Positions 1 to 64,000 of a DNA stretch of 64,000 nucleotides are shown here, piece after piece. Origin of the DNA: Isoetes taiwanensis (Eukaryota; Streptophyta; Lycopodiopsida; Isoetales; Isoetaceae). Position 1 is the first letter of the stretch. The number at the start of each line of letters is the position of its first letter. The stretch is from positions 25,037,189 through 25,101,188 of the forward strand of contig JAJEKV010000001.1 of assembly GCA_021234155.1 (NCBI GenBank), written 5' to 3'. The notes below the pieces were generated by a model. That model was not told the DNA's origin and did no database searches. It saw only the letters and a program-made list of their open reading frames with translations. Made by a program: the position numbers and the translations under genes.

Positions 1-376
1 AGATTCTGCCACAGATGACAGATAGACCATGAACATCGTGAGAAGCCCACGAATGCGAGTTATGAGTGACATATACCTGTGGAGCACTTAAACTGGCAAG
101 CACCTGTCATCTGCAATCTAAGATAGCGAAGAATAAGATGGCATAAAATGAAGCATGGGCATCTCTTGAAGCATGTTGTAGCACATTACAATGAGAAGCA
201 CATCTCGAAGGACCTGCTAGACATCAAGATAACAATTATAAGGGGGAGAAGAAAACCAGTGTATCTATAGAAGACTGGAGCTGCTACATCAGAAGACAAA
301 GCATGGGAATTTTTGAATCAGTATTAGAAAAAAAGATTGTGAATGGGCAGAAGGGCAGGACAAAAGGGCTTTAGGG
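1..376. other. Unassigned sequence at window edge
   Basis: I see no convincing coding region. It lies immediately upstream of a LINE reverse transcriptase fragment and is probably decayed sequence of the same element, but no motif confirms that. Confidence 0.3.
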
Positions 377-721
377 CAGGCCGGTTTCAAGAAAAATCAT
401 TTTATACTGGATCATTTGTTGACTCTGAGAGTTGTGGCTGAAGGGGTAAAAGATAAAAAATGTGCTATATTGCTGCTTTGTGAATTTGCTAAGGCATTTG
501 ATCAAATGCAACGTAGTAAGCTGGGTGTGAGACTTTAACATTTTGGAGTTCCAACAGAATTGAGGAAAGAAGTGTTTAGACTATACCAAAAGGTCTTAAT
601 GGAATCTTCTTTCTCTATGCATGGTCCAGAAAAAATGGTAAGAAATATTTGGGTAAAAGAGGGTTGTCATGTTTCCCCAGCCCTCAGAAACCTTAAAGTT
701 ACTCTTCATTTTGACTTGTTT
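377..721 (+). pseudogene. LINE reverse transcriptase fragment
   Basis: One frame reads from QAGFKKNHFILDHLLTLRV through a motif-A-like segment, FAKAFD. An in-frame TAA at about 535 is followed by FGVPTELRKEVFRLYQKVL and by GCHVSPALRNL, which matches the usual RT segment GCPLSPTLF. Order and spacing match the N-terminal half of a non-LTR reverse transcriptase. Stops and divergence show it is dead. It is far more AT-rich than the LINE copies at 10,488-15,845, so it is probably an older or different lineage. The YADD segment is not recognisable downstream. Confidence 0.75.
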
Positions 722-2360
722 TATAGCGTGGAATTGTTAAGCACAGAATTGTTAGACATGTAAAAGCCATGAAAATATTATGGTTCCTATATGCCTAAAA
801 TAAAGGTTTACTAGTTCTTTATTGCTCCCAATGGGTCTGTTCGGCGTAAACTCCTTTGACCGTTTGTTTTTTGGAATCTAGATTATATTTTGGTTATATG
901 ATAACTTTAGTGATGTACATCAAGAAAGAATGGTACCATCTAGGACTTAATGGTTCTTGTATGGCCATATAAGATAGCAAAGGGATTGACCGATGCTGAT
1001 GTTTGTGCTAGTGTAGACTAGTTCAAGCCGATTTTTTTCATGACACTTCTGTGCATTGGTCTTACCAGTGCTGCCAAACTTTCTTAATAGGGCTTTTGGC
1101 ATGTGCTTTTTTATAATTCGAGTTATTGCTGCGCTACTTAAATGCAAGTTTCACTTTATGATCATCTCATAGTGGCGCACGTGAATGCATGCCGAATTGG
1201 ATAATCAATGGAGCTAGAGTTCAATATGATCTCAATATTTTAAGATCTCATGACTGGATATGTCAATGCAGGCTAAACATTGCTAGCTCTTGCTAAGCAA
1301 TACTTACAGTATGGGGCGGCTGCAAATTGAAAGGGACTAATGTCATAATTTGCCATTTGGTCTGACACACATACAACAGTTATACATGGACAATTGTCCA
1401 ACATTGCCACTCGGCTTGATATATTAAAATACAGATGAGCCTAAAACAATGAATTTTCGGACTCAAAGTTGGACTCATTTCGCAAGTTTGATTCCAGGGA
1501 GCTTCCTTTGCAAGAGGTATCGACAAATACTTCTTATTTGAGGTAACTACTTTGATCTTAAGTTAATTTCTACTTGGCAGCTAGGCTCTTATAGGGTGTG
1601 GCATGGCTCCTGCTCTGAGTAGGGGCCTGCCACCCCTATGTCTGTATATATGTCGGACGAGTTATACCCCACTCTACGGTTGGAAGTAGGGTTTTTTTTT
1701 TTTTTTTTTTTTTTTTTATGCTACTTGCTGTGTAAAGCTTGGAATTTTTTCTTTCTGGTTAGGGACCAACAAATGGAGGTATTCCCTTTTATGTTTATAT
1801 AATATGACCTTTGAAAGGTTGAAGTTAGGTCCATGGTAATTGGAGAATTGTACGGCTACATCAATTCACCATGATTAATGATTGTGACCTTAATTTATAA
1901 TAAAACTATACATAGCCTTTCAATAGTTAAAGATAACCCCTTCTCCTTTGCCAATTTTTCGAGCTTCTCTTTGTCTTTATGAATGGAGGCAGCTGCTAGC
2001 TATTATACTTTGGCAGAGATTTTCTGATAAATATGGACTGTACCCCTCTTAAGAATTAAATATTGGACCTAGATATAGGGATATTTTTGTCTAGGGCAGT
2101 TGGAACATGTAGTTGGGCCACATTTATGTGTCCATACCAAATCTAATTTCCCCGATTCTTTCTGACACTTGTTTTCTTATGGTTAAATTTTGAGGCATTT
2201 TCTCCTTAAGTCTTTATTTCGCGTGCTCCTCTCTATTTTTATGAAAGGAGGCAGCCAAGATCCATTCGACCTAAGCAAGGATCGTCTCGGGCTGACCACG
2301 ACCCTCTGGCACATACCTCTCTTTAAAGATTGTGCTTTGACTAATTTTCCCGGGCTTGTA
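722..2360. other. AT-rich stretch without recognisable gene
   Basis: No supported coding region or RNA gene. It contains an uninterrupted run of 26 T at 1,692-1,717, which could be the reversed poly(A) tail of a retroinsertion, though I see no clear element next to it. Confidence 0.4.
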
Positions 2361-2362
2361 CT

Positions 2363-2666
2363 CCATGGATTCCTCAGACCTAAACTTTGAAGATGATTCT
2401 TCCTTCTCTAAAGAAGCACAGCAGGGCTGGAATGAGGCACTAGTTGACAGAGAAATTGCATCCTTCTATAAGGTATTTTTCTTAAGAAGAGCTATTGCAC
2501 TATGGATAACTATAACTATAACAAAGGGGGCATGCAGAGCTATGGTGGCCAGCCACAAAATAGGAGGTATCAGTGTCCTCATAAGCAGTCTCATGGAGAA
2601 GCCTCCCAATTTGTTCCTGAAACCCAAAGTATGGACGAACATAGTTCCGACAATGATGATAACTAA
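2363..2666 (+). pseudogene. Exon-like fragment, unknown protein C-terminus
   Basis: A serine- and acid-rich segment (SSMDSSDLNFEDDSSFSKEA, then QQGWNEALVDREIASFYK) is followed, after a frame change near 2,470, by DNYNYNKGGMQSYGGQPQNR and an acidic end, SMDEHSSDNDDN, then a stop at about 2,666. The biased composition and the natural-looking acidic terminus suggest the last exon of a host gene. No catalytic motif is visible and I do not recognise the family. The frame change could be decay or a missed short intron. Confidence 0.35.
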
Positions 2667-4214
2667 GTATGCAGTTAGTTTTCCTTTCAAATAGTGTAAA
2701 TTTACATTCTTTAGACTAGAAAATCTGCTCATACACTTGAGCATTTGGATACTAAGGAGAAGCTGGCGAATTCGTTTGCCTACTTTAGAAGGATAATTCC
2801 ATTTGGTACAGTTTAGATTATCATGTGCCCTTTGTAATTTTACAGGTTAAGGAATTATGGCTTATGATAACCTTCTAATAATCACTCATGAATTACAGAC
2901 ATGGTGGCTACTTAGCAAATATCTGTTTAAACTGATTTTCCCCAGCAGTTTCCTTCATAGGTCCCCTTGTATCCTATTACAATAAGTTCTGAGCAGTTTG
3001 CTAACTTATTTCTAACAGAGGCTGCTAGGTTGTAAGCTAGACATGGCATAATTATTTGCATGTAGCATTCTTATGTCTGTAACAACCTCTTGGACAGTAT
3101 ATATGAAGTTCCATGATAGAACAAAATTTCTTTTATGATTGCTATGCATGGTTTAGCATTTTTATGTTCCATCTAGTAAGCCAGTATATATTATTACTAA
3201 AATATGGGCCCGTCAGTTATAACAGGGTAGTTAATCTTATGGTTTTATTAGACCTATATTCAAGACTTAATTCTGAACCGTGAGCTTATTTGCATTATGT
3301 TCATGGTCATTGATGCAAATATGGGAGGTTAATTCTTTCTCTCTCTCTTATATTTTAACTAAGTTTATTTCTCGCAATGCTCTTTTAATCTTTTGGGCAA
3401 AAGATCTACATTAGGTGATCAGTTGACAACTGAGAAGCCTAAGGTACCTTTTGGTCCTTGCATTTTTATCCAGTTTATGACTAATTATGTATTGGTTGGT
3501 TGCAGGTATGGGCTTCTCTTCTATGTACTCCTTTTGTCCAATAGATCTTAGGTGAGCTGCGGATTTGGCATCAGAAGATGACTATTTTACAGGGGATTGT
3601 TGTGACGTTCCCTTGAAATATACGCTATAAATATGTATATTTCTGGGCCACGTCACTGTACAAGTCTACTTTAGTAGCCTCGTACACCATAGTAGGTGGA
3701 AAATGGAGCATGGCTAAGTTATTCATATAACTTAGCCAACCTTAGGCATAGGGCCATTTCATGTGGCGCACCCTATTGGGCACCCACGACATGGAAGCAC
3801 CCCATTGGAACCATGTGGCAGTGACATGGAACCCTAACCTATGGCCAAACCCTAACTCTAGGCCATTTTTCTGGCTCCAACAGTCTTGGAACCTTGTTCA
3901 CGCTCGAAACTCCGTTTCGAGAACCGTCTGCTGTGGCACAGCATAGCATAGCAGCCCCCAGAGCGTGCATGCATCAGTAGAAGTGGGAGCTACTTCGAAC
4001 CCCTTGACGGTCGTGGAGACCCCGGGGCAGGAGGGAGTTCCTCAGGAGCAGGTGTTTGGGTTAGAGTCCTTTGTAGATCATTTGGAAGTTAGGATTCCAG
4101 ATGAGTTAGCATTTTGTATCTCTAGTAGAGCCATTCTAGAACCCTCAGTCTAGATCTTGAACCCTAACCAATGAACCCTGACTGTAACTTAGATGTATGT
4201 GATTAGGTTTAGAT
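2667..4214. other. Intergenic, with possible decayed exon pieces
   Basis: Between about 3,370 and 3,600 several short open segments are bounded by GT and AG dinucleotides after pyrimidine-rich tracts, so this may continue the broken gene upstream. From about 3,650 the sequence becomes GC-richer toward the LINE 3' end at 4,215-4,346; a short open stretch at 3,965-4,153 may be the end of that LINE's ORF. Confidence 0.3.
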
Positions 4215-4346
4215 GTTATTCTCATTATTTGGGCGGGGGTTTTTTAATCCTGTCAGTAATACGCTTGCTGCTCTGTTTTTTGTTCGGGTCCCATAGGCCA
4301 ATTGGTCTCCGTGGACGCTAAAAATCTATTCTATTCTATTCTATTA
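4215..4346 (+). mobile_element. LINE 3' end with (TATTC)n tail, copy A
   Basis: A GGGCGGGGGTTTTTTAATCC block is followed by GGGTCCCATAGGCC, TTGGTCTCCGTGGACG and TAAAA, then a short TATTC repeat. The same order recurs at 11,706-11,922, 15,735-15,845 and 60,200-60,331, and reversed at 60,826-60,900. This identifies a 5'-truncated LINE copy. The 3' end touches the foldback element at 4,373. Confidence 0.75.
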
Positions 4347-4372
4347 TTTATCATGTTATGTTAAAAAAAAAA

Positions 4373-4838
4373 TTTAACCTATAACAAAAACCATTACATT
4401 AAATTAAATTAAACCATTACATTACCTTTTAATTCAATCCCCCTTCAAACCCCCTTTGGTTTGGGTGCATATTCACACGGGGGGTTACTCCCGGCAACGA
4501 GAGCTGTTGGATAGGCATATTCACCCCTTATTCCTTAATCTACACCGTACACAAAGTTCCTCGTTTATGGGGTATGGAAGTATGGAATTTGCTATACTGT
4601 ATAACAAGATTTGCAAAATACTATAAGATTTGAGGTAATATACTATATGGTGTTGATTTTGTACGTGCAAAACATAATTATAGGGGCTCTCATGCCCCCT
4701 CGTCACCCCGTGTGAATATGCACCCAAACCAAAGGGGGTTTGAAGGGGGATTTAATTAAAAGGTAATGTAATGGTTTAATGTAATGTTTTAATTTAATTT
4801 AATGTAATGGTTTTTGTTATAGGTTAAAAAAAAATTTT
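4373..4838. mobile_element. MITE-like foldback element, copy 1
   Basis: The core at 4,437-4,751 begins ATCCCCCTTCAAACCCCC and ends with its inverse; the inverted termini continue through TTTGGTTTGGGTGCATATTC. The 315-bp core is nearly identical to 38,221-38,534. Outside the core, 4,373-4,436 and 4,752-4,828 are also inverted copies of each other (AT-rich, CCATTACATTA-type), extending the palindrome. A GC hairpin tail, TTTTGCCCCTTCGGGGGCTA, follows on the right only. There is no coding capacity. The class is uncertain: MITE or foldback. Confidence 0.75.
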
Positions 4839-4859
4839 GCCCCTTCGGGGGCTAAGAAC

Positions 4860-6890
4860 AAACAAACTTGGACGAGTTAGATATTGTAGCAGCAATTAAT
4901 ATGCTTCAATGTAACATTTGATATTACAAAAGCCACAGATGCATTAACATCACATTTCTTCATAACCTTAATGGCCATCTCTTCCTGTAAGATCATAAGC
5001 TTCTGCTGAACTACAAACAATCAGGTCATTCATCTCACTTGAAGCACTAAGTTCATTGCTAGATGAAACATGCAAAGCCTCATGATAAAAAATAATGGTA
5101 GTAGAGGAGACAATATTTGGATTTGGCATTGCTTGAAATTTTTAAGGGTTTTATTTACCCGCTCACAACCCGATGTCGAGAGAATTTCATATAACAAAAG
5201 TCCCGAAAGCAAAACATGATATCATATAAGGGGCAAAAGTAAATTGAAATTAGTCATTTGAAAATGAAAAGCAAGATTCATATGTATGCGGCTTTGTCAT
5301 TACTGTTTATGCAATCAGGAGATGGAAAGACAAGAAATGTTATGTGATCATTAGAATGTAAACTACAGATGAACACAATAGAGGAACAATATATAAGGAA
5401 AATAAAAATATTCGTACCACTGATATTATGATGATGTTGATATTACGATGATCTTGGTGACAATCTCCCATAGATGCAACTTTCATCCATTCTTATTCTT
5501 ATAAAACACTTAATCCTAGATATGCTGAACAATCCCCGATAAGGAACCAAATGCCTTTGCATAGTTTAAAGAAATACTGGAAGATTCGATATCATAGCCC
5601 ACAAAACGAGTATGGATTTGATTGTTTGAATCTTGTAGTATGGTATCATGCTTACATTCTGTATTGGAAAATAGGGAATGATCATCCATTCCACATGTGA
5701 ATCCATACATCTGCAGGTTCATAGCAAGGCTTACAGAGATGAAAAGAAAAACATGAGTAACAAACATGCAAAAGGAGCTAGCTGCCGGATGAAATGTGAC
5801 CAGCTTACAATCAATCCTTATATTTGTATTTGACACCTTTCATTGAAGTCGACTTTACACTCCGGTTCGTTTCACGATGGGCAATATCCATCTACGTCCA
5901 ATGCAAGGCCGTGCATGATCGGATAAATTACGTCGGAGGACTGAATTATATGCATAATCTCCCATCTTTACTCACCCTTCAAATCATCTGCATGCTTTTC
6001 ATCAACTGACTCCATTTCCCCATTTGATTCATCCTCGTACTCAATATGATTGGGATTTGACACAAGTGGGGGATACTTCTGAACCATCTAAGCATGCTGC
6101 ATATGCTTTTAAAAGCTGCCTGTAACCAGATATAAGCTCATAAGCTTGTTTGATGGCAACGTAATTTACCAAGGATCACTGACATCTTCTGCATAGCTTG
6201 GGCACATAAGCATGTGGAAAGAGAAGATTCACCTATTAATGTCGATGAAGGAATGGCCCCACTTAAATTTGTTTAAGAGTCTTTTTGCAATCTTGTCCTC
6301 GCCACTAAAGTGCAAGAGAAATAAATGCTAATTCTACCATAACTAATTTCTGGATGGGATGAGTCATTTGTGCATACCAGATGATAAGGGCGCCAGCAAA
6401 AGCCTCTACACAAGAGAGCTTGCAAGGTTTTCCATAATTTGTAGGATTTGCGGCCAGTAGCAACAAAAACATTTGCAGGCTAAGCAAAGCTTTATTATGC
6501 ATGGCCGAGACTGTAAGGTATAGCTGCAAGGCAAATCATTGGAGGTGCAGAATCAAATCCACTCTGTTTGCCTTCTTATTCTGTTTTTAACAATTTTTGT
6601 TCTCTACTCTGTTTGAAATAAAAGGCGGTTGTCTTAACCCACCGCTGTCCACGTAATTTAAACACCATATCTGCAATTCTTTACTTTGATTCCGCCAGAT
6701 CTTCCTTCTGATCTTGATCTGGTCGAAATAATGGAGTCCATTGTTGGATTTGAGCTTGCCATTGAAGGAAAGGATGAGCAGCAATTTTCTGGAGAAGCCA
6801 TAATTTGCTGTAGGCCCTACATGGTCGTCTGTGCACCTGTGCTCACAAAAAAAAAAAAAAACAGGGGAAGCAACCCTCTGCAGCTATGGC
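4860..6890 (-). pseudogene. Possible multi-exon gene remnant, unknown
   Basis: Several minus-strand segments look coding. One, at about 5,110-4,965, ends in SSNELSASSEMNDLIVCSSA and a stop; another lies at 5,836-5,520. A third, at about 6,529-6,370, includes [17 protein letters not shown] and ends just before a donor-like GTATGC. The pieces are colinear and separated by AT-rich stretches, as expected of exons in a plant gene. No domain was recognised, and stops between the pieces leave open whether this is a live gene, a pseudogene or chance. The (A)13 run near 6,850 and an upstream open stretch at 6,784-6,587 add nothing decisive. Confidence 0.3.
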
Positions 6891-7082
6891 CGTGAATATC
6901 TACTTCTGGACGCGGCCGCTTCTTCGCTGCAACAGAAAACCCTAACCTCATGGTCCTCGATCTCCTTGCATGTAAAAAAACAATAGTTTCTTAGGAATAT
7001 AGAAGTAGAGAACCCTAAAATATCAAAATATTGCATGTTCAAGGGGTTAACCATTGAAAAATATGATGAAAATTTATTAGAG

Positions 7083-7205
7083 CATATGCGCACTCTAGAT
7101 ATACGCATTAGTATGTCCCATGAAATACGACAAACAATCATATGAAAACCATAGGGAAAAAGGTACAAAAATACAAGGGAAACCCCCTGTTATTATGCTA
7201 GATAT
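7083..7205. repeat. Dispersed repeat D, copy 1
   Basis: About 120 bp resembling 40,536-40,655 in the same orientation. Shared blocks include GCACTCTAGATATAC, AATCATATGAAAACCAT and CCCTGTTAT-ATGCTA. The homology ends next to the presumed start of the outer LTR at about 7,209. Confidence 0.6.
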
Positions 7206-7208
7206 TGA

Positions 7209-8142
7209 TGTTGGTTGATCATGTTTGCTCCTCTTGTATTGGAAAGGGGGGTAGAGACCTAGTAGCCACTATTTAGATGACGCTCCTAGTTTCGATCCCT
7301 TAGTTCCTATTAGATGCGGCCTGTGCATAGGAACCCACCCAGCTACGGGGGCTATGGTGTGACTTAGCACCATACAATGGGACTAGTGGTAAAGTGGAGG
7401 GAGGTCCATGCTGAGCGCGGCTACTAGGGACCCATAGCAGCTAGGCCTATAGTGATCACTTTGAGTGGGTCGGGTATGGGTCCGACACCTTCTGGGGGCA
7501 ATGATGTTATCCTGCCTCTCAAGAGTTGCAATTGTCGGCCTGACTCTTGTTTTGGGGGGTTCAGTCAGGTACGAATCATGTGTCATCATGATTCTCTAGC
7601 CGCCCATGGAGCCACTAGACCTCGGAAGGAGAGATGCAACCCTTCCTGCCTCATTAGACCCACGAGATGCAACCCGGAGTAGTCTCGATGGGTGATGCCA
7701 TGAGATTGCGTATCTGATAGGCTATGGTCATGCCAGAGCCCGATCTAGCCCGTCTACATAGTATGCACAGGAGGGGCGGATGGAGTGGTCAACCCTAGCC
7801 ATTGTCTATAGCCAGCCCCGCCATTGTTATATCTCGGTCTGCTATATCTTGAGGCCTAGCTTCAGTCTACCTCCCTTATGAGTCTGAGCCTGGGTAGGAG
7901 CTATTCTGTTTTATGATGTATTATTGTCTATGATGGATCTATGGATGGATAGATGGTACTACCCTTCGAGGTAGCTAATTGTATTGTTATTACTAGTGCT
8001 GATATTTATATTTATGCTTCCGCTGTTGTAGGAGATCATAGGGGAAGGGAGCGCAAAACAACTTCGTGTCCCCTTCCTGCACCATGGCCATCCCAGGTGC
8101 GAGATAGACAGGGGCCCATGCGGCAGGTGTACTGGATGGGGA
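7209..8142 (+). mobile_element. LTR of an outer retroelement, 5' part
   Basis: This GC-richer block has no ORF. Joined to 18,647-18,697 (removing the Copia and one copy of its target duplication) it would form an LTR of about 980 bp, ending in CA and followed by a primer-binding site at 18,698. A diverged homologue lies inverted at 57,065-57,710, sharing ACCCGGAGTAGTCTC, GGTCATGCCA and the spacing between blocks. The 5' boundary (a TGTTGG at 7,209) is inferred. A Gypsy-like or unclassified LTR element is likely. Confidence 0.55.
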
Positions 8143-8774
8143 TGTTAGTATTTGAGCAAACTATATTCTTAATTTAAATGTCTAGCAATATTAATCATCA
8201 ACAACTTGTCTTGGCTAGCAATAAGGGAGCCAAAATATGGTCACTAATCCCTTATGCCACAGCAAGCATATTTTCAACAATCTTTAACACTTTCTCAACA
8301 TTATGATATGCTAGACCAAATTGTCGCTGCTACTTCAAGATGTGCATCCTCAGTCATAATTCATCATATTTATAACTGTTCTTGGTAGATCCGGTGGTTC
8401 AGGGGTGAATCAGCTTTCCAAATCAGACCTCTTCAATTATCTACAAATATATCCCACAGGCGTATTAAAAATTACCTCTGCACCATTGAAACCTAAGCAG
8501 GTTTCCACGCGTATCTTTTTCACGTGCATTTTATAGGCGAAAAGGTATATGGGCGCCGAGTGCGGAATACAACCTTAAAATTTGATTCTGAGCGCCTCAA
8601 ACGCAGGCAGCGCCCCTTTTTACTTTTGCTGCTCTTAACTTGCATTTCACTGCCACTGCTTCTCATGAATGCTTGTATGACTTATAACCTACTGCCACTG
8701 CTTCTCATAGGCTAGAGCTTGCAGAATTATTAGATGAGTTTCCATCAAACAATTATTACATGATAACCACTTCA
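8143..8774 (-). repeat. Copia 3' LTR
   Basis: Direct copy of 18,009-18,641, starting TGTTAGTATTTGAGC and ending TAACCACTTCA. A TATAAAAT-type box is present here as in the other LTR. Scattered substitutions relative to the 5' LTR include a small cluster in the region corresponding to the TATA box. Confidence 0.96.
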
Positions 8775-8783
8775 TTCCCCCTT
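8775..8783 (-). promoter_or_regulatory. Copia polypurine tract
   Basis: On the minus strand AAGGGGGAA directly precedes the TG of the 3' LTR, the normal position for the plus-strand primer of an LTR retrotransposon. Confidence 0.8.
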
Positions 8784-8800
8784 CATGTAATAATGGGATT

Positions 8801-9901
8801 TCAATTGCATTGTATTAAAGTTCTCAGCTGTAGAAACCTGTTCACTGTAAGTGCTTTAGTCAGGATATCAGCTAGCTGATCATTTGTCCCAATATGTATC
8901 ATTTGCAACAAGTTTTTCTTTACCATGTCTCTCAAAAAATGAACCTCCATTTCGATGTGCTTTGTTCTTTCATGAAGAACAGGATTTTTTGACATGGCTA
9001 TGCAGCTTGTATTATCACAGTAAATAACTGTAGGATTTTCTTGTTGAGTTTCCAATTCTGCTAATAGCCTTCTTTCCCAAATTAATTCTTTGGCCACCAA
9101 ACAAGCTGCACTGTATTCAGCTTCTGCACTTGACAAAGCTATGCTAGATTGATTTTTGCACTTCCAGGCTACAGGAGCTCCACCCAGAATTACTAAGTAT
9201 CCTGAGGTAGATTTCCTTTGATCTAAATCTCCCCCCCAATCTGAATCACAATAAGCTTTTAATTCCAATTTAGTTGGATTATACATAACACCTTTCAAAG
9301 AGCCTTTCAAATATCTCAGTATTCTTTTTGCTGCAATCCAATGGGTTATCCCTGGATTATTGTTGTACCTGCTCAACAAATTTACAGCAAATGATATATC
9401 TGGCCTTGTACAATTAGCCACATATGCAAGACAACCAATTAAAGACGTATATGGTGTTTTTTCCATTTGCTTTACCTCTTGAGCTGATTTTGGACACATA
9501 TCTTCTGAAATTCTGTGTCCAGGTACTAGTGGAGTATCTGCTACATTGCTATTCTCCATTTTGAAGGTTTTCAACATATTAGCAATATGTGTTTCCTGAG
9601 ATAGAAGCAAAGTCTTATTTGTTTTGTCCCTGTAAAGTTCAATCCCAAGAAATCTTTTTAATTCTCCCAAATCAGTCATTTGAAAGCGTTTGCTCAAAAT
9701 ATTCTTACAGTGTAATACACCATTCATTTCCACTTCTGAATCTGTAGAGATTACCATCACATATAAACTTCTCAAACCCTTGCTCAAGCAGATATCCATC
9801 CATGCATTTGTACCATTTCCTAGGAGCTTGTTTTAAACCATACACAACTCGATTTAGCCTCCAAACTTTATCTGTATTTTCATCAAATCCTGGAGCTGGT
9901 T
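8801..9901 (-). pseudogene. Copia reverse transcriptase C-part and RNase H
   Basis: The minus strand reads WRLNRVVYGLKQAPRKWYK, then FQMTDLGELKRFLGIEL, then RNase H with YCDSDWGGD, SSAEAEYSAA and YCDNTSCIAMSKNP, and ends near the 3' LTR with LADILTKAL. RNase H acidic residues are present. Between the segment ending in ICDGNLY and NILSKRFQMTDLG about 20 residues are missing and the frame changes near 9,700-9,800. The lost part contains the YVDD catalytic motif. The product would be an inactive polymerase. Confidence 0.92.
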
Positions 9902-10487
9902 TTAAATAAATTTCTGCTTCTTAGCATTCAAAAATGTTGTGCTCACATCCATGTGATGAATTTCTAAGTCTTCAGAGTTTGCAATTGATAACAGAATTCT
10001 AAGACTATTAATTTTTACCAATGGAGAAAATCTTTCATCAAAATCTTGACCTTGTTTTTGAGTAAACCCTTGAGCAACAAGCCTAGCCTTGTATTTTCTG
10101 GATTTTCCATCAGCTCCAGGCTTAATTTTGTATATCCATTTGCTTCCTATAATGTTCTTATTTTCAGGTCTATCCACTAGAGTATAGGTATTAGTTCTAT
10201 GAAATGAGTTCATTTCATCTTCCATAGCTTTTTCCCAATCACCTTTATGCTTGCCACTTATGGCCTCAATGTAGGTTCTTGGAGCCTCTTCACTTTCTAG
10301 AATTAGAATATCAAACACTGTATTTATTTCCCCCTCAATTGGCAATAATCTTTTACTTCTGCCATGAGCATCTCTTCCAAATAATGTAGTATCTTTATTT
10401 TCATCCTTCAATATCTGAGCTTCTGTTCTTTTTTTCCTTCTGGGTTTTTCTAATATTTGTTCATGAGCATGCTGAACTTCTTGCCGG
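9902..10487 (-). pseudogene. Copia reverse transcriptase N-terminal part
   Basis: Contains SKWIYKIKPGADG, ARLVAQGFTQKQGQDF and a motif-A-like HHMDVSTTFLNA, where the usual form is DVKTAFLNG. It is in phase with the preceding linker EKPRRKKRT up to 10,487, where a LINE (10,488-11,922) interrupts the frame. A frame break separates it from the C-terminal part. Confidence 0.92.
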
Positions 10488-11922
10488 GGTGCAATTATCT
10501 GATGCGACCTCTGTGGGCCAGTTACTATATGCGGATGATGTAGCTTTGCTAGCCCACACAGCCAGCAGTATGCAGCAGCATTTGGATGCCCTCAGTGGGT
10601 TCTGTGGGGCAACGGGAATGACAGTGAACTTGCACAAAACTAAGCTTCTCGCGATCCTGTCCCTCGCAACACCCTATCCGGAGTTATATTACGGGGGCGG
10701 AAGTGGAGATGGTGCGAGCTTCAAGTATCACGGGAATTGATTTCACTACTAACATCTTTGTGGGATGAGTGTGTGGAGAGGAGAGCCAGTCTGGTGGAAG
10801 GCTTTATATCACGATGCAAAACGCGTGTTGCCCGGATAGATCTCTGTGTGGATCGGGCGAGGAGAGCACACATTTAGAGCTTTGGTCGGTGCGTCTTTGC
10901 TATATGGGGTGGAGGTTTGGGGCCCGGCCGGTTAGCAAAAATACATGGGATAGGTTGGAAAGGGTGCAAAAGCTTTCTTGACATATAGCTTGGGAGTGAA
11001 GGACACCGCACCCGTATCGCAGATTTTGTTGTATGAGGCGGGGGTTACGGCCTTTACAACGATACGCTATCTTGCGGGCATCTTACTTGCTTCCATAAGG
11101 TGGATGGGATGGATGAGCATCGCTTGCCCCCACAGTGTGTTGTTAACGGAGGGCCCCACCGGTGAAGAGGGTATGGCACGAGCAATTGTAAGGGATGGTT
11201 TAGGAGGTGGTCTATGGATTACCAACGGATGGTGGTGGCACGGCGCATTCGATCTTGTGAGAATGGGCAATTGGATCACGGGCTATCTTTGCCACCACGT
11301 GGGATGCCTCTACTCTTGCAAAGCCCAAGGCGAGCACTATCACGCTCCAGTTAATCCCGGCCTTGAGCATGGACCCCATCGGGTGCCAAAAAGCTCACAT
11401 CTCGGTGAAGAAACGGAGAGCTATTGCTGCCATAAGGGCGGGTTCCCATTACCTCGGAATTGAAACAGTCATTTGGGGGGTTGAATGGCGGGCACGGGAT
11501 CCCGGGGAGGAAAGGATATGTCGGTGTTGTGAGATGCACGCGATAGAGGATGAGCACCATGCCCTCCAACGATGCCCGGCATATGCCCATGTCCGGCGCA
11601 TTACACACCGATCTTAGATGCTCGACACACCGCTACATCAGTTACTTGCATCACCTATGGTAGCGCGGCTGGGAGCTTACATCCTGCAGATTTCGGCCGT
11701 CAGACTTGCTCTTCTGGGGCATGGTATTTGAGAGCCTACTGCTAGGGTTTTTCCTCCCAAGTGGGGGTTTTTTCATCCCGGTAGTAGGGTTCTACTGTAC
11801 AGTTACATTGTTTGTTTTTGGTGTTGGGGTTTTTGGCTTTTTTGCCTGTTCTCTGCATGTACCGTCTCATAGGCCTTTGGCCTCCGTGGACGTTAAAATA
11901 AACTTCCTTCCTTCCTTCCTTC
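10488..11922 (+). mobile_element. LINE copy B, 5'-truncated, inside the Copia
   Basis: The sequence starts inside the RT domain with GQLLYADDVALLAHTASSMQ (YADD motif C). It continues into the thumb region and a C-terminal zinc-knuckle-like segment, RICRCCEMHAIEDEHHALQR then CPAYAHVR at 11,510-11,590. The 3' untranslated region follows, with AGGCCTTTGGCCTCCGTGGA and a (TTCC)n tail ending about 11,922. Frameshifts make it dead. It is in the opposite orientation to the Copia and much more GC-rich. No clear target duplication was found. Confidence 0.92.
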
Positions 11923-12288
11923 TAAAGGTTCTTCTGAAGGTCTTTCTTGAGCTGGTTCAGTTACATTTGCAGATTCCTATTGAGGTGTATAACTAAGATC
12001 TGCCTCACTTTCATTATCACTAAAGTCTGCAACATTAGTGTGATTTTTTTTACTGGATTTTTCTGCATGTTTCAGTGGTTCTTCATATAAACTACCAGCC
12101 CTTGCTTGATCGTATAGCCTCCATGTCATTTGAAGTGTTTACTTTTGGAATGGTTCTATAGAACTGGTTTTCAGAGAATACCACATCTCTACTAATAATA
12201 ACTTTTCTCTGAGCTGAATTATACAACCTATATCCTTTAGAATTTGCATCATAACCTACCAGATAGCAGATATAGGATCGATCATCAA
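11923..12288 (-). pseudogene. Copia segment between integrase and RT
   Basis: The minus strand reads DDRSYICYLVGYDANSKGYR, SAQRKVIISRDVVF, then an acidic linker including DNESEADLSYTP. This is the integrase C-terminal 'FLGY' region and the usual linker of Copia pol. It fits between the integrase fragment at 15,846-16,396 and the RT fragment at 9,902-10,487, so both LINE insertions split one former frame. Confidence 0.85.
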
Positions 12289-15200
12289 GCCGCTCCCCCT
12301 GGGACCACCACTACCACCGGACCTGAAGTGGCGATGCATGCCACTAAATAGGGATCGTGCCTCAGCGTGGTATCCTGGGGGACAGTCTCAATTCCGTCGC
12401 CATGGACATGGACATTATCTTCCTCATGGAAACATGGGAACATCTTCGTCCACGAGGCTACGATTTGCGGGGATACGGCGCTACTCGGCTCTTCAATGAG
12501 TGCACCGGGAAAGCGAGGACCGCGGAGGAATTGCGTGTTACTACCCGGCAGACCTTGGCCCAATCGGGTCTCCAGCAAAGCTGCGGCGAGGCTAACAGAT
12601 ACACCGTGGATGCGAGTGCGAAACGGCGATGGCAGCCCTCTCTTTGTGGCGGCTTGCTACTTCCCACATCTTTGAGAGCAACTTTTACCACACGCGCTTG
12701 GATGTGGGCGGTGGCGGGGAGCCCTATGTCGATCTATATGATGACATACGCCAGCATCCGAACAATTGGGCAAGGTCATGTTGCTTGGAGATTTCAATGC
12801 GCATTGCAAGGCGAGACAGATCCCAAAATTAGCACCTCTAATCGAGGATGTGTTGCAAATGGACCCCGAGAGATGGTTTGGCCAAAGGCGTCGATGACGG
12901 CCGGTGACCGCGGTATGGTCGGCAACCTTTGTTCTTGGGCAATATCTTTGACCTGGTCATTTGCAATGGGGCGGTATTGTGGCGATCCTCCGGCCGCTTC
13001 ACTTGTAGGCGGGGAGAACCGGGGGCGGCACCGGTGTGGTGGATTACGTGCTAGCGGGGCGAGCAATGCCTACACTTGATCACTTCGCTTCGGTGTCGGG
13101 GCCGGTGATCGGGGCGAGGGAAGTAGACTCAGACCATCAGCCCTGTTCTTGCGGAATGGATTGGCGAAGCCAACCGAGCACCCATTGCCCCAACACCCCA
13201 TGTACCACGGTTTAAGTCTCGGACTATGATCATGCGGCGGTCTATGCGAGGATGCTTGAGCATGAGTCTGCCGAGTGCCGCAGCTCCCCACACTTCAGCG
13301 GCCGAGGCGGCCCGGTGAACCCGGCTCGCCGAGGGTAGGGGCCAGATGCTTTGGGAGAAGCGGCTCTCGGCGATCCACGGGGGCTGCAACCACCTTCCCC
13401 GCAATCAGTTGGTTCGATGGCAGATGTCGGGGGCTGAAAACGATGGCTTCCCCAAGTCTTGGACCCCACCATTAAGCCCATGAGGCCGTCCGGTCAATAC
13501 AGCTCCTTCCTCAAGACCAAGAAAGCCGGTACCTTGAGCACCAAAGAACAGATGTTTGATCTACTAGACCCATGCCACCCTAGGACCTTCCGGAGAAAGG
13601 TCTTGAGTAAGCTACCGCGACCCACGGAAATATTACCCGGGAACAATGGGTGAGATATTTGCGGCGGTATGCGACCCAATGGGAAGCCGGGCACCAGTAC
13701 CTCCATGAGCCAGGGCCCTGCTTGGTCATTCTTGAAGGGGATGTCATAATGGGCACCTAGCGCCTCGCTAATGGGAAGGCAGCAGATTTGGATGGTATGC
13801 GGTGCGAGCTTCTCAAGTGGGCGGGCCCCCAATGGTGCCGGGTTCTCACAACACTCTTCAACGGGGCATTGCAAGAAGGCTTCCCCGCCTTTGGACTACC
13901 CGGTAGAATTGTGCCCATATACAAAGCGGGGGGACCCCCACGGCCCGACCAACTATCGTACCATTATGGTGGGTTTCATCTTTGCCAAGTTGCTTTAGGG
14001 ATTCTTGGCGGCGGCGACACTTTGGGCGGAAGGATGGAGAAGTCTTGGGCTCTCCACGCCAGCAGGCTTCGCCCCCGGCATTCTACTATTGACCATATCT
14101 TCACTCTGCGAACACTCATAGAGGATAGCCGGAATCAACGCCCGGGAATGCATCTTTGTTGCTTTGTGGATTTCGCAAAGGCTTTTGACCACGGTGCCTC
14201 GGGATAAGTTGTAGAGGCAGTTGAGACTGACTAGGGACCCCGTCGACTTGCGAGAATGCTATATCTGAGACTATCTGAGGCTTGCTCCGGTCGTCTCACA
14301 CCGTCGGGGAGCCCAGTTGTTAGTAGCATTGGGGGTGCCCGGGTATGCCCTCTATCCCCTCGCTCTTGGCTTGTACATTGACCAGCTAGAAGAATGGCTA
14401 AAGCTGAGCACGGGGGCCTTCGATTGATGCACCACATAATCCGGCAACTCATATATCTTTGATGATGTTGACCTGCCGCATATACCCCGAGGAGGACATG
14501 CAACGCCACCGATGCTTTGGACACTTTCCGCCAATTCACCGACATGAGAGTTAACTTGGCCAAGACAAAGGGTGTCTTGGTCCCATCATCCAGACACCCA
14601 CGCCTTCCCTCATTCACTTACCCGGGCGGGTAGTGGAGGTGGCTCGATCTTATAAGTATTTGGGCATTGAGTTTTTACTACCACACCTTTGGGATGCATC
14701 CATCGTGTTCACGTCACCTTTGCGGTGGAAAGCCACATGCAATGCAAAACAACAATCACAAGGCGGAGCTGCATGCATGGGGTCACCGGGGCACACTTGT
14801 TCAAGGGCCTTGGTTGAACCGGTCCTCCTCTATGGGGCGTGTGTGGGGGCGGTGATATCCCTCACCACTTGGAGCGATCTAGAGCAGTGCAGAAAGGCCT
14901 TCTTGGCCCGACCGGGAGAGTGAAGTCCACGGTCCCATATCGATCTTGCTCCGGGAGGCAGGGCTTCCTTCCATTCTGAGAGGGCTGCGTTGGAATGTCA
15001 CATTATTTACTTCCGAAGGTGGTGGCTATGGATGAAGCCCGGCTGCCCAACCTTGCTTTGGCGATGGCGATGGGCCCCCTTGGCGACTCAAAACCTGGAA
15101 AGACAAGCAAGCCCGGTGGTTCTCGCTATGGAATGTGCGAGCACCTGGATGTGGACCCGGTGCATACACCGAAGGAACGCAGCTGCCTTGAAGCGATACT

Positions 15201-15845
15201 TGGATGCTTGCTTCATGGCCAAGCTTTGGGATGCGAGGCCTGTCACATGTCAAGGTGGCAAATTATCGGCAACGAGGAGTTAATCCCATGCTCACAAGGG
15301 GCCCACACCACTACACTGCGCACCCATCTACCCATGAAAAAGCGCGGGGGTGATTGCTTCCATTCACCGCAGGTGCACACCACCTCCGCGTGAGACAAGG
15401 AGATGGATTCGGGGCAGCGTGAGGGCGAAGTCTGTCGATCTTTGTCAGCGGGCCATTGAGGATGAAAGTCCGCCCTCGGGCTTTGTCCGCATACCCGGCA
15501 TATCCGGGCTCGGTATGCTCGGTTAGTTGTGCCCCATCGGGCCTTGCATGAGCTCTTGAGCCGCGGCCTCTGTAGGCTTGTTGGGATCATACCTCCGCGA
15601 GGTAATGGATACCACCGGACTTCGATTATGCCCCACAATCCGGCATTAACCTCAATTTTGTACTTGTGATTATGTATATAAGCATGCGGTATGTCGATTC
15701 TTATTGCTACTAAGGTTTTCCCGAAAACCCTTGGTGGGGTTTTAATCCTGGTAGTATCGCTGTTTGCTCTCTCTCTTTTGTACTTGGGTCCCATAGGCCA
15801 GTTGGTCTCCGTGGACGATAAAATCATATTCTATTCTATTCTATT
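12289..15845 (+). mobile_element. LINE copy C, longest copy, inside the Copia
   Basis: About 3.56 kb, 5'-truncated within the endonuclease domain. It shows an apurinic-type endonuclease (IIFLMETWE near 12,415; LLGDFNAHCK near 12,785; SDHQP near 13,130). The RT follows: DGMRCELLKWAGPQWCR near 13,790, RPRHSTIDHIFTLRTLIE near 14,075, FVDFAKAFDH near 14,165, then a degraded FDDV near 14,470. LLYGACVGAVISLTTWSDLE (14,825-14,880) is in the post-RT region. The 3' end carries the shared TTGGTCTCCGTGGACG block and a (TATTC)n tail. Many frameshifts. An ORF1 is not included. Confidence 0.93.
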
Positions 15846-16396
15846 CTTATTTCTTCTGGAACGTGTGCAAAAGCCAAACACCCATAAGTTTTAAATTTAA
15901 CAAAAGATGGAGCTTTATCAGACCATAGCATTTCAGGTATGGCTCCATTGATGCTCACAGAAGGTAACCTGTTTTGGATCAACACAACTGTTTTCAATGC
16001 CTCATCCCACAAAAAATTTGGCAGTCCTGAGTATTTCAACATAGATCTTACAGCATTTAGTAATGTTCTATTTTTCCTTTCAGCTACTCCATTCTGCTGT
16101 GGATAATATCTACAAGTAAGCTGCCTTTTAATACCTCTGGAAGCACAAAACCATTTAAATTCATCTGACAGATATTCACCACCCCTGTCAGATCTAATAC
16201 GTTTGATCTTAGCTCCTGTTTCTAGCTCTACTTCAGCTACAAAGAGTTTAAGAGCATCTAGAGCTTGATCTTTTGATTTCAGTAGATAACAGTTAGTTCT
16301 TCTACTGAAATCATCTATAAATGTCATAAAATACTTGTACCCAGATATACTGGTTACATTTATAGGTCCACACAAATCTGTGTGAACTAACTCCAA
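15846..16396 (-). pseudogene. Copia integrase core
   Basis: The minus-strand frame includes LVHTDLCGP (first catalytic Asp), FIDDFSR, IRSDRGGEYLS (second Asp) and PQQNGVAERKN (catalytic Glu), followed by GCLAFAHVPEEIR. All three residues of the D-D-35-E triad are visible. The frame is cut after PEEIR by LINE copy C; the matching continuation LDDRSYICYLVGY lies at 12,288. The upstream overlap with the protease frame needs one frame change near 16,390. Confidence 0.94.
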
Positions 16397-16969
16397 TATT
16401 CTTTTTGACCTGTGAGCTGACTTTTTAAAGGCTTGTCTAGCTTGCTTCCCAAGCGTACATCCAGCACAAATCCTTTCCTTTCTAATATATCAAGATTCTT
16501 GAAATTTGTATGCCCAAGTCTGTTGTGCCAGATTTGTTTGGATGCACATTCAATGGAGTTAAGACATGGAATATGTTTGTAATGAAATCCAAACAAATTA
16601 CCAACACGTCTGCCAACAAACTTAATTTCATTATCTTGAAATATCGTACATTCCAGTTTCTCAAATACAACTTTGTATCCAAGATCAACAAGTTGGCTTA
16701 CTGAAATTAGATTTCTCACTAAACCAGACACACACAATACATCTCTGAGTTTTACAGGTTTTCCATTCAAATCAAAAAGTTCTAGAACACCAGCATCCTT
16801 AACTTGTTGAACTCCACCATCTCCTAGCTGTACAAGCCCATCTTTCTTCACACAATCTTGTAGCAGACTTGGCTTGAAAACTACACTTTTTTCTGCTCCT
16901 GAATCTATCACACAAAAATTGTCATGCATAGATTTTGAAGCAAGAACTTTATTCGAGATATGATTACAT
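16387..16969 (-). pseudogene. Copia protease and pre-integrase zinc domain
   Basis: FCVIDSGAEKSVV carries the aspartic protease DSG triad. LRDVLCVSGLVRNLISVSQL is the standard segment downstream, and IWHNRLGHTNFKNL belongs to the GAG-pre-integrase HHCC domain. The second half of the zinc motif (CAGCTLG type) is reached by a frame change at about 16,450. A further frame break at about 16,970 separates it from gag. Confidence 0.92.
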
Positions 16970-16970
16970 T

Positions 16971-17324
16971 TTACCTCTCATCTCCACTGCTTGCTTCTTC
17001 AGTTTCTTTTTCTTTGACCAAATTCAAGCTTGGCTGACTCCTTCCTCTCCCCCTGCCTCCACCTCTGGCACGACCTCTGCCTCTTCCAGATGAAGATTTG
17101 GGACTTGGACACTCTGAAGCTAGATATCCTTTACCATCACAGTTAAAGCATCTGAACACTTTGCCTTCAAATGTACAGTTGGCTTTCAGATGGCCATACT
17201 GATTGCATTTAAAGCATGGCCCTATTTTATCCTTACTCATTCTTGAGGTACTTCCACTTCTTTTGATTTTTCCACTATACTGGAGACTGTTCTTCATCAT
17301 CAAATCCCCTTCAAGTTTGTTCAA
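16971..17324 (-). pseudogene. Copia Gag zinc knuckles
   Basis: Two CCHC knuckles are visible: CFKCNQYGHLKANC and CFNCDGKGYLASEC, the second with Tyr at the usual His position. An Arg/Gly-rich stretch follows (GRGRGRARGGGRGRGRS), a common nucleic-acid-binding tail. It overlaps the upstream gag frame by a few codons, which implies a one-base frameshift. Confidence 0.92.
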
Positions 17325-17981
17325 ATTCAGTTTGGATCATCTTTACAGCATGCTCCTTACTAGTGGCCACATTTCTAATTAATGTAGCTAAATGAGTGTT
17401 ATGAGAAACTGACTTGGCCAAGTACAAGATTTGATTTTGATCATTCAGAATAGAACCTGCACCTTCCAAGTCTGCAACTATGGACTCAAATTTTTCCATA
17501 AACTCAGTAATATTATCTTTCTCAAACAATTTAAGTCTTCTAAGTTGCTTTTCTAAAACATCTATTTGAGAAGAACTTTTAATTTCAAAGTGCTTAATCA
17601 AATATTCCCACATCTCTTTTGGTTGCTTACCTCTTAGTTTCAACTTCAAAGCAGTTCCTACCTTGCTCATGATAATGGCTTGGGCCTCCATTATTTTTGT
17701 GGCATCTGTTTGAACAGTAGGACTGCTTCTGCTTCCACCAGCTGCAGTTGAAACACCACCTGAGCTTGCACTTGCACTCGCTGTTGGACCACCTCCTGGA
17801 TTAGTACTTACATTCGCAGAGATGCTGAGGTGGCCATGGCAAATGTACTGCCATCAATTAAACCCCAAAGGTTTTCGAACTCCAAAACTGACTTGATTCC
17901 TTCCTTCCAAATTTGAAAACCTCTATCACCTTTAAATACTTCAATAGTTGCCAGCAAATTGGCACCAAATCTAGTTGACAT
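17311..17981 (-). pseudogene. Copia Gag N-terminal part (UBN2-like)
   Basis: Translation from ATG at 17,981 reads MSTRFGANLLATIEVFKGDR then QIWKEGIKSVLEFENLWGLI, typical of Copia gag. A Ser/Ala-rich stretch with a stop and a frame change follows, then MWEYLIKHFEIKSSSQIDVL and KLFEKDNITEFMEKFESIVA. This is the capsid-like gag of plant Copia elements. Broken by at least one frameshift. Confidence 0.9.
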
Positions 17982-17995
17982 CTTGAATCACCTGA

Positions 17996-18007
17996 GCTCT
18001 GATACCA
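17996..18007 (-). promoter_or_regulatory. Copia primer-binding site
   Basis: TGGTATCAGAGC on the minus strand, one base inside the 5' LTR. This is the sequence complementary to the 3' end of plant initiator tRNA-Met that is typical of Copia elements. Confidence 0.93.
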
Positions 18008-18008
18008 C

Positions 18009-18641
18009 TGTTAGTATTTGAGCAAACTATATTCTTAATTTAAATGTCTAGCAATATTAATCATCAACAACTTGTCTTGGCTAGCAATAAGGGAGCCAAA
18101 ATATGGTCACTAATCCCTTATGCCACAGCAAGCATATTTTCAACAATCTTTAACACTTTCTCAACATTATGATATGCTAGACCAAATTGTCGCTGCTACT
18201 TCAAGATGTGCATCCTCAGTCATAATTCATCATATTTATAACTGTTCTTGGTAGATCCGGCGGTTCAGGGGTGAATCAGCTTTCCAAATCAGGCCTCTTC
18301 AATTATCTACAAATATATCCCACAGGCGTATTAAAAATTACCTCCGCACCATTGAAACCTAACGAGGTTTCCACGCGTATCTTTTTCACGCGTATTTTAT
18401 ACGACGGAAAGGTATATGGGCGCTGAGTGCAGAATACAACCTTAAAATTTGATTCTGAGCGCCTCAAACGCAGGCAGCATCCCTTTTTACTTTTGATGCT
18501 CTTAACTTGCATTTCACTGCCACTGCTTCTCATGAATGCTTGTATGACTTATAACCTACTGCCACTGCTTCTCATAGGCTAGAGCTTGCAGAATTATTAG
18601 ATGAGTTTCCATCAAACAATTATTACATGATAACCACTTCA
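18009..18641 (-). repeat. Copia 5' LTR with TATA box
   Basis: Pairs with 8,143-8,774. On the minus strand a TATAAAAT box at 18,395-18,402 would lie in U3, and transcription would run left toward gag. The LTR ends at 18,641, followed directly by the target duplication GGGGA. Confidence 0.95.
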
Positions 18642-18646
18642 GGGGA

Positions 18647-18709
18647 ATTTCCCGCAAGATGTACGACGGGCCTCGTATATTTAGTGGAGTGTCACAATGG
18701 TATCAGAGC
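18647..18709 (+). mobile_element. End of outer LTR and its primer-binding site
   Basis: The LTR remnant ends GTGTCACA at 18,689-18,696. After one spacer base comes TGGTATCAGAGC at 18,698-18,709, a tRNA-iMet primer-binding site on the plus strand. The Copia therefore inserted about 50 bp from the 3' end of another element's 5' LTR. Confidence 0.75.
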
Positions 18710-19290
18710 AATGATTTTGGTTGACCAAGATCCAGCACTGGCCATGACCCTGAATGGGTAGATTGACTGGCCTAGTTAAGGAATGGAATGAGAATTCCAG
18801 CCTTGAACCGCAAAAACTAGAAGAATTTTTTTTTCCTATTAGCAGGGTCATAATTAGATTAAGTATAGTCTAAATGGTAGAAATAATATAGTCAAAAGAA
18901 GCCTTCTAGTAAATTGAGCTCAATTTGTTCATAAATCGCATTTTTCAAGAAAAAATTGAACGAGAAATCTCTCAAGAAGAAGCTAAGAAATGGCGCGGAA
19001 TGACCAATATTTGGCCTAAAAGAAATAGGGAAATTTCGAGAAATAGTTAAGGTGATTAAAGAAAGTACCTTAATTAATAACTCATAGTTATAATACATTG
19101 ACTCTTAAAAAACGTAGCCACTAAATCTACGGAAGCACATCTACTCTTTAGAAGTTCCCAAATTGTAGCCTGAACGTCTCCTTTGTCCTTGTAAAGCGAA
19201 TTATAAGCTAATCTTCGAAGCTGTCCTAGAGTGTCCACCGAACGAACGGTCTGCGAGACCGACTCAAAGGTGCCATGAATAGACACAATC
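18710..19290. other. Leader region of the outer LTR element, no gene
   Basis: The position just after a primer-binding site suggests the untranslated leader or start of gag. Only a short open stretch is seen (minus, 19,292-19,074) and no retroviral motif. Confidence 0.35.
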
Positions 19291-20090
19291 AACCATCAAT
19301 GGAGGCAAGAGCTCTCGAAGAGACCACCGTCAAAGAAGCCAAGTTGTTGGGAGGACCAAACAGGCAGCTAGGAAGGTTGGAAGCTCCAGCTTGCGGCTGA
19401 AGTTGAAGCACTCATGGCGGATGACGGCAAACGAATTCTTGAGGTCCTGTGGCCTAGATCAGATGACGAACTTAGCCACTCAAGCTCTTCAAACGAATCG
19501 GTATCACTCTTGGAGGAGCAACGGCTTAGCGCGAGGCTCGGGAGAAATTGAGATTGTAGCGTCCGCTTCTAGAGGTAAGGAGCAAGCAGCAGGATCAACT
19601 TCGATAGTAGGAGCAACCTCAACACCAGGAAGAGCAGGTGAGGAGCAAGCAACAGGAGCAACCTCGATAGTCGGAGCAACCCCAACGCTAGGAAGAGCAG
19701 GTGAGCAACAAGCAACAGGAACAACCTCGGCAATAGGGGCAACCCCAGCAGTAGGAAGAGCAGCTAGAGGAGCCAGCAATGCGAAGAAAAGGGGAAGGAT
19801 AAAGTGATCGCAATGGAGGAAAAGACGTAGGCAAGAGAGAAGTGAACGAAGAGTGTGAAGATATGCGACGGGGGAGCATGGTTATCAGAGAATCACAACC
19901 AGACGAACCAGAGAAGGACGAGTCCGAGGAGGAGAAACCACACCAACAAGAGGGTAGCACCCTGAAGAAGAGGAGGAGGAAGCTGAAGAACAGACGGAGC
20001 CTACACTCGGCCACCATATCCAATGCATCCCAAGCCACCCAAGAAGAGGGCCAAGGAGTACAAGATGAGCGAGAAGCCATTTAAGCTAAA
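19291..20090 (+). pseudogene. Low-complexity Ala/Gly/Thr and acidic ORFs
   Basis: A frame at 19,391-19,807 contains three imperfect copies of a roughly 20-residue unit, of the type ATSIVGATPTLGRAGEEQAT, encoded by about 60-bp repeats at 19,575-19,770. A second short frame, 19,842-20,084, is Glu/Lys-rich (ESQPDEPEKDESEEEKPHQQ). It lies downstream of a plus-strand primer-binding site, so a decayed gag-like region of the outer element is possible. No zinc knuckle or capsid motif supports this. Function unknown. Confidence 0.35.
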
Positions 20091-20096
20091 GCATGT

Positions 20097-20690
20097 CAAG
20101 GTTGCACCAAGAAAGGGAGAGAAGGGGATGCACACCAATATCCGAGAGCGTGAGCTCCCAAAACAAAGGCAAAATTCAATGTTGAATTCAATGCTGAACT
20201 GAACAGAGAAAGCACCTTATCAGCACTGAGCACCGACCTAACTAAGTAACGGCTGTTATTAATGGGCGATGGGTGAATGGCTAATACTATTCTTAGTATC
20301 ACCATTTTGTTTATATCATTGTACTTCATGTATTGATATACAACATTGAATACAATTCCACTTTGCCTTTGTTTTGGGAGCTTGCACTCTCGGATATCGG
20401 TGTGCATCCCCTTCTCTCCCTTTCTTGATGCAACCTTGACATGGTATCGGTGCAACAAGAAGGGGATGCACACTGATATCCGAGAGCGCAAGGTCCCAAA
20501 ACAAATGCAAAATAGAATTGTATCAGTGTTGTTGTATCAATACAAGAAGTACAATGATATAGACAAAACGGTGATACTACGAATAGTATTAGCCGTTCAC
20601 CCACCGCACACTAATAACAGCCGTTACTTAGTTAGGTCAGTGTTCAGTGCTGATAAGGTGTTGACTCTGTTCAGTTCAACATTTTCTCAG
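20097..20690. repeat. Inverted pair of LTR-like units
   Basis: Two units, 20,180-20,345 and 20,530-20,681, are inverted copies of each other. In plus orientation both begin TGTTG and end CAACA, as LTRs do. Blocks beginning GGGATGCACAC and containing ATATCCGAGAGC occur three times: twice forward (about 20,127 and 20,465) and once reversed (about 20,370-20,415). The centre lies near 20,435. This could be two copies of a small LTR element (TRIM type) in head-to-head orientation, or a rearranged foldback. Confidence 0.65.
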
Positions 20691-20859
20691 CACCACTGTG
20701 CTGAGTGCTGAGCCGCTGCTTCAACACATCTAGCAAGATGGTGATCTTCATATCACATATATCTTGACAAACCAAGATATTGAGTACGAGAAGAAGAAGG
20801 CAGAATACGAGATATATCTCCGCCGATGGACCCAATATATTTATTGATACTGCGAGCAA

Positions 20860-21250
20860 AATGCCAACGTCTGTCAAGGGCGGCCAACCAGGATTCAAAA
20901 GCAAGCCTCCACCACCTCGACCCGATGCTCCGAAGGAGGTGTGTCATGGGCCAAATTCCAAGCATAGTAGAGCGTTTCTGGAGATCTGGCACTGCCAACA
21001 GTGCACCAATCTGATAATTCAGAAAGCCTCTTTTCGAGTGCCTACATCAAGGGTTTATGCAAGAGTTCAAGACAGACTAACTACCGAGCCACATCGATGA
21101 TAGTGGGGTCTCGCCAGGTTGCGGTTGAAGCAGAACATATTCAACTTTTCAAGGAGGCCAAGATCTTCGCCATTCACGCCAAGAGGATGACCATCATGCT
21201 CAAGAATATGAACTTGGCACGGAGGATTAAGGAAAAGATAAAATTTAGAA
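20860..21250 (+). pseudogene. Histone H3-like pseudogene
   Basis: The C-terminal frame reads SRQVAVEAEHIQLFKEAK then IFAIHAKRMTIMLKNMNLAR. It matches the histone-fold end of H3 (canonical [20 protein letters not shown]) with no gap for 35 residues after an EFKTD block. Upstream, in another frame, AFLEIWHCQQCTNLIIQKAS fits the H3 ALREIR...ST.LLI.K.PF segment. At least two frameshifts and a stop break it, with no sign of introns. The N-terminal tail is Pro/Lys-rich and unlike canonical H3. The divergence would fit a centromeric H3 variant or simple decay; I cannot choose. Confidence 0.7.
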
Positions 21251-21370
21251 ACTTTTTCATAAATATTGTTATATTACATGTACTAAAACTCTATTATTGA
21301 TGTGATAAGTTAAGATTTCGCTTAAAATATGTCAATTTAGGTTTGCCTATTCTTTTGCTTAGTGTCAGAT

Positions 21371-21690
21371 TAACATGAAACAAGTTGCTAGATAGTCTAG
21401 AATCGAGACAGTCTTGTATCCTAGCACTTTAAAATTCCTCAAAATGTTGCCAAAGAGTCAAAGTTGACCCACTCGGATCACACCGTGCCAAAGCCCCTTG
21501 CGTCACGACGCAAATCCCTGACATGAAAATAAGTTGGTAGATAGTCTAGAACAAACCAAATCATGCACTCTAGCATTTTATATTTTCTAAAAAGGTCAAA
21601 AAGTAGCTAAAATGACCCCACTCGGGTCTTACCACGCTTAAGGCTCGTGCGTTGAGGACGCAGACATCATTGGCACGATGCAACTCAAGT
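21371..21690. repeat. Diverged tandem duplication, unit about 147 bp
   Basis: Two units begin near 21,373 and 21,520 and share ACATGAAA, GATAGTCTAGAA, CTAGCA-TTTA, CCCACTCGG and a GCGT-GACGCA block. They lie just downstream (in minus-strand sense) of Gypsy integrase sequence and could belong to that element's 3' region. Confidence 0.55.
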
Positions 21691-21794
21691 CCCATGATTT
21701 TGAGCAGAAATTTTGCAAAATTGCTTAGAAAAGTTCTCTACATATATTTTAGCCATTTATTGCGGAAGAAAAGAGCATAACTGAGCAAATAAAC

Positions 21795-22404
21795 AATGAA
21801 TCGGCTCACCTCTCACAAAGAATCCACATAGAGCTTCCCTTACTCCAAAATCTTGAAAGGTCTTGCCCACCTTGGAGCAAGCTTCTTACAATTGCCGATG
21901 CAAAGCTTCGCTTGCTTGATTATTTGAGCCAACTTTATCTCCCACAACAAACTCTCGAGGAGTTTTATGTCTATCTGCCAGATATTCTCGCACTTCTACC
22001 ACACACTACTGCATATCTGCCGTCGTCGTTGAGAAACTTCCATCTTGGACACTAGATTATGCCACATAACTGGGGTCAGTCATTGGTAACTGATCATGAA
22101 GGGAGACATATTCGATGACTCTTGCTTCGTATTATTGTACGTAACTCGACTAGGTGGATGTAATCGGCCCATTTGGATTGCTTGTTCCAATATAGTTTCT
22201 CAACATATCCTCCAAGATTCTATTGGTGCGCTCCATTTGTCCATCTGACCGTGGATAAATAAGCAGAACTTCTCCACAACTTGGTGCAGATCGTATTGAA
22301 GAAGTCTTGCTAAAAGGCGTTGAAGACTTCAGATCTTTATAGGTGATGATCGACTTGGGCATTCCATGCAACCTAGAAAAAAATCTCTTATGTAGACAAT
22401 AAGG
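21795..22404 (-). pseudogene. Gypsy integrase C-terminal half
   Basis: The minus strand reads RLHGMPKSII, then DGQMERTNRILEDMLRNYIG, the usual DGQTER...EDMLR segment. Further on come remains of the HLVEFAYNNSKHSS block, a segment with VGDKV, and the KLAPRWARPFKILE-type C-terminal domain. Frameshifts and stops are frequent. The upstream half of the same reading lies at 41,439 and beyond, so this gene was split by the 22,409-41,434 insertion. Confidence 0.88.
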
Positions 22405-22408
22405 CTAG

Positions 22409-22442
22409 AACAAGGTGACGGTGCAAACGCACTAATGACCTG
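22409..22442 (+). repeat. Left terminal inverted repeat of the 19-kb element
   Basis: Matches the inverse of 41,401-41,434 at 33 of 34 positions; the first 31 are identical. It contains CACTAATGAC internally. Confidence 0.88.
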
Positions 22443-22637
22443 TGGTGTAATTGCATATTCCTTTTTCAAAAAAACGTAAATTCGGTATTTTTTTACCTTT
22501 TTTAAAGTAAACGGACACCAAAAAAAAAAATCTCAGTCCAAAAAGTACACATTTAACAGAGGACGACGTTGTTTTCTCTAAGTCAAACTAAAGAACAGTA
22601 CTTTTTTAAAACATTAAAATGCAAGGGAAAAGAAAAA

Positions 22638-22657
22638 TGTCTATGCGCGCATAGACA
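22638..22657. repeat. 20-bp perfect palindrome near left end
   Basis: TGTCTATGCGCGCATAGACA, about 230 bp from the left terminus. It is the same motif as the cluster at 24,506-25,126. Confidence 0.85.
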
Positions 22658-22679
22658 TGACAGTATCAATTCAATTAAT

Positions 22680-23165
22680 ATAGATAGATAGATAGATAGA
22701 TACATTATTGTCCCTTGTGCCCTGAGGCCCGTGGACTTATGTAGCATGAGCGAGCTCCCTGATGGGTGCTACTAGCACATCACGCTGGTACATTGTAGCC
22801 TTTTCTGAAGGCTTTTCTTGGTTTCTATTAGTACCAGCACCCCGCTTATATCTAGCTTCGTGGCCATGCGAGAATGCTTCGCTATCAACAGCTTTGAGCC
22901 GTACACATTGTGGATTCCACTGTCCCACCTTTAATAGTGGGTTAGATTATGAACCCTTAGTTTTTGGTGCACCAGAACTCGAATGTGGAAATAGAACACC
23001 AGCCGGCAGGTTGAACCCGCTCTATCCTGGTGGTCGGTCGGAGGCTTCTCACTGTCCCGACACTTAGTTCCTTTCCTTTTTTACAATTATTCTGCATGTT
23101 CTTGGTGCCCAATAGTGGTGCCCAGCGGCAACAGAGTTGCACTGACCTGGACTACATTAGTGACG
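22680..23165. other. Microsatellite and unassigned sequence
   Basis: A (TAGA)n tract lies at about 22,680-22,702. The following open stretches (22,762-23,067) show no domain. No gene supported. Confidence 0.4.
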
Positions 23166-23245
23166 CCGATTACTATCAGGATTAAAAAACCCCGCCCCGA
23201 AGGGTTTTCGGGGAAAAACCTTAATAGTAATGGGCTCGCTAATGC
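23166..23245 (-). mobile_element. LINE 3' untranslated fragment
   Basis: On the minus strand it reads TTTTTCCCCGAAAACCCTTC then GGGGCGGGGTTTTTTAATCC and TAGTAAT. This matches 60,195-60,250 and resembles 15,715-15,750, the block just upstream of the LINE 3' terminus. The terminal GTGGACG block is not recognisable beyond it, so the copy is incomplete. Confidence 0.65.
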
Positions 23246-23249
23246 CCAA

Positions 23250-24500
23250 AATTATTCTCAGATCCTTTTCCCATCATTTTGGATTTGGATTTCCGATGCC
23301 TCATCCTTTTTCCATCTGATGGATTTTGGAATCCCATGCTGCCATTCATCATTATCTATCATTCTGGTGCAATATTCTGCCCGCTTATCGTTATCCCCAT
23401 AGCCTGCTGCCGCTTGAACATCCATTCTTATAGCCTGCTGCCACCACCATCTCCTGCCTCCCCATTTCTACATTCTTGGATATGGAGTTTGCCCAGATTT
23501 GAAAGTCCTTAGCTGGACTCCCTTGACGCTCAGCAACTAGGGCCCCTGATAACCATCTCTTAAATACTCAAACCCCTGCCTTTGGTATCTATTATCTGAT
23601 CCAGACTCACAATATTCGTCCCTGGGCATCAAATTCCCTTCCGAGCATGACGATCTCATAGGTATCCCTGAATTGCCGCCCTGCCTATGGAATCAATGCT
23701 TGCTACGACTGCAACTCTGCCGGGATGCTTTGTAGAATGCCTTTGTTGCTGTGTTGAGATTGTCGGTAGAGCCTATTTCCTACACAAGTACTGCGAGTTA
23801 CCCTGTAGAGATCTGAAAACTAAAACTGAATGGGTTATACGAAATTACATTACAGAATAGGGAATTACAAAAAAATTTCGTGGGCTAAAATTTGTCTGTT
23901 GTTCCTGCGTTACATCTCTATTGTGCATATATTGTGCATAAACAACGAAGATGGGCGATGCAACCCAATCCACAACTGCCTTCAAGTCCAGAACATCGGA
24001 ATCATGTACAAAATCGAAAAAAAAACCCCAAAAACCTTACTGTCAAAGCGTGAAGTTCAACAAAATCCCTTCTCAAAGCCAAAAGTGTTGTCTCAGATTT
24101 GTTCTCGGATTGTCCTGATTCATGATCTGCATACTGTGTCAACGGGATTTGTTCCTTCCTCAGATCTTGCCGCCTCCTTTATGCCGACTGCATAGGCGTC
24201 CCATGCTCTGATTGCCAGGTGTTGCAGCTAAACTATGCTTCAGCCTAGAATATATTCCCTGCGAGATCGAAAAAGCTGGCCCAGGCGAAAAATTCCACAA
24301 GATTAAGGCTTCGAGCTCTCAAGAAGAGCTATCGATTTAGCTAAAGATCACAGATGAATCACATAGAAACAGATGAATCACATAGAAACATATGGGAATA
24401 ATGGGTTATACATCAAGGGGACATTTTTTTGCAGGAACTTCTTCTTCAGTATCAGAATCGATGAGCGTGTATAGTGTTTGGTGTGTAAAGCATTTGAGTG
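23250..24500. other. Region without recognised gene
   Basis: There are only short open stretches (23,279-23,512; 23,830-24,195). None has a domain, signal or repeat that I can name. Confidence 0.35.
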
Positions 24501-24505
24501 TTTTT

Positions 24506-25126
24506 CTATGCGTGTATAGCATTTGCCTATGCGTGCATAGACAAGCACAATTTATATTCCTTTAAAAACCCTAGGCTTGTGAAATAACCATGAAAAAGAG
24601 TTTTCGATAAGTTTTTTTTTGCCTACAACAAGTAGATAATAAGTCCATATATACGACCATTATGCTGAGTAATGTGCTCATTCTAAGTACAAAGATTGTG
24701 TAATTTGAAATGTCCCAAAATGGGTAACACCATAACATGCTATAACCCGATGAACTTCCTCGCTTTCTGGAATATTTTTGTCCTCCTCAAGTTTTTAAAG
24801 GTCTTCAAGAATCTGCAATTGCACTTGTTTTTTAAAGCTTTCTTTGTCTATGCACAAGACAAAGTATTTTTCAAACATTTGTTTGTTTGTCCGTGTCTAT
24901 GCACAAAGGCTTTCTTTGTCTATGCACAAGATAAAGTATTTTTTAAACATTGTTTTGTTTGTCTGTGTCTATGCGCGCATAGACAAAGTTTTATTTGTTT
25001 CTATGCGCGCATAGACAAGAGTTATTTCATTTCTCGTGTCTATGTGCGCATAGGCAAAAGTTCTTTTGTTTGTGCTATGTGCGCATAGGCAATTGTTCTT
25101 TTGTTGTCCATCTCTATATGTGCATA
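24506..25126. repeat. Cluster of CTATGCGCGCATAG-type palindromes
   Basis: Seven near-copies: 24,506-24,519, 24,527-24,540, 24,969-24,982, 25,001-25,014, 25,040-25,053, 25,075-25,088 and 25,113-25,126. Two are perfect palindromes; one (24,966-24,985) extends to 20 bp. A tandem duplication with a unit of about 71 bp (24,834-24,975) carries degenerate half-sites (TCTATGCACAAGA). The spacing is irregular, 15-40 bp in the dense part. It lies within the 19-kb TIR element. Confidence 0.85.
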
Positions 25127-25129
25127 GCC

Positions 25130-26140
25130 ATCACATTCCCACTTATGCTAGGTTGTCTAGACTTGTTTAGTTATCACTTAAGTATACAAAACCTGTTGAT
25201 TCCCAAATTATAGACACCTGCAAGCAGTCAAGCATGATCCAATTGAAATTTAAAACGTAAATTAAGAACACATCTCAAGAACAACCTTGCTCATATGTGT
25301 ATGGGCCAACATGCAAAACGTTGCAAAAGGGCATGGAGAACATCGAGGCACTGGCAGAAATTAACCTCCCAAACAAAGTCTATAACCTGTAATTGGTGAT
25401 CCAATTGCTGAAATTCAACTGCTATATTTTTGTGAGAATTCATAAAAGATTATTAATTTCTATATTCCCTTACAAGTAAGATTCTAAAGCATAAATTAAT
25501 TGAACATGCTTCCAGAAAGAAGCAATTGTTCCAAAAACAGGGCAAGTATACATATCTGGCTCTAGAAATTGCTTGCAAAGAAAAGAAGTCACTCAAATTA
25601 TCTTAAAAATTTACCTCAAGTACTTGCAAAATCACCAAAATCCACCTGCAAAATCACCTTCCAAATCACCTTAAAACTCTATTTACAAAAGAGAAAGGAA
25701 CAAATTCATCTGCAAAATTGTCCCGTACATACTTTTCCATAAGATTTCAGAGTCGAAATTGCAAAATTTTCAAATCATACAGAAATCTTCTTACCTCTGC
25801 AAGTAAGACTGGAATGTGAACACGTTAAGCTTCATACAAAAATATAAAATCACGTTAGGTTAGAGAAAGACATAAATAACATGCAGAAATAATCATGCTG
25901 CACAAGCTTTGGTTGCAAGAGTTTTGATGCAAGATTGCGCCCTGCAAAGCATTTTCTCTCTATCTATATCTATCTATCTCTAGAACTGCTTTATTAATGG
26001 TGTGAAGCACTCAAAGCTTCCGAATAGATAGAAATGCTTCGAAATAGCCACAAATGTAAGCAGCCATAGCCCAAAAGGGGATCTCTAACACAGATTAGAA
26101 ACAGAAAGGACAAAGGAAAAATAAGAGGAAAAGAAGAAGT
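25130..26140. other. AT-rich non-coding stretch
   Basis: No open frame of interest on either strand. A short TATC microsatellite lies near 25,960-25,980. Confidence 0.45.
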
Positions 26141-26200
26141 TAAAGGCAGTAGAGGATTTGAACCTCCAAACCCACAGACCGATTCAACCTGCCATTGAAG
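26141..26200 (-). other. tRNA-like T-arm remnant
   Basis: On the minus strand GGAGGTTCAAATCCTCTACT resembles a tRNA T-arm with a TTCAAAT loop, with ACTGCC as a possible acceptor end. I cannot fold the D and anticodon arms from the bases upstream, so this is at most a tRNA fragment or the 3' half of a SINE head. Confidence 0.25.
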
Positions 26201-26384
26201 AAAACTTTAGTATTTTCTTATGTCTTCCTGTTATATTTTGTAACCTTCTTGTCCTAAAACTTCTGCAAATAATGTACCTATTTTCTAGTTTGTGTCAGTA
26301 ACGGCTCAACTTTCCTACATCCACCTTCCATATGCTTCTAATTCTTGCTTCCTACGAATGAACTGATAGATTTGGCAGTTTGAA

Positions 26385-26485
26385 AGAAGCTTGGCCGACC
26401 TGATAATGATCTTGGCGACCAGATATGACCTGATATGACTAGATATGACCTGATAATGATCTTGCCGACCTAATATGACCTGATA
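26385..26485. repeat. Short interspersed GATATGACCT repeat
   Basis: Variants of GATATGACCT and GATAATGATCTTG alternate several times between 26,395 and 26,485. Confidence 0.6.
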
Positions 26486-26672
26486 GGGTTTGAAAAACTT
26501 ACTGTTATAGCGCCAAATCCGTCTTGGGGTTGCAATCCAATGCAAAGATCTGCTGCATCTCGAACTCTGGTGCAAAACTCCGGCTGGGCTGCATCTCGAA
26601 CACAAAAACAGAAGCAGAAAGCCGAGTTTTAGACGAAAATGGCAAAAACATAGAAAAAAAAAAGTATCATTC

Positions 26673-26718
26673 CTATGCGCGCATAAGAAAACTTCAAACT
26701 TTGTCCATGCGCGCATGG
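26673..26718. repeat. Two further GCGCGC palindromes
   Basis: CTATGCGCGCATAA at 26,673-26,686 and CCATGCGCGCATGG at 26,705-26,718. The second is a perfect palindrome with the outer bases changed in a compensating way. Confidence 0.8.
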
Positions 26719-26940
26719 GCACTACCTACCAGAGTTTCTCCCCGACCTACTTATTTTTCCCCGAACCTGCTTGTTTCTATTCCGAAGCTACTTGTTTCTA
26801 TTCCGAACCTCTTCACGCGGACCATCCCTAAAACCATGCGACATATTATCTTTTGATATCCCTTTAGGATCCTGCTATATAGCATTTTGCAATTTTTAGC
26901 ACACCAGCCCTACCGGCCTACAGCCTTTCTTGCAATTCTA

Positions 26941-27459
26941 GCCTATCCACGTGTAATTTCCATGTCATCAAAATCTGATATGCCTTATTTTGCACCATCA
27001 GATCTTGGCTTTTGCAAATCTAAGGCCAGGAAAATTAGAAAATCTGCCAAAAATGGGCAGGGAGATGGAAACGGTCACGGAGTAACTTCCTTTTCTTTTT
27101 TTCAAGCCTCCTTTGAAGCTCTGCCGAAGAGCTTTCGGCGTGGCCCTAGCACATTGTGTTCTTCATCGCGCTTCATCGTGCTTGTGATTTGCTTTCTTCA
27201 CCGTGCTCGTGGTTTGCGTTATTGTTGTGGGAGTAGCTGTTTAGCTTTTCCTTCTGGATTGTCTCCAAGGACCGAGCCATTTTCTTGCTCACGGAGTTTT
27301 CTGCAGTGCATGCCAATTTCTTCAAGGAAAAAATGTAAAGGAAAAATTAAAAAAATAGAAAATGAATGCCGATTTCCAAACCCGCCACAGTTTCCTTCAG
27401 CATTTCTTCAGCTTTTTGCTTGGTTTCTTTCTGCTGGTAAGTGTGTTTATAGAGGATGA
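26941..27459 (+). other. Open frame, unknown, possibly captured 5' exon
   Basis: An open frame runs through this region. The first ATG that looks usable begins MSSKSDMPYFAPSDLGF, at about 26,960. Composition is Ser/Phe/Cys/Arg-rich, with a basic tail (SRKKCKGKIKK). No domain recognised. It could be a captured 5' exon or transit-peptide-like sequence, or chance. Confidence 0.2.
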
Positions 27460-27649
27460 GCACCTGATAAAGCTGACGGCAAATTGATTCATAAGGAGGA
27501 CTTTTTCGGAGTCATTCTCTTCCATCCGGTCACAAGGCATAGTTTCCATTCAGTTGGTTTGTGGCAAACATTGACTTGGTTCTCTTTGATCTTGTGGCCA
27601 TTTCTATCTTTGTGCTTCTGCAAATACTTATTGGCAGGTGCCTGGTGAT

Positions 27650-29550
27650 GAGTTAAAGTGGGTCTGAGTCATGCCGCTAAGCAAGACATGGTATCCATTG
27701 CGTCTCAACAAGGAATGGTTGTGCAAATTCCTTATGTCAACAAAAAGGTAACTGTTCTACTTGATCTGTTTCAAGACCAAAGATATTGATGAGATATTTT
27801 TCTTATTTACATGCGATAATACAGTTCCGGTCATTTGGGAGAGCAGCAAAAAGAGTCAAAGCCATGAAATTGAAAGATGGTAGTAAAGCTGACAGTTCCA
27901 AACAGGAGACCAGCTTGCTTCTTTGTTTGTTGTATTTTTGACAATCCCAGGTAACATACATACATCTGTGGTTGGATTTCCAATTTAACTTTCAGTTTGA
28001 GTTTATTCCTTTTGCCAAGTATATACAACATTCGTAATTAAGGAGGCCTTGGATTTAGAAACATTTTGGTTTATTTGACATGCTTACACAATGAATTTGA
28101 AAAATATGTACCTAACGACTTTTGTAGATCATTCATTGAGCTTTCCAATGCACGCTCATGCTTGAGAAACAGAGTTTGTGTGCTGAAGTTATGGCCCTCT
28201 TTCTACACTGCTGTAAAATTAGAACAGCAAATGCATTTTGCCATATTTGGGCCATTTATAGTAGGAATATGAAAATCGTGTGCCTAGCAATATTCTTAGG
28301 CCTTTTCTTGATCTTTTCAATGGATATTCTTGCTGCAAGGATAGAGCTTGCATTTGAAAGTTATGTTAAAATTCTTACGGCCAGCCAACAAGCTTCACAA
28401 AGGTTCAGTTGTTATTTGGAGTATATTGATGCCCAGTGTTCTCGTGGATCCATGGCGAGAAGCTGCATGTAAGACTTGGTTGTTTACCTTATTATGTCCA
28501 TGCTTCCCATGTTTTAGATGCAAATCTATTCCAGGTGTAAGAGATAATGTTATTTCTTTAAAACTTGAGAGCAATTAATTTTTTTCCGTTGTACGTATAG
28601 AGGGAAATAAGGGACATGGAAGATAGTTGCTTGCCTCGTCGTACTCTTAACACTGTTGTTACTGCATGGAGCTTTTTGAGCCACTGGGCACCTTCAACTG
28701 ATCACTCTACATCCAAGCATGCCGCAGCCATGCAGATCGGTGGCAGAGACACTGCTGCATTACATTTTCTCTGAAGTATGTCTTTTTGTCTTCGCTTATC
28801 TTTATTTCCAAACTTATGATGGTGAATTGGAGCAGAAATTTGATTGTGGGTAAAGATGAAGCTCTATTGTTGTTGAATACATGGCTCTTGCTAGATAAGA
28901 GTTGTGGGGCTCGCTGGAAAAGTCTCCAAGAAAGTGTGGCATTGGATATCGTTTGACTGTAAATACGAATCTGTTATGGATCATTAGTGCACTTAACAAA
29001 AGATTTGGCTCAACTCATAGAATGCTGCTCAACTCAAGGAAGTTGCAAAGCTCTTAATGCAGAGATGCAAGCATCTATTCTTTAAGCTTTATCATCTTGC
29101 TATGACAGTGCTGCAGAAGACAAAAATATCTCTTGTTGCATCTTCTGGTTTTTTCTGAGATTGGGTATTGTCATCCAATTACCAGGACCATTTTCGTGTA
29201 ATAGGTTACATCATGACCTTTACTTAGTTCTAAACGCTCCTTATCAAGGGGAAACAATCAATTCTTGTGTTGTCCCCTGCTATTCACATTTATGATATTT
29301 CTGTTTTACCTTTGGTGGCAATTCATTACAAGCACTCTGAGACTTGCAGAAGAAGCTTAAGCACAAACCTTTAGGATTCAAGAAGCCACTTTAGAGCTTT
29401 ATGGAAATCTTCACTTCTAAAATTCAGGATAGTGACACAGCCATGAGTAGAGTGTCCTTTCAAACAACTGATTCATGGAAAAGACTAACTTTAGCGCTCT
29501 GAGTCCCTCTAATGCACCTAAAGTGGTTTTTCAAGTACGTAGAACATCAT
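27650..29550 (+). pseudogene. Captured multi-exon gene fragment, unknown
   Basis: Coding-like blocks are separated by intron-like AT-rich stretches. AKQDMVSIASQQGMVVQIPY ends in VNKK before GTAACTG at about 27,750. NKLHKGSVVIWSILMPSVLV then DPWREAA precedes GTAAGA at about 28,472. After an ATAG acceptor at about 28,600 comes REIRDMEDSCLPRRTLNTVV, then TAWSFLSHWAP. AAQLKEVAKLLMQRCKHLFF lies at about 29,025-29,090. Order, strand and splice-like borders agree, so a piece of one host gene is likely. I do not recognise the protein family. Confidence 0.45.
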
Positions 29551-29559
29551 CTGCTTGCT

Positions 29560-31180
29560 TGTTGAATGTCATGATGTTTGGAGATGGCAAGCTAGATAGG
29601 GATGTGACTTCCCTAAAATTACACATCAAAATATCAACTGCATGAAAAGCATCTTTGCGGCATGATGTAATATCTGGTAGTTATATTTGTCCATGAACTT
29701 CCTTTTAACTTGAAACAAGGAGGTAATATTTAAGTAAAAAAGTCTTTTACATTGGTTGTATAAGAAGTTTTGTGTTTATCGACCATGCATTCCTAGAAAT
29801 GTATTCGCCTTGATGCTAGTGGTAGATGCTTCTATAAATGTTTACATGCCTTTCAGTAACGTAATGGAATATATAGAGAGTATGCATGTATCTAGCAGTT
29901 AAAGGCAAGTTTTAAATATTTGGCCTTTATTGGACCCGAGGATTCCAAGTCTTTAAGTATGGAATTGTTGTTGCTTTGGAAGCCTTCAAGCAACAAAACA
30001 CAAGATGTAATGTTAGTTTTCATTATTTTAGTAGCACATGTGTTTGCTACTTTAGCACCATGAAAAAACTCATTTCACCATTTTTTTCACTTTTTTTAAG
30101 TTCTATTGGACAAGAATCTGCATTGTTTGATACAATAAATCTTGAGCAATTGATAAGCAACAACTTTAATTCTTGCGAGTGTCAAAGCTTAAAATAAAAT
30201 CAAATCAAAACCCCACAAAACCAAATCTACTTCCAAATAAACACAGGTTGAATGACATTAAGTCCATAAATGCCTAATCTATAACCTTTCTACTTTAATT
30301 AAAGCATATCTCGTCACACCTCCACCTCACCGAAATCTGAGATGCAACACCTCAACAAAATCCGAGGTGGTATAGTATAAACTGTAAGATTTTCAATTTT
30401 AAAATTCAATGGCAGTTTAATGACATCAACTTTGAATGAGGAATTCATGTGTTGATCTTGTAATATTATCCGTTCGGTGAAGACTATCTAAAGCTTCTTG
30501 CTATATAATTCATCTAACTTCCATGCTTAATACTGCAAGTTTTGTTACAAAACAATACACAAAGCTGGAAAATATCTTGGAATCATGTGCTTTGAGAGCA
30601 CAAATAAACATATGGGCTTCACTAAATTAGTCAAATAGTTTTGACAGAAGAATTTGGATAAGCCAACCCAATCATCTTATGTATACCTAACAATAGAGAA
30701 TCCTCACAACTGATGGCAGCTCAAGGAAGCAACCTAAACATAGTGTCCATAGGTCATGGAGGAATTGAACAACATGCCAATAGTCTAAAGTTGTAACCAT
30801 ATACCTTCAATGTACTATCAATGTTCTATTCTATTTGAGCATATTGTTTCTAGTCACAATTCATTTCATGTGTCATAGTTGCAAATGCTATTGTTTGATA
30901 AACAATCGAAACAAAACTCGAAACGTTCAATTAGGCACATGCCAAAAAGAACACAAATGTGCAGACGTGCAGACCAACGTGCAGACTTGCAGACCAAGCC
31001 AAACATGCAAACCAACTATGAAGAAGTATATAGGCCAAATGAGAAACTTAGGGCAAAGTACTATTTACCAACGCAAAATAAATCCAAACATCAAAAGCAC
31101 CAAGCCATCCAACATGTCTACAACAACCTCAACTCAACTCCTAGCAAGTCTAAGAAATACTGGTTCCTTTTGCGAAGGGA
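29560..31180. other. Unassigned, with GTGCAGAC minisatellite
   Basis: AT-rich, no supported gene. A short minisatellite of GTGCAGACC/TTGCAGACC variants lies at about 30,957-31,005. Confidence 0.4.
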
Positions 31181-31182
31181 AG

Positions 31183-31530
31183 TCAAAATAAAAACCTAAC
31201 AAGCCTTACCTTGCTAAAGCCTTCTGGTGTGCTTTTTGCTAGTTGTTTTTTTTTGTGTTTTTGGGTTGCCCCTAAGGGGGCAAGCCCTTGTTGAGGTGGG
31301 TTTATGGCATATGCTAGGTATATGCCAATATATACCCAGAATATGCCAATGACTGCTAAAAACACATCATAGGCTGTAAATGCTCGGTTGCCCCTGTTGC
31401 TGGAGAAGAACTGTGGAAACCGGGAAACCGGTGCTCGCTCCTTGCTCGAGGCTGCAGCATTAGTCGCCATGTCATCGTTGCCCCAGCGTTTTGCCGCATA
31501 TTCATACAGGGGGAAAGGCCGATCAGACAC
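31183..31530 (-). CDS. Small hypothetical membrane protein ORF
   Basis: An open frame on the minus strand reads MSDRPFPLYEYAAKRWGNDD, a Ser/Arg-rich stretch, then one hydrophobic segment, AYDVFLAVIGIFWVYIGIYL. A Pro/Lys-rich tail follows. One transmembrane helix is plausible. The frame is clean up to about 31,280, then turns low-complexity. I do not recognise the family. It sits between a minisatellite and the aspartokinase fragment inside the TIR element, so it may be another captured exon. Whether it is expressed cannot be judged. Confidence 0.35.
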   Translation of the reverse strand: MSDRPFPLYEYAAKRWGNDDMATNAAASSKERAPVSRFPQFFSSNRGNRAFTAYDVFLAVIGIFWVYIGIYLAYAINPPQQGLAPLGATQKHKKKQLAKSTPEGFSKVRLVRFLF

Positions 31531-31901
31531 ACAGATTATTGCCCTTCAGTTCAGCACTCAGTCAGCAGAAGAAGCTCCCTTATTTTTCCTTGATTCATCT
31601 TGCTTCCTGAATTATGGTCTCTCCGCAATGGCACTTGGTAACTTCTAACCCACATTGCAAGTTCCCCATTTGTCGACTTTTTTCGTAGCCATCATCGCCT
31701 TAGATTTCGTGGTGCCCATTAAAAATAGCGACTTGGGTATCGGAATATCTTTGAGCTCTAATGTTTTGATTAAGGATAGGCAAGGGCATGCGAAACTCGT
31801 GTGTGAGAAGTCTAAGGGATGTATCGAGAAATCAACGTGCTAGAAACGAGCAGTTGGAAACACAACCGGGGAAGTACCTAACCTTCAACGAGGAGCTAAC
31901 T

Positions 31902-34502
31902 TGTGTCATGAAGTTTGGTGGCTCGTCTCTCGCATCCGTGGCGGAGAATGAAAGAGGTGGCTAATTTGATTTCCAGCTTTCCAAATGAGAGGCTGTGATT
32001 GTATTATCGGCTATGGGAAAGGCGACTAACAATCTTCTCAAGGTAAATAAGCATCTTATATCGTACCAAGCTTAACCCGTTATATGAAATGATGATATGG
32101 ACCTACATTTTGTTTCTTGAGTTTGCAAGCATTTGTACATCGCTTGTCAACATGACATCTTTGCACTCGATTTAGCCTGAGATTATCTATTTCTAGAGAT
32201 GAATAACAAGACCATTCTACCTATTTCATGGGCTGGAGCTACTACAATTAATTGTGGAGTTGGGAATTCCTGTACAATTGTTGTGAAGGATCTACACTTC
32301 ACGGTATTTACTTTGCTTGATGAGTTTTATCATCACGCTCATGTTGCCCGACATGTTGCCTTGTTGATATTGTTTGCTTAATCAATCTGCGATCTTGTAG
32401 GCGAGCTTGGGATTAGTGTCAATGTAATTTCGGGTAAGTTCCATGGTTTAAAGTTTACGAACATCCTAAGCTGCTTCAGAAGTTTTTGGTCCAACACAAT
32501 CTGTATAGGTCTCATTGAAGAGTTGGAAGGGCTTCTTAAAGGCATTTCTTTGATGAAAGAGTTAACAAACCGCACAAAGGATTATCTTGTTTCTTTTGGT
32601 GGCGAATGTCTTCAAGAATTTTTGCGGCGTTTTGAACAAGCTTGGGTTTGAAGTCAAAGCGGTCTTTAATCTAAATGCATAGAAACGTTATGATTATAAA
32701 TGTCTTTGTGACTCCTTTGGAAGGCTTTTAGTATGATGCACCGGATATAGGATTTGTTACCACGGATGATTTTATGAATGCCGATATCCTCGAAGATGCT
32801 TACCCAACCTTAGCAAAGGCATTACTTGATAACCGGAATAATGAACCCGCAATTCCTATAATCACTGGATTCCTTGGGAAGGTATTATTTATCGAGAGTG
32901 TCGAGAAAAAGTTATATGTAACTCAAATAGCTTTACTTGGTCCCATAGGGAAAGAACACAGTGCAATAACCACCCTAGGCGGAGGTGGAAAGTGATTTAA
33001 CCGCAAGCGCTTTAGGGAGAGCTCTTGGGCTAAGGGAAATCCGGGTAAGTTCCTAATGTGGCTGCTCAATGCTTTCATCCCACTAGGCTTCTGGACTAAA
33101 AAGCTTTACCTTTTAGGTCTGGAAAGATGTAGATGGCGTGCTTACACGTGATCCAAATATACATTCAAATGCATTGCCCGGTGCCATTTCTAACTTTTGA
33201 TGAAGGCTGCGGAACTTGCATACTTGATTGCTTTCGGATACAAGCATATACTTTTTCTCTCTACATATTCAGTTTTTTTTCTTCTTTTTCTTTTTAAGTT
33301 AATTAAACTGGTCAATAGGTTTTGCACCGCAATCAATGAGGCCAGCAAAGAGGGCAAATATCCCCTGTCAGGTGTCAAGAATTCTTACAAAACCCTTGCA
33401 GCTAGGATACTTATAACAAAAACAAGAGACTTGAGCAAGGTTTGTTTTCCGCGAGAATGGTACCAATCCACATACTTTCGGATGCCTTATTTTGGGTAAA
33501 ATCATGCGGTCACTTCTTACAAGCATTGTACTCAAGTCCAACGTGACACTGTTGGATATTGTAAGCACCGCATGTTGGGGCATTACGGATTTCTTGCAAA
33601 GGTATGGTCCGTTTGGCTTGCGTTATCTTATTCATCTACTTAGGAAAGAAAAAGCAGAATGGCAATCTGAAAAAGACAATAAAGGCTTATGTTTATGGCC
33701 AGTAATGATTGCACATGCTTAGTTAGCGTTGTGATGACAATGACAGCAAGAAGTGTAAAAGAAAATTATGTCAAATGCTAGATGGTAAACATGGGAGAAT
33801 GCTATTAAATGCAGAAATACATGGTCTTCTGGCTAACTATTCTCAAATGCATGACAGTTGCACAAATTGTTCTTAAAAAATGTCTAAAATCTGCTTTATG
33901 TTTTCCAGGTTTTTCAAGTGTTTCAGGAGTTTGGTATATTTGTTGATGTTGTTGCAACAAGCGAAGTCAGCATCTCATTGACTCTCGATCCAATCAAAAC
34001 TTGGGACAGAGAGTTTGTTCATCTTGTTAGCAATAATTTAAGTGTTCTCTTTTGGTGTTGTTTGGAACTTCTATAACATGTAAGTGTGGTTGCAGGAATT
34101 GGATGCAACCACACTTGCACTTGTAAGTAGAAAAGCTCAAGGAGTTTGCACTTGTTAGAGTACTAGAGGGGAGATCAATTATTTCTTTGATAGGGAATGT
34201 CCAAAGATCTTCCTTCATTCTGGAGAAGGTACATCCTTATTATTGTTTGTTACTTGTATGTTATTTGTATGATATAGCAAATTTTGCTTATCTCAAAGTT
34301 TTAAGGTTTTCAAGGCCTCGAGGGGTTAATGTGCAAATGATCTCACAAGGTGTTTCAAAGGTTAGTTACCCCCAGTATTTTTGGTATCTATATCATTTTA
34401 AGTAGTATATGAGCTCCCTTATTACAGGTCAATATATCTTGTGTTGTAAATGATGACGAGGCCAAGCAATGTGTCGAGGAAGTTGCACAATTGAATTTTT
34501 GA
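31902..34502 (+). pseudogene. Aspartokinase gene fragment with introns
   Basis: Blocks appear in the order of plant monofunctional aspartokinase (first enzyme of the Lys/Thr/Met pathway, normally plastid). They are MKFGGSSLASV (31,908), VLSAMGKATNNLLK before GTAAAT (32,043), a segment with LVSFG (32,505-32,600), NADILEDAYPTLAKAL and AIPIITGFLGK (32,776-32,881), DLTASALGRALGLREI (about 33,000), VWKDVDGVLTRDPNI (33,120), VTLLDIVSTACWG (about 33,543), DVVATSEVSISLTLDP (about 33,940), SLIGNVQRSSFILEK and VNVQMISQGVSK of the ACT region, then NISCVVNDDEAKQCVEE. Introns are retained. Frameshifts and stops, such as one just after 31,940, show it is broken. The transit-peptide exon was not found. Confidence 0.88.
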
Positions 34503-34509
34503 AAAGGAG

Positions 34510-36030
34510 ACGAGTACTTAGTGGTAGAATCTTGCGGGGCACTAGTGACTACAGTGGGTTATACCGATTATTTCCCCAAAATGGGCAATCAAATCTTTAT
34601 CCATTTTGCTATCTTTGGGCGCTTAAGTGAGGCTCAGATATTCTCAATTTATTATATACGAGGAAGATATTATTCCACATAACCGGGGTAAAATGATGGT
34701 AAAATGATGTTCTGGCTCCATTATTTAAGTTGGTGGTTCACCACTTACATAAAAAAAAATGAATGGAATAAATTTTATTGGTCATTGCATTGTTTTAATT
34801 TCTAGTCCTTCAAGGGATCTTGACAGACCATCCGTTGGATGAAGTCCCATCGCTTTTACAACTACACGTTTGAAAAACATACATCAAGGTTCGTTGAAAT
34901 TTACAACTATACGAAACAAAATATTCAAGTTGTTCACAAGAGGCATAGTAATAGTATATGAATGCTATGGCGGGCATATTTTGATAGCCATCCATGTTAA
35001 GCCTTGCAATGGTCGATTTAAAATGTTCTTTTTGCATAATGCATTTGTGCATTTGTTAATCGGGGAAGACAACAAACCATGTAGTGTGGAAGACAACAAA
35101 CCATACAAACCATATAGTGTGAAGCATTAGAAACTAAGGCTAGCTATCAGATTTGGAGGGCAATATCTCATTTGCCATAGTAAGATGCTACATAGTCTTA
35201 GGCAAAAAGACATTCTTGAAGAATGCTGCAGTTTTCAAAGGCAAAAAGACATTCTTGAACAGTGGTGCAGTTATAGAAGGAGTTCCATTGCCAGTTTCTC
35301 AACACTCTAGATCACCCCAATAGACTGCTATGGCTAAGTATAGACTGAAATTTTATCTAAGAAAAGCTTATATTGCATTCCTTATTGTTCACAAGTATAT
35401 TTTTGCTTAGATCGTCGCTCTTACTGCCTTCGTTCCATGCATTACTTCCATAAGGGTAGGTGTGACAGACAAAAATGTAGCAAGTACAGAACAGAAAATT
35501 GTAAATAGCATTAAAGTTGTCACAATAGTCTTTGTTTTCCAAACAATTGGAATGAATTGTTCCATAGCCCAGAGGAAAACCAACTGCTTGGTTTCCTGAG
35601 CAGAATTAAAGGATCGGTTCCCATGGATTTTTAAAGGTCTGTTTTAGAGTAAATAGCCATGGTTGAGGACCATTGTATGGAATCACCTCTGTATATTTTG
35701 TTATGTGTCTTCACTAGGCTGCATAACAAGCAGGTGTCACGTGGATCTTGGATGGCCATGAACTTATGTCATTGTCCTCATATTGGATGTGATATGATCA
35801 GTAACAACATTCTCTGCTGGCATGTTGTTTTAATAGTGGATGTGGTAATGTTGATTATTAACATTGCTATCAGACATTAAGGAAATTTCATGCTGCAAAT
35901 AGCTACTTGCTTTGAGTTCAAAATATATGGTCTGCAATAGTCTTGGCTCTTGCCCTCTCCTAGCCTCAATGACATCTGGCTTAGAATGGCCAAATATTTT
36001 CTCAACAACTAGATTATAATTCCATCTAGA
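34510..36030. other. Spacer between captured gene pieces
   Basis: No recognised gene. The 35,060-35,130 stretch has short repeats of the GACAACAAACCAT type, and 35,190-35,280 repeats GGCAAAAAGACATTCTTGAA. Nothing else stands out. Confidence 0.4.
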
Positions 36031-36039
36031 GGAGGTTTG

Positions 36040-36561
36040 CTTTGAAGATGTGCACAAAGTGTTCAACCAAATGCAGGAAAGGAATATTATATCATGTTCA
36101 ACCATGATTGCAGCACATATAGAGCATGGTTATGGAAAAGAGGCATTTGGCATTTATCAACAAATGCAGTTAGCAAAGGAGAGTCCAAACACCATTATCT
36201 ACATAGTTCTTCTCAACGGTTGTGCCGACTTTAGTTTTTTAACGAAGGCAAATTAATTCATGCACATGCTATATAGTATGGGTTTGAATCAGCAACTATC
36301 GTTGGGAATGCCCTCATCAATATGCATGGGAAGACTGATAATCTGAATGATGCATCTGAGATTTTCAACCGGATGGATGAGAAAGATGTCATATCTTGGA
36401 ATACAATTGTTGCAACGTATTCCCATTATGGTTTTTTCAAAGAGGCCCACTATCTTTTTCAACAGACGCAGTTGCATGGCTTCAAACCAGATGAGGCCAT
36501 GTTCATCAGCATTCTAAATGCATGCACTACCAGAGCTTCAATGAAAGCTGCAAGAGTTTAA
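36040..36561 (+). pseudogene. PPR gene fragment (PLS type)
   Basis: Reads VHKVFNQMQERNIISCSTMI then AAHIEHGYGKEAFGIYQQMQ. After a frame change at about 36,250 it continues FESATIVGNALINMHGK, FNRMDEKDVISWNTIVATYS and FKPDEAMFISILNACTT. These are about four PPR motifs of the organelle-RNA-binding PLS subfamily. The repeat lengths and motif order match the intact gene at 47,019, but the sequence is clearly a different paralogue. It ends abruptly at 36,561 and joins receptor-kinase sequence within a few bases. Confidence 0.85.
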
Positions 36562-37130
36562 GTTATGCATCTTTCACTGGTCTGTGTAGTACTGTTGTTG
36601 GATTGGGTTGCTGTAGGCCTATTCTTTTGGTGGATTCAAAAGTAATTTTGGGAATTGTTGTTGGAAGTATAGTTGCCATCTTTTGTCTCATATTTGTGGT
36701 GATCAGATTTAGGATGGTCTTGAAGCAAGAGAGCATGTCTCTTTTGGCAGAACAAAAGGCCAACCTAAATGCCCTGCCTGATTCTAGCCTCTCCATCAAC
36801 AACACTGACAAATTCAAGGAACCCTTGAGCATCAACATTGCTACCTTTGAAATCCCTTTCTCTAGGCTCACATTTGCAGATATTCTTTTGGCCAATTTCT
36901 GTAAAACCAACATCATTGGAGATGGAGGATTTGAAACTGTTTATAAAGCAATTCCTCCTGATTCGTGCACAGTTGTTGTGAAGAAGCTTAGCTAGGCTAA
37001 AAATCAAGGTAACATGGAGTTCCTTGCAGAGATGCAAACTCTTGGTAAAGTTAAGCACATAAACGTTCTCTCCCTTTTTGGGTATTACTCCCTGGCAGAT
37101 GAAAAGTTTCTATTTTATGAATGGCAGAGG
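36562..37130 (+). pseudogene. LRR receptor kinase fragment (EMS1-like)
   Basis: A transmembrane segment (VILGIVVGSIVAIFCLIFVV) is followed by a juxtamembrane EPLSINIATFEIPFSRLTFA and kinase subdomain I-III sequence. FCKTNIIGDGGFETVYKA has Glu where the glycine-rich loop normally has its third Gly, and VVVKKLS carries the ATP-binding Lys. After an in-frame TAG come FLAEMQTLGKVKHINVLSLF and GYYSLADEKFLFYEW. This resembles EMS1/EXS-type leucine-rich-repeat kinases of the plant plasma membrane. Extracellular repeats and the rest of the kinase are absent. Confidence 0.85.
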
Positions 37131-37139
37131 AAGTGGATA

Positions 37140-38150
37140 AGAAGGTAATCTATAAATATCTTAATTCCATGTTGTACTAGGAAATTCTAGTCGTGCTGTT
37201 ATCAATAAGTCCATTCATCTCCATTTATACTTTCTTAAGACGCTTCTGCCAACAAATTCGTTTTGCAGCAAAACCTACTTTTTAGCAACTCAAAGATTAT
37301 CAGGCCCTTTGATTTTATTGGTGTTTTGTTCCGCGGTTGACATCAATACATCTGGTAAATGGACATCTTTGCGGTGATCTAGGGAAATATGTCTCAGCAT
37401 TGCTTCTGTCTCTATCGTTGGTGCTGCATTTTGTACCATATATGAATGTTCCATCCAAAATTGACCTGGTTAAAGCTATGGAAAACTAGGTGATTTTTAT
37501 GTTCTACATCTTTAAACTAATGATATATCCTTGCTCTATGGTGTTGTTAGACTACGTGTTTGGACAATGTCCTTATTGCTTTATGATTTTTTGTTTATTA
37601 AAATACATTTTTTTTGTAGAAGGCTAGCATAAGAGTAATCTCGATAATTATAGGATATAGAGCTAGGTGCAATTTGATAGGTTCGAGATTTTACTTTAAT
37701 TGCGTAAATGGTATCTAACCTTAAATGGACAATGAAAGCAGTTGTAATGTCGTACAAATTCTAGCTCCTATTTCTATGTGGTTGTATTTGCAGCATACAA
37801 CTTGGAGTTCTACATGGACATACAATGACTTACATTCTAGAAAATACAACTTGGAGTTCTACAAGGACATACACTGACTTACACTCTAGAAAATACAGGC
37901 CAGTGTATGAAGTTGCGAGTTAATATTTTTCCTTATCCAGGCTTACATTTAATATTATTGGCTTCATAGAACTTACAAAGAGTTATGCGGTTATTGAAGA
38001 CTATTCATTATTCTACTTTAACATGCTTACAAATTTAATTCGCAAGGGTATTGCATCATTCCCTCTAACTATAAGCTAGAGATTGTGCAAGTGATTACAT
38101 CTTAAACTTAAGCTACTGGAATCCAACAACACATCTAGGCTATAAGTTAT
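37140..38150. repeat. Spacer with a 53-bp tandem duplication
   Basis: At about 37,797-37,898 the unit ACAACTTGGAGTTCTACA..., through TCTAGAAAATAC, occurs twice with a few changes. The rest is AT-rich without a gene. Confidence 0.6.
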
Positions 38151-38151
38151 G

Positions 38152-38640
38152 ACAACCAACACATAACTAGCATTAACATTAATTAACACAAACTATTGGG
38201 TCCAACACATTTAAATTAAAATCCCCCTTAAACCCCCTTTGGTTTGGGTGCATATTCACACGGGGGGTGACTCCGGGCAACGAGAGCTGTTGGATAGGCA
38301 TATTCACCCCTTATTCCTTAATCTACACCGTATACAAAGTTCCTCGTTTGTGGGGTATGGATGTATAGAATTTGTTATACTGTATAACAAGATTTGCAAA
38401 ATACTATAAGATTTCAGGCAATATACTATATGGTGTTGATTTTGTACGTGCAAAACATAATTATAGGGGCTCTCGCTGCCCTACGTCACCCCCGTGTGAA
38501 TATGCACCCAAACCAAAGGGGGTTTAAGGGGGATTTTAATTTAAATGTGTTGGACCCAATAGTTTGTGTTAATTAATGTTAATGCTAGTTATGTGTTGGT
38601 TGTTATACTAAAAAATTTTGGGCCTTCGGCCCTAACAAAA
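38152..38640. mobile_element. MITE-like foldback element, copy 2
   Basis: The core at 38,221-38,534 is nearly identical to 4,437-4,751. Its outer arms (38,152-38,220 and 38,535-38,603; ACAACCAACACATAACTAGC and its inverse) share no evident sequence with the arms of copy 1. On the right a tail, AAAATTTTGGGCCTTCGGCC then CTAA, resembles the tail of copy 1. It lies inside the 19-kb TIR element. Confidence 0.78.
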
Positions 38641-38649
38641 AAGCAAACA

Positions 38650-40080
38650 TAGGTAAACTTTAAGGATCTATATATTAATTACTAAGAAGCTTGGATATTT
38701 TAGTTGAACACATGTATAAGAGGGCATGGTTCATGCTAGAACATGGATTAGTTTCAAGACGAACATGCAATTTGTGCGATATATAAAGATAGCAAGAATA
38801 TATTTAAGTTTGAGCCGAAAGTGTATGACAAAATATTGGTTAACATATCTTTTGAAAAGCCTCCAAATGTTCTCTATAGTCACACCTAGATCCGCAAATA
38901 CGTAACCTTCACTTTCTAATGTCCATGCATATGCATATGTTACCATCAAGGTCGGGGTAAAAAATGATGGACAAACCTCCCAACATGTGAATTATGACAT
39001 GGCATAACCGGATAGCAAGATTAAACTTTCATGGATAATCTCGAAAAGGAGAAAAAATAAAAAGGATCTACATGGCAAATGAAACCATTTGTGCGGATCC
39101 TATCCTCATCAAGCCCTCGGTCCGTTGGGAATCTTCAATAGTCTTTTGAGGATTCATCCACTAGGCGTAGCCCTGCTTATTGTAAAAATTATAGCATTTG
39201 GTTTAACACCATCATGTTGCATATCTAGAAGGGATCTGCATTGTAGGTCCAGGCTTCAACAAAATTTGAGCATATTCTCAGAACTATTGTCCCCAAGACA
39301 CTATACTTCTATTGGGCATTTTATCAAAGACATTCCAACAAAAATTGTATGCCTTTCTTAATCCCGCTCAGTCCGAGGCCTAATAGTGAAGCCGCATATC
39401 CATATAACTGAACTATCATAAAGAACTCCAAAAACACCCAGATATTCCAACACTTATTTCAAATGCGGTGATAACTAATTGTTGCGCTTTTGCTCTGGAT
39501 TCCGCTATTGTGAAAATGAGAAACAAAATTGTGTCCCTTCTTTAATCCTCTGTCTTGGGTCCGATGCCTCAAGTTCTTGCAATAGTTAACTTTTGCATAT
39601 CAATAATATATGTCAAAAAGAACTCCAAAGATATAGATTTGAACAAAGTTAAGGGCAATCTACCTCCATGCGAGTATCCTGGTTGAAATAACAAGACCTG
39701 CTCCCATCGAACACCTAAGAGACGAAGCAAAGTTGCTAATGTCAAAAGGCTTCCCGCCTTCTCTCTGTTAAACCAACAAGATTCCCTGACGGCCGATGAA
39801 TGTGTGACCATGGATATCATGATCACAAAGGAATTGAAATGGTAAATCAAAAGATAAAGTCTACAAAAGCAGTGATTGCAAGATCTCTCCCCAGAGCATC
39901 TCTTCCAATACCAATAGTATCCTGTTGTTCAGACTCTGCAATCTGGCGACTTCATCAGATTTTATAAAAATTTCAAAGTCCACCATTAAAACCGAGCTAC
40001 AGATGAAATTTGCAAAAGATCATGTGATTGGAATGCTAGAACATACTTCCACAAACTACGAAACATTCAAAGCATAAAGG
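38650..40080. other. Region with possible decayed exons, minus strand
   Basis: A minus-strand open stretch at 39,850-39,569 (GSLLTLATLLRLLGVRWEQV) and one at about 39,960-39,860 (ESEQQDTIGIGRDALGRDLA) look coding. They lie downstream of the methyltransferase-like exon at 40,090-40,421. They may be later exons of the same gene, but no methyltransferase motif confirms this. Confidence 0.3.
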
Positions 40081-40089
40081 GCATAAGCA

Positions 40090-40421
40090 TGATCTCACCA
40101 AAATTTGCTGCAAGTCTACAAACGGAACCAACATTGCCAGCATGTTGAGGACCAACCAGAACTATTCTAACACGGTCCAGAGCACCCGGCTCCAATTCAA
40201 GGCGTCATGTATTTTTTGTTCCATCATAGCCGGGGAAGGTTCTGCATAACTGTTTCCTTCGTTTCAGGCCTGCGGAGCCTCCGGATGGGCGGAAGTAGGC
40301 AAACCCATTTAGGGCGCAATGCAGGGCCATGCCCCCGACAAGAAAAGTGGGAAGTAAGGGAAGGCTCATGCAAACAGGAAGGTATGGCGCCATTATCGAT
40401 TCCACAAAAAAGGGCTTTCAT
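40090..40421 (-). pseudogene. SpoU/TrmJ-like RNA methyltransferase, first exon
   Basis: The minus strand reads a basic, Ser/Leu/Pro-rich leader (FRPSGGSAGLKRRKQLCR), then one TGA where Arg would fit. LELEPGALDRVRIVLVGPQH follows, then AGNVGSVCRLAANFG before a donor-like GTGAGA. The VLV.P.H.GNVG...R...NFG pattern is the first motif of SpoU-type 2'-O-methyltransferases, TrmJ branch. The leader could be an organelle transit peptide. Only this exon is clear. The in-frame TGA suggests a pseudogene. Confidence 0.65.
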
Positions 40422-40535
40422 TATAAGCCCTTCGATCTTTTTGGATTAAAAGAGGGCTTTTTTTTAAGCCCTCTGATCTTAACCATTGAGAGCATGAAAC
40501 AAAAATTGCACAAATTGCATGCAAAAACTTGGTGC

Positions 40536-40655
40536 ACTCTAGATATACTGATTAGTATGCCTCGTGCAATACGCCCATGAAATCATATGAAAACCATGCC
40601 AAAAAGCGTATAAAATCACAAAAAAAATCCCCTGTTATAATGCTACATATTTGAT
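40536..40655. repeat. Dispersed repeat D, copy 2
   Basis: Second copy of the 7,083-7,205 repeat, same orientation. Just upstream, 40,405-40,485 carries two short inverted pairs of the AAGGGCTTT...AAGCCCTT kind. Confidence 0.6.
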
Positions 40656-40659
40656 ACCA

Positions 40660-41391
40660 TTCTTACACCATATCAATGAAATTTCAAATTAGCACTGTTG
40701 GTCTTGGTCATCCACTGGTCCAAACTTAAAACATAGAAATTGCACTGCACCGCACCCCTGCATCAATGCTCATATATGGCTACGATCTCTAAAAAAAGAA
40801 TAATAAAAATCTCATGTCAGGAATCTCAAGTCATTAGCACCATGCTAGAAATAGGCTTGGTCCATGCACAATTCATAAACAAAGGAAAATAAAACAACAC
40901 AAAACAAAACCCTCCTTTCAAACCATTAATAATCCCAAACACATCAAATGACCCAACAAGAACCATGAAACAAAACGACAGCAAGAAACATGAAAACACA
41001 CTCTCGGGCCACTGAAGGGCAACCCTCCGTGCGCAGCACCTTGTTTATTTTTGTGCCTTGCCCATGCGCGCATAGCATGTGTGATGCTGCTTGAGCAATA
41101 AAAAATGCATACGGCTCCATTTTAATGTTTTTGTCTTTAAAATTTGTCAAGAATTTGCTGGTTGTTTCATTTTGCCACTTTTTAAACGTGTCCCGAAAGC
41201 AATTAAATTAGATTATTATTTTTCTGCCTAAAATGGGGATGTCAAATTAACAAGACGCCAACTTTTTGGTACTTTTGACTCCTAAAATAGCTACCAAATT
41301 CGTAAATTTAGGGTCATTTTTTTAATTGACCCCCTAAAAGTGGCTGAATTTAAGGGTATTTTAGGGAATCTTTGAAAGATGCTTTTTATTA
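40660..41391. other. Right subterminal region of the 19-kb element
   Basis: Non-coding. One palindromic site (CCATGCGCGCATAG, 41,062-41,075) lies about 360 bp from the right terminus. Near 41,240-41,360 the sequence is rich in AAAATGG and TTTAGGG-like words without regular repetition. Confidence 0.5.
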
Positions 41392-41434
41392 GTGCAAACG
41401 CAAGTCATTAGTGCGTTTGCACCGTCACCTTGTT
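41392..41434 (-). repeat. Right terminal inverted repeat with hairpin
   Basis: The last 34 bp are the inverse of the left terminus with one mismatch. In addition GTGCAAACGC (41,392-41,401) and GCGTTTGCAC (41,413-41,422) form a perfect 10-bp stem with an 11-base loop. The left end has only one of these arms. Confidence 0.85.
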
Positions 41435-41438
41435 CTAG

Positions 41439-43050
41439 ATCCAACGTTGTGTCTGTGGTGCGACATGGAAAGAATGTGCCCTTTTTGATAACTTATCTAC
41501 CACAACCATCAAGGCATTAAATCTCCTTGTTGTTCTTGAAAGGCCTGCTATGAAATACATGCTGATAATTTTCCACTTGGCGTTTGGCACCACCCAAGGT
41601 TCCCAAAACTCCTAGGATTCGAAGTTGTTTAGCCTTTGTCTGCTGACACAACTGTCGTTCTTGGATATACCTGACTATCTGCTTCTTCATGCCCGGCCAG
41701 AAGTAGCTACTTTTAATATTGAAGTAGGCCTTTATAAATCTTGCATGGCTGGTAATAGGGCTATTATGCGTGTCATAGAAGATTAACTTTCTTACTACTG
41801 ATACTTCAAGTACGCATAGTTGTTCTTGTGATATAAAAGATTGCCTTCCTTTTTAAAATGTCTGAAGGTTTCTCTTTCCTTGTCCTTCCTTGTGCTCTTC
41901 CAAAGACTAGTCCATATGTGCTTGAACTCCATGCTAGAGGAGATGGCTTCTTCTATCTTCTTGCCGAATTCGCTTGCCTAAGTGGAGATGGCATTGCAAA
42001 ATGATGCTTCAAAAGCTTGCCAATAAGTGGCGACGTCTTAGCATCTCCAAGGCTTTCCTCAAATGGACTACATGCTCCTCTATTGATTTGTTGTAGACCA
42101 CGATGTCATCGAAGAAAAAAAAATTAATGATGAACTCATCTAAGAAATCTTTGAAGATGACATTCCTCGAGCGTCTAAAGTCGCTGGAGCATTTGATACA
42201 CTCAAGGGTATTACTGTGAACTCATAGTGCCCATATCATGTTCTAAAGCGGTCTTATAATTATCTTCCCCCTTCATGCTTCATTGCCAGACCTTAAGTCA
42301 ATTTTGGAGAAGATTTTGCTCCTTGGAGCTGATCTATTACGTCACCTGCTTGTTGAGCTGCCAATGGTTGATATGCATCTTTCAACTTCCCTCTAGGCTA
42401 AAAGCATCCTCAAGTCGAGCAACTCGTACAACTGCATCTTGAGCTCTGCTAGCTCGGAAGTGCTCATTCTATAAAGAGCTTTGCTGGTTGGATCTGCATC
42501 TGGAGCAAGAGTGATTTCACACTCTACGTCTCTATAAAGCAAAAGCTCCTAAATTTTATCCAGAGATATATTGTGGGACTTTTTGATTAGCTTAGCAATT
42601 GGCCGAGGCAACTGTTTCGAAGGAGCATCTTCCTTCTTACTCTTCTTGTCAGGGTCGACGACTTGTAGCTTAGGTATGTACGACCTCATTCCTCGTGATG
42701 CACTTAAGTAGTTGCTTCGCTGAGATGCATTGCATGGCTGAAATTACTTCCTTAACTTTTATTATAAGGTGATTGCACTTTGGTGCTAGGATAAACATAT
42801 ATTGCTTATGATAGTCAATTATTGCCTTAGTCGTCTTCAATATTCCATGCCTATTATGAGTTCATACTTGCCAATGTACATAAGTTGGCGTTGACGCTCT
42901 ACTTTTCTCCGCTTAAGGTTGATGTCGAACTTGACTCTTGTTCCTTTGGTACTGCTAGTTGCTCAGCCTTGCCATACTTACTGGCCTAGATTTAGACTTA
43001 AGAGTCTTGCTCTTAAAGATGTCCGTCATCTAGGAGGTGCAAGGTTACAG
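41439..43050 (-). pseudogene. Gypsy pol, RT to integrase N-terminal half
   Basis: In minus-strand order: remains of the protease-RT junction near 43,000-42,400, then IDQLQGAK near 42,330. YGHYEFTV and VSNAPATF lead to DFLDEFIINFFFFDDIVVYN near 42,110, where FFDD replaces the usual FLDD/YLDD RT catalytic motif. Further on come EEHVVHLRKALEML, then SSYFWPGMKKQIVRYIQ with a degraded zinc site, then MVVVDKLSKRAHSF of the integrase core. The reading stops at 41,439 and resumes at 22,404. Many stops and frameshifts. Confidence 0.88.
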
Positions 43051-43600
43051 GTTAAAGAATTATTTACATAAATCCTATGGTCGCAATGTTTGGTCGACAT
43101 GACATTTTCTTTGGACATAAAACTATGCAATTAAATAATTATTCTTGTTTTAGATCTAATCTATACTCTAGGATCTCCTTTTTCTTGATTATTACCCATC
43201 TAAGAAGTTGGCCGGACTTGTTAGATTGCTTCCCTTCATTTGGTCGGATTATTCCTTATGTTGTGGAGGTACTCGTCGTATACATGGTCGACGGTCCCAT
43301 TACTTAGCGAGGTGATCAAGCGAGGTGATCAAGCTCACGAAGAGGTTCGAACGAAGAGGTTCGAATATGTTGGATGTCTGTCAGCAATGTATATAGTTTT
43401 AATACTTCATACGTTTTTCTTCCCAATCCTTGAAGCTTTGCTCAATTGTTAGATCCATCATTTCTAAAAGAAATTACAAAAATCTACTCGAAACTTCGTC
43501 CCAATCCCATCATAGATGTTATCATCCATAATTCTAAGATACTCAACTATCTGATAGGTCCTCTAGCTTGCTCAAAGCTGGTGTAGTCATTAGTCATTGG
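43051..43600. other. Unassigned
   Basis: No supported gene. A short direct duplication is present at 43,308-43,370 (GAGGTGATCAAGC and GAAGAGGTTCGAA, each twice). Confidence 0.4.
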
Positions 43601-43689
43601 AGTAGCAAGATGGTGTTCCACGAATTTGTTGGAATATTTGATTTCTTTGGAGTCGTTGCAAAATGATTCATGTGCCCTGCTCTTTTTGT

Positions 43690-44110
43690 CGAATATATTC
43701 CGACTCTGCTCGTCGAGGAAGCTACTAGAAGATTGCAGGAGGGCGTTTCTAGAACTAGAAGTTAATCGAAACGCCTGGAGGCTTCTCGAATGATCTGAGA
43801 AGGCTTTGTGTTGATATAAAAGGGAGGAGCAGCCGGTCGGTTTAAGGCATAGCGGCCATAGGTTTAGGAGACGGAGTGTCTAGAGAGAGACGACAGAAGG
43901 TGACTCCGATGGCGTAGAACTGAGTTGATGCTGGCGATATCCAAGCATGCCTGTTCTGTTTTCCTGTTTGTGCCCTTTTTTTTGTTTGAGTTTGTTTGCT
44001 GTTGAGAGTTGAAGGTTCCCGCCTCCGGCATTAGGGGTAGCATTGAATGTGTGTAACAATATTGATTGAAGCAAGTACCTGGCTGTTCCGACATAAGCAG
44101 TTATGGGGTA
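43690..44110 (+). promoter_or_regulatory. LTR-like or promoter-like region with TATA box
   Basis: GATATAAAAGGGAGGAGC at about 43,813 is a strong plant TATA box. It is followed by a GC-richer transcribed-looking leader with GA-rich stretches. No downstream coding frame is convincing. A decayed LTR of the neighbouring Gypsy element is the likeliest source, but neither TG/CA borders nor a second copy were found. Confidence 0.4.
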
Positions 44111-44507
44111 GCCATAGCCTGTGATTTCTCTGCACTACAATGTCAGCGTTGTGGACAGTGCTGTTAGAGAAGAGTCTGCCTTTTGTTGGACCCACTACCG
44201 GACCTAGATCGCTGCGACTAGAACTAGGGCTCCATGTTGCATTCTGTTCAAACTGGAGGTACAGGATTTGAAGAAACATGGGTAAATACCAAATTTTAAC
44301 AAACAGGGGCATGAGGGCTGCAGTGAAGATGGAGCTGGGAAGCTATGGGGGCTTTTGTTTGTGGCAGGTTTTTGTTTACTGTACATGTTAAACAATGACT
44401 ATTTACATTCTTTGCAAATTTGGGAACTAACATTTATGTTGAGCATCTTCATTTCAATGACAACCGACTGGACCTGATGTTGCAGCATTGTTTGAATAAA
44501 AATAGGT

Positions 44508-44975
44508 GATCCAGAATCTGCATGTCGAAACGGCTGATTTAGTTAATGGCATGCTTGCAATTTGGGCAATTAGCTTGACGTAGTAACGTGCCTCCAAGTT
44601 TTGAATGTTCTTTCTGTATTCATCTTCTAAGCTTTCTATTGTGATTAGTAGATGGAGAAGCATATCATAATGGCATTTTAAATTCAATCACAGCTTTGAG
44701 TTGTAAGTATTTATATCCTTTATGTTTAAATGGAAATATGCGATCCAAAATTTGCATGTCCAGAAGGTTGATTTAGTTAATGGCATACTTGCAGTTTGGG
44801 CAATTAGCATGATGCAGCAATGGGTTTCAGGTTTTGAATGTTCTTTCTGTATTCATCTTCTAAGCTTTCTATTGTGATTAGTAGATGGAGAAGCATATCA
44901 TAATGTCATTTTAAATTCATTCACAGCTTCGAGCAGTAATTATTTCTATCCTTTATTTTTATGACAATGATGCTC
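44508..44975. repeat. Tandem duplication, 234-bp unit
   Basis: Two adjacent units start GATCCAGAATCTGCATGTC (44,508) and GATCCAAAATTTGCATGTC (44,742). They share long identical blocks such as TTCTTTCTGTATTCATCTTC. Minor substitutions only, so the duplication is fairly recent. Confidence 0.88.
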
Positions 44976-46320
44976 CTTGCCATTCAAACAGAAGCTTCAA
45001 CATAGAAAGTGTGGAGTTAGACATAAAATATTATTTTATTTCCCAACATATATTATTCACTCACAACAAGTGACATGGAAGAAGCATATGCCAAGAGAAG
45101 TTATCTTTATTGTTTCAGGCTAAATATAAATGCAAAATACAGCAAAATGCAAGAATGTCTTTGCAAATCTATGCAGAGAGGAATCATTGTAGACGGAGCC
45201 AAACAAAAGCCACAATTTAGGAATTATAAGTGCAACGACTCTTTTATGTGATATATGATACGGATTTCCAATTCCTGCGTTTTCTGTGCATACTGCATGT
45301 ATTGGATGATTGCCGGTAATGTGGCTAGTTTTGGAATTGGGAGTGATGGCACAGAGTCAAAGCGTAAGCTTACATCTGTCATATTTGGGTATATTATTTG
45401 GATTGGAATTTGTACTTTGTTTAGGTGCTTCAATGAACATTGTTTGTTTTTGTAGATTTTCCAATGATGTTTCAAATTAGATTATACCCAGTACGTCTAT
45501 AGGAGAAGATATGCACCTAACAAAAGATTGCAAACACATTTTTGCTTTAGAAGAACACACAAAAGCAGAGCAAGACATGTAAAACATGTTCTTAGGATTT
45601 GGTGATGGCTCTCTTTGTTGTACAAGGAAAAGAAAGAGATTATTTGCAGATACTACAGAGAGAAGTGCAAGCATTGCAAATGCAAAGTAACCACCTTCTA
45701 CAGAAATGCATACTTGGCTAAAAAAAAAACTGAACATTTTGCTGACTTGATTTCAACCCACATCATCTTTCCTATTTTGCAATATAGGCTACTTTTGTAG
45801 CTGCTGAACAAGCATTGATCAAGAAATATGACAAAGCCTGCAAATCAGAACCATAAAAAGAAAATCATCAGCTAGACCCCCTCAACAAGAGTAAAGTGCT
45901 TTTGGCAATTTCCATAAAGATGAATCAGATGAAAAAACCTTGCACAGATAATCATAGAAAGTTTCTCACCTGATCACGCACAAATATAACCCATGCTAAT
46001 GGCCTAGAGCCAACATTCTTGCTATGCCATGGGTTTTGGAAATTTCTCTTGCAGGTTTTTGAAATGCAGGGTTTTGGGAACGCAAGTCCTTTGCTATGGT
46101 AAGCTTGTGTAAGTGTAGACTGAGTTATAATGGGCTACGTGCTTTAGAAAAGTGAAGCGCATGTCCATGTTAGAATAGCAAGCCAATGTTCAATACATTG
46201 CATAAAGATCAAATCTTTGTTTACCATACTTTGTATAAAGATTTTATGAGATCTTTATGGCAACATAACATAGGCAAGGGTGCTCATCCCCCTAATGTCA
46301 GAGTGGACTTGGTCTCAAAG
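44976..46320. other. AT-rich spacer without recognised gene
   Basis: Only short open stretches without domains. Confidence 0.45.
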
Positions 46321-46800
46321 CAGATGCTTTAGACCCTACCTATATGAGCGATTTTAGATCAAGCCCTGCTCATTACACACAATCTCACTTTTGTTGTTAA
46401 AGCAGATGCTTTAGACCTTATATATATGAGCTATTTTAGATCAAGCCCTGCTCATTACACAAAATCTTGCTTTTGTTGTTACGCGCCCTTGAATAAAATC
46501 AAAATTGCAGGCCCCACCTACATCTTATGTGACACATAGGGTCAAATCTATACATGCCAGGGCTCTAAATATCGTACTCCCACACATCGCCAAGCATATG
46601 TATATTAGGGGCGGCTGCTTCTTTTTTCTTGCCTCTCACGACAATAATGTTACTTTTTCAAAAATTAACGTGAAATATGAACAAATGTAGACAGAGTTAA
46701 ACATCTATAATCCATTTCCAAAAGAGATGAAGGAATCTTTATCATGAGTTAAGCATTTATAGTCCACTTTCGGGAGAGATGAAGGAATCCTTAACACTAA
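46321..46800. repeat. Two short tandem duplications upstream of PPR gene
   Basis: An 82-bp unit repeats at 46,321 and 46,403 (CAGATGCTTTAGACC through TTTGTTGTTA). A 54-bp unit repeats at about 46,690 and 46,744 (GAGTTAA-CAT through GATGAAGGAATC). Confidence 0.8.
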
Positions 46801-47018
46801 GTGGGCCGCCGTGATAAATTTCTTGTATAATGTAAGATACTAGATCGTAGTAGCCAGCATAATTGAAATTCCATTTTCTACATCGCCCTCAGCCTGCCAA
46901 CTCACCATGTGGCAAGCTTGCGTGGCATGACATCGTAAACATAGGCCACGAAAATGTGTGAGGATTAAGCATATATGTACTTATTTTTCGAATTTTGAAG
47001 CGATCTATCGTATCGCTT

Positions 47019-48410
47019 ATGCTTTCTAGCATTGCATCACTCGATGCGCCTCGACAGAATCTTGATGGGTTCAATCCTAAATTAGAAGAAAAGACTACAG
47101 ATACGTTAGCAAGCTTGCACTGGGAATCGGATGTTCTTGGGAACAAAACAGGTAGTGTATCTTTACTACGATGGTGTAGCAGAGCAAAGGCCTTAACACT
47201 AGGTAAGAAGATACATGATCATCTAGTTCGTAATGGGCGAGATAGGGACACTTTTTTAGGGAATTTAATTGTAGAAATGTATGGAAAGTGTGGAGCTTTA
47301 GATCATGCTAGGATGGCATTCAATAACATCTATCAGAAGAATGTGTTCTCATGGACCATCATGATTGCCGCATATTCTCAGCATGATGATGCTTGGAATG
47401 CCCTCCAGCTATTCCGACAGATGCAAACTGAGGACGGCAATAAATTAGACAAGTTTTTGTGTGGTACAATTCTTGGAGTGTGCACCCGTTTAGCAGCTCT
47501 GACAGAAGGAAAGGTAATTCATGCTGTCATCCTTAGGCATGGGTATGATCCAGACCTAGTGGTTGGAACTGCACTTGTAAATCTGTATGGGAAATGTGGA
47601 GATATCAAGTGCGCACGACAAGCATTCAGAAACTTGAGTTCTCATGATATGGTGTCGTGGACAGCTATAATCGCGGCATATGTACACGATGGAAATGGCA
47701 AGGAGGCTCTTTGTTTCTTCAAGTGGATGCAATCAGAAGGCATAGAGCCTGGCAAAATCACTGTTCTTGCAGTTCTTGATGCTTGTGGTATTCTTGGAGC
47801 TTTAGGAAAAGGTAAGTTTATACATGGCTTTGTTGTTTTCAAGGGGTTTGAGTCAGATATTCTTATCGGGACTGCGCTTCTAAATATGTATGCCAAGTGT
47901 GGTAATTTCAAGGATGCAAGGCTAAAATTTGAAAATTTGCATCAGCAGAATAGGGTTTCTTACACTTCCATGATAACTGTTTATGCCCAATATGGGCATG
48001 CTCAAGAATCCATACAGCTGTTGAGAGATATGCAGCTGGAGGGTTGGAGCCCAAATGACATAACTTTAGTCAGCATTCTTTTTGCATGCAGCCGTGCAGG
48101 AATGTTGAATATGGGCTTCCATTTCTTTGGTGCTATAGGAGCAGATTATGGCATAACACCAAGGCACGAACACTATCGCTGCATGGCTGACCTTTTAGGA
48201 CGTACAGGACAATTAGATGAAGCAGAGGAATTTATTAGGAAACAGCCCTTCCAAGCTGAAGCCATTGCCTGGAAAACTTTAGCAGGTTGTTCTTTGATTT
48301 ATGGCGACAGAGCACGGGCTGCACGAGCTGCCCAGTACATTCTCAACCTGGATCATCAGGATTCGGCAGGATACATATTGCTGTCAAATACATATGCATG
48401 TAAACTATAA
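47019..48410 (+). CDS. PLS-class pentatricopeptide repeat protein
   Basis: Uninterrupted 463-codon frame from ATG at 47,019. It carries tandem PPR motifs in P-L-S rhythm: DTFLGNLIVEMYGKCGALDH, NVFSWTIMIAAYSQHDDAWN, DLVVGTALVNLYGKCGDIKC, HDMVSWTAIIAAYVHDGNGK, DILIGTALLNMYAKCGNFKD and RVSYTSMITVYAQYGHAQES. An E-like region with LDEAEEFIRKQPFQAEAIAW follows. Such proteins bind organellar RNA and act in editing or processing. The frame stops at ILLSNTYACKL, inside the E1 motif, with no E+ or DYW domain. The N-terminus MLSSIASLDAPRQ is short and only weakly like a targeting peptide; an upstream exon is possible. This is the only intact-looking host gene in the window. Confidence 0.88.
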   Translation: MLSSIASLDAPRQNLDGFNPKLEEKTTDTLASLHWESDVLGNKTGSVSLLRWCSRAKALTLGKKIHDHLVRNGRDRDTFLGNLIVEMYGKCGALDHARMAFNNIYQKNVFSWTIMIAAYSQHDDAWNALQLFRQMQTEDGNKLDKFLCGTILGVCTRLAALTEGKVIHAVILRHGYDPDLVVGTALVNLYGKCGDIKCARQAFRNLSSHDMVSWTAIIAAYVHDGNGKEALCFFKWMQSEGIEPGKITVLAVLDACGILGALGKGKFIHGFVVFKGFESDILIGTALLNMYAKCGNFKDARLKFENLHQQNRVSYTSMITVYAQYGHAQESIQLLRDMQLEGWSPNDITLVSILFACSRAGMLNMGFHFFGAIGADYGITPRHEHYRCMADLLGRTGQLDEAEEFIRKQPFQAEAIAWKTLAGCSLIYGDRARAARAAQYILNLDHQDSAGYILLSNTYACKL

Positions 48411-49340
48411 TGGCTTCAATATAACTGCAAATACATGTCCATGCGTCTCTGCTGCAATTCTGCAACCTGAGGACATCAGTTGATACAGCCCTTCCAAGCT
48501 GAAGCCATTGCCTGGAAAACTTTAGTAGGTTGTTCTTTGATTTATGGTGACAGAGCACGGGCTGCCCAGTAGATTCTCAACCTAGATCATCAGGATTCTG
48601 CAGGATATATATTGCTATCAGATACATGTGGACGTAAAATATAATGGCTTCAATATATAACTGCAAATACATTTCCATGCGTCTCTGCTCCAACGCTGCA
48701 ACCTGAGGACATGCGATGCGACAACAGATTTCGCCACTTCTCAAGCCTTTGAAGCTGGTCCATATATGTAAAATTGTCAAATCAAGCATGACAATCTAAA
48801 GCGGAAGTTGACTAAGCGTGTTTTCACTATGACAGTGAATCTGTCATGTATTAACTTATAAAAAATCAGCTAGTAAGATGTCAGCATCCCATTTGGAGCC
48901 CAATAACGAGTATAAGGATTCTCATTCTCTTGTTGTATTCTAACAACGAAAATCAATAATCAGTCCGAGTGGACTAACATTTATTTGCAAAGGTTGTCTT
49001 CCTCCTTTGTTATATTGTTACTTATGCGACTTTGCAGTTATATGCTGTGGCTAATTCAGAAAGAGAAGTTGAATGTCAAATGACTAAAGAACCTTCTAGG
49101 ACGAAGAGTAGATGAAGAAGAGGAATTAAAATAGCCCTTCTAAGCTGAAGCTATTTGCCTGGAAAACTTTATGTAGGTTGTTATTTGACGGAGTCAAGAT
49201 GTTCTTTGATGGAGCTGGGGCTTTACGAAGTGCCCAGTACATTCTCACCTTGATCATCAGTATTCAGCAGGGTATAAATATGCATGTAAAGTTTAATATC
49301 TGCAAGATATAACTGCAAATACATGTACATGCATTATTAC
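48243..49340 (+). repeat. Repeated copies of the PPR gene 3' end
   Basis: A unit of about 243 bp, starting CAGCCCTTCCAAGCTGAAGC within the last PPR codons and running into the 3' flank, recurs. It lies at 48,243-48,485 (the gene itself), 48,486-48,720 and, more diverged, 49,132-49,340. Part of the flank (CAACTTGAGGACATTAGTTG) reappears near 52,325-52,345. The extra copies have lost the frame. Confidence 0.85.
48790..49130. other. Unassigned spacer
   Basis: No gene or repeat recognised. Confidence 0.4.
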
Positions 49341-49351
49341 AATTATGATCT

Positions 49352-49487
49352 GAAATACAGTCACCAAAGATATATGGATCATGTGGTCACTGGTGTGTGA
49401 TCCTTGGCTCTCTCTCAAGCTAGTTCCCAGCTCGGTGGGGAGCTAGGTTGGGTGGCGAGTTTTACCTCGTTCCTTGCAGTCTCTAAA
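49352..49487. repeat. Left copy of a flank repeat
   Basis: Shares ATGGATCATGTGG, TTGGCTCTCTCTCAAG, CAGCTCGGTGGGGAGCT and TTGGGTGGCGAGTTTTACCT with 52,110-52,250 in the same order. It ends at the TG of the Copia LTR. Confidence 0.75.
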
Positions 49488-49697
49488 TGTTGAAAGATAT
49501 AAAGCTGGACACTTCCACTAATGATCCCAAGATTCCAGAAGACACCTAACCGTTGATGTTGCATATCATGACAGAGAACTCTGTCATTAATTCTACGGTT
49601 GGTGCAACCGTCACATTGTATTTAGGCTGGGTTTCATAATCCAAGATTATTCAGTTCTCGTATTTTTTCCTTGTTCCTTGTTTTACTGCTTTTCACA
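49488..49697 (+). repeat. Copia 5' LTR of a second element
   Basis: Starts TGTTGAAAGATATAAAGC and ends TTTTCACA; 210 bp. It is followed directly by TGGTATCAGAGC at 49,698-49,709, a tRNA-iMet primer site. No matching 3' LTR was found in the window. Confidence 0.82.
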
Positions 49698-49784
49698 TGG
49701 TATCAGAGCCTTGCTCAAACTAAAGAAGAGATTCTTGAATTTTGAAGAGAGATCTGAGATTGTGTTTGCGCAAAACCAAGAACG

Positions 49785-50660
49785 ATGGCTACTGGGAATT
49801 CGATGCTGCTGAATCTGAAACCTCAAGCCTTTGATGGAAAGGGCTTTGAGGGATGGAAAAGGATGATGTCGCTGTATCTCAAGGCTGAAATGCTATGGGA
49901 GATTGTGGAGGGCACAGAGCTGCAACCTGTGATCCCGAAAGAAGGAACGGCTGATGCCGCTTTTCAAAAAGATGTCCTTTTATGGAAGCAAAAGGACAGC
50001 AAGGCCTTGGCATGCATTGCCATGTGCCTCTCCAAGAGTCAGCTGCAACTGGTTCACGGAGAACTGGATAAAGGAAGCAAACATCTATGGGATTTCCTGA
50101 ACAGGAGATATGGGCAGAAGTCTGATATGGAAATTATGCAATTGCATACAGAATTAGAAAACCTTCGCCTCCATGAAGGGCAAGATCTTCGCATGCATGT
50201 CACCAAGATGCAAGAATTCTTTGATCTTCTTGCTGATGCCGGAGAAGGGAATTCTTTGTCAAATATCCAGAAGAAGCTTAGGCTATACAAATCTCTGCCT
50301 AAATCCTGGACAAACACAGTCGAGCTTATGCTCACTAACCGCAAGAATGCTACCTGGGAAGAAGTGGTTAATGATCTTCTTGAGCTATCCCTGATGCATA
50401 AGGAACGGGGAGATAAGACTCGTCCAGAACAGGCATGTGTGGCTCAGCCACGAGGCAAGATGTCTAATTCTTCACGAGATGTCACAAGCCCTGCAGGCAA
50501 GTCCTCCATGGAGCCTCAGTATGCACGAGATATTGAGAAAAGACCAATGCAGAATTTGCAAGGGATATGGTCATCATGGATATCAATGTCCCAGCAAATC
50601 CTCACGCTCAAATGGTTCCAAGAAATCCGAGGAGACTGCTCAGAATGTTGAAGCCTTTCC
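49785..50660 (+). pseudogene. Copia Gag with zinc knuckle, second element
   Basis: From ATG at 49,785 the frame reads LKPQAFDGKGFEGWKRMMSL, LYLKAEMLWEIVEG, ALACIAMCLSKSQLQLVHGE, HLWDFLNRRYG and LRMHVTKMQEFFDLLADAGE, a full UBN2-type Copia gag. A +1 frameshift near 50,530 moves the zinc knuckle, CRICKGYGHHGYQC, to another frame (50,548-50,590). No protease, integrase or reverse transcriptase follows, so the element is deleted or was gag-only. Confidence 0.92.
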
Positions 50661-50769
50661 ACTTCAAGAAGAGAGTTGTATTCTTGAAGAAGCTTGTATC
50701 TCTGAAATATTGTTGCAAGATGTCCATGACATTCCGTTCGTAACAGTGGTGCTTCCACTGGGAGCTTTG

Positions 50770-51967
50770 TGAGTTTGTGTATGTCGGCAAGATGATGAAG
50801 CGAGTTGAGGATGTTGAGATTGGTATGGGCGATGGTGAAGAACAGGGTCTGTTTGAGAATCCAGAACGAGCTGGTTCTTCATGTAATAAAGCTGAACAGT
50901 GTAAGGTTAAGTTTGCAATGCAAGATTCAATTAAGGAGCTTGCCAAAGAGGAAAGAAGAGGGTCAAGACCTGAACCCTTTATGTTGGATGCACGGAAAGG
51001 GGGGGGTTGCAGAGCAGATAGGTGAGGATGATCGTGTAAACTCTGTGGTGGTGCAGATGCTGCAAAAGTTGACAGCCCAAGTACGCATGCTTAAACGCAG
51101 TGTGCTCGAAGGAGCTAAGAACAAGGGCAAGAGTTTGCGTAAAGATGATTCCTGGAACAGTGAAGAGTCCAGAAGAACGCCACCATGAAGTCCTCCAAAA
51201 GATGATTCGCCCGATGGGGATGATGGTTCTAGTGGTTTTGAGGGTGATAACAAGAAGAGAAAGAGGAGTAAATTGTAAATGCCAAAGGATCCAAAGGAAT
51301 TCCTTGATTTCTTCAAACGAGAACGTGATGGAACCACCCTGCTGTAGTGGGTGTAGATGAATGATTTCTTCACAGGAATTGGGCAAAATTTCAATTAAAA
51401 GGGAACCAGTGTTGTGGTGGTCCAGTGACGAAGGAGGAGGAGTTGGATGGGCAGCTAGTGAAGACATGGAAGGAGGAGGAGTTGGATGGGCAGCCAGTGA
51501 AGACATGGGAGCGTATGAAGAAGCTCTTGAAAAGAGAGTTTATGCCTAATGATTACGAGGATACTTTGAAGGATTCGTGGCAGATGTTGCGGCAGGGTCA
51601 AGAAGAGACGATGAAAGATTTTACTAGTCGCTTTAATCAGCTGTTAAGTCTTCTGCCAAAAATCTCTTCTCATGACAAACGCTTTAATCAGCTGTTAAGT
51701 CTTCTGCCAGGAATCTCTTCTCATGACAAACATATTCGTTTCATCACGACTTTGCAAAGGGAGATCTCATCCCAAATCGGACATATGTGGCCTAGCGGCA
51801 TTGAGGATGATGCCAGAGGAAGAGATGGATATGGTCGGAATAGATTCAAGGATTGCTCTCAAATTGTTGCTGCGACAACAAAGGTTTCTGGTGAACCTGC
51901 ATTTAAAAGCGGATCAGTTAATGTAAAATGGGGTGAGAGGGATAGGAAGTGTTATAACTATTGCTAG
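50770..51967 (+). pseudogene. Gypsy-like Gag fragment with internal duplications
   Basis: After Glu/Lys-rich frames (50,777-51,300), a frame at 51,425-51,967 contains ERMKKLLKREFMPNDYEDTL then DSWQMLRQGQEETMKDFTSR, typical of the retrotransposon gag capsid of Gypsy-type elements. Two in-frame tandem duplications occur: 39 bp (51,431-51,469 and 51,470-51,508) and 51 bp (51,629-51,679 and 51,680-51,730, unit RFNQLLSLLPKISSHDK). Its junction with the Copia gag upstream has no clear border. Confidence 0.72.
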
Positions 51968-52048
51968 ATATTGTCCACGAAGACGAACGACCAAGAATGA
52001 GTGATGAGGCGGAACTATCTGGTGCTATTCAGTTTGTTAGCAACTTAG

Positions 52049-52250
52049 GCCAGTTGTCTTTTATCACGGTGGGGCCAGTTGTCTTTTATCACGGTGGGGC
52101 CTTTACAGTGATGATCGAAAATACAGATATATAATATGGATCATGTGGTGTGTAATCTTTGGCTCTCTCTCAAGATAGTTTCCAGCTCGGTGGGGAGCTC
52201 AGGTTCGTCTGAGGTCATAGGTTGGGTGGCGAGTTTTACCTCTCTCCTTG
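52049..52250. repeat. Short tandem repeat and right flank repeat
   Basis: A 26-bp unit, GGCCAGTTGTCTTTTATCAC plus GGTGGG, occurs twice at 52,049-52,100. It is followed at 52,110-52,250 by the second copy of the 49,352-49,487 repeat. Confidence 0.75.
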
Positions 52251-52359
52251 TCCTGTGTGGACTTAGCATGATAAGTCATTCGTAACATGCATCTCTGCTG
52301 CAATGCGCATGCATCTCTACTGCAATGCTGCAACTTGAGGACATTAGTTGATGCAGACT

Positions 52360-52990
52360 GACATGCAACAGTCTTAGCCATTGTCAGCATCAGAGTACAC
52401 GCGGCTAACATCGGTGTAGTTTTATATACTTTGGTAACTCAAAAATCCCTAGTAAATCAATGAAAAATATCATAGGTCTAGAGAGCTATTGCATGTTGTA
52501 TTGGCAAAGATTTGTATAAGTCAAAAGCTTTTTGGTGGATAGAATGATAAAGCCCACTGAGATTGGCAAAAGAAGGGACTAATTATATATTGATGAAATT
52601 CAAAGTCCTGATCCAAATTTCCATCCAATATGTGAAGTCTTCCTGTTTCTTGCCTTTATGCAAAAGTGCCAAATTGTGAACATGCTTGATCTGGTGGAAG
52701 CAGAAAAGTGATTATTGCCCACGAGCTAGACCCAAAGATTTAGCAAGACTCCAAAACCTTGTCTTTCTTTCTCACTGTTCACCAGGTTGTTAACTGGTAT
52801 GAGGACAACTCTTTTGAACAGTTAAAAAGCCTTGTGCGTTATTAATGAGACCCTCCTTCACAATCTTGGCAACTACCTTGTTAATTCGTTATTTATTTGT
52901 TGAGAATAAATGTGCTCTGGTCTCAGGTGAAACATATTCTGTGTCTTCTCTATTTGGACATACAGCAAGGAGTTAACAAAAAGTCTGAAA
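52360..52990. other. Spacer without recognised gene
   Basis: Nothing recognised beyond AT-rich sequence. Confidence 0.45.
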
Positions 52991-52999
52991 GAAGGCCCT

Positions 53000-53410
53000 G
53001 CATGTGCATGCAGCTCCATGATTTACTTAACCTTCTTGACTAGAACCGTTGTCTCGAAGGGTCTCCATCTTTCTAATGAGTATGGCTGCTCCTCCTCCTC
53101 CAAGCTTCTCAAATTGATTTGGGGCAAATTAGAGGTGAGCTCTCAATTTGGAGTTATTACATTTAGCAGGTTCTCTCTGCCCAATCGATTTGGGTCAAGT
53201 GGGGACCTGCTAATCTAAGGTTGATTAATAATTAAACTAACATAGTTAACTTTCAATCAGTGATTAATTTAGCATGGTTAGCTTTTATTTAATATTTTTA
53301 TTAACATAGCTTAACCTTTTCTTATCAAATATTAACATGAGTAATTAGTATACTATTAATTATTTATGGTGACGTATCATGTATTTGTACGAACTGCATA
53401 CAAAATACTA
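53000..53410. repeat. Dispersed repeat E, copy 1
   Basis: Resembles 57,740-58,150 in the same orientation: a CT-rich and TTTGGGGCA segment, then an AT-rich stretch with TTAACTAAT words, then TATGGTGACGTATCAT. Moderate divergence. Possibly part of a non-autonomous LTR element or LTR. Confidence 0.6.
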
Positions 53411-53735
53411 GAACGTCACATGGTCCAGAGTAGAGTATTTATTGGTATATACGAGGACGAATATAAGAAACCTCCTGCAACACGCCCTCAAGAACTAAAT
53501 GCCCTTACTTATGCCACGAAGATCTTGTCTGTGGCCTCCAAAGTTGTGGAAGATCTCGACTTGAGATTATCTTTCGTGGAACATCCTCAGGAGCTTCCAC
53601 CAATACCTGGTCATGTTGAAGAAGAAGCATGTGGAGAGAGTGAGAACACGGCTAGGAGGCTATTTCATGGCAAGGTTCAGATACAACTGGGAAGGCATCC
53701 TCAGAGATCTTTTGATGCCTTCCCAGTTGTTTAAG
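53411..53735 (+). other. Coding-like fragment ending in a perfect hairpin
   Basis: One frame (EELNALTYATKILS-type, VVEDLDLRLSFVEHPQELPP) runs to about 53,610, and a second frame (KKHVERVRTRLGGYFMARFR) follows. I do not recognise either. At the end ACAACTGGGAAGGCATC (53,683-53,699) pairs perfectly with 53,714-53,730, a 17-bp stem with a 14-base loop. Confidence 0.35.
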
Positions 53736-53744
53736 GTCCATACT

Positions 53745-53990
53745 AGACTAATCTTGTACAGACTAGCTAGCTTATCCCACTGCCTTGCGGCAGCCAAAGT
53801 GGAGGACACGTATAGGCTTTTAAGTTCTACCACGTCGGGAATCATCATCGTATAACCCCAGTAACCAACTCCCAAAAGATAAACATACATTGGCAAGGTT
53901 TGAACCCATGACCAAATGTACATTTATTTTGGCATTACTAGGCCTATACCAACTCACCACACATCCGTTGGGCAAAACTTTTGCCTTACA
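53745..53990 (-). mobile_element. Candidate tRNA-derived SINE
   Basis: On the minus strand TGGTGAGTTGG (53,949-53,959) fits an RNA polymerase III A box. GGGTTCAAACC (53,897-53,907) fits a B box, 41 bases downstream. The body continues for about 150 bp without coding sense. No 3' tail or target duplication was identified, so the limits are approximate. Confidence 0.4.
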
Positions 53991-53999
53991 TGCACACTT

Positions 54000-55670
54000 T
54001 GTAGGCAGGATATAATCCCGCCTTAGGAAGTCTAGGTCCTAGGGGCAACTCTAGGGGCATGGCCTTGCAACAGCTTCTTATGTTGTACAGAAGCTAGTAC
54101 AGCCGAGAATATGAGTGTTCGATTACTTCTCCTGTTGTTCATTTAGCAAAGCTGCACTGATTAATAAGAAGTTTTGCGTGGGCTTTGAACATAGTGCCTG
54201 AAGGGATTTTTAATCAATTTAATTGTCTGATGTACCCATTCTTGGCTCCAGATCCTATGAATAAGCAAGTGCTGGTGAAAAACACATGGGCTCAAGCTGA
54301 ATAAACAAGGCAAGTATCACCTGAATCATCTACCATCCTTGATGTGGACTACAAGACGATAAAAGATACAGTCTGCTCGACAAGCTCAACAACAAGGACT
54401 TCGACCAGTTAGGGTTCAAAGTGATCCTTAGAGAATATATTCTGAAAATTCCGGTAAGTAGCAACAAAGCACGGCATTTTGCCGATTTAAGCAAAATCTA
54501 ATCTGGAAGCCTGGGTGCAGCATCTTTTGACCCTGTTGTTGGGACTGGGACCCTTGACCCTGCTAGTGAAGCTGAGTCCTCTCACTAATGAATGGGACCC
54601 TTGACCCTCCTCTCACTAATGAATGGCACCACCTTTGTCTTAGGAGAAGTAAATCATGCTAGCTTTACATTTAATATCATTTTTTAACTCATTTTTTATA
54701 TTGTTGTGTTGCTCTATAGCGCCAATTTAAAATTGGCACTTTACATGTAGAATTTTATATAATGGCCCCACAATTTGCTCAAAATTAGCCATTAAAATGC
54801 TACAAAATCGATCTCCCCCCACTTAGGAATCATGAAATTTCTCAACTTAATTTAGGCGATTTCGTATGGTAATTATTGTCTTAATAATGGTTAATTCTAA
54901 CCTAATCTTTTACCAACAATTGCTAAATAGCTTACTAAATAGCTTGCTGAAGAGTGAACATTGGTATTGTTTTATTAGAATATACTAATATCATTCATTT
55001 TTACTAACCATGATTGGTATTGTTATCATACCATATATAAAGCAGTAACATTTCTGTTCTTAAAAAATAGGAAGTATTTTTTCTGGGCTGAGCACAGCGC
55101 TGGGCCTGACACGTATGTGTCCATTGCATTTTCTAATTCCAACAAAAAGAAAAACCTTCAGCCCGCCACGTGCCACAGCCAAACTACCAAACTGATATAG
55201 TCCGGAAAATCAAGGTCGTCATGATGAGGTAAAGATTTTGCAGCCTTGGAATGGATATACGGTCTGCCCATGGTCTGCCCATGCTATATGTCAGTGCAAT
55301 TAAATTTACATTTATTGAATAGGAAGTCAATGCCGAAAATGATTTAGTGCAGTTTGCAAATTTGTCACAGACGGCCATGAATGAGAAAGCTTCAAGTTTC
55401 TGGATTGGGCCCAATCCGGTTTGCGAAGCTTCGAGTTCGTTAAATCGGTCCTCCGGGCCTCCTCTGGGTCAAGCACAATTTAGAAAAAAATCAGCCTTGA
55501 GAATCAAACATGGCGGAAGAATTACCCGCACTTGCGCCATCCCATATGCGTGTTAAAAGCTTCTCCTCGGTTCGTTTTCTCTGTTTTCTTAGAACCGGGA
55601 TCCGGTATGCACCTGGGTCTAAACCGGAGCACTATTATCCGCCATAAGAACTGAAAATCAAAGGAACCTT
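54000..55670. other. Intergenic region
   Basis: No supported gene. A short duplicated block, GGGACCCTTGACCCT with CTCTCACTAATGAATGG, lies at 54,545-54,630. From 55,130 the sequence becomes GC-richer. Confidence 0.4.
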
Positions 55671-55675
55671 TAGAA

Positions 55676-56191
55676 TCATAAAAGGCCAATCGAGCGCATA
55701 TATGCAATAAGGTCCTGTTTTTGTTTTAGAGTGTAATGGGGAACCAAGAGCTCTGCGGCTATGCCAAAGAGCGCTGAGGCGACTTTGGAAAGTACAACAT
55801 GAAATTTAGTCACGATTGAAATCGAACATTCGAGCTCTTTACGCCATGCTTTTAGTCCTCTTAAAGCTGCTAGAATCACGGCCGGGTCCCTTGCCGCGAT
55901 TGTTGAACAAAATTCTAGATTCTACAGCATTGCAAAAGAAACGCATAAGCATCTAAATCTGCAGCTGGATCTTGGAAACAAATAGGCTAACCTAAGAGGT
56001 GCTGCAACCCCAGAAGGGGCCAACCGGAGTAGTTTAGATTCCACATACATATCTGCCAAATCCCCTGCACCGTTGAGAAACAATTGCAGAACCGAAGACC
56101 TTGCCCTGTATGATGACGCCCCTAGACTAAGAGTTGTAACTACAAACAGGACCACGGAAATAACCGAGCTTGCAAGAAAAGAAGCAACCAT
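55676..56191 (-). pseudogene. Putative membrane or secreted protein, one stop
   Basis: From ATG at 56,191 the minus strand reads MVASFLASSVISVVLFVVTT, a signal peptide or signal anchor. It continues to FAML, then TAG, then in the same frame NLEFCSTIAARDPAVILAAL, LRGLKAWRKELECSISIVTK and a final segment ending YMRSIGLL before a stop. The whole reading is about 171 codons with one internal TAG at about 55,922. Coding composition continues across the stop, which argues for one gene with a nonsense change; an unrecognised small intron is an alternative. Family unknown. Confidence 0.45.
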
Positions 56192-56194
56192 TTC

Positions 56195-57064
56195 CTTTCC
56201 ATAGTTGCAAACCCTACATTGAATTGGATTCTCTTCGTGTTTTAGAACTTTGTTAGGACCTTATGATCTATTGAAGTACCTTACTCATTACGCCCTTATT
56301 AAGCCAAGGTACACCCAACATTGGGACTCTGCAACTCTAGATTTTCTCAAAACCACAAAAGGTCCATCTAAGTTTGGATGATTCCGTCAAATGGGCAATT
56401 ACTAATGACATTTGGATCTCCTGTTTTGTAAGCACATTATGATTGCAATGAGATTTTCAAAGTTCTAAAATATAATTGCCTATGTGGCAGTGATGAGATG
56501 GCATTCAAGTCAGTCTGCCAAATCGACAACAGACATCAAGTTCCAACAGGTTTCACTCCCTAAATGGGTATGGGTGTTGCTGAACAACCCGCTTATCGGA
56601 TGCTCATGTTTTTACTCCATGATATTGAACCATTACAAGCTAAATTACTCATTTAGAAAATGTCCTCGATGCCTATACCTATTAGACATTATTTCATGTA
56701 CCCCTATGGCAACACGTTAGGCATTATGCTTTGTGCACCTAGGTAACCCAAGATGTTGGGCAACGAACAACCTAGGGCAACCATGCAACATAATTCTATG
56801 CTGCACCCGAAGCTTTGCGACCATGTCATTTTCGCAGCAGCCAAGGGGAAGAGAAACGTTCGCGGTGGCCACTAGGCCGCCGCGATAAGTTTCTTGTATA
56901 TGATAAAGCACACTATGCTGAATTACAAAATAACATGGTATATTCTGGATACCTTGGTATTAGTAATAATTGCTTGGGGTAAATTGCTGCAAAAATCTGT
57001 ATGTTTTATCATCAGGCGTAATACTTCCCTCGCCTGTCTATAGCAGTGCCTTCGTTTGCCATAT
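56195..57064. other. Intergenic region
   Basis: No gene recognised. Short open stretches only. Confidence 0.4.
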
Positions 57065-57710
57065 GCCTTATTGTGCAGATAGGCATGCTATGGCATGATT
57101 GTAGCCCTCTAGAGACGCAATTCCACGGAATCACCCTATGAGACTACTCCGGGTTATATCTCCCTGGTCCGATGAGGCAGGTCAGTTAGGCGTCCCCTCC
57201 CCCGGCATGACGGGTCCCTCGTTGTGCTAGGGAACACGTGCCACCCACTGAGTGACCCCCCCATCCGTACCCGAGTTACTCCCCTAAATCTAAAGGCCGG
57301 CTTACCGCGCTCGTTTGAGTCCAAGACATCCATATAGGCACGTCGCCTGCGACCCATGGAGTGTCAGACCCATAGCCGGCCCACGCTCAGTGACCGGCTA
57401 TAAGCCTAGCACACTATAGGAGTCCTGTAGCCAAGCTAGGCAAGACCCCATCCCCGATTCACCATGATACACGTTATCTGGTGCTGAATCACATCATAGC
57501 ATCCATAGCCAGTTGGGCTCTTGTGCACAGGCTGCAATTACTGGGTCTTAAGGGTTCTAGCTAGAGACATTTCTACTTCTAAGAAGCTTTCAAGTCTCTA
57601 CTCTCCCTTAACCCTGGACACACAGGAGAAACAGAAAGAGAGAAGACAATCATAATCAAAGTATCCATCATCAACTTAGTAATACATAAAAGAGAAATTA
57701 ACCATTCCAT
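57065..57710 (-). mobile_element. LTR remnant related to 7,209-8,142, inverted
   Basis: The reverse complement shares colinear blocks with the outer LTR on the left side of the window. They are TGCAGCCTGTGCACAAGA (versus TGCGGCCTGTGCATAGGA), GGCTATGGGTCTGACAC (versus GGGTATGGGTCCGACAC) and ACCCGGAGTAGTCTC. Diverged; no second LTR or internal region recognised. Confidence 0.55.
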
Positions 57711-57739
57711 CTAACCAGAGAAGTGTTAACTAAAGCACA

Positions 57740-58150
57740 GACTATCTAGGGACTAACCGGTATCTTGGCTAGAGCCATTGTCACGAAAGGCTTCTATTCT
57801 TCAAGTCTGGTCACAGCATCTGGTAGCTCCTCCTTCCCCCAACTCTCCCCAAATCGGTTTGGGGCAGAATTGGGGGTAGGGCTCCAATTTGCCCTCCAAA
57901 TTTTGCAAGCCCCCCCTGGCCAATATATTTGGGCCAGGTGGTGCTGCCCTATTGGTTGACTTTAACTAATTAATAACCTAATTAGTCTAATTAGGTTATT
58001 TACTCACTAATATTTTAGTATAGTTAATAAAAACCCTTTTATGTTAGCCCAAGTTATCCCCTATCGACCCATAAAGGTCCAACTATACCCTGGTGACGTG
58101 TCATAGTATGTATGAAAAACCATATAAATACATAGAATATCACAACCTCT
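57740..58150. repeat. Dispersed repeat E, copy 2
   Basis: Second copy of the 53,000-53,410 repeat, GC-richer at its start (AATCGGTTTGGGGCAGAATT). Confidence 0.6.
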
Positions 58151-58289
58151 TCCACATAGCACCTATATTGATGGTGGGATGTGGTAAGCTTAGTGATGAA
58201 ATGAGTATGAGTATTTGAGGTTATTATATGTATGTATGCAATTTCAGTGGATATGGTGAACGATAAGTGGTACTTAAAACATTCCACAT

Positions 58290-59277
58290 TGGCAATTGCA
58301 TTATACCATATTTAGTAATGTCTTGCTGGATTGCATCTTTTCTTAATAATTCCACCAGATTTTGAAACAAGATGTTTATGGTGATGAATGTGGTTGCATC
58401 TCTTAATTAACATTTCACCTACACATTTGAAGGCTTTATGTTACAACATTGCCAGGCAAGATGTTTGATCCAACAAACTTTACAACAAATAGACGCAACA
58501 TCGAACTCTTGAGGCTATTAAATATAGGTCGTGTGTCCTCTGAATGTGCTCTTTTCAATGCTAGAAAACTGAAAGATTTGATTTTACCAAGTGGTAATTA
58601 GCCTTTGGCTTGCTTATTAGGTCAAGTTGGCTATACTTTCTAGCTTTTCTTCCATGGTCAGGTTGCTCACAAGTTGCGATTGAGAAATTCACAAGATGAT
58701 TCTACCTGTTCAAGCATGTAGAGTGCTTGATTCTATTTATCAAATGTTTTTTCTTCAAATCTAATGCTCACTCATGCTACTAAACGTTGGAACCTTTTGG
58801 TCAAATAAAGACACAAAAGCAAAATCATTGGTCCATCTTGAGGATTCCACTTTTTCAAAAAATTTCATGTAGAGTGCTTGGTTCTATCAATCAAATGTTC
58901 TCTTTCATTTTAATGTTAGATAAAACCTTGGAAGTAATATCATTGGTCTATTGTTGACTTTTTGGTCAAATAAAAGACTTAAAGCAATATTATTGGTCCA
59001 TTGTTGACTTTCTTTTCAAATAAGAGACAAAAGCAATATCATTGCTCCATTGAAGCAACGTGTAGAATAGGTGACGTATGCATTTGCAAGGAGATTTTAA
59101 ATATTTGTATTCAATGCATGCTTTTGGGTTTTTCCATGGGTGTTTTTTTTTTGTCTTAATGTAGCCCATATGTAAAGCTCTTACCAAGTCATCAGCATAG
59201 AGAATACCTTCCTTGACCAATATCATCATCTTTAAGGTTCATATAGGTTTATCTATTTGGAGTAAAAAAATCTTGTG
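58290..59277. repeat. AT-rich spacer with repeated 57-bp-scale units
   Basis: Variants of GCAATATCATTGGTCCATTG, with TTGACTTT and a TCAAATAA-AGAC segment, repeat at about 58,815, 58,936, 58,985 and 59,033. GTAGAGTGCTTG also recurs at 58,718 and 58,870. No gene. Confidence 0.55.
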
Positions 59278-60331
59278 TCATGCTTCTGTACGGGGTCGAG
59301 GTTTGGGGCCCGGTCGTCTCTTTGACGACCTGGAATGACTTGGAGCAGGTGCAGAAGGCATTTTTGGTACGGGCACTTGGGGTGAAACCTTCAGTCCCCT
59401 ATCGATTCTAGCTGCGGAAATCGGATTCTTGCCCGCCCGGTGGGCGACCCTTGATAGACACATCGTCTATTTTCAGAAAGTGGTTACTATGGGTGATGCT
59501 CGGCTCCCGCACCTGGCTTACACTGTGGCCATGAGTCCGCAGCGGCTTAGGGCCCGTTGGAGGGGTAAGAGATCGATCGTGGTTCGCCAGATGGAACGTC
59601 GGCGGGGAGCACGATGCTGCATGCCTGGCGCAATGCAGCCCGATCGATGGCGTGCCTGCGGGAGTACCTAGATGCTTGTTTCCTTGGCAAGCTCGGGACC
59701 CCATTGCTCTAGAGCAGTCAAAATGGCCCATTACAAGGAGCACATCAACCCGTGTTAGCCGGGGCCCACGCCTCTACCTCGTCGTTCCCACCGCCCAAAA
59801 GCGCAGCTCATTGCCTCCATTCGCCTGAGTGCCCACCATCTTCGCGATCGAGGCGGGCGAGGTGGATTGGGGAGCCCGCCGGACAGGCTCTGTCGATCTT
59901 TGTCAAACGGGTGCCGTTGAGGATGAGTCTCACACTTTCGAGTTGCCCGCGTTGGTCGGTCGGGCGGATCACGCTCCCTTAGTGCGACCGGGGCGTGCCC
60001 TTGCATTTGCGATGAACACACCGGTCGATCGTGCCACGGGGTCATACATCCGAGGTACCGGACCCGCGAGGTCACCTTTGCCCCTTTGGGTGTCCGTGAC
60101 TAGGCACTACGGGGGTGGTGCATGACTGTATATATTGGGATGTTTCTGCATTTTATATGATTAGCACAGTTTGTCAGCAGGCTGATTGCTGCCACGGTTT
60201 TTCCCTCGAAAACCCTTCGGGGCGGGGGTTTTTTAATCCGGGCAGTAATCCGCTTGCTGCGTTTTTGTATTGGGTCCCATAGACCGATTGGTCTCCGTGG
60301 ACGATAAAAGTAACTTCCTTCCTTCCTTCCT
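59278..60331 (+). mobile_element. LINE copy D, 5'-truncated
   Basis: Begins in the post-RT region with LLYGVEVWGPVVSLTTWNDL, then EQVQKAFLVRALGVKPSVPY. The homologous LLYGACVGAVISLTTWSDLE occurs in copy C at 14,825. A frameshift follows, then ARWATLDRHIVYFQKVVTMG. The C-terminal knuckle region is degraded (GAVEDESH near 59,910). The 3' end has the GGTCTCCGTGGACG block and a (TTCC)n tail. Confidence 0.9.
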
Positions 60332-60825
60332 AAATTCATAAGGCTAGCAAGAATATTTTATATGATCGAGCTAATGACCCTTTCATCCAAAATGATTACA
60401 TCTTTCAAAAATTTACAAGTAGTTTGCCCATGCTACCTTTTCTACATTCTCAAGTTGATGCTTCGATGCATGGATTACACAACACAAAGTTCTAAGCATA
60501 CTATCACAAGCCTTTGTCAAACATTGTCAAACATATAACATATTGATCCATCTTCCTTCTTCCTTTTACATCAAATTCACGATGTGTTCTACAAATATTT
60601 GAGCTTCATAGATATCTACAATAGGATTGCACTCATGCCGAACAACATTGCATGCCACATAGTCGGTATGAAGCTCCACACACACTCGACATTATATGAA
60701 AAGCCAATGTTCTAGCCAACAATGAAACAAGCACCCCTTCAAGTTGTTGCTAAGCCCGGCAATGCCGGACATCATAACTAGTAATAATAAAGATGGAAAA
60801 GGATAATTCTTCTAAAAGCGTTTTG
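60332..60825. other. Unassigned spacer between two LINE ends
   Basis: AT-rich, no gene. Confidence 0.45.
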
Positions 60826-61165
60826 TTAAGATAAGATAAGAATTTTTACGTCCACGGGAACCCAACGGGTTATGGGACGGCACATGCAAGGGCAACAGCC
60901 CATGTAAAACCTGGGGACTAGGCCCCATCACCAAATACAATAACCAAATATTAAAAGGCTGCCAAGAATAAAAGAAGATAATGCTAATGCTAGTGATAAA
61001 TTTATGCTTCTAAAATTATCTAGACATAGCCAATCCAAGGATTGGAAGGCCATTGATCTAGAATAATTGCTGCGCCTCCCCTGTACACTGCCCATTTCTT
61101 TTGCAGGCGGGCTGCCCTCACCTTGCAGAGCTCCTCCTTACGGTTACACAATTGAAGAGGGGAGA
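60826..61165 (-). mobile_element. LINE 3' end on minus strand, copy E
   Basis: The minus strand reads GTCCCATAACCCGTTGGGTT, then CCCGTGGACGTAAAAATTC and a (TTATC)n tail. This is the same terminal layout as the other copies but more diverged. Upstream a coding remnant reads LCNRKEELCKVRAARLQKKW. Probably a sister subfamily. Confidence 0.7.
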
Positions 61166-61555
61166 GGTCCTCCTGTACTGAGAAACTAGTCCCTAGCTAC
61201 TATTAGTTTCAGAATTGGAGTGGATGTACGATTTGAGAGATATTGTAGAAAGAGTGGGTAGGGGTCAAACTAGACTGCGCGTGGAGATTTGCAAATAGAT
61301 CTCAATTTATGTTGAAGACTGATACTATTATTCTTTATCCTTAAACCAATGTATTTTCTCTTGATTGAATGCTGGGTATAGCAGTGTTGATCCAAGGAGG
61401 ATTCACTCTGTGCATAACAAAGAGGGGGTAGTTTTTTACCCTTTTCTGTGGTTAAAGAGGTTTTTGGTTCTGCTTATAAAACCATATGTAAAGAGGTCAA
61501 ATTTATCTATTAGAAACACATATTGTCAGGGTTTTCTAGCTACTCTATACATGCA
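61166..61555. other. Unassigned
   Basis: No gene recognised. Confidence 0.4.
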
Positions 61556-61559
61556 GGTG

Positions 61560-62406
61560 GCATGTCCTGTATAAAGAAGGTGGATCCCCCCACAGTCTTG
61601 CCTATCTTTCAGCTCGTGGATCTGAGAGCTTATTTAGCTCTTGCTAGACCAATATCTGCCTTGCCAGCTTGTGCATCCAATGTTGTAGCTGTCCATGAGC
61701 ATTTGTGTGAAGGCCCTTGCCTTATTGAGCAACTGCTGCATGTAGCTCTTGCATGTCTCAATCACGCAAAGTATAAATAGCTCCGATGTCTACAATCTAG
61801 TGGCAACCTCAATATCTTCAGTTGGTGGAGTTATTTCTTGTCCTAAAGTCTCTGTAGGTGCCAGCTCTTTCCTCTATGGCAGCCTGGACTACCTTCTGAG
61901 ATTGGCAGTCATCTCCTTCGCTTATGTGCGAAGGCAAGATATGGTGTCTCTAGTCTTCTGCTCAAATCATTCTCTGTCTCAGGCAGATAGAGCGTCTAGA
62001 TGGGCTTTAAGATAAAAAAGGTCGCTCTATCATGTTGCCTCTCAGAGTGTGCTATCCGAAGACCATCTTCAAGCTCTTGTATGCAGGTCTCCATGCTGGA
62101 GGCACGATGCTTCTCTGCGGCCAATTACTTTTTTAGCAGCTTGGGTGCAAAATCCTGGATGTTGTCTGTCAAGCTAGCAATTCGAGTTGTGTTGCCCTCA
62201 ACCATTGTTTGAATCTGTTTCCAGAGCTCCTCTGATGCAGAGCCAGGCAAGATGGACAGACAGGCGTGGCTTCTTACCAAGCTTGAGAACATGTCATATG
62301 TCTGTCGGGCCACACTTGTTGTGCGAGACTTGGCCCGTGTCTCTCGCTTAAGTGTGTAACTGTCAACTTTCCATATTGTATCTAGTCTACGCAGGAGGGA
62401 TGACAT
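61560..62406 (-). pseudogene. Decayed coding region, coiled-coil-like
   Basis: From ATG at 62,406 the minus strand reads MSSLLRRLDTIWKVDSYTLK and QTYDMFSSLVRSHACLSILP. It continues to DNIQDFAPKLLKK and a stop at 62,125. Other frames continue with KHRASSMETCIQELEDGLRI and similar charged heptad-like stretches to about 61,560. It was once a longer helical protein. Family not recognised; stops show decay. Confidence 0.4.
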
Positions 62407-62559
62407 CTACGTACTACTTCAAGGTCAACTTGGCTGCCATGTCTGCCTTTGGTGTATGTGACGGGGAGTCATCACCATCCATATGCATGTCAACGGGGAT
62501 GGAAATATCGGGAGTTGCCATGGCTATCTGAGACATAGGGCTGTCCGGGAATGCAAAAA

Positions 62560-62775
62560 GTAGGGCAGGGCAGAGAAGTTGCTCGTAAGACATTTTGGAT
62601 GTTTGGAATTCAAAATGAAAACTCGAGAACGTCCTTCGTGCAACTTTTTAGGGCAAACAAGAATTAGGGAAAAATTTTAGGGCAAAGCATAGAAGTTGCT
62701 TGAAGTGCATTTTGGATGCTTGGAATCTAAATGGGGACTAGAAAACATCTTTCACACAACTTCTTTGGGATCAAA
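62560..62775. repeat. Tandem duplication, unit about 105 bp
   Basis: Two diverged copies of a block containing AGAAGTTGCT, CATTTTGGATG-TTGGAAT and ACAACTT. Confidence 0.6.
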
Positions 62776-62779
62776 GGGC

Positions 62780-63560
62780 TGAGGGGCTGGGTGTGGAGAT
62801 GAAATCCTAGTGAGAGAGCGAAACCCTAACCCTAGAGAGAGAAGGGGAGGAAGGTACTTTTCTACATCAGATAACATTTAAGCCTCATATACATGCCAAA
62901 AAAGTTATAGTTTCACATTTGGATCATGTCATCAATGCCTTGAACTAATATTGCACATCCTTGAGATGATACCTAAAATAACATGATTGTTAAATTTATA
63001 CATGAGCTATTGCACTGATTTAGTCCATAGTAGAAAAAGAAATTTGTGGCAATGCTCAAACATTTTACATACACATAAAAGCTTCCAACTTTATACATAT
63101 GATCTATTGCACTAATCTAGTGCACTACAGAAAAATAAATTCGTGATCATTGCTCAAATGCTTTACATTACATACGAGAGTCCCAAGGGAATTATCTACT
63201 TCCAATTCGTAGCTCCTCTTCTCCTTCCATATTAACAGGCCAATGCTTAGTAGCCAATTTTTTCCAAGCCTCCCGCTTTCTTTTCCTTGAGGTCTCAGGC
63301 AATGCCATATGCAACCGAGGAGCAGCCCCTCTCGCCACATTCTCTTCGTAAGCCGCCTTCTTCTTCTTTTTCGATATGTAGCAGAAATAGATACAATTTC
63401 TTATTGTCTTGGCACTTTTTCAAGAGCCTAAGAAGTTTTGGAGTAGATTGAAGAAAACCAAACCCCTTGACGTCCCGCTTACTGCGCACACACTATGGAA
63501 ACATGTATGTTCATTATATGATCTGTTGGAATATCTAGAAGAAAGAAAGGAGATATTGGT
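62780..63560. other. AT-rich spacer
   Basis: A repeated ACAT-rich pair (AATTTATACATGAGCTATTG and CTTTATACATATGATCTATT) lies at about 62,993 and 63,090. No gene supported; short minus-strand open stretches (63,632-63,125) have no domain. Confidence 0.4.
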
Positions 63561-64000
63561 TTGACTTTTTTTGAGGAGGAGGTAATGACTGGAATAAGTA
63601 AGCTTACTAATAGAAAAGCATGAGATGCACATGGATTGGGTTCTCAGCTTCTAAAATGGGCAGGTAAAAGCCTTTGTGGTGGAGTTACAAGAATGATCAA
63701 TATGGTATTGGTGCAAGGGTTTTCGGAGAGTTGGCAAATTAATCGAGTAGTACTTATAAGGAGGAGACCCCTTGGATGCTAACAATTACCAGTAGTTGAT
63801 GGTAAGTAGTCTCTTTTCAAATCTATTTGCGTCTCTTCTAGAGAAGAAACTCAGTCAGTGGGTCGAGGAAAAGAAAGTGCAACCAAAAACACAAGCTAGG
63901 TTTAGAGCAAATAGGTCTACGTTAGATCACTTAGTTACTTTAAATACAATCATGGACTCTGTTGAAAGAAAGAAGAAACCAATATACACCCTTTCTGTTA
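63561..64000 (+). pseudogene. LINE reverse transcriptase start, cut by window end
   Basis: The segment LTFFEEEVMTGISKLTNRKA, followed by a stop at the usual Pro, then GLGSQLLKWAG matches the block before RT domain 1. After frameshifts come SLFSNLFASLLEKKLSQWVE, QARFRANRSTLDHLVTLNTI and DSVERKKKPIYTLSV. It is the same region as the 377-721 fragment and copy C near 14,050, but AT-rich. It continues beyond the window. Confidence 0.85.

Follow-up and report, generated by a model that had tools for sequence, protein, structure and literature searches.

Sola transposons, whose transposase is of the DDD type, have been reported in moss. The portion of the literature available to us gives them terminal inverted repeats (TIRs), a 4-bp target duplication and sizes in the 2-9 kb range, and gives Ginger a duplication of 4-6 bp (PMC10741241). 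Helentrons and Helitron2 elements (DINE-1-like) are described, in excerpts of a second account, by subterminal inverted repeats whose distances from the two ends are unequal, a small palindrome near the 3' end, a T-rich target and no duplication; in the mite families, the 3' subterminal repeat lies 38-60 nt from the end and the 5' one 2-4 nt (PMC4067079). Pack-TYPE elements (Pack-MULE, Pack-CACTA), as outlined in part of a third account, are non-autonomous elements that carry and multiply host gene fragments (PMC8903248).

Here we describe a locus of Isoetes taiwanensis that has to be compared with all of these; it lies in a window of 64,000 nucleotides, the whole stretch of DNA that was analysed, and all positions refer to this window. 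What appears as a 19-kb transposon is very probably an element of 3.1 kb, from a plant DNA-transposon family with many copies, that holds nested mobile elements.

Terminal repeats and the interrupted Gypsy integrase

The left (22409..22442, plus strand) and right (41401..41434, minus strand) TIRs of the outer element match over 34 bp with 1 mismatch and are flanked by CTAG at 22405..22408 and 41435..41438, which bears out what had been read from the letters; with CTAG included, the inverted match is 38 bp at 97%, and the chance expectation of such a pair in 64 kb is about 9e-12 (window base composition, independent bases). The termini are AACAAGGTGAC...CACTAATGAC, and the ends AACAAGG...CCTTGTT are found in the window copy and in its siblings. 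The two ends align across the 34 bp and then stop, any further similarity between the terminal 1.5-kb stretches being weak and 10-17 bp long. The right repeat contains an 11-bp arm with a perfect inverse copy just inward of that repeat. A CACTA assignment was considered, as CACTA/TAGTG occur inside the ends, but the surrounding sequences are inverted, not direct, repeats.

The element sits in a degraded Gypsy integrase on the minus strand. The right flank (41439..41852) holds the zinc-binding part and the start of the core, identified by Pfam (Integrase_H2C2, E 1.1e-10) and by the rejoined frame, while the rejoined frame places the core continuation at 22200..22404 (outer limit approximate). 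When the flanks are joined with one CTAG, VVVDKLSK and LHGMPKS share a frame; with zero CTAG, the frames differ. The sequence-only reading had proposed such a rejoining with a 27-residue spacing: the restored frame stands, but the figure of 27 is not reproduced. Counted by eye from VVVD to LHG, the rejoined copy has 35 residues, and an intact Gypsy ORF lying close to the sibling L022 in this genome has 34. Since CTAG creates a TAG stop in the rejoined frame, and further stops and frameshifts are present, the Gypsy copy was probably degraded before the insertion. These data support a single insertion event, in which a TIR DNA transposon entered the Gypsy copy and duplicated one target.

The dispersed family

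The genome was searched with the left 196 bp of the outer element, and 40 places were scored out of 481 candidates, the window's own included; 30 of the 39 other places were fetched, and three of them extended further. Both ends are present in 23 of the 30 fetched copies (17/20 in a first batch, 6/10 in a second), with spans of 3,109-6,790 bp: 22 copies measure 3.1-4.4 kb, and one 6.8 kb. None of the 23 spans 19 kb; their ends pair at 3.1-6.8 kb throughout, an outcome that the sequence-only reading had named as counting against its single large transposon. The portions of the literature on CTAG, Sola and lycophyte genomes available to us contain no family matching the outer element, a 21-bp terminus has no exact match in viral contigs, and Rfam gives no matches.

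An exact 4-bp target duplication flanks 21 of the 23 copies, 16/17 in the first batch (TTTT, GAAT, TATA, TAGG, CTAG, CATT, TATT, CCAT, TTAA, TCAT, AAAA, AATG, ATAA, CAAA, CATA, CTAT) and 5/6 in the second (ATAT, TTTT, ATAA, TTTA, ATTT). The exceptions are L010 and L039, the latter fitting TAAT after a 2-bp shift (by eye). The duplicated bases are varied, mostly A+T-rich and in many cases without TA; since the flanking 4 bp vary between copies, CTAG is just one target of many, and the earlier idea that a CTAG or TA duplication characterizes the family has to be given up. In the remaining seven fetched copies the right end is not reached, absent, or duplicated. It was not found within ~18 kb for L018 and L022, nor within 4.8 kb for L033, L034, L037 and L041, and we thus conclude that longer or truncated relatives exist. 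L021 pairs its ends at 14.1 kb, by way of a 7.1-kb tandem duplication (92.6%).

Inverted ends that are conserved among dispersed copies, together with a duplication of fixed length, are the marks of a TIR cut-and-paste family. Set beside the published description, the outer element resembles Sola in its 4-bp duplication, its TIRs and its size range; it differs in that the DDD transposase is a Sola feature and none is shown for the outer element. Among plant superfamilies its 4-bp duplication fits Sola, of which it is a candidate member by these sequence traits. Ginger shares the duplication length (4-6 bp there, 4 bp here), but has 5'-TG...CA-3' termini and TIRs of 40-270 bp, whereas the window copy and its siblings end in AACAAGG...CCTTGTT, with 34-bp repeats in the window copy. 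The TA duplication of Tc1/Mariner also does not agree with a family that duplicates 4 bp, often without TA. The result is a defined transposon family with a 4-bp duplication in Isoetes taiwanensis, a seedless plant, usable for genome annotation.

The siblings also bear on the suggestion that two small inverted elements bracket host DNA. A match between the ends of only 34 bp would suit this arrangement, but past those 34 bp the left (~270 bp) and right (up to ~390 bp) ends differ from each other and co-occur in each sibling, one left and one right end in all 23, and the rejoined integrase with its single duplication fits one event; the 23 paired siblings refute two separate elements, whose likelihood we regard as practically negligible.

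Search for a transposase

As the sequence-only reading had noted, no transposase domain is visible inside the interval (Pfam, six frames, E <= 0.01), and a PDB search with one of the six frames of 22409-31920 gave no match. No autonomous relative was found among the 30 fetched copies, the cargo of some of which was scanned. The outer element would be mobilized in trans, by a transposase encoded elsewhere. The L030 open frame was considered as the internal transposase of the 14.1-kb relative and rejected, as it sits past the element's first right end.

An unproven candidate transposase is a protein family of DDE fold, almost without Pfam matches, that occurs near two copies of the outer family (L013 and L021). 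One Pfam/PDB sequence search gave no match and another PDB/Pfam search none at E <= 1; there are scattered weak matches, the best to DUF6597 (2.4e-4, below its cut-off, in 3 of 27 members). A Foldseek search with the model returned one match at E <= 0.001, to NurA, which is weak on its own. That these proteins move the outer family, which would then belong to a superfamily undescribed for plants, is in our view unlikely. Their genes stand close to two copies but outside the elements, and the nearness may be chance; the stretch at L021 lies between two right ends, for which the 7.1-kb tandem duplication (92.6%) is the simplest cause, and around the copy at L013 there are neither AACAAGG ends nor other clear terminal repeats. 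The fuller proposal, in which the AACAAGG family is a superfamily undescribed in plants, is moved by the DDE-fold family and shares its right terminus with the nested element U (see below) through exchanged ends, seems to us very improbable.

Probable nested insertions and host-gene cargo

Comparison with the siblings divides the window copy into three plus-strand backbone segments. The left one (22409..22681, element positions 1-273) shows 93-96% identity with the left ends of L009-L014. Next comes insert 1 (22682..24411, 1.73 kb), which these siblings lack and in which a stretch of 58 bp matches a LINE-type 3' end. The middle segment runs over 24412..26888 (element positions 2004-4480), and the right one (41047..41434) aligns with L010-L014 across 390-394 bp at 94-97% identity. 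Removing the inserts at the junctions 273/2004 and 4480/18633 leaves 3,144 bp, with an identity of 95-96% to L009, L011, L012 and L013, 90% to L016, 88% to L014 and 72% to L010. The extra ~16 kb consists of insert 1 (1.7 kb), an element X (~4.4 kb) and an element U (9.8 kb, enclosing an element V of 2.5 kb). The 19-kb size is thus due to nested repeats (X, U, V) that have copies elsewhere: of the single oversized DNA transposon proposed earlier, the single TIR insertion survives and the size does not, with siblings of 3.1-6.8 kb. This removes a false giant transposon, and cautions that ends which match almost perfectly, together with a clean empty site, can mislead when insertions nest inside.

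X (26893..31253, plus strand, right edge approximate) starts with TTTTTAGCACACCAG and has the inverse CTGGTGTGCT at 31224-31233; nine other genome matches begin at query 194, and seven end at query 4545-4563. U (31258..41045, plus strand; 7.3 kb without V) runs from TTTTTGGGTTGCCCC to GGGCAACCC, 20 nt and the end CACCTTGTT. Its left terminus TTTTTGGGTTGC is present in 5/5 copies fetched for that end, and CACCTTGTT in 10/10 copies fetched for the right end, followed by differing DNA; two U copies (C13, C1059) begin ~200 bp inside the left terminus. Among the best 40 of 10,196 candidates, matches to the right part stop at query 6485-6498 in at least 22 other places. The flanking 4 bp are unequal in all four copies with both ends in view, and there is thus no 4-bp duplication; T-runs that vary in length make the empty site indistinct. 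The right end of U, CACCTTGTT, has 9 identical bases in common with that of the outer element. This shared end had prompted a placement of U as a TIR element of the outer family, which was given up because the left ends of U are not those of the family.

The canonical Helitron termini (5'-TC...CTRR-3' between A and T) are not those of U, which starts TTTTTGGG and ends CTTGTT. Compared with Helentrons and Helitron2 on the features given above, U has their layout: its subterminal inverted repeats stand at unequal distances, with 5 nt between the left end and GGGTTGCCC and 20 nt between GGGCAACCC and the right end, and no target is duplicated. A small palindrome near the 3' end and a T-rich target are further features in common. 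These distances differ from the 2-4 and 38-60 nt of the mite families in the excerpts available, and no Rep/helicase is seen inside the interval (Pfam). U begins with a T-run, its subterminal inverted repeats are asymmetric and it lacks a duplication, and by these traits it looks like a Helitron-type (Helentron-like) element; X, with a T-run start and asymmetric subterminal inverted repeats read in the window copy, looks to be of the same type.

Inside U, on the plus strand, lie three pieces of host genes. A degraded aspartokinase gene with introns (31902..34511) matches PDB 2cdq (E 9.4e-36) in seven collinear pieces that span residues 29-487 and of which five count as passing, with residues 164-218 in another frame; among the 56 matches listed for this part, 11 others exceed 1.7 kb, at 83-95% and with introns included. 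PPR gene fragments follow at 36086..36526 (Pfam PPR_2, E ~2.6e-07 and 2.7e-07, two frames), and a BRI1-like receptor-kinase fragment at 36550..37281 (PDB 4oh4, E 9.9e-22), made up of a membrane segment (by eye) and the kinase start. V (38154..40645), with a 119-bp-arm hairpin at its left side, interrupts U: other U copies pass from 38153 to 40646 almost gap-free, and V has copies without U, the matches listed including two near full length, two from query 3738-3743 to 6091 and several partial ones.

We suggest that an old Gypsy copy received a 3.1-kb non-autonomous cut-and-paste transposon, whose insertion duplicated CTAG. Either after the last jump of this transposon or before it, a 1.7-kb piece would have entered its left part, X and U a T-rich tract near its right end, and V would have entered U. 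For U and X, the most likely mode of movement is rolling-circle (Helitron/Helentron-like), with U picking up aspartokinase, PPR and receptor-kinase pieces that were presumably later multiplied along with it. If the outer element jumped with its inserts on board, the last mobile unit could have measured as much as 19 kb. Among the 30 inspected of 481 candidates, the complete arrangement was not seen a second time.

Near-perfect ends, a single CTAG duplication and host-gene pieces inside would also be expected of one 19-kb Pack-type TIR transposon that took up host genes through gap repair and moves as a 19-kb unit, and the sibling L026 (6.8 kb), which carries a PPR gene (E 3.6e-51), indicates that siblings are capable of carrying cargo. 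Carriage and multiplication of host gene fragments by a non-autonomous element do recall Pack-TYPE elements, as far as the part of their description available goes, but the cargo here belongs to U, which is without the TIR and 4-bp-duplication layout. Each unit in the cargo has fixed termini of its own and also occurs outside the outer element, and the copies that X, U and V have independently of it largely refute a 19-kb Pack-type unit, which we find hardly credible; gap-repair capture of a 14-kb insert was abandoned once these copies turned up. The nested reading instead has a Helitron-like U multiply an intron-containing aspartokinase gene together with PPR and receptor-kinase pieces, again usable for genome annotation. 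The PPR gene of L026 is flanked on both sides by V-like stretches, as if brought by a V-type insert, and L010 holds extra V-like sequence.

The transposon in the Gypsy integrase and its family

The 34-bp inverted ends of the outer element (22409..41434) are confirmed in the window and go far beyond chance, and both the CTAG flanking each end and the rejoining of the interrupted Gypsy integrase hold up as well. A DNA transposon inserted once at this site. The sequence-only reading had described a single 19-kb transposon, much larger than usual; that giant size is wrong. What we see is a true insertion of an ordinary kind, by a member of a TIR transposon family with a 4-bp duplication, and its giant look is due to nested insertions.

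The left 196 bp were searched against the 1.66-Gb genome; of 481 candidates, 40 places were scored, the window copy included, and 30 of the 39 others were fetched. Both ends are visible in 23 of these 30 copies, 3,109-4,401 bp apart in 22 and 6,790 bp apart in one. The flanks repeat 4 bp exactly in 21 of the 23 paired copies, with varied, mostly A+T-rich sequence; as read, the duplication fails in copy L010, and in L039 it fits only if shifted by 2 bp. In copy L021 the right end lies 14.1 kb away with TACA on each side, and a tandem duplication falls within the span. No right end was found within ~18 kb for L018 and L022, or within 4.8 kb for L033, L034, L037 and L041. Nearly all family ends start with AACAAGGTGAC, and positions 12-14 separate two subfamilies (GGT vs CTA); in many copies an 11-bp stretch of the right repeat is inversely repeated just inward of that repeat. 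The family would move by cut-and-paste; only the length of its duplication makes it compatible with Sola.

Four of the scored left ends lie on contig G000:C1025 (405104, 412964, 595820 and 603681), in two pairs of nearly equal spacing, as if by segmental duplication. The tandem duplication at L021/L030 has a unit of ~7.1 kb (92.6% identity over 4.2 kb aligned) that includes LINE sequence as well as one end of an element, and a transposase-like stretch separates its two copies.

Three blocks of the window copy align with its closest siblings: element positions 1-273, 2004-4480 and 18633-19026, which sum to 3,144 bp. The identity of this backbone is 95-96% with four siblings, 88%, 90% and 72% with three others, and 97.7% with the majority sequence of the eight; judged from sequence comparison, everything outside the blocks is inserted DNA.

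A domain search of the interval found no transposase domain. Near two family copies (L013:6946-8790 and L030:4259-5020 (-), within a few kb of AACAAGG elements) there are members of a protein family nearly without Pfam matches, for which a structural model predicts a DDE integrase-like core; a search gave 28 homologues, and the SDG and HGKGExDG motifs of the family are invariant. Since both stretches sit outside the elements, the tie to the outer family is a lead only.

Units nested in the outer element

When the genome was searched with the inserted DNA, it resolved into separate repeats. X (26893 to ~31253) has copies elsewhere in the genome, at least two of them unbroken over 4.1 kb at 95-97%, and at least nine matches share one start base. 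U (31258-41045) has copies on other contigs: among the matches listed, its left edge falls at the exact base in four, within 8 bases in three and ~200 bp inside in two, while at least 22 places end at, or at most 13 bases from, its right base. Fetched U ends agree where the flanking DNA differs (right 10/10, left 5/5). V (38154-40645) lies within U, is absent from the other U copies listed across that point, and is found elsewhere without U. As these repeats have copies of their own, the interval is a nest of outer element, insert 1, X and U, with V in U. We infer the order of their insertion; alternatively, the outer element may already have held inserts when it made its most recent jump. A hairpin element akin to V (85% over 454 columns, with hairpin arms) lies at 4373-4867.

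The 4 bp on either side of U differ in all four copies with both ends visible. U starts with TTTTT followed by GGGTTGCCC, and ends with GGGCAACCC and 20 nt that contain a small palindrome; the last nine of these, CACCTTGTT, are common to the right ends of U (41037-41045) and the outer element (41426-41434). The layout of X resembles that of U, with AGCACACCAG. This layout resembles the one published for Helentrons and DINE-1-like elements (PMC4067079), although the distances differ; the outer element's T-rich tract agrees with the T-rich targets reported there for Helentron-like elements. No Rep/helicase was seen in the interval. U and X most probably moved in a rolling-circle-like manner.

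Host genes and other features of the window

U holds an aspartokinase gene with its pieces in order, introns kept and stops present, and this part has at least 11 other matches longer than 1.7 kb; an intron-containing copy has been multiplied inside a dispersed repeat (31258-41045). The introns in the copies argue for capture at the DNA level. U also holds PPR repeats and a partial BRI1-like receptor kinase; this PPR/kinase region recurs in shorter U copies, which have internal deletions. The 6,790-bp sibling of the outer element (L026) has a PPR gene at element positions ~2284-4860, flanked by matches to V's right and left parts, so host genes may be cargo of V-type elements as well.

For a PPR open frame at 46962-48410, the relatives listed are 31-46% identical; the highest-ranking are from Diphasiastrum and among other vascular-plant sequences, a pattern that points to a seedless vascular plant. 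Direct repeats at 8143-8774 and 18009-18641 (97-99% identity, 9.87 kb apart) surround Copia-type open frames and are probably the LTRs of one element.
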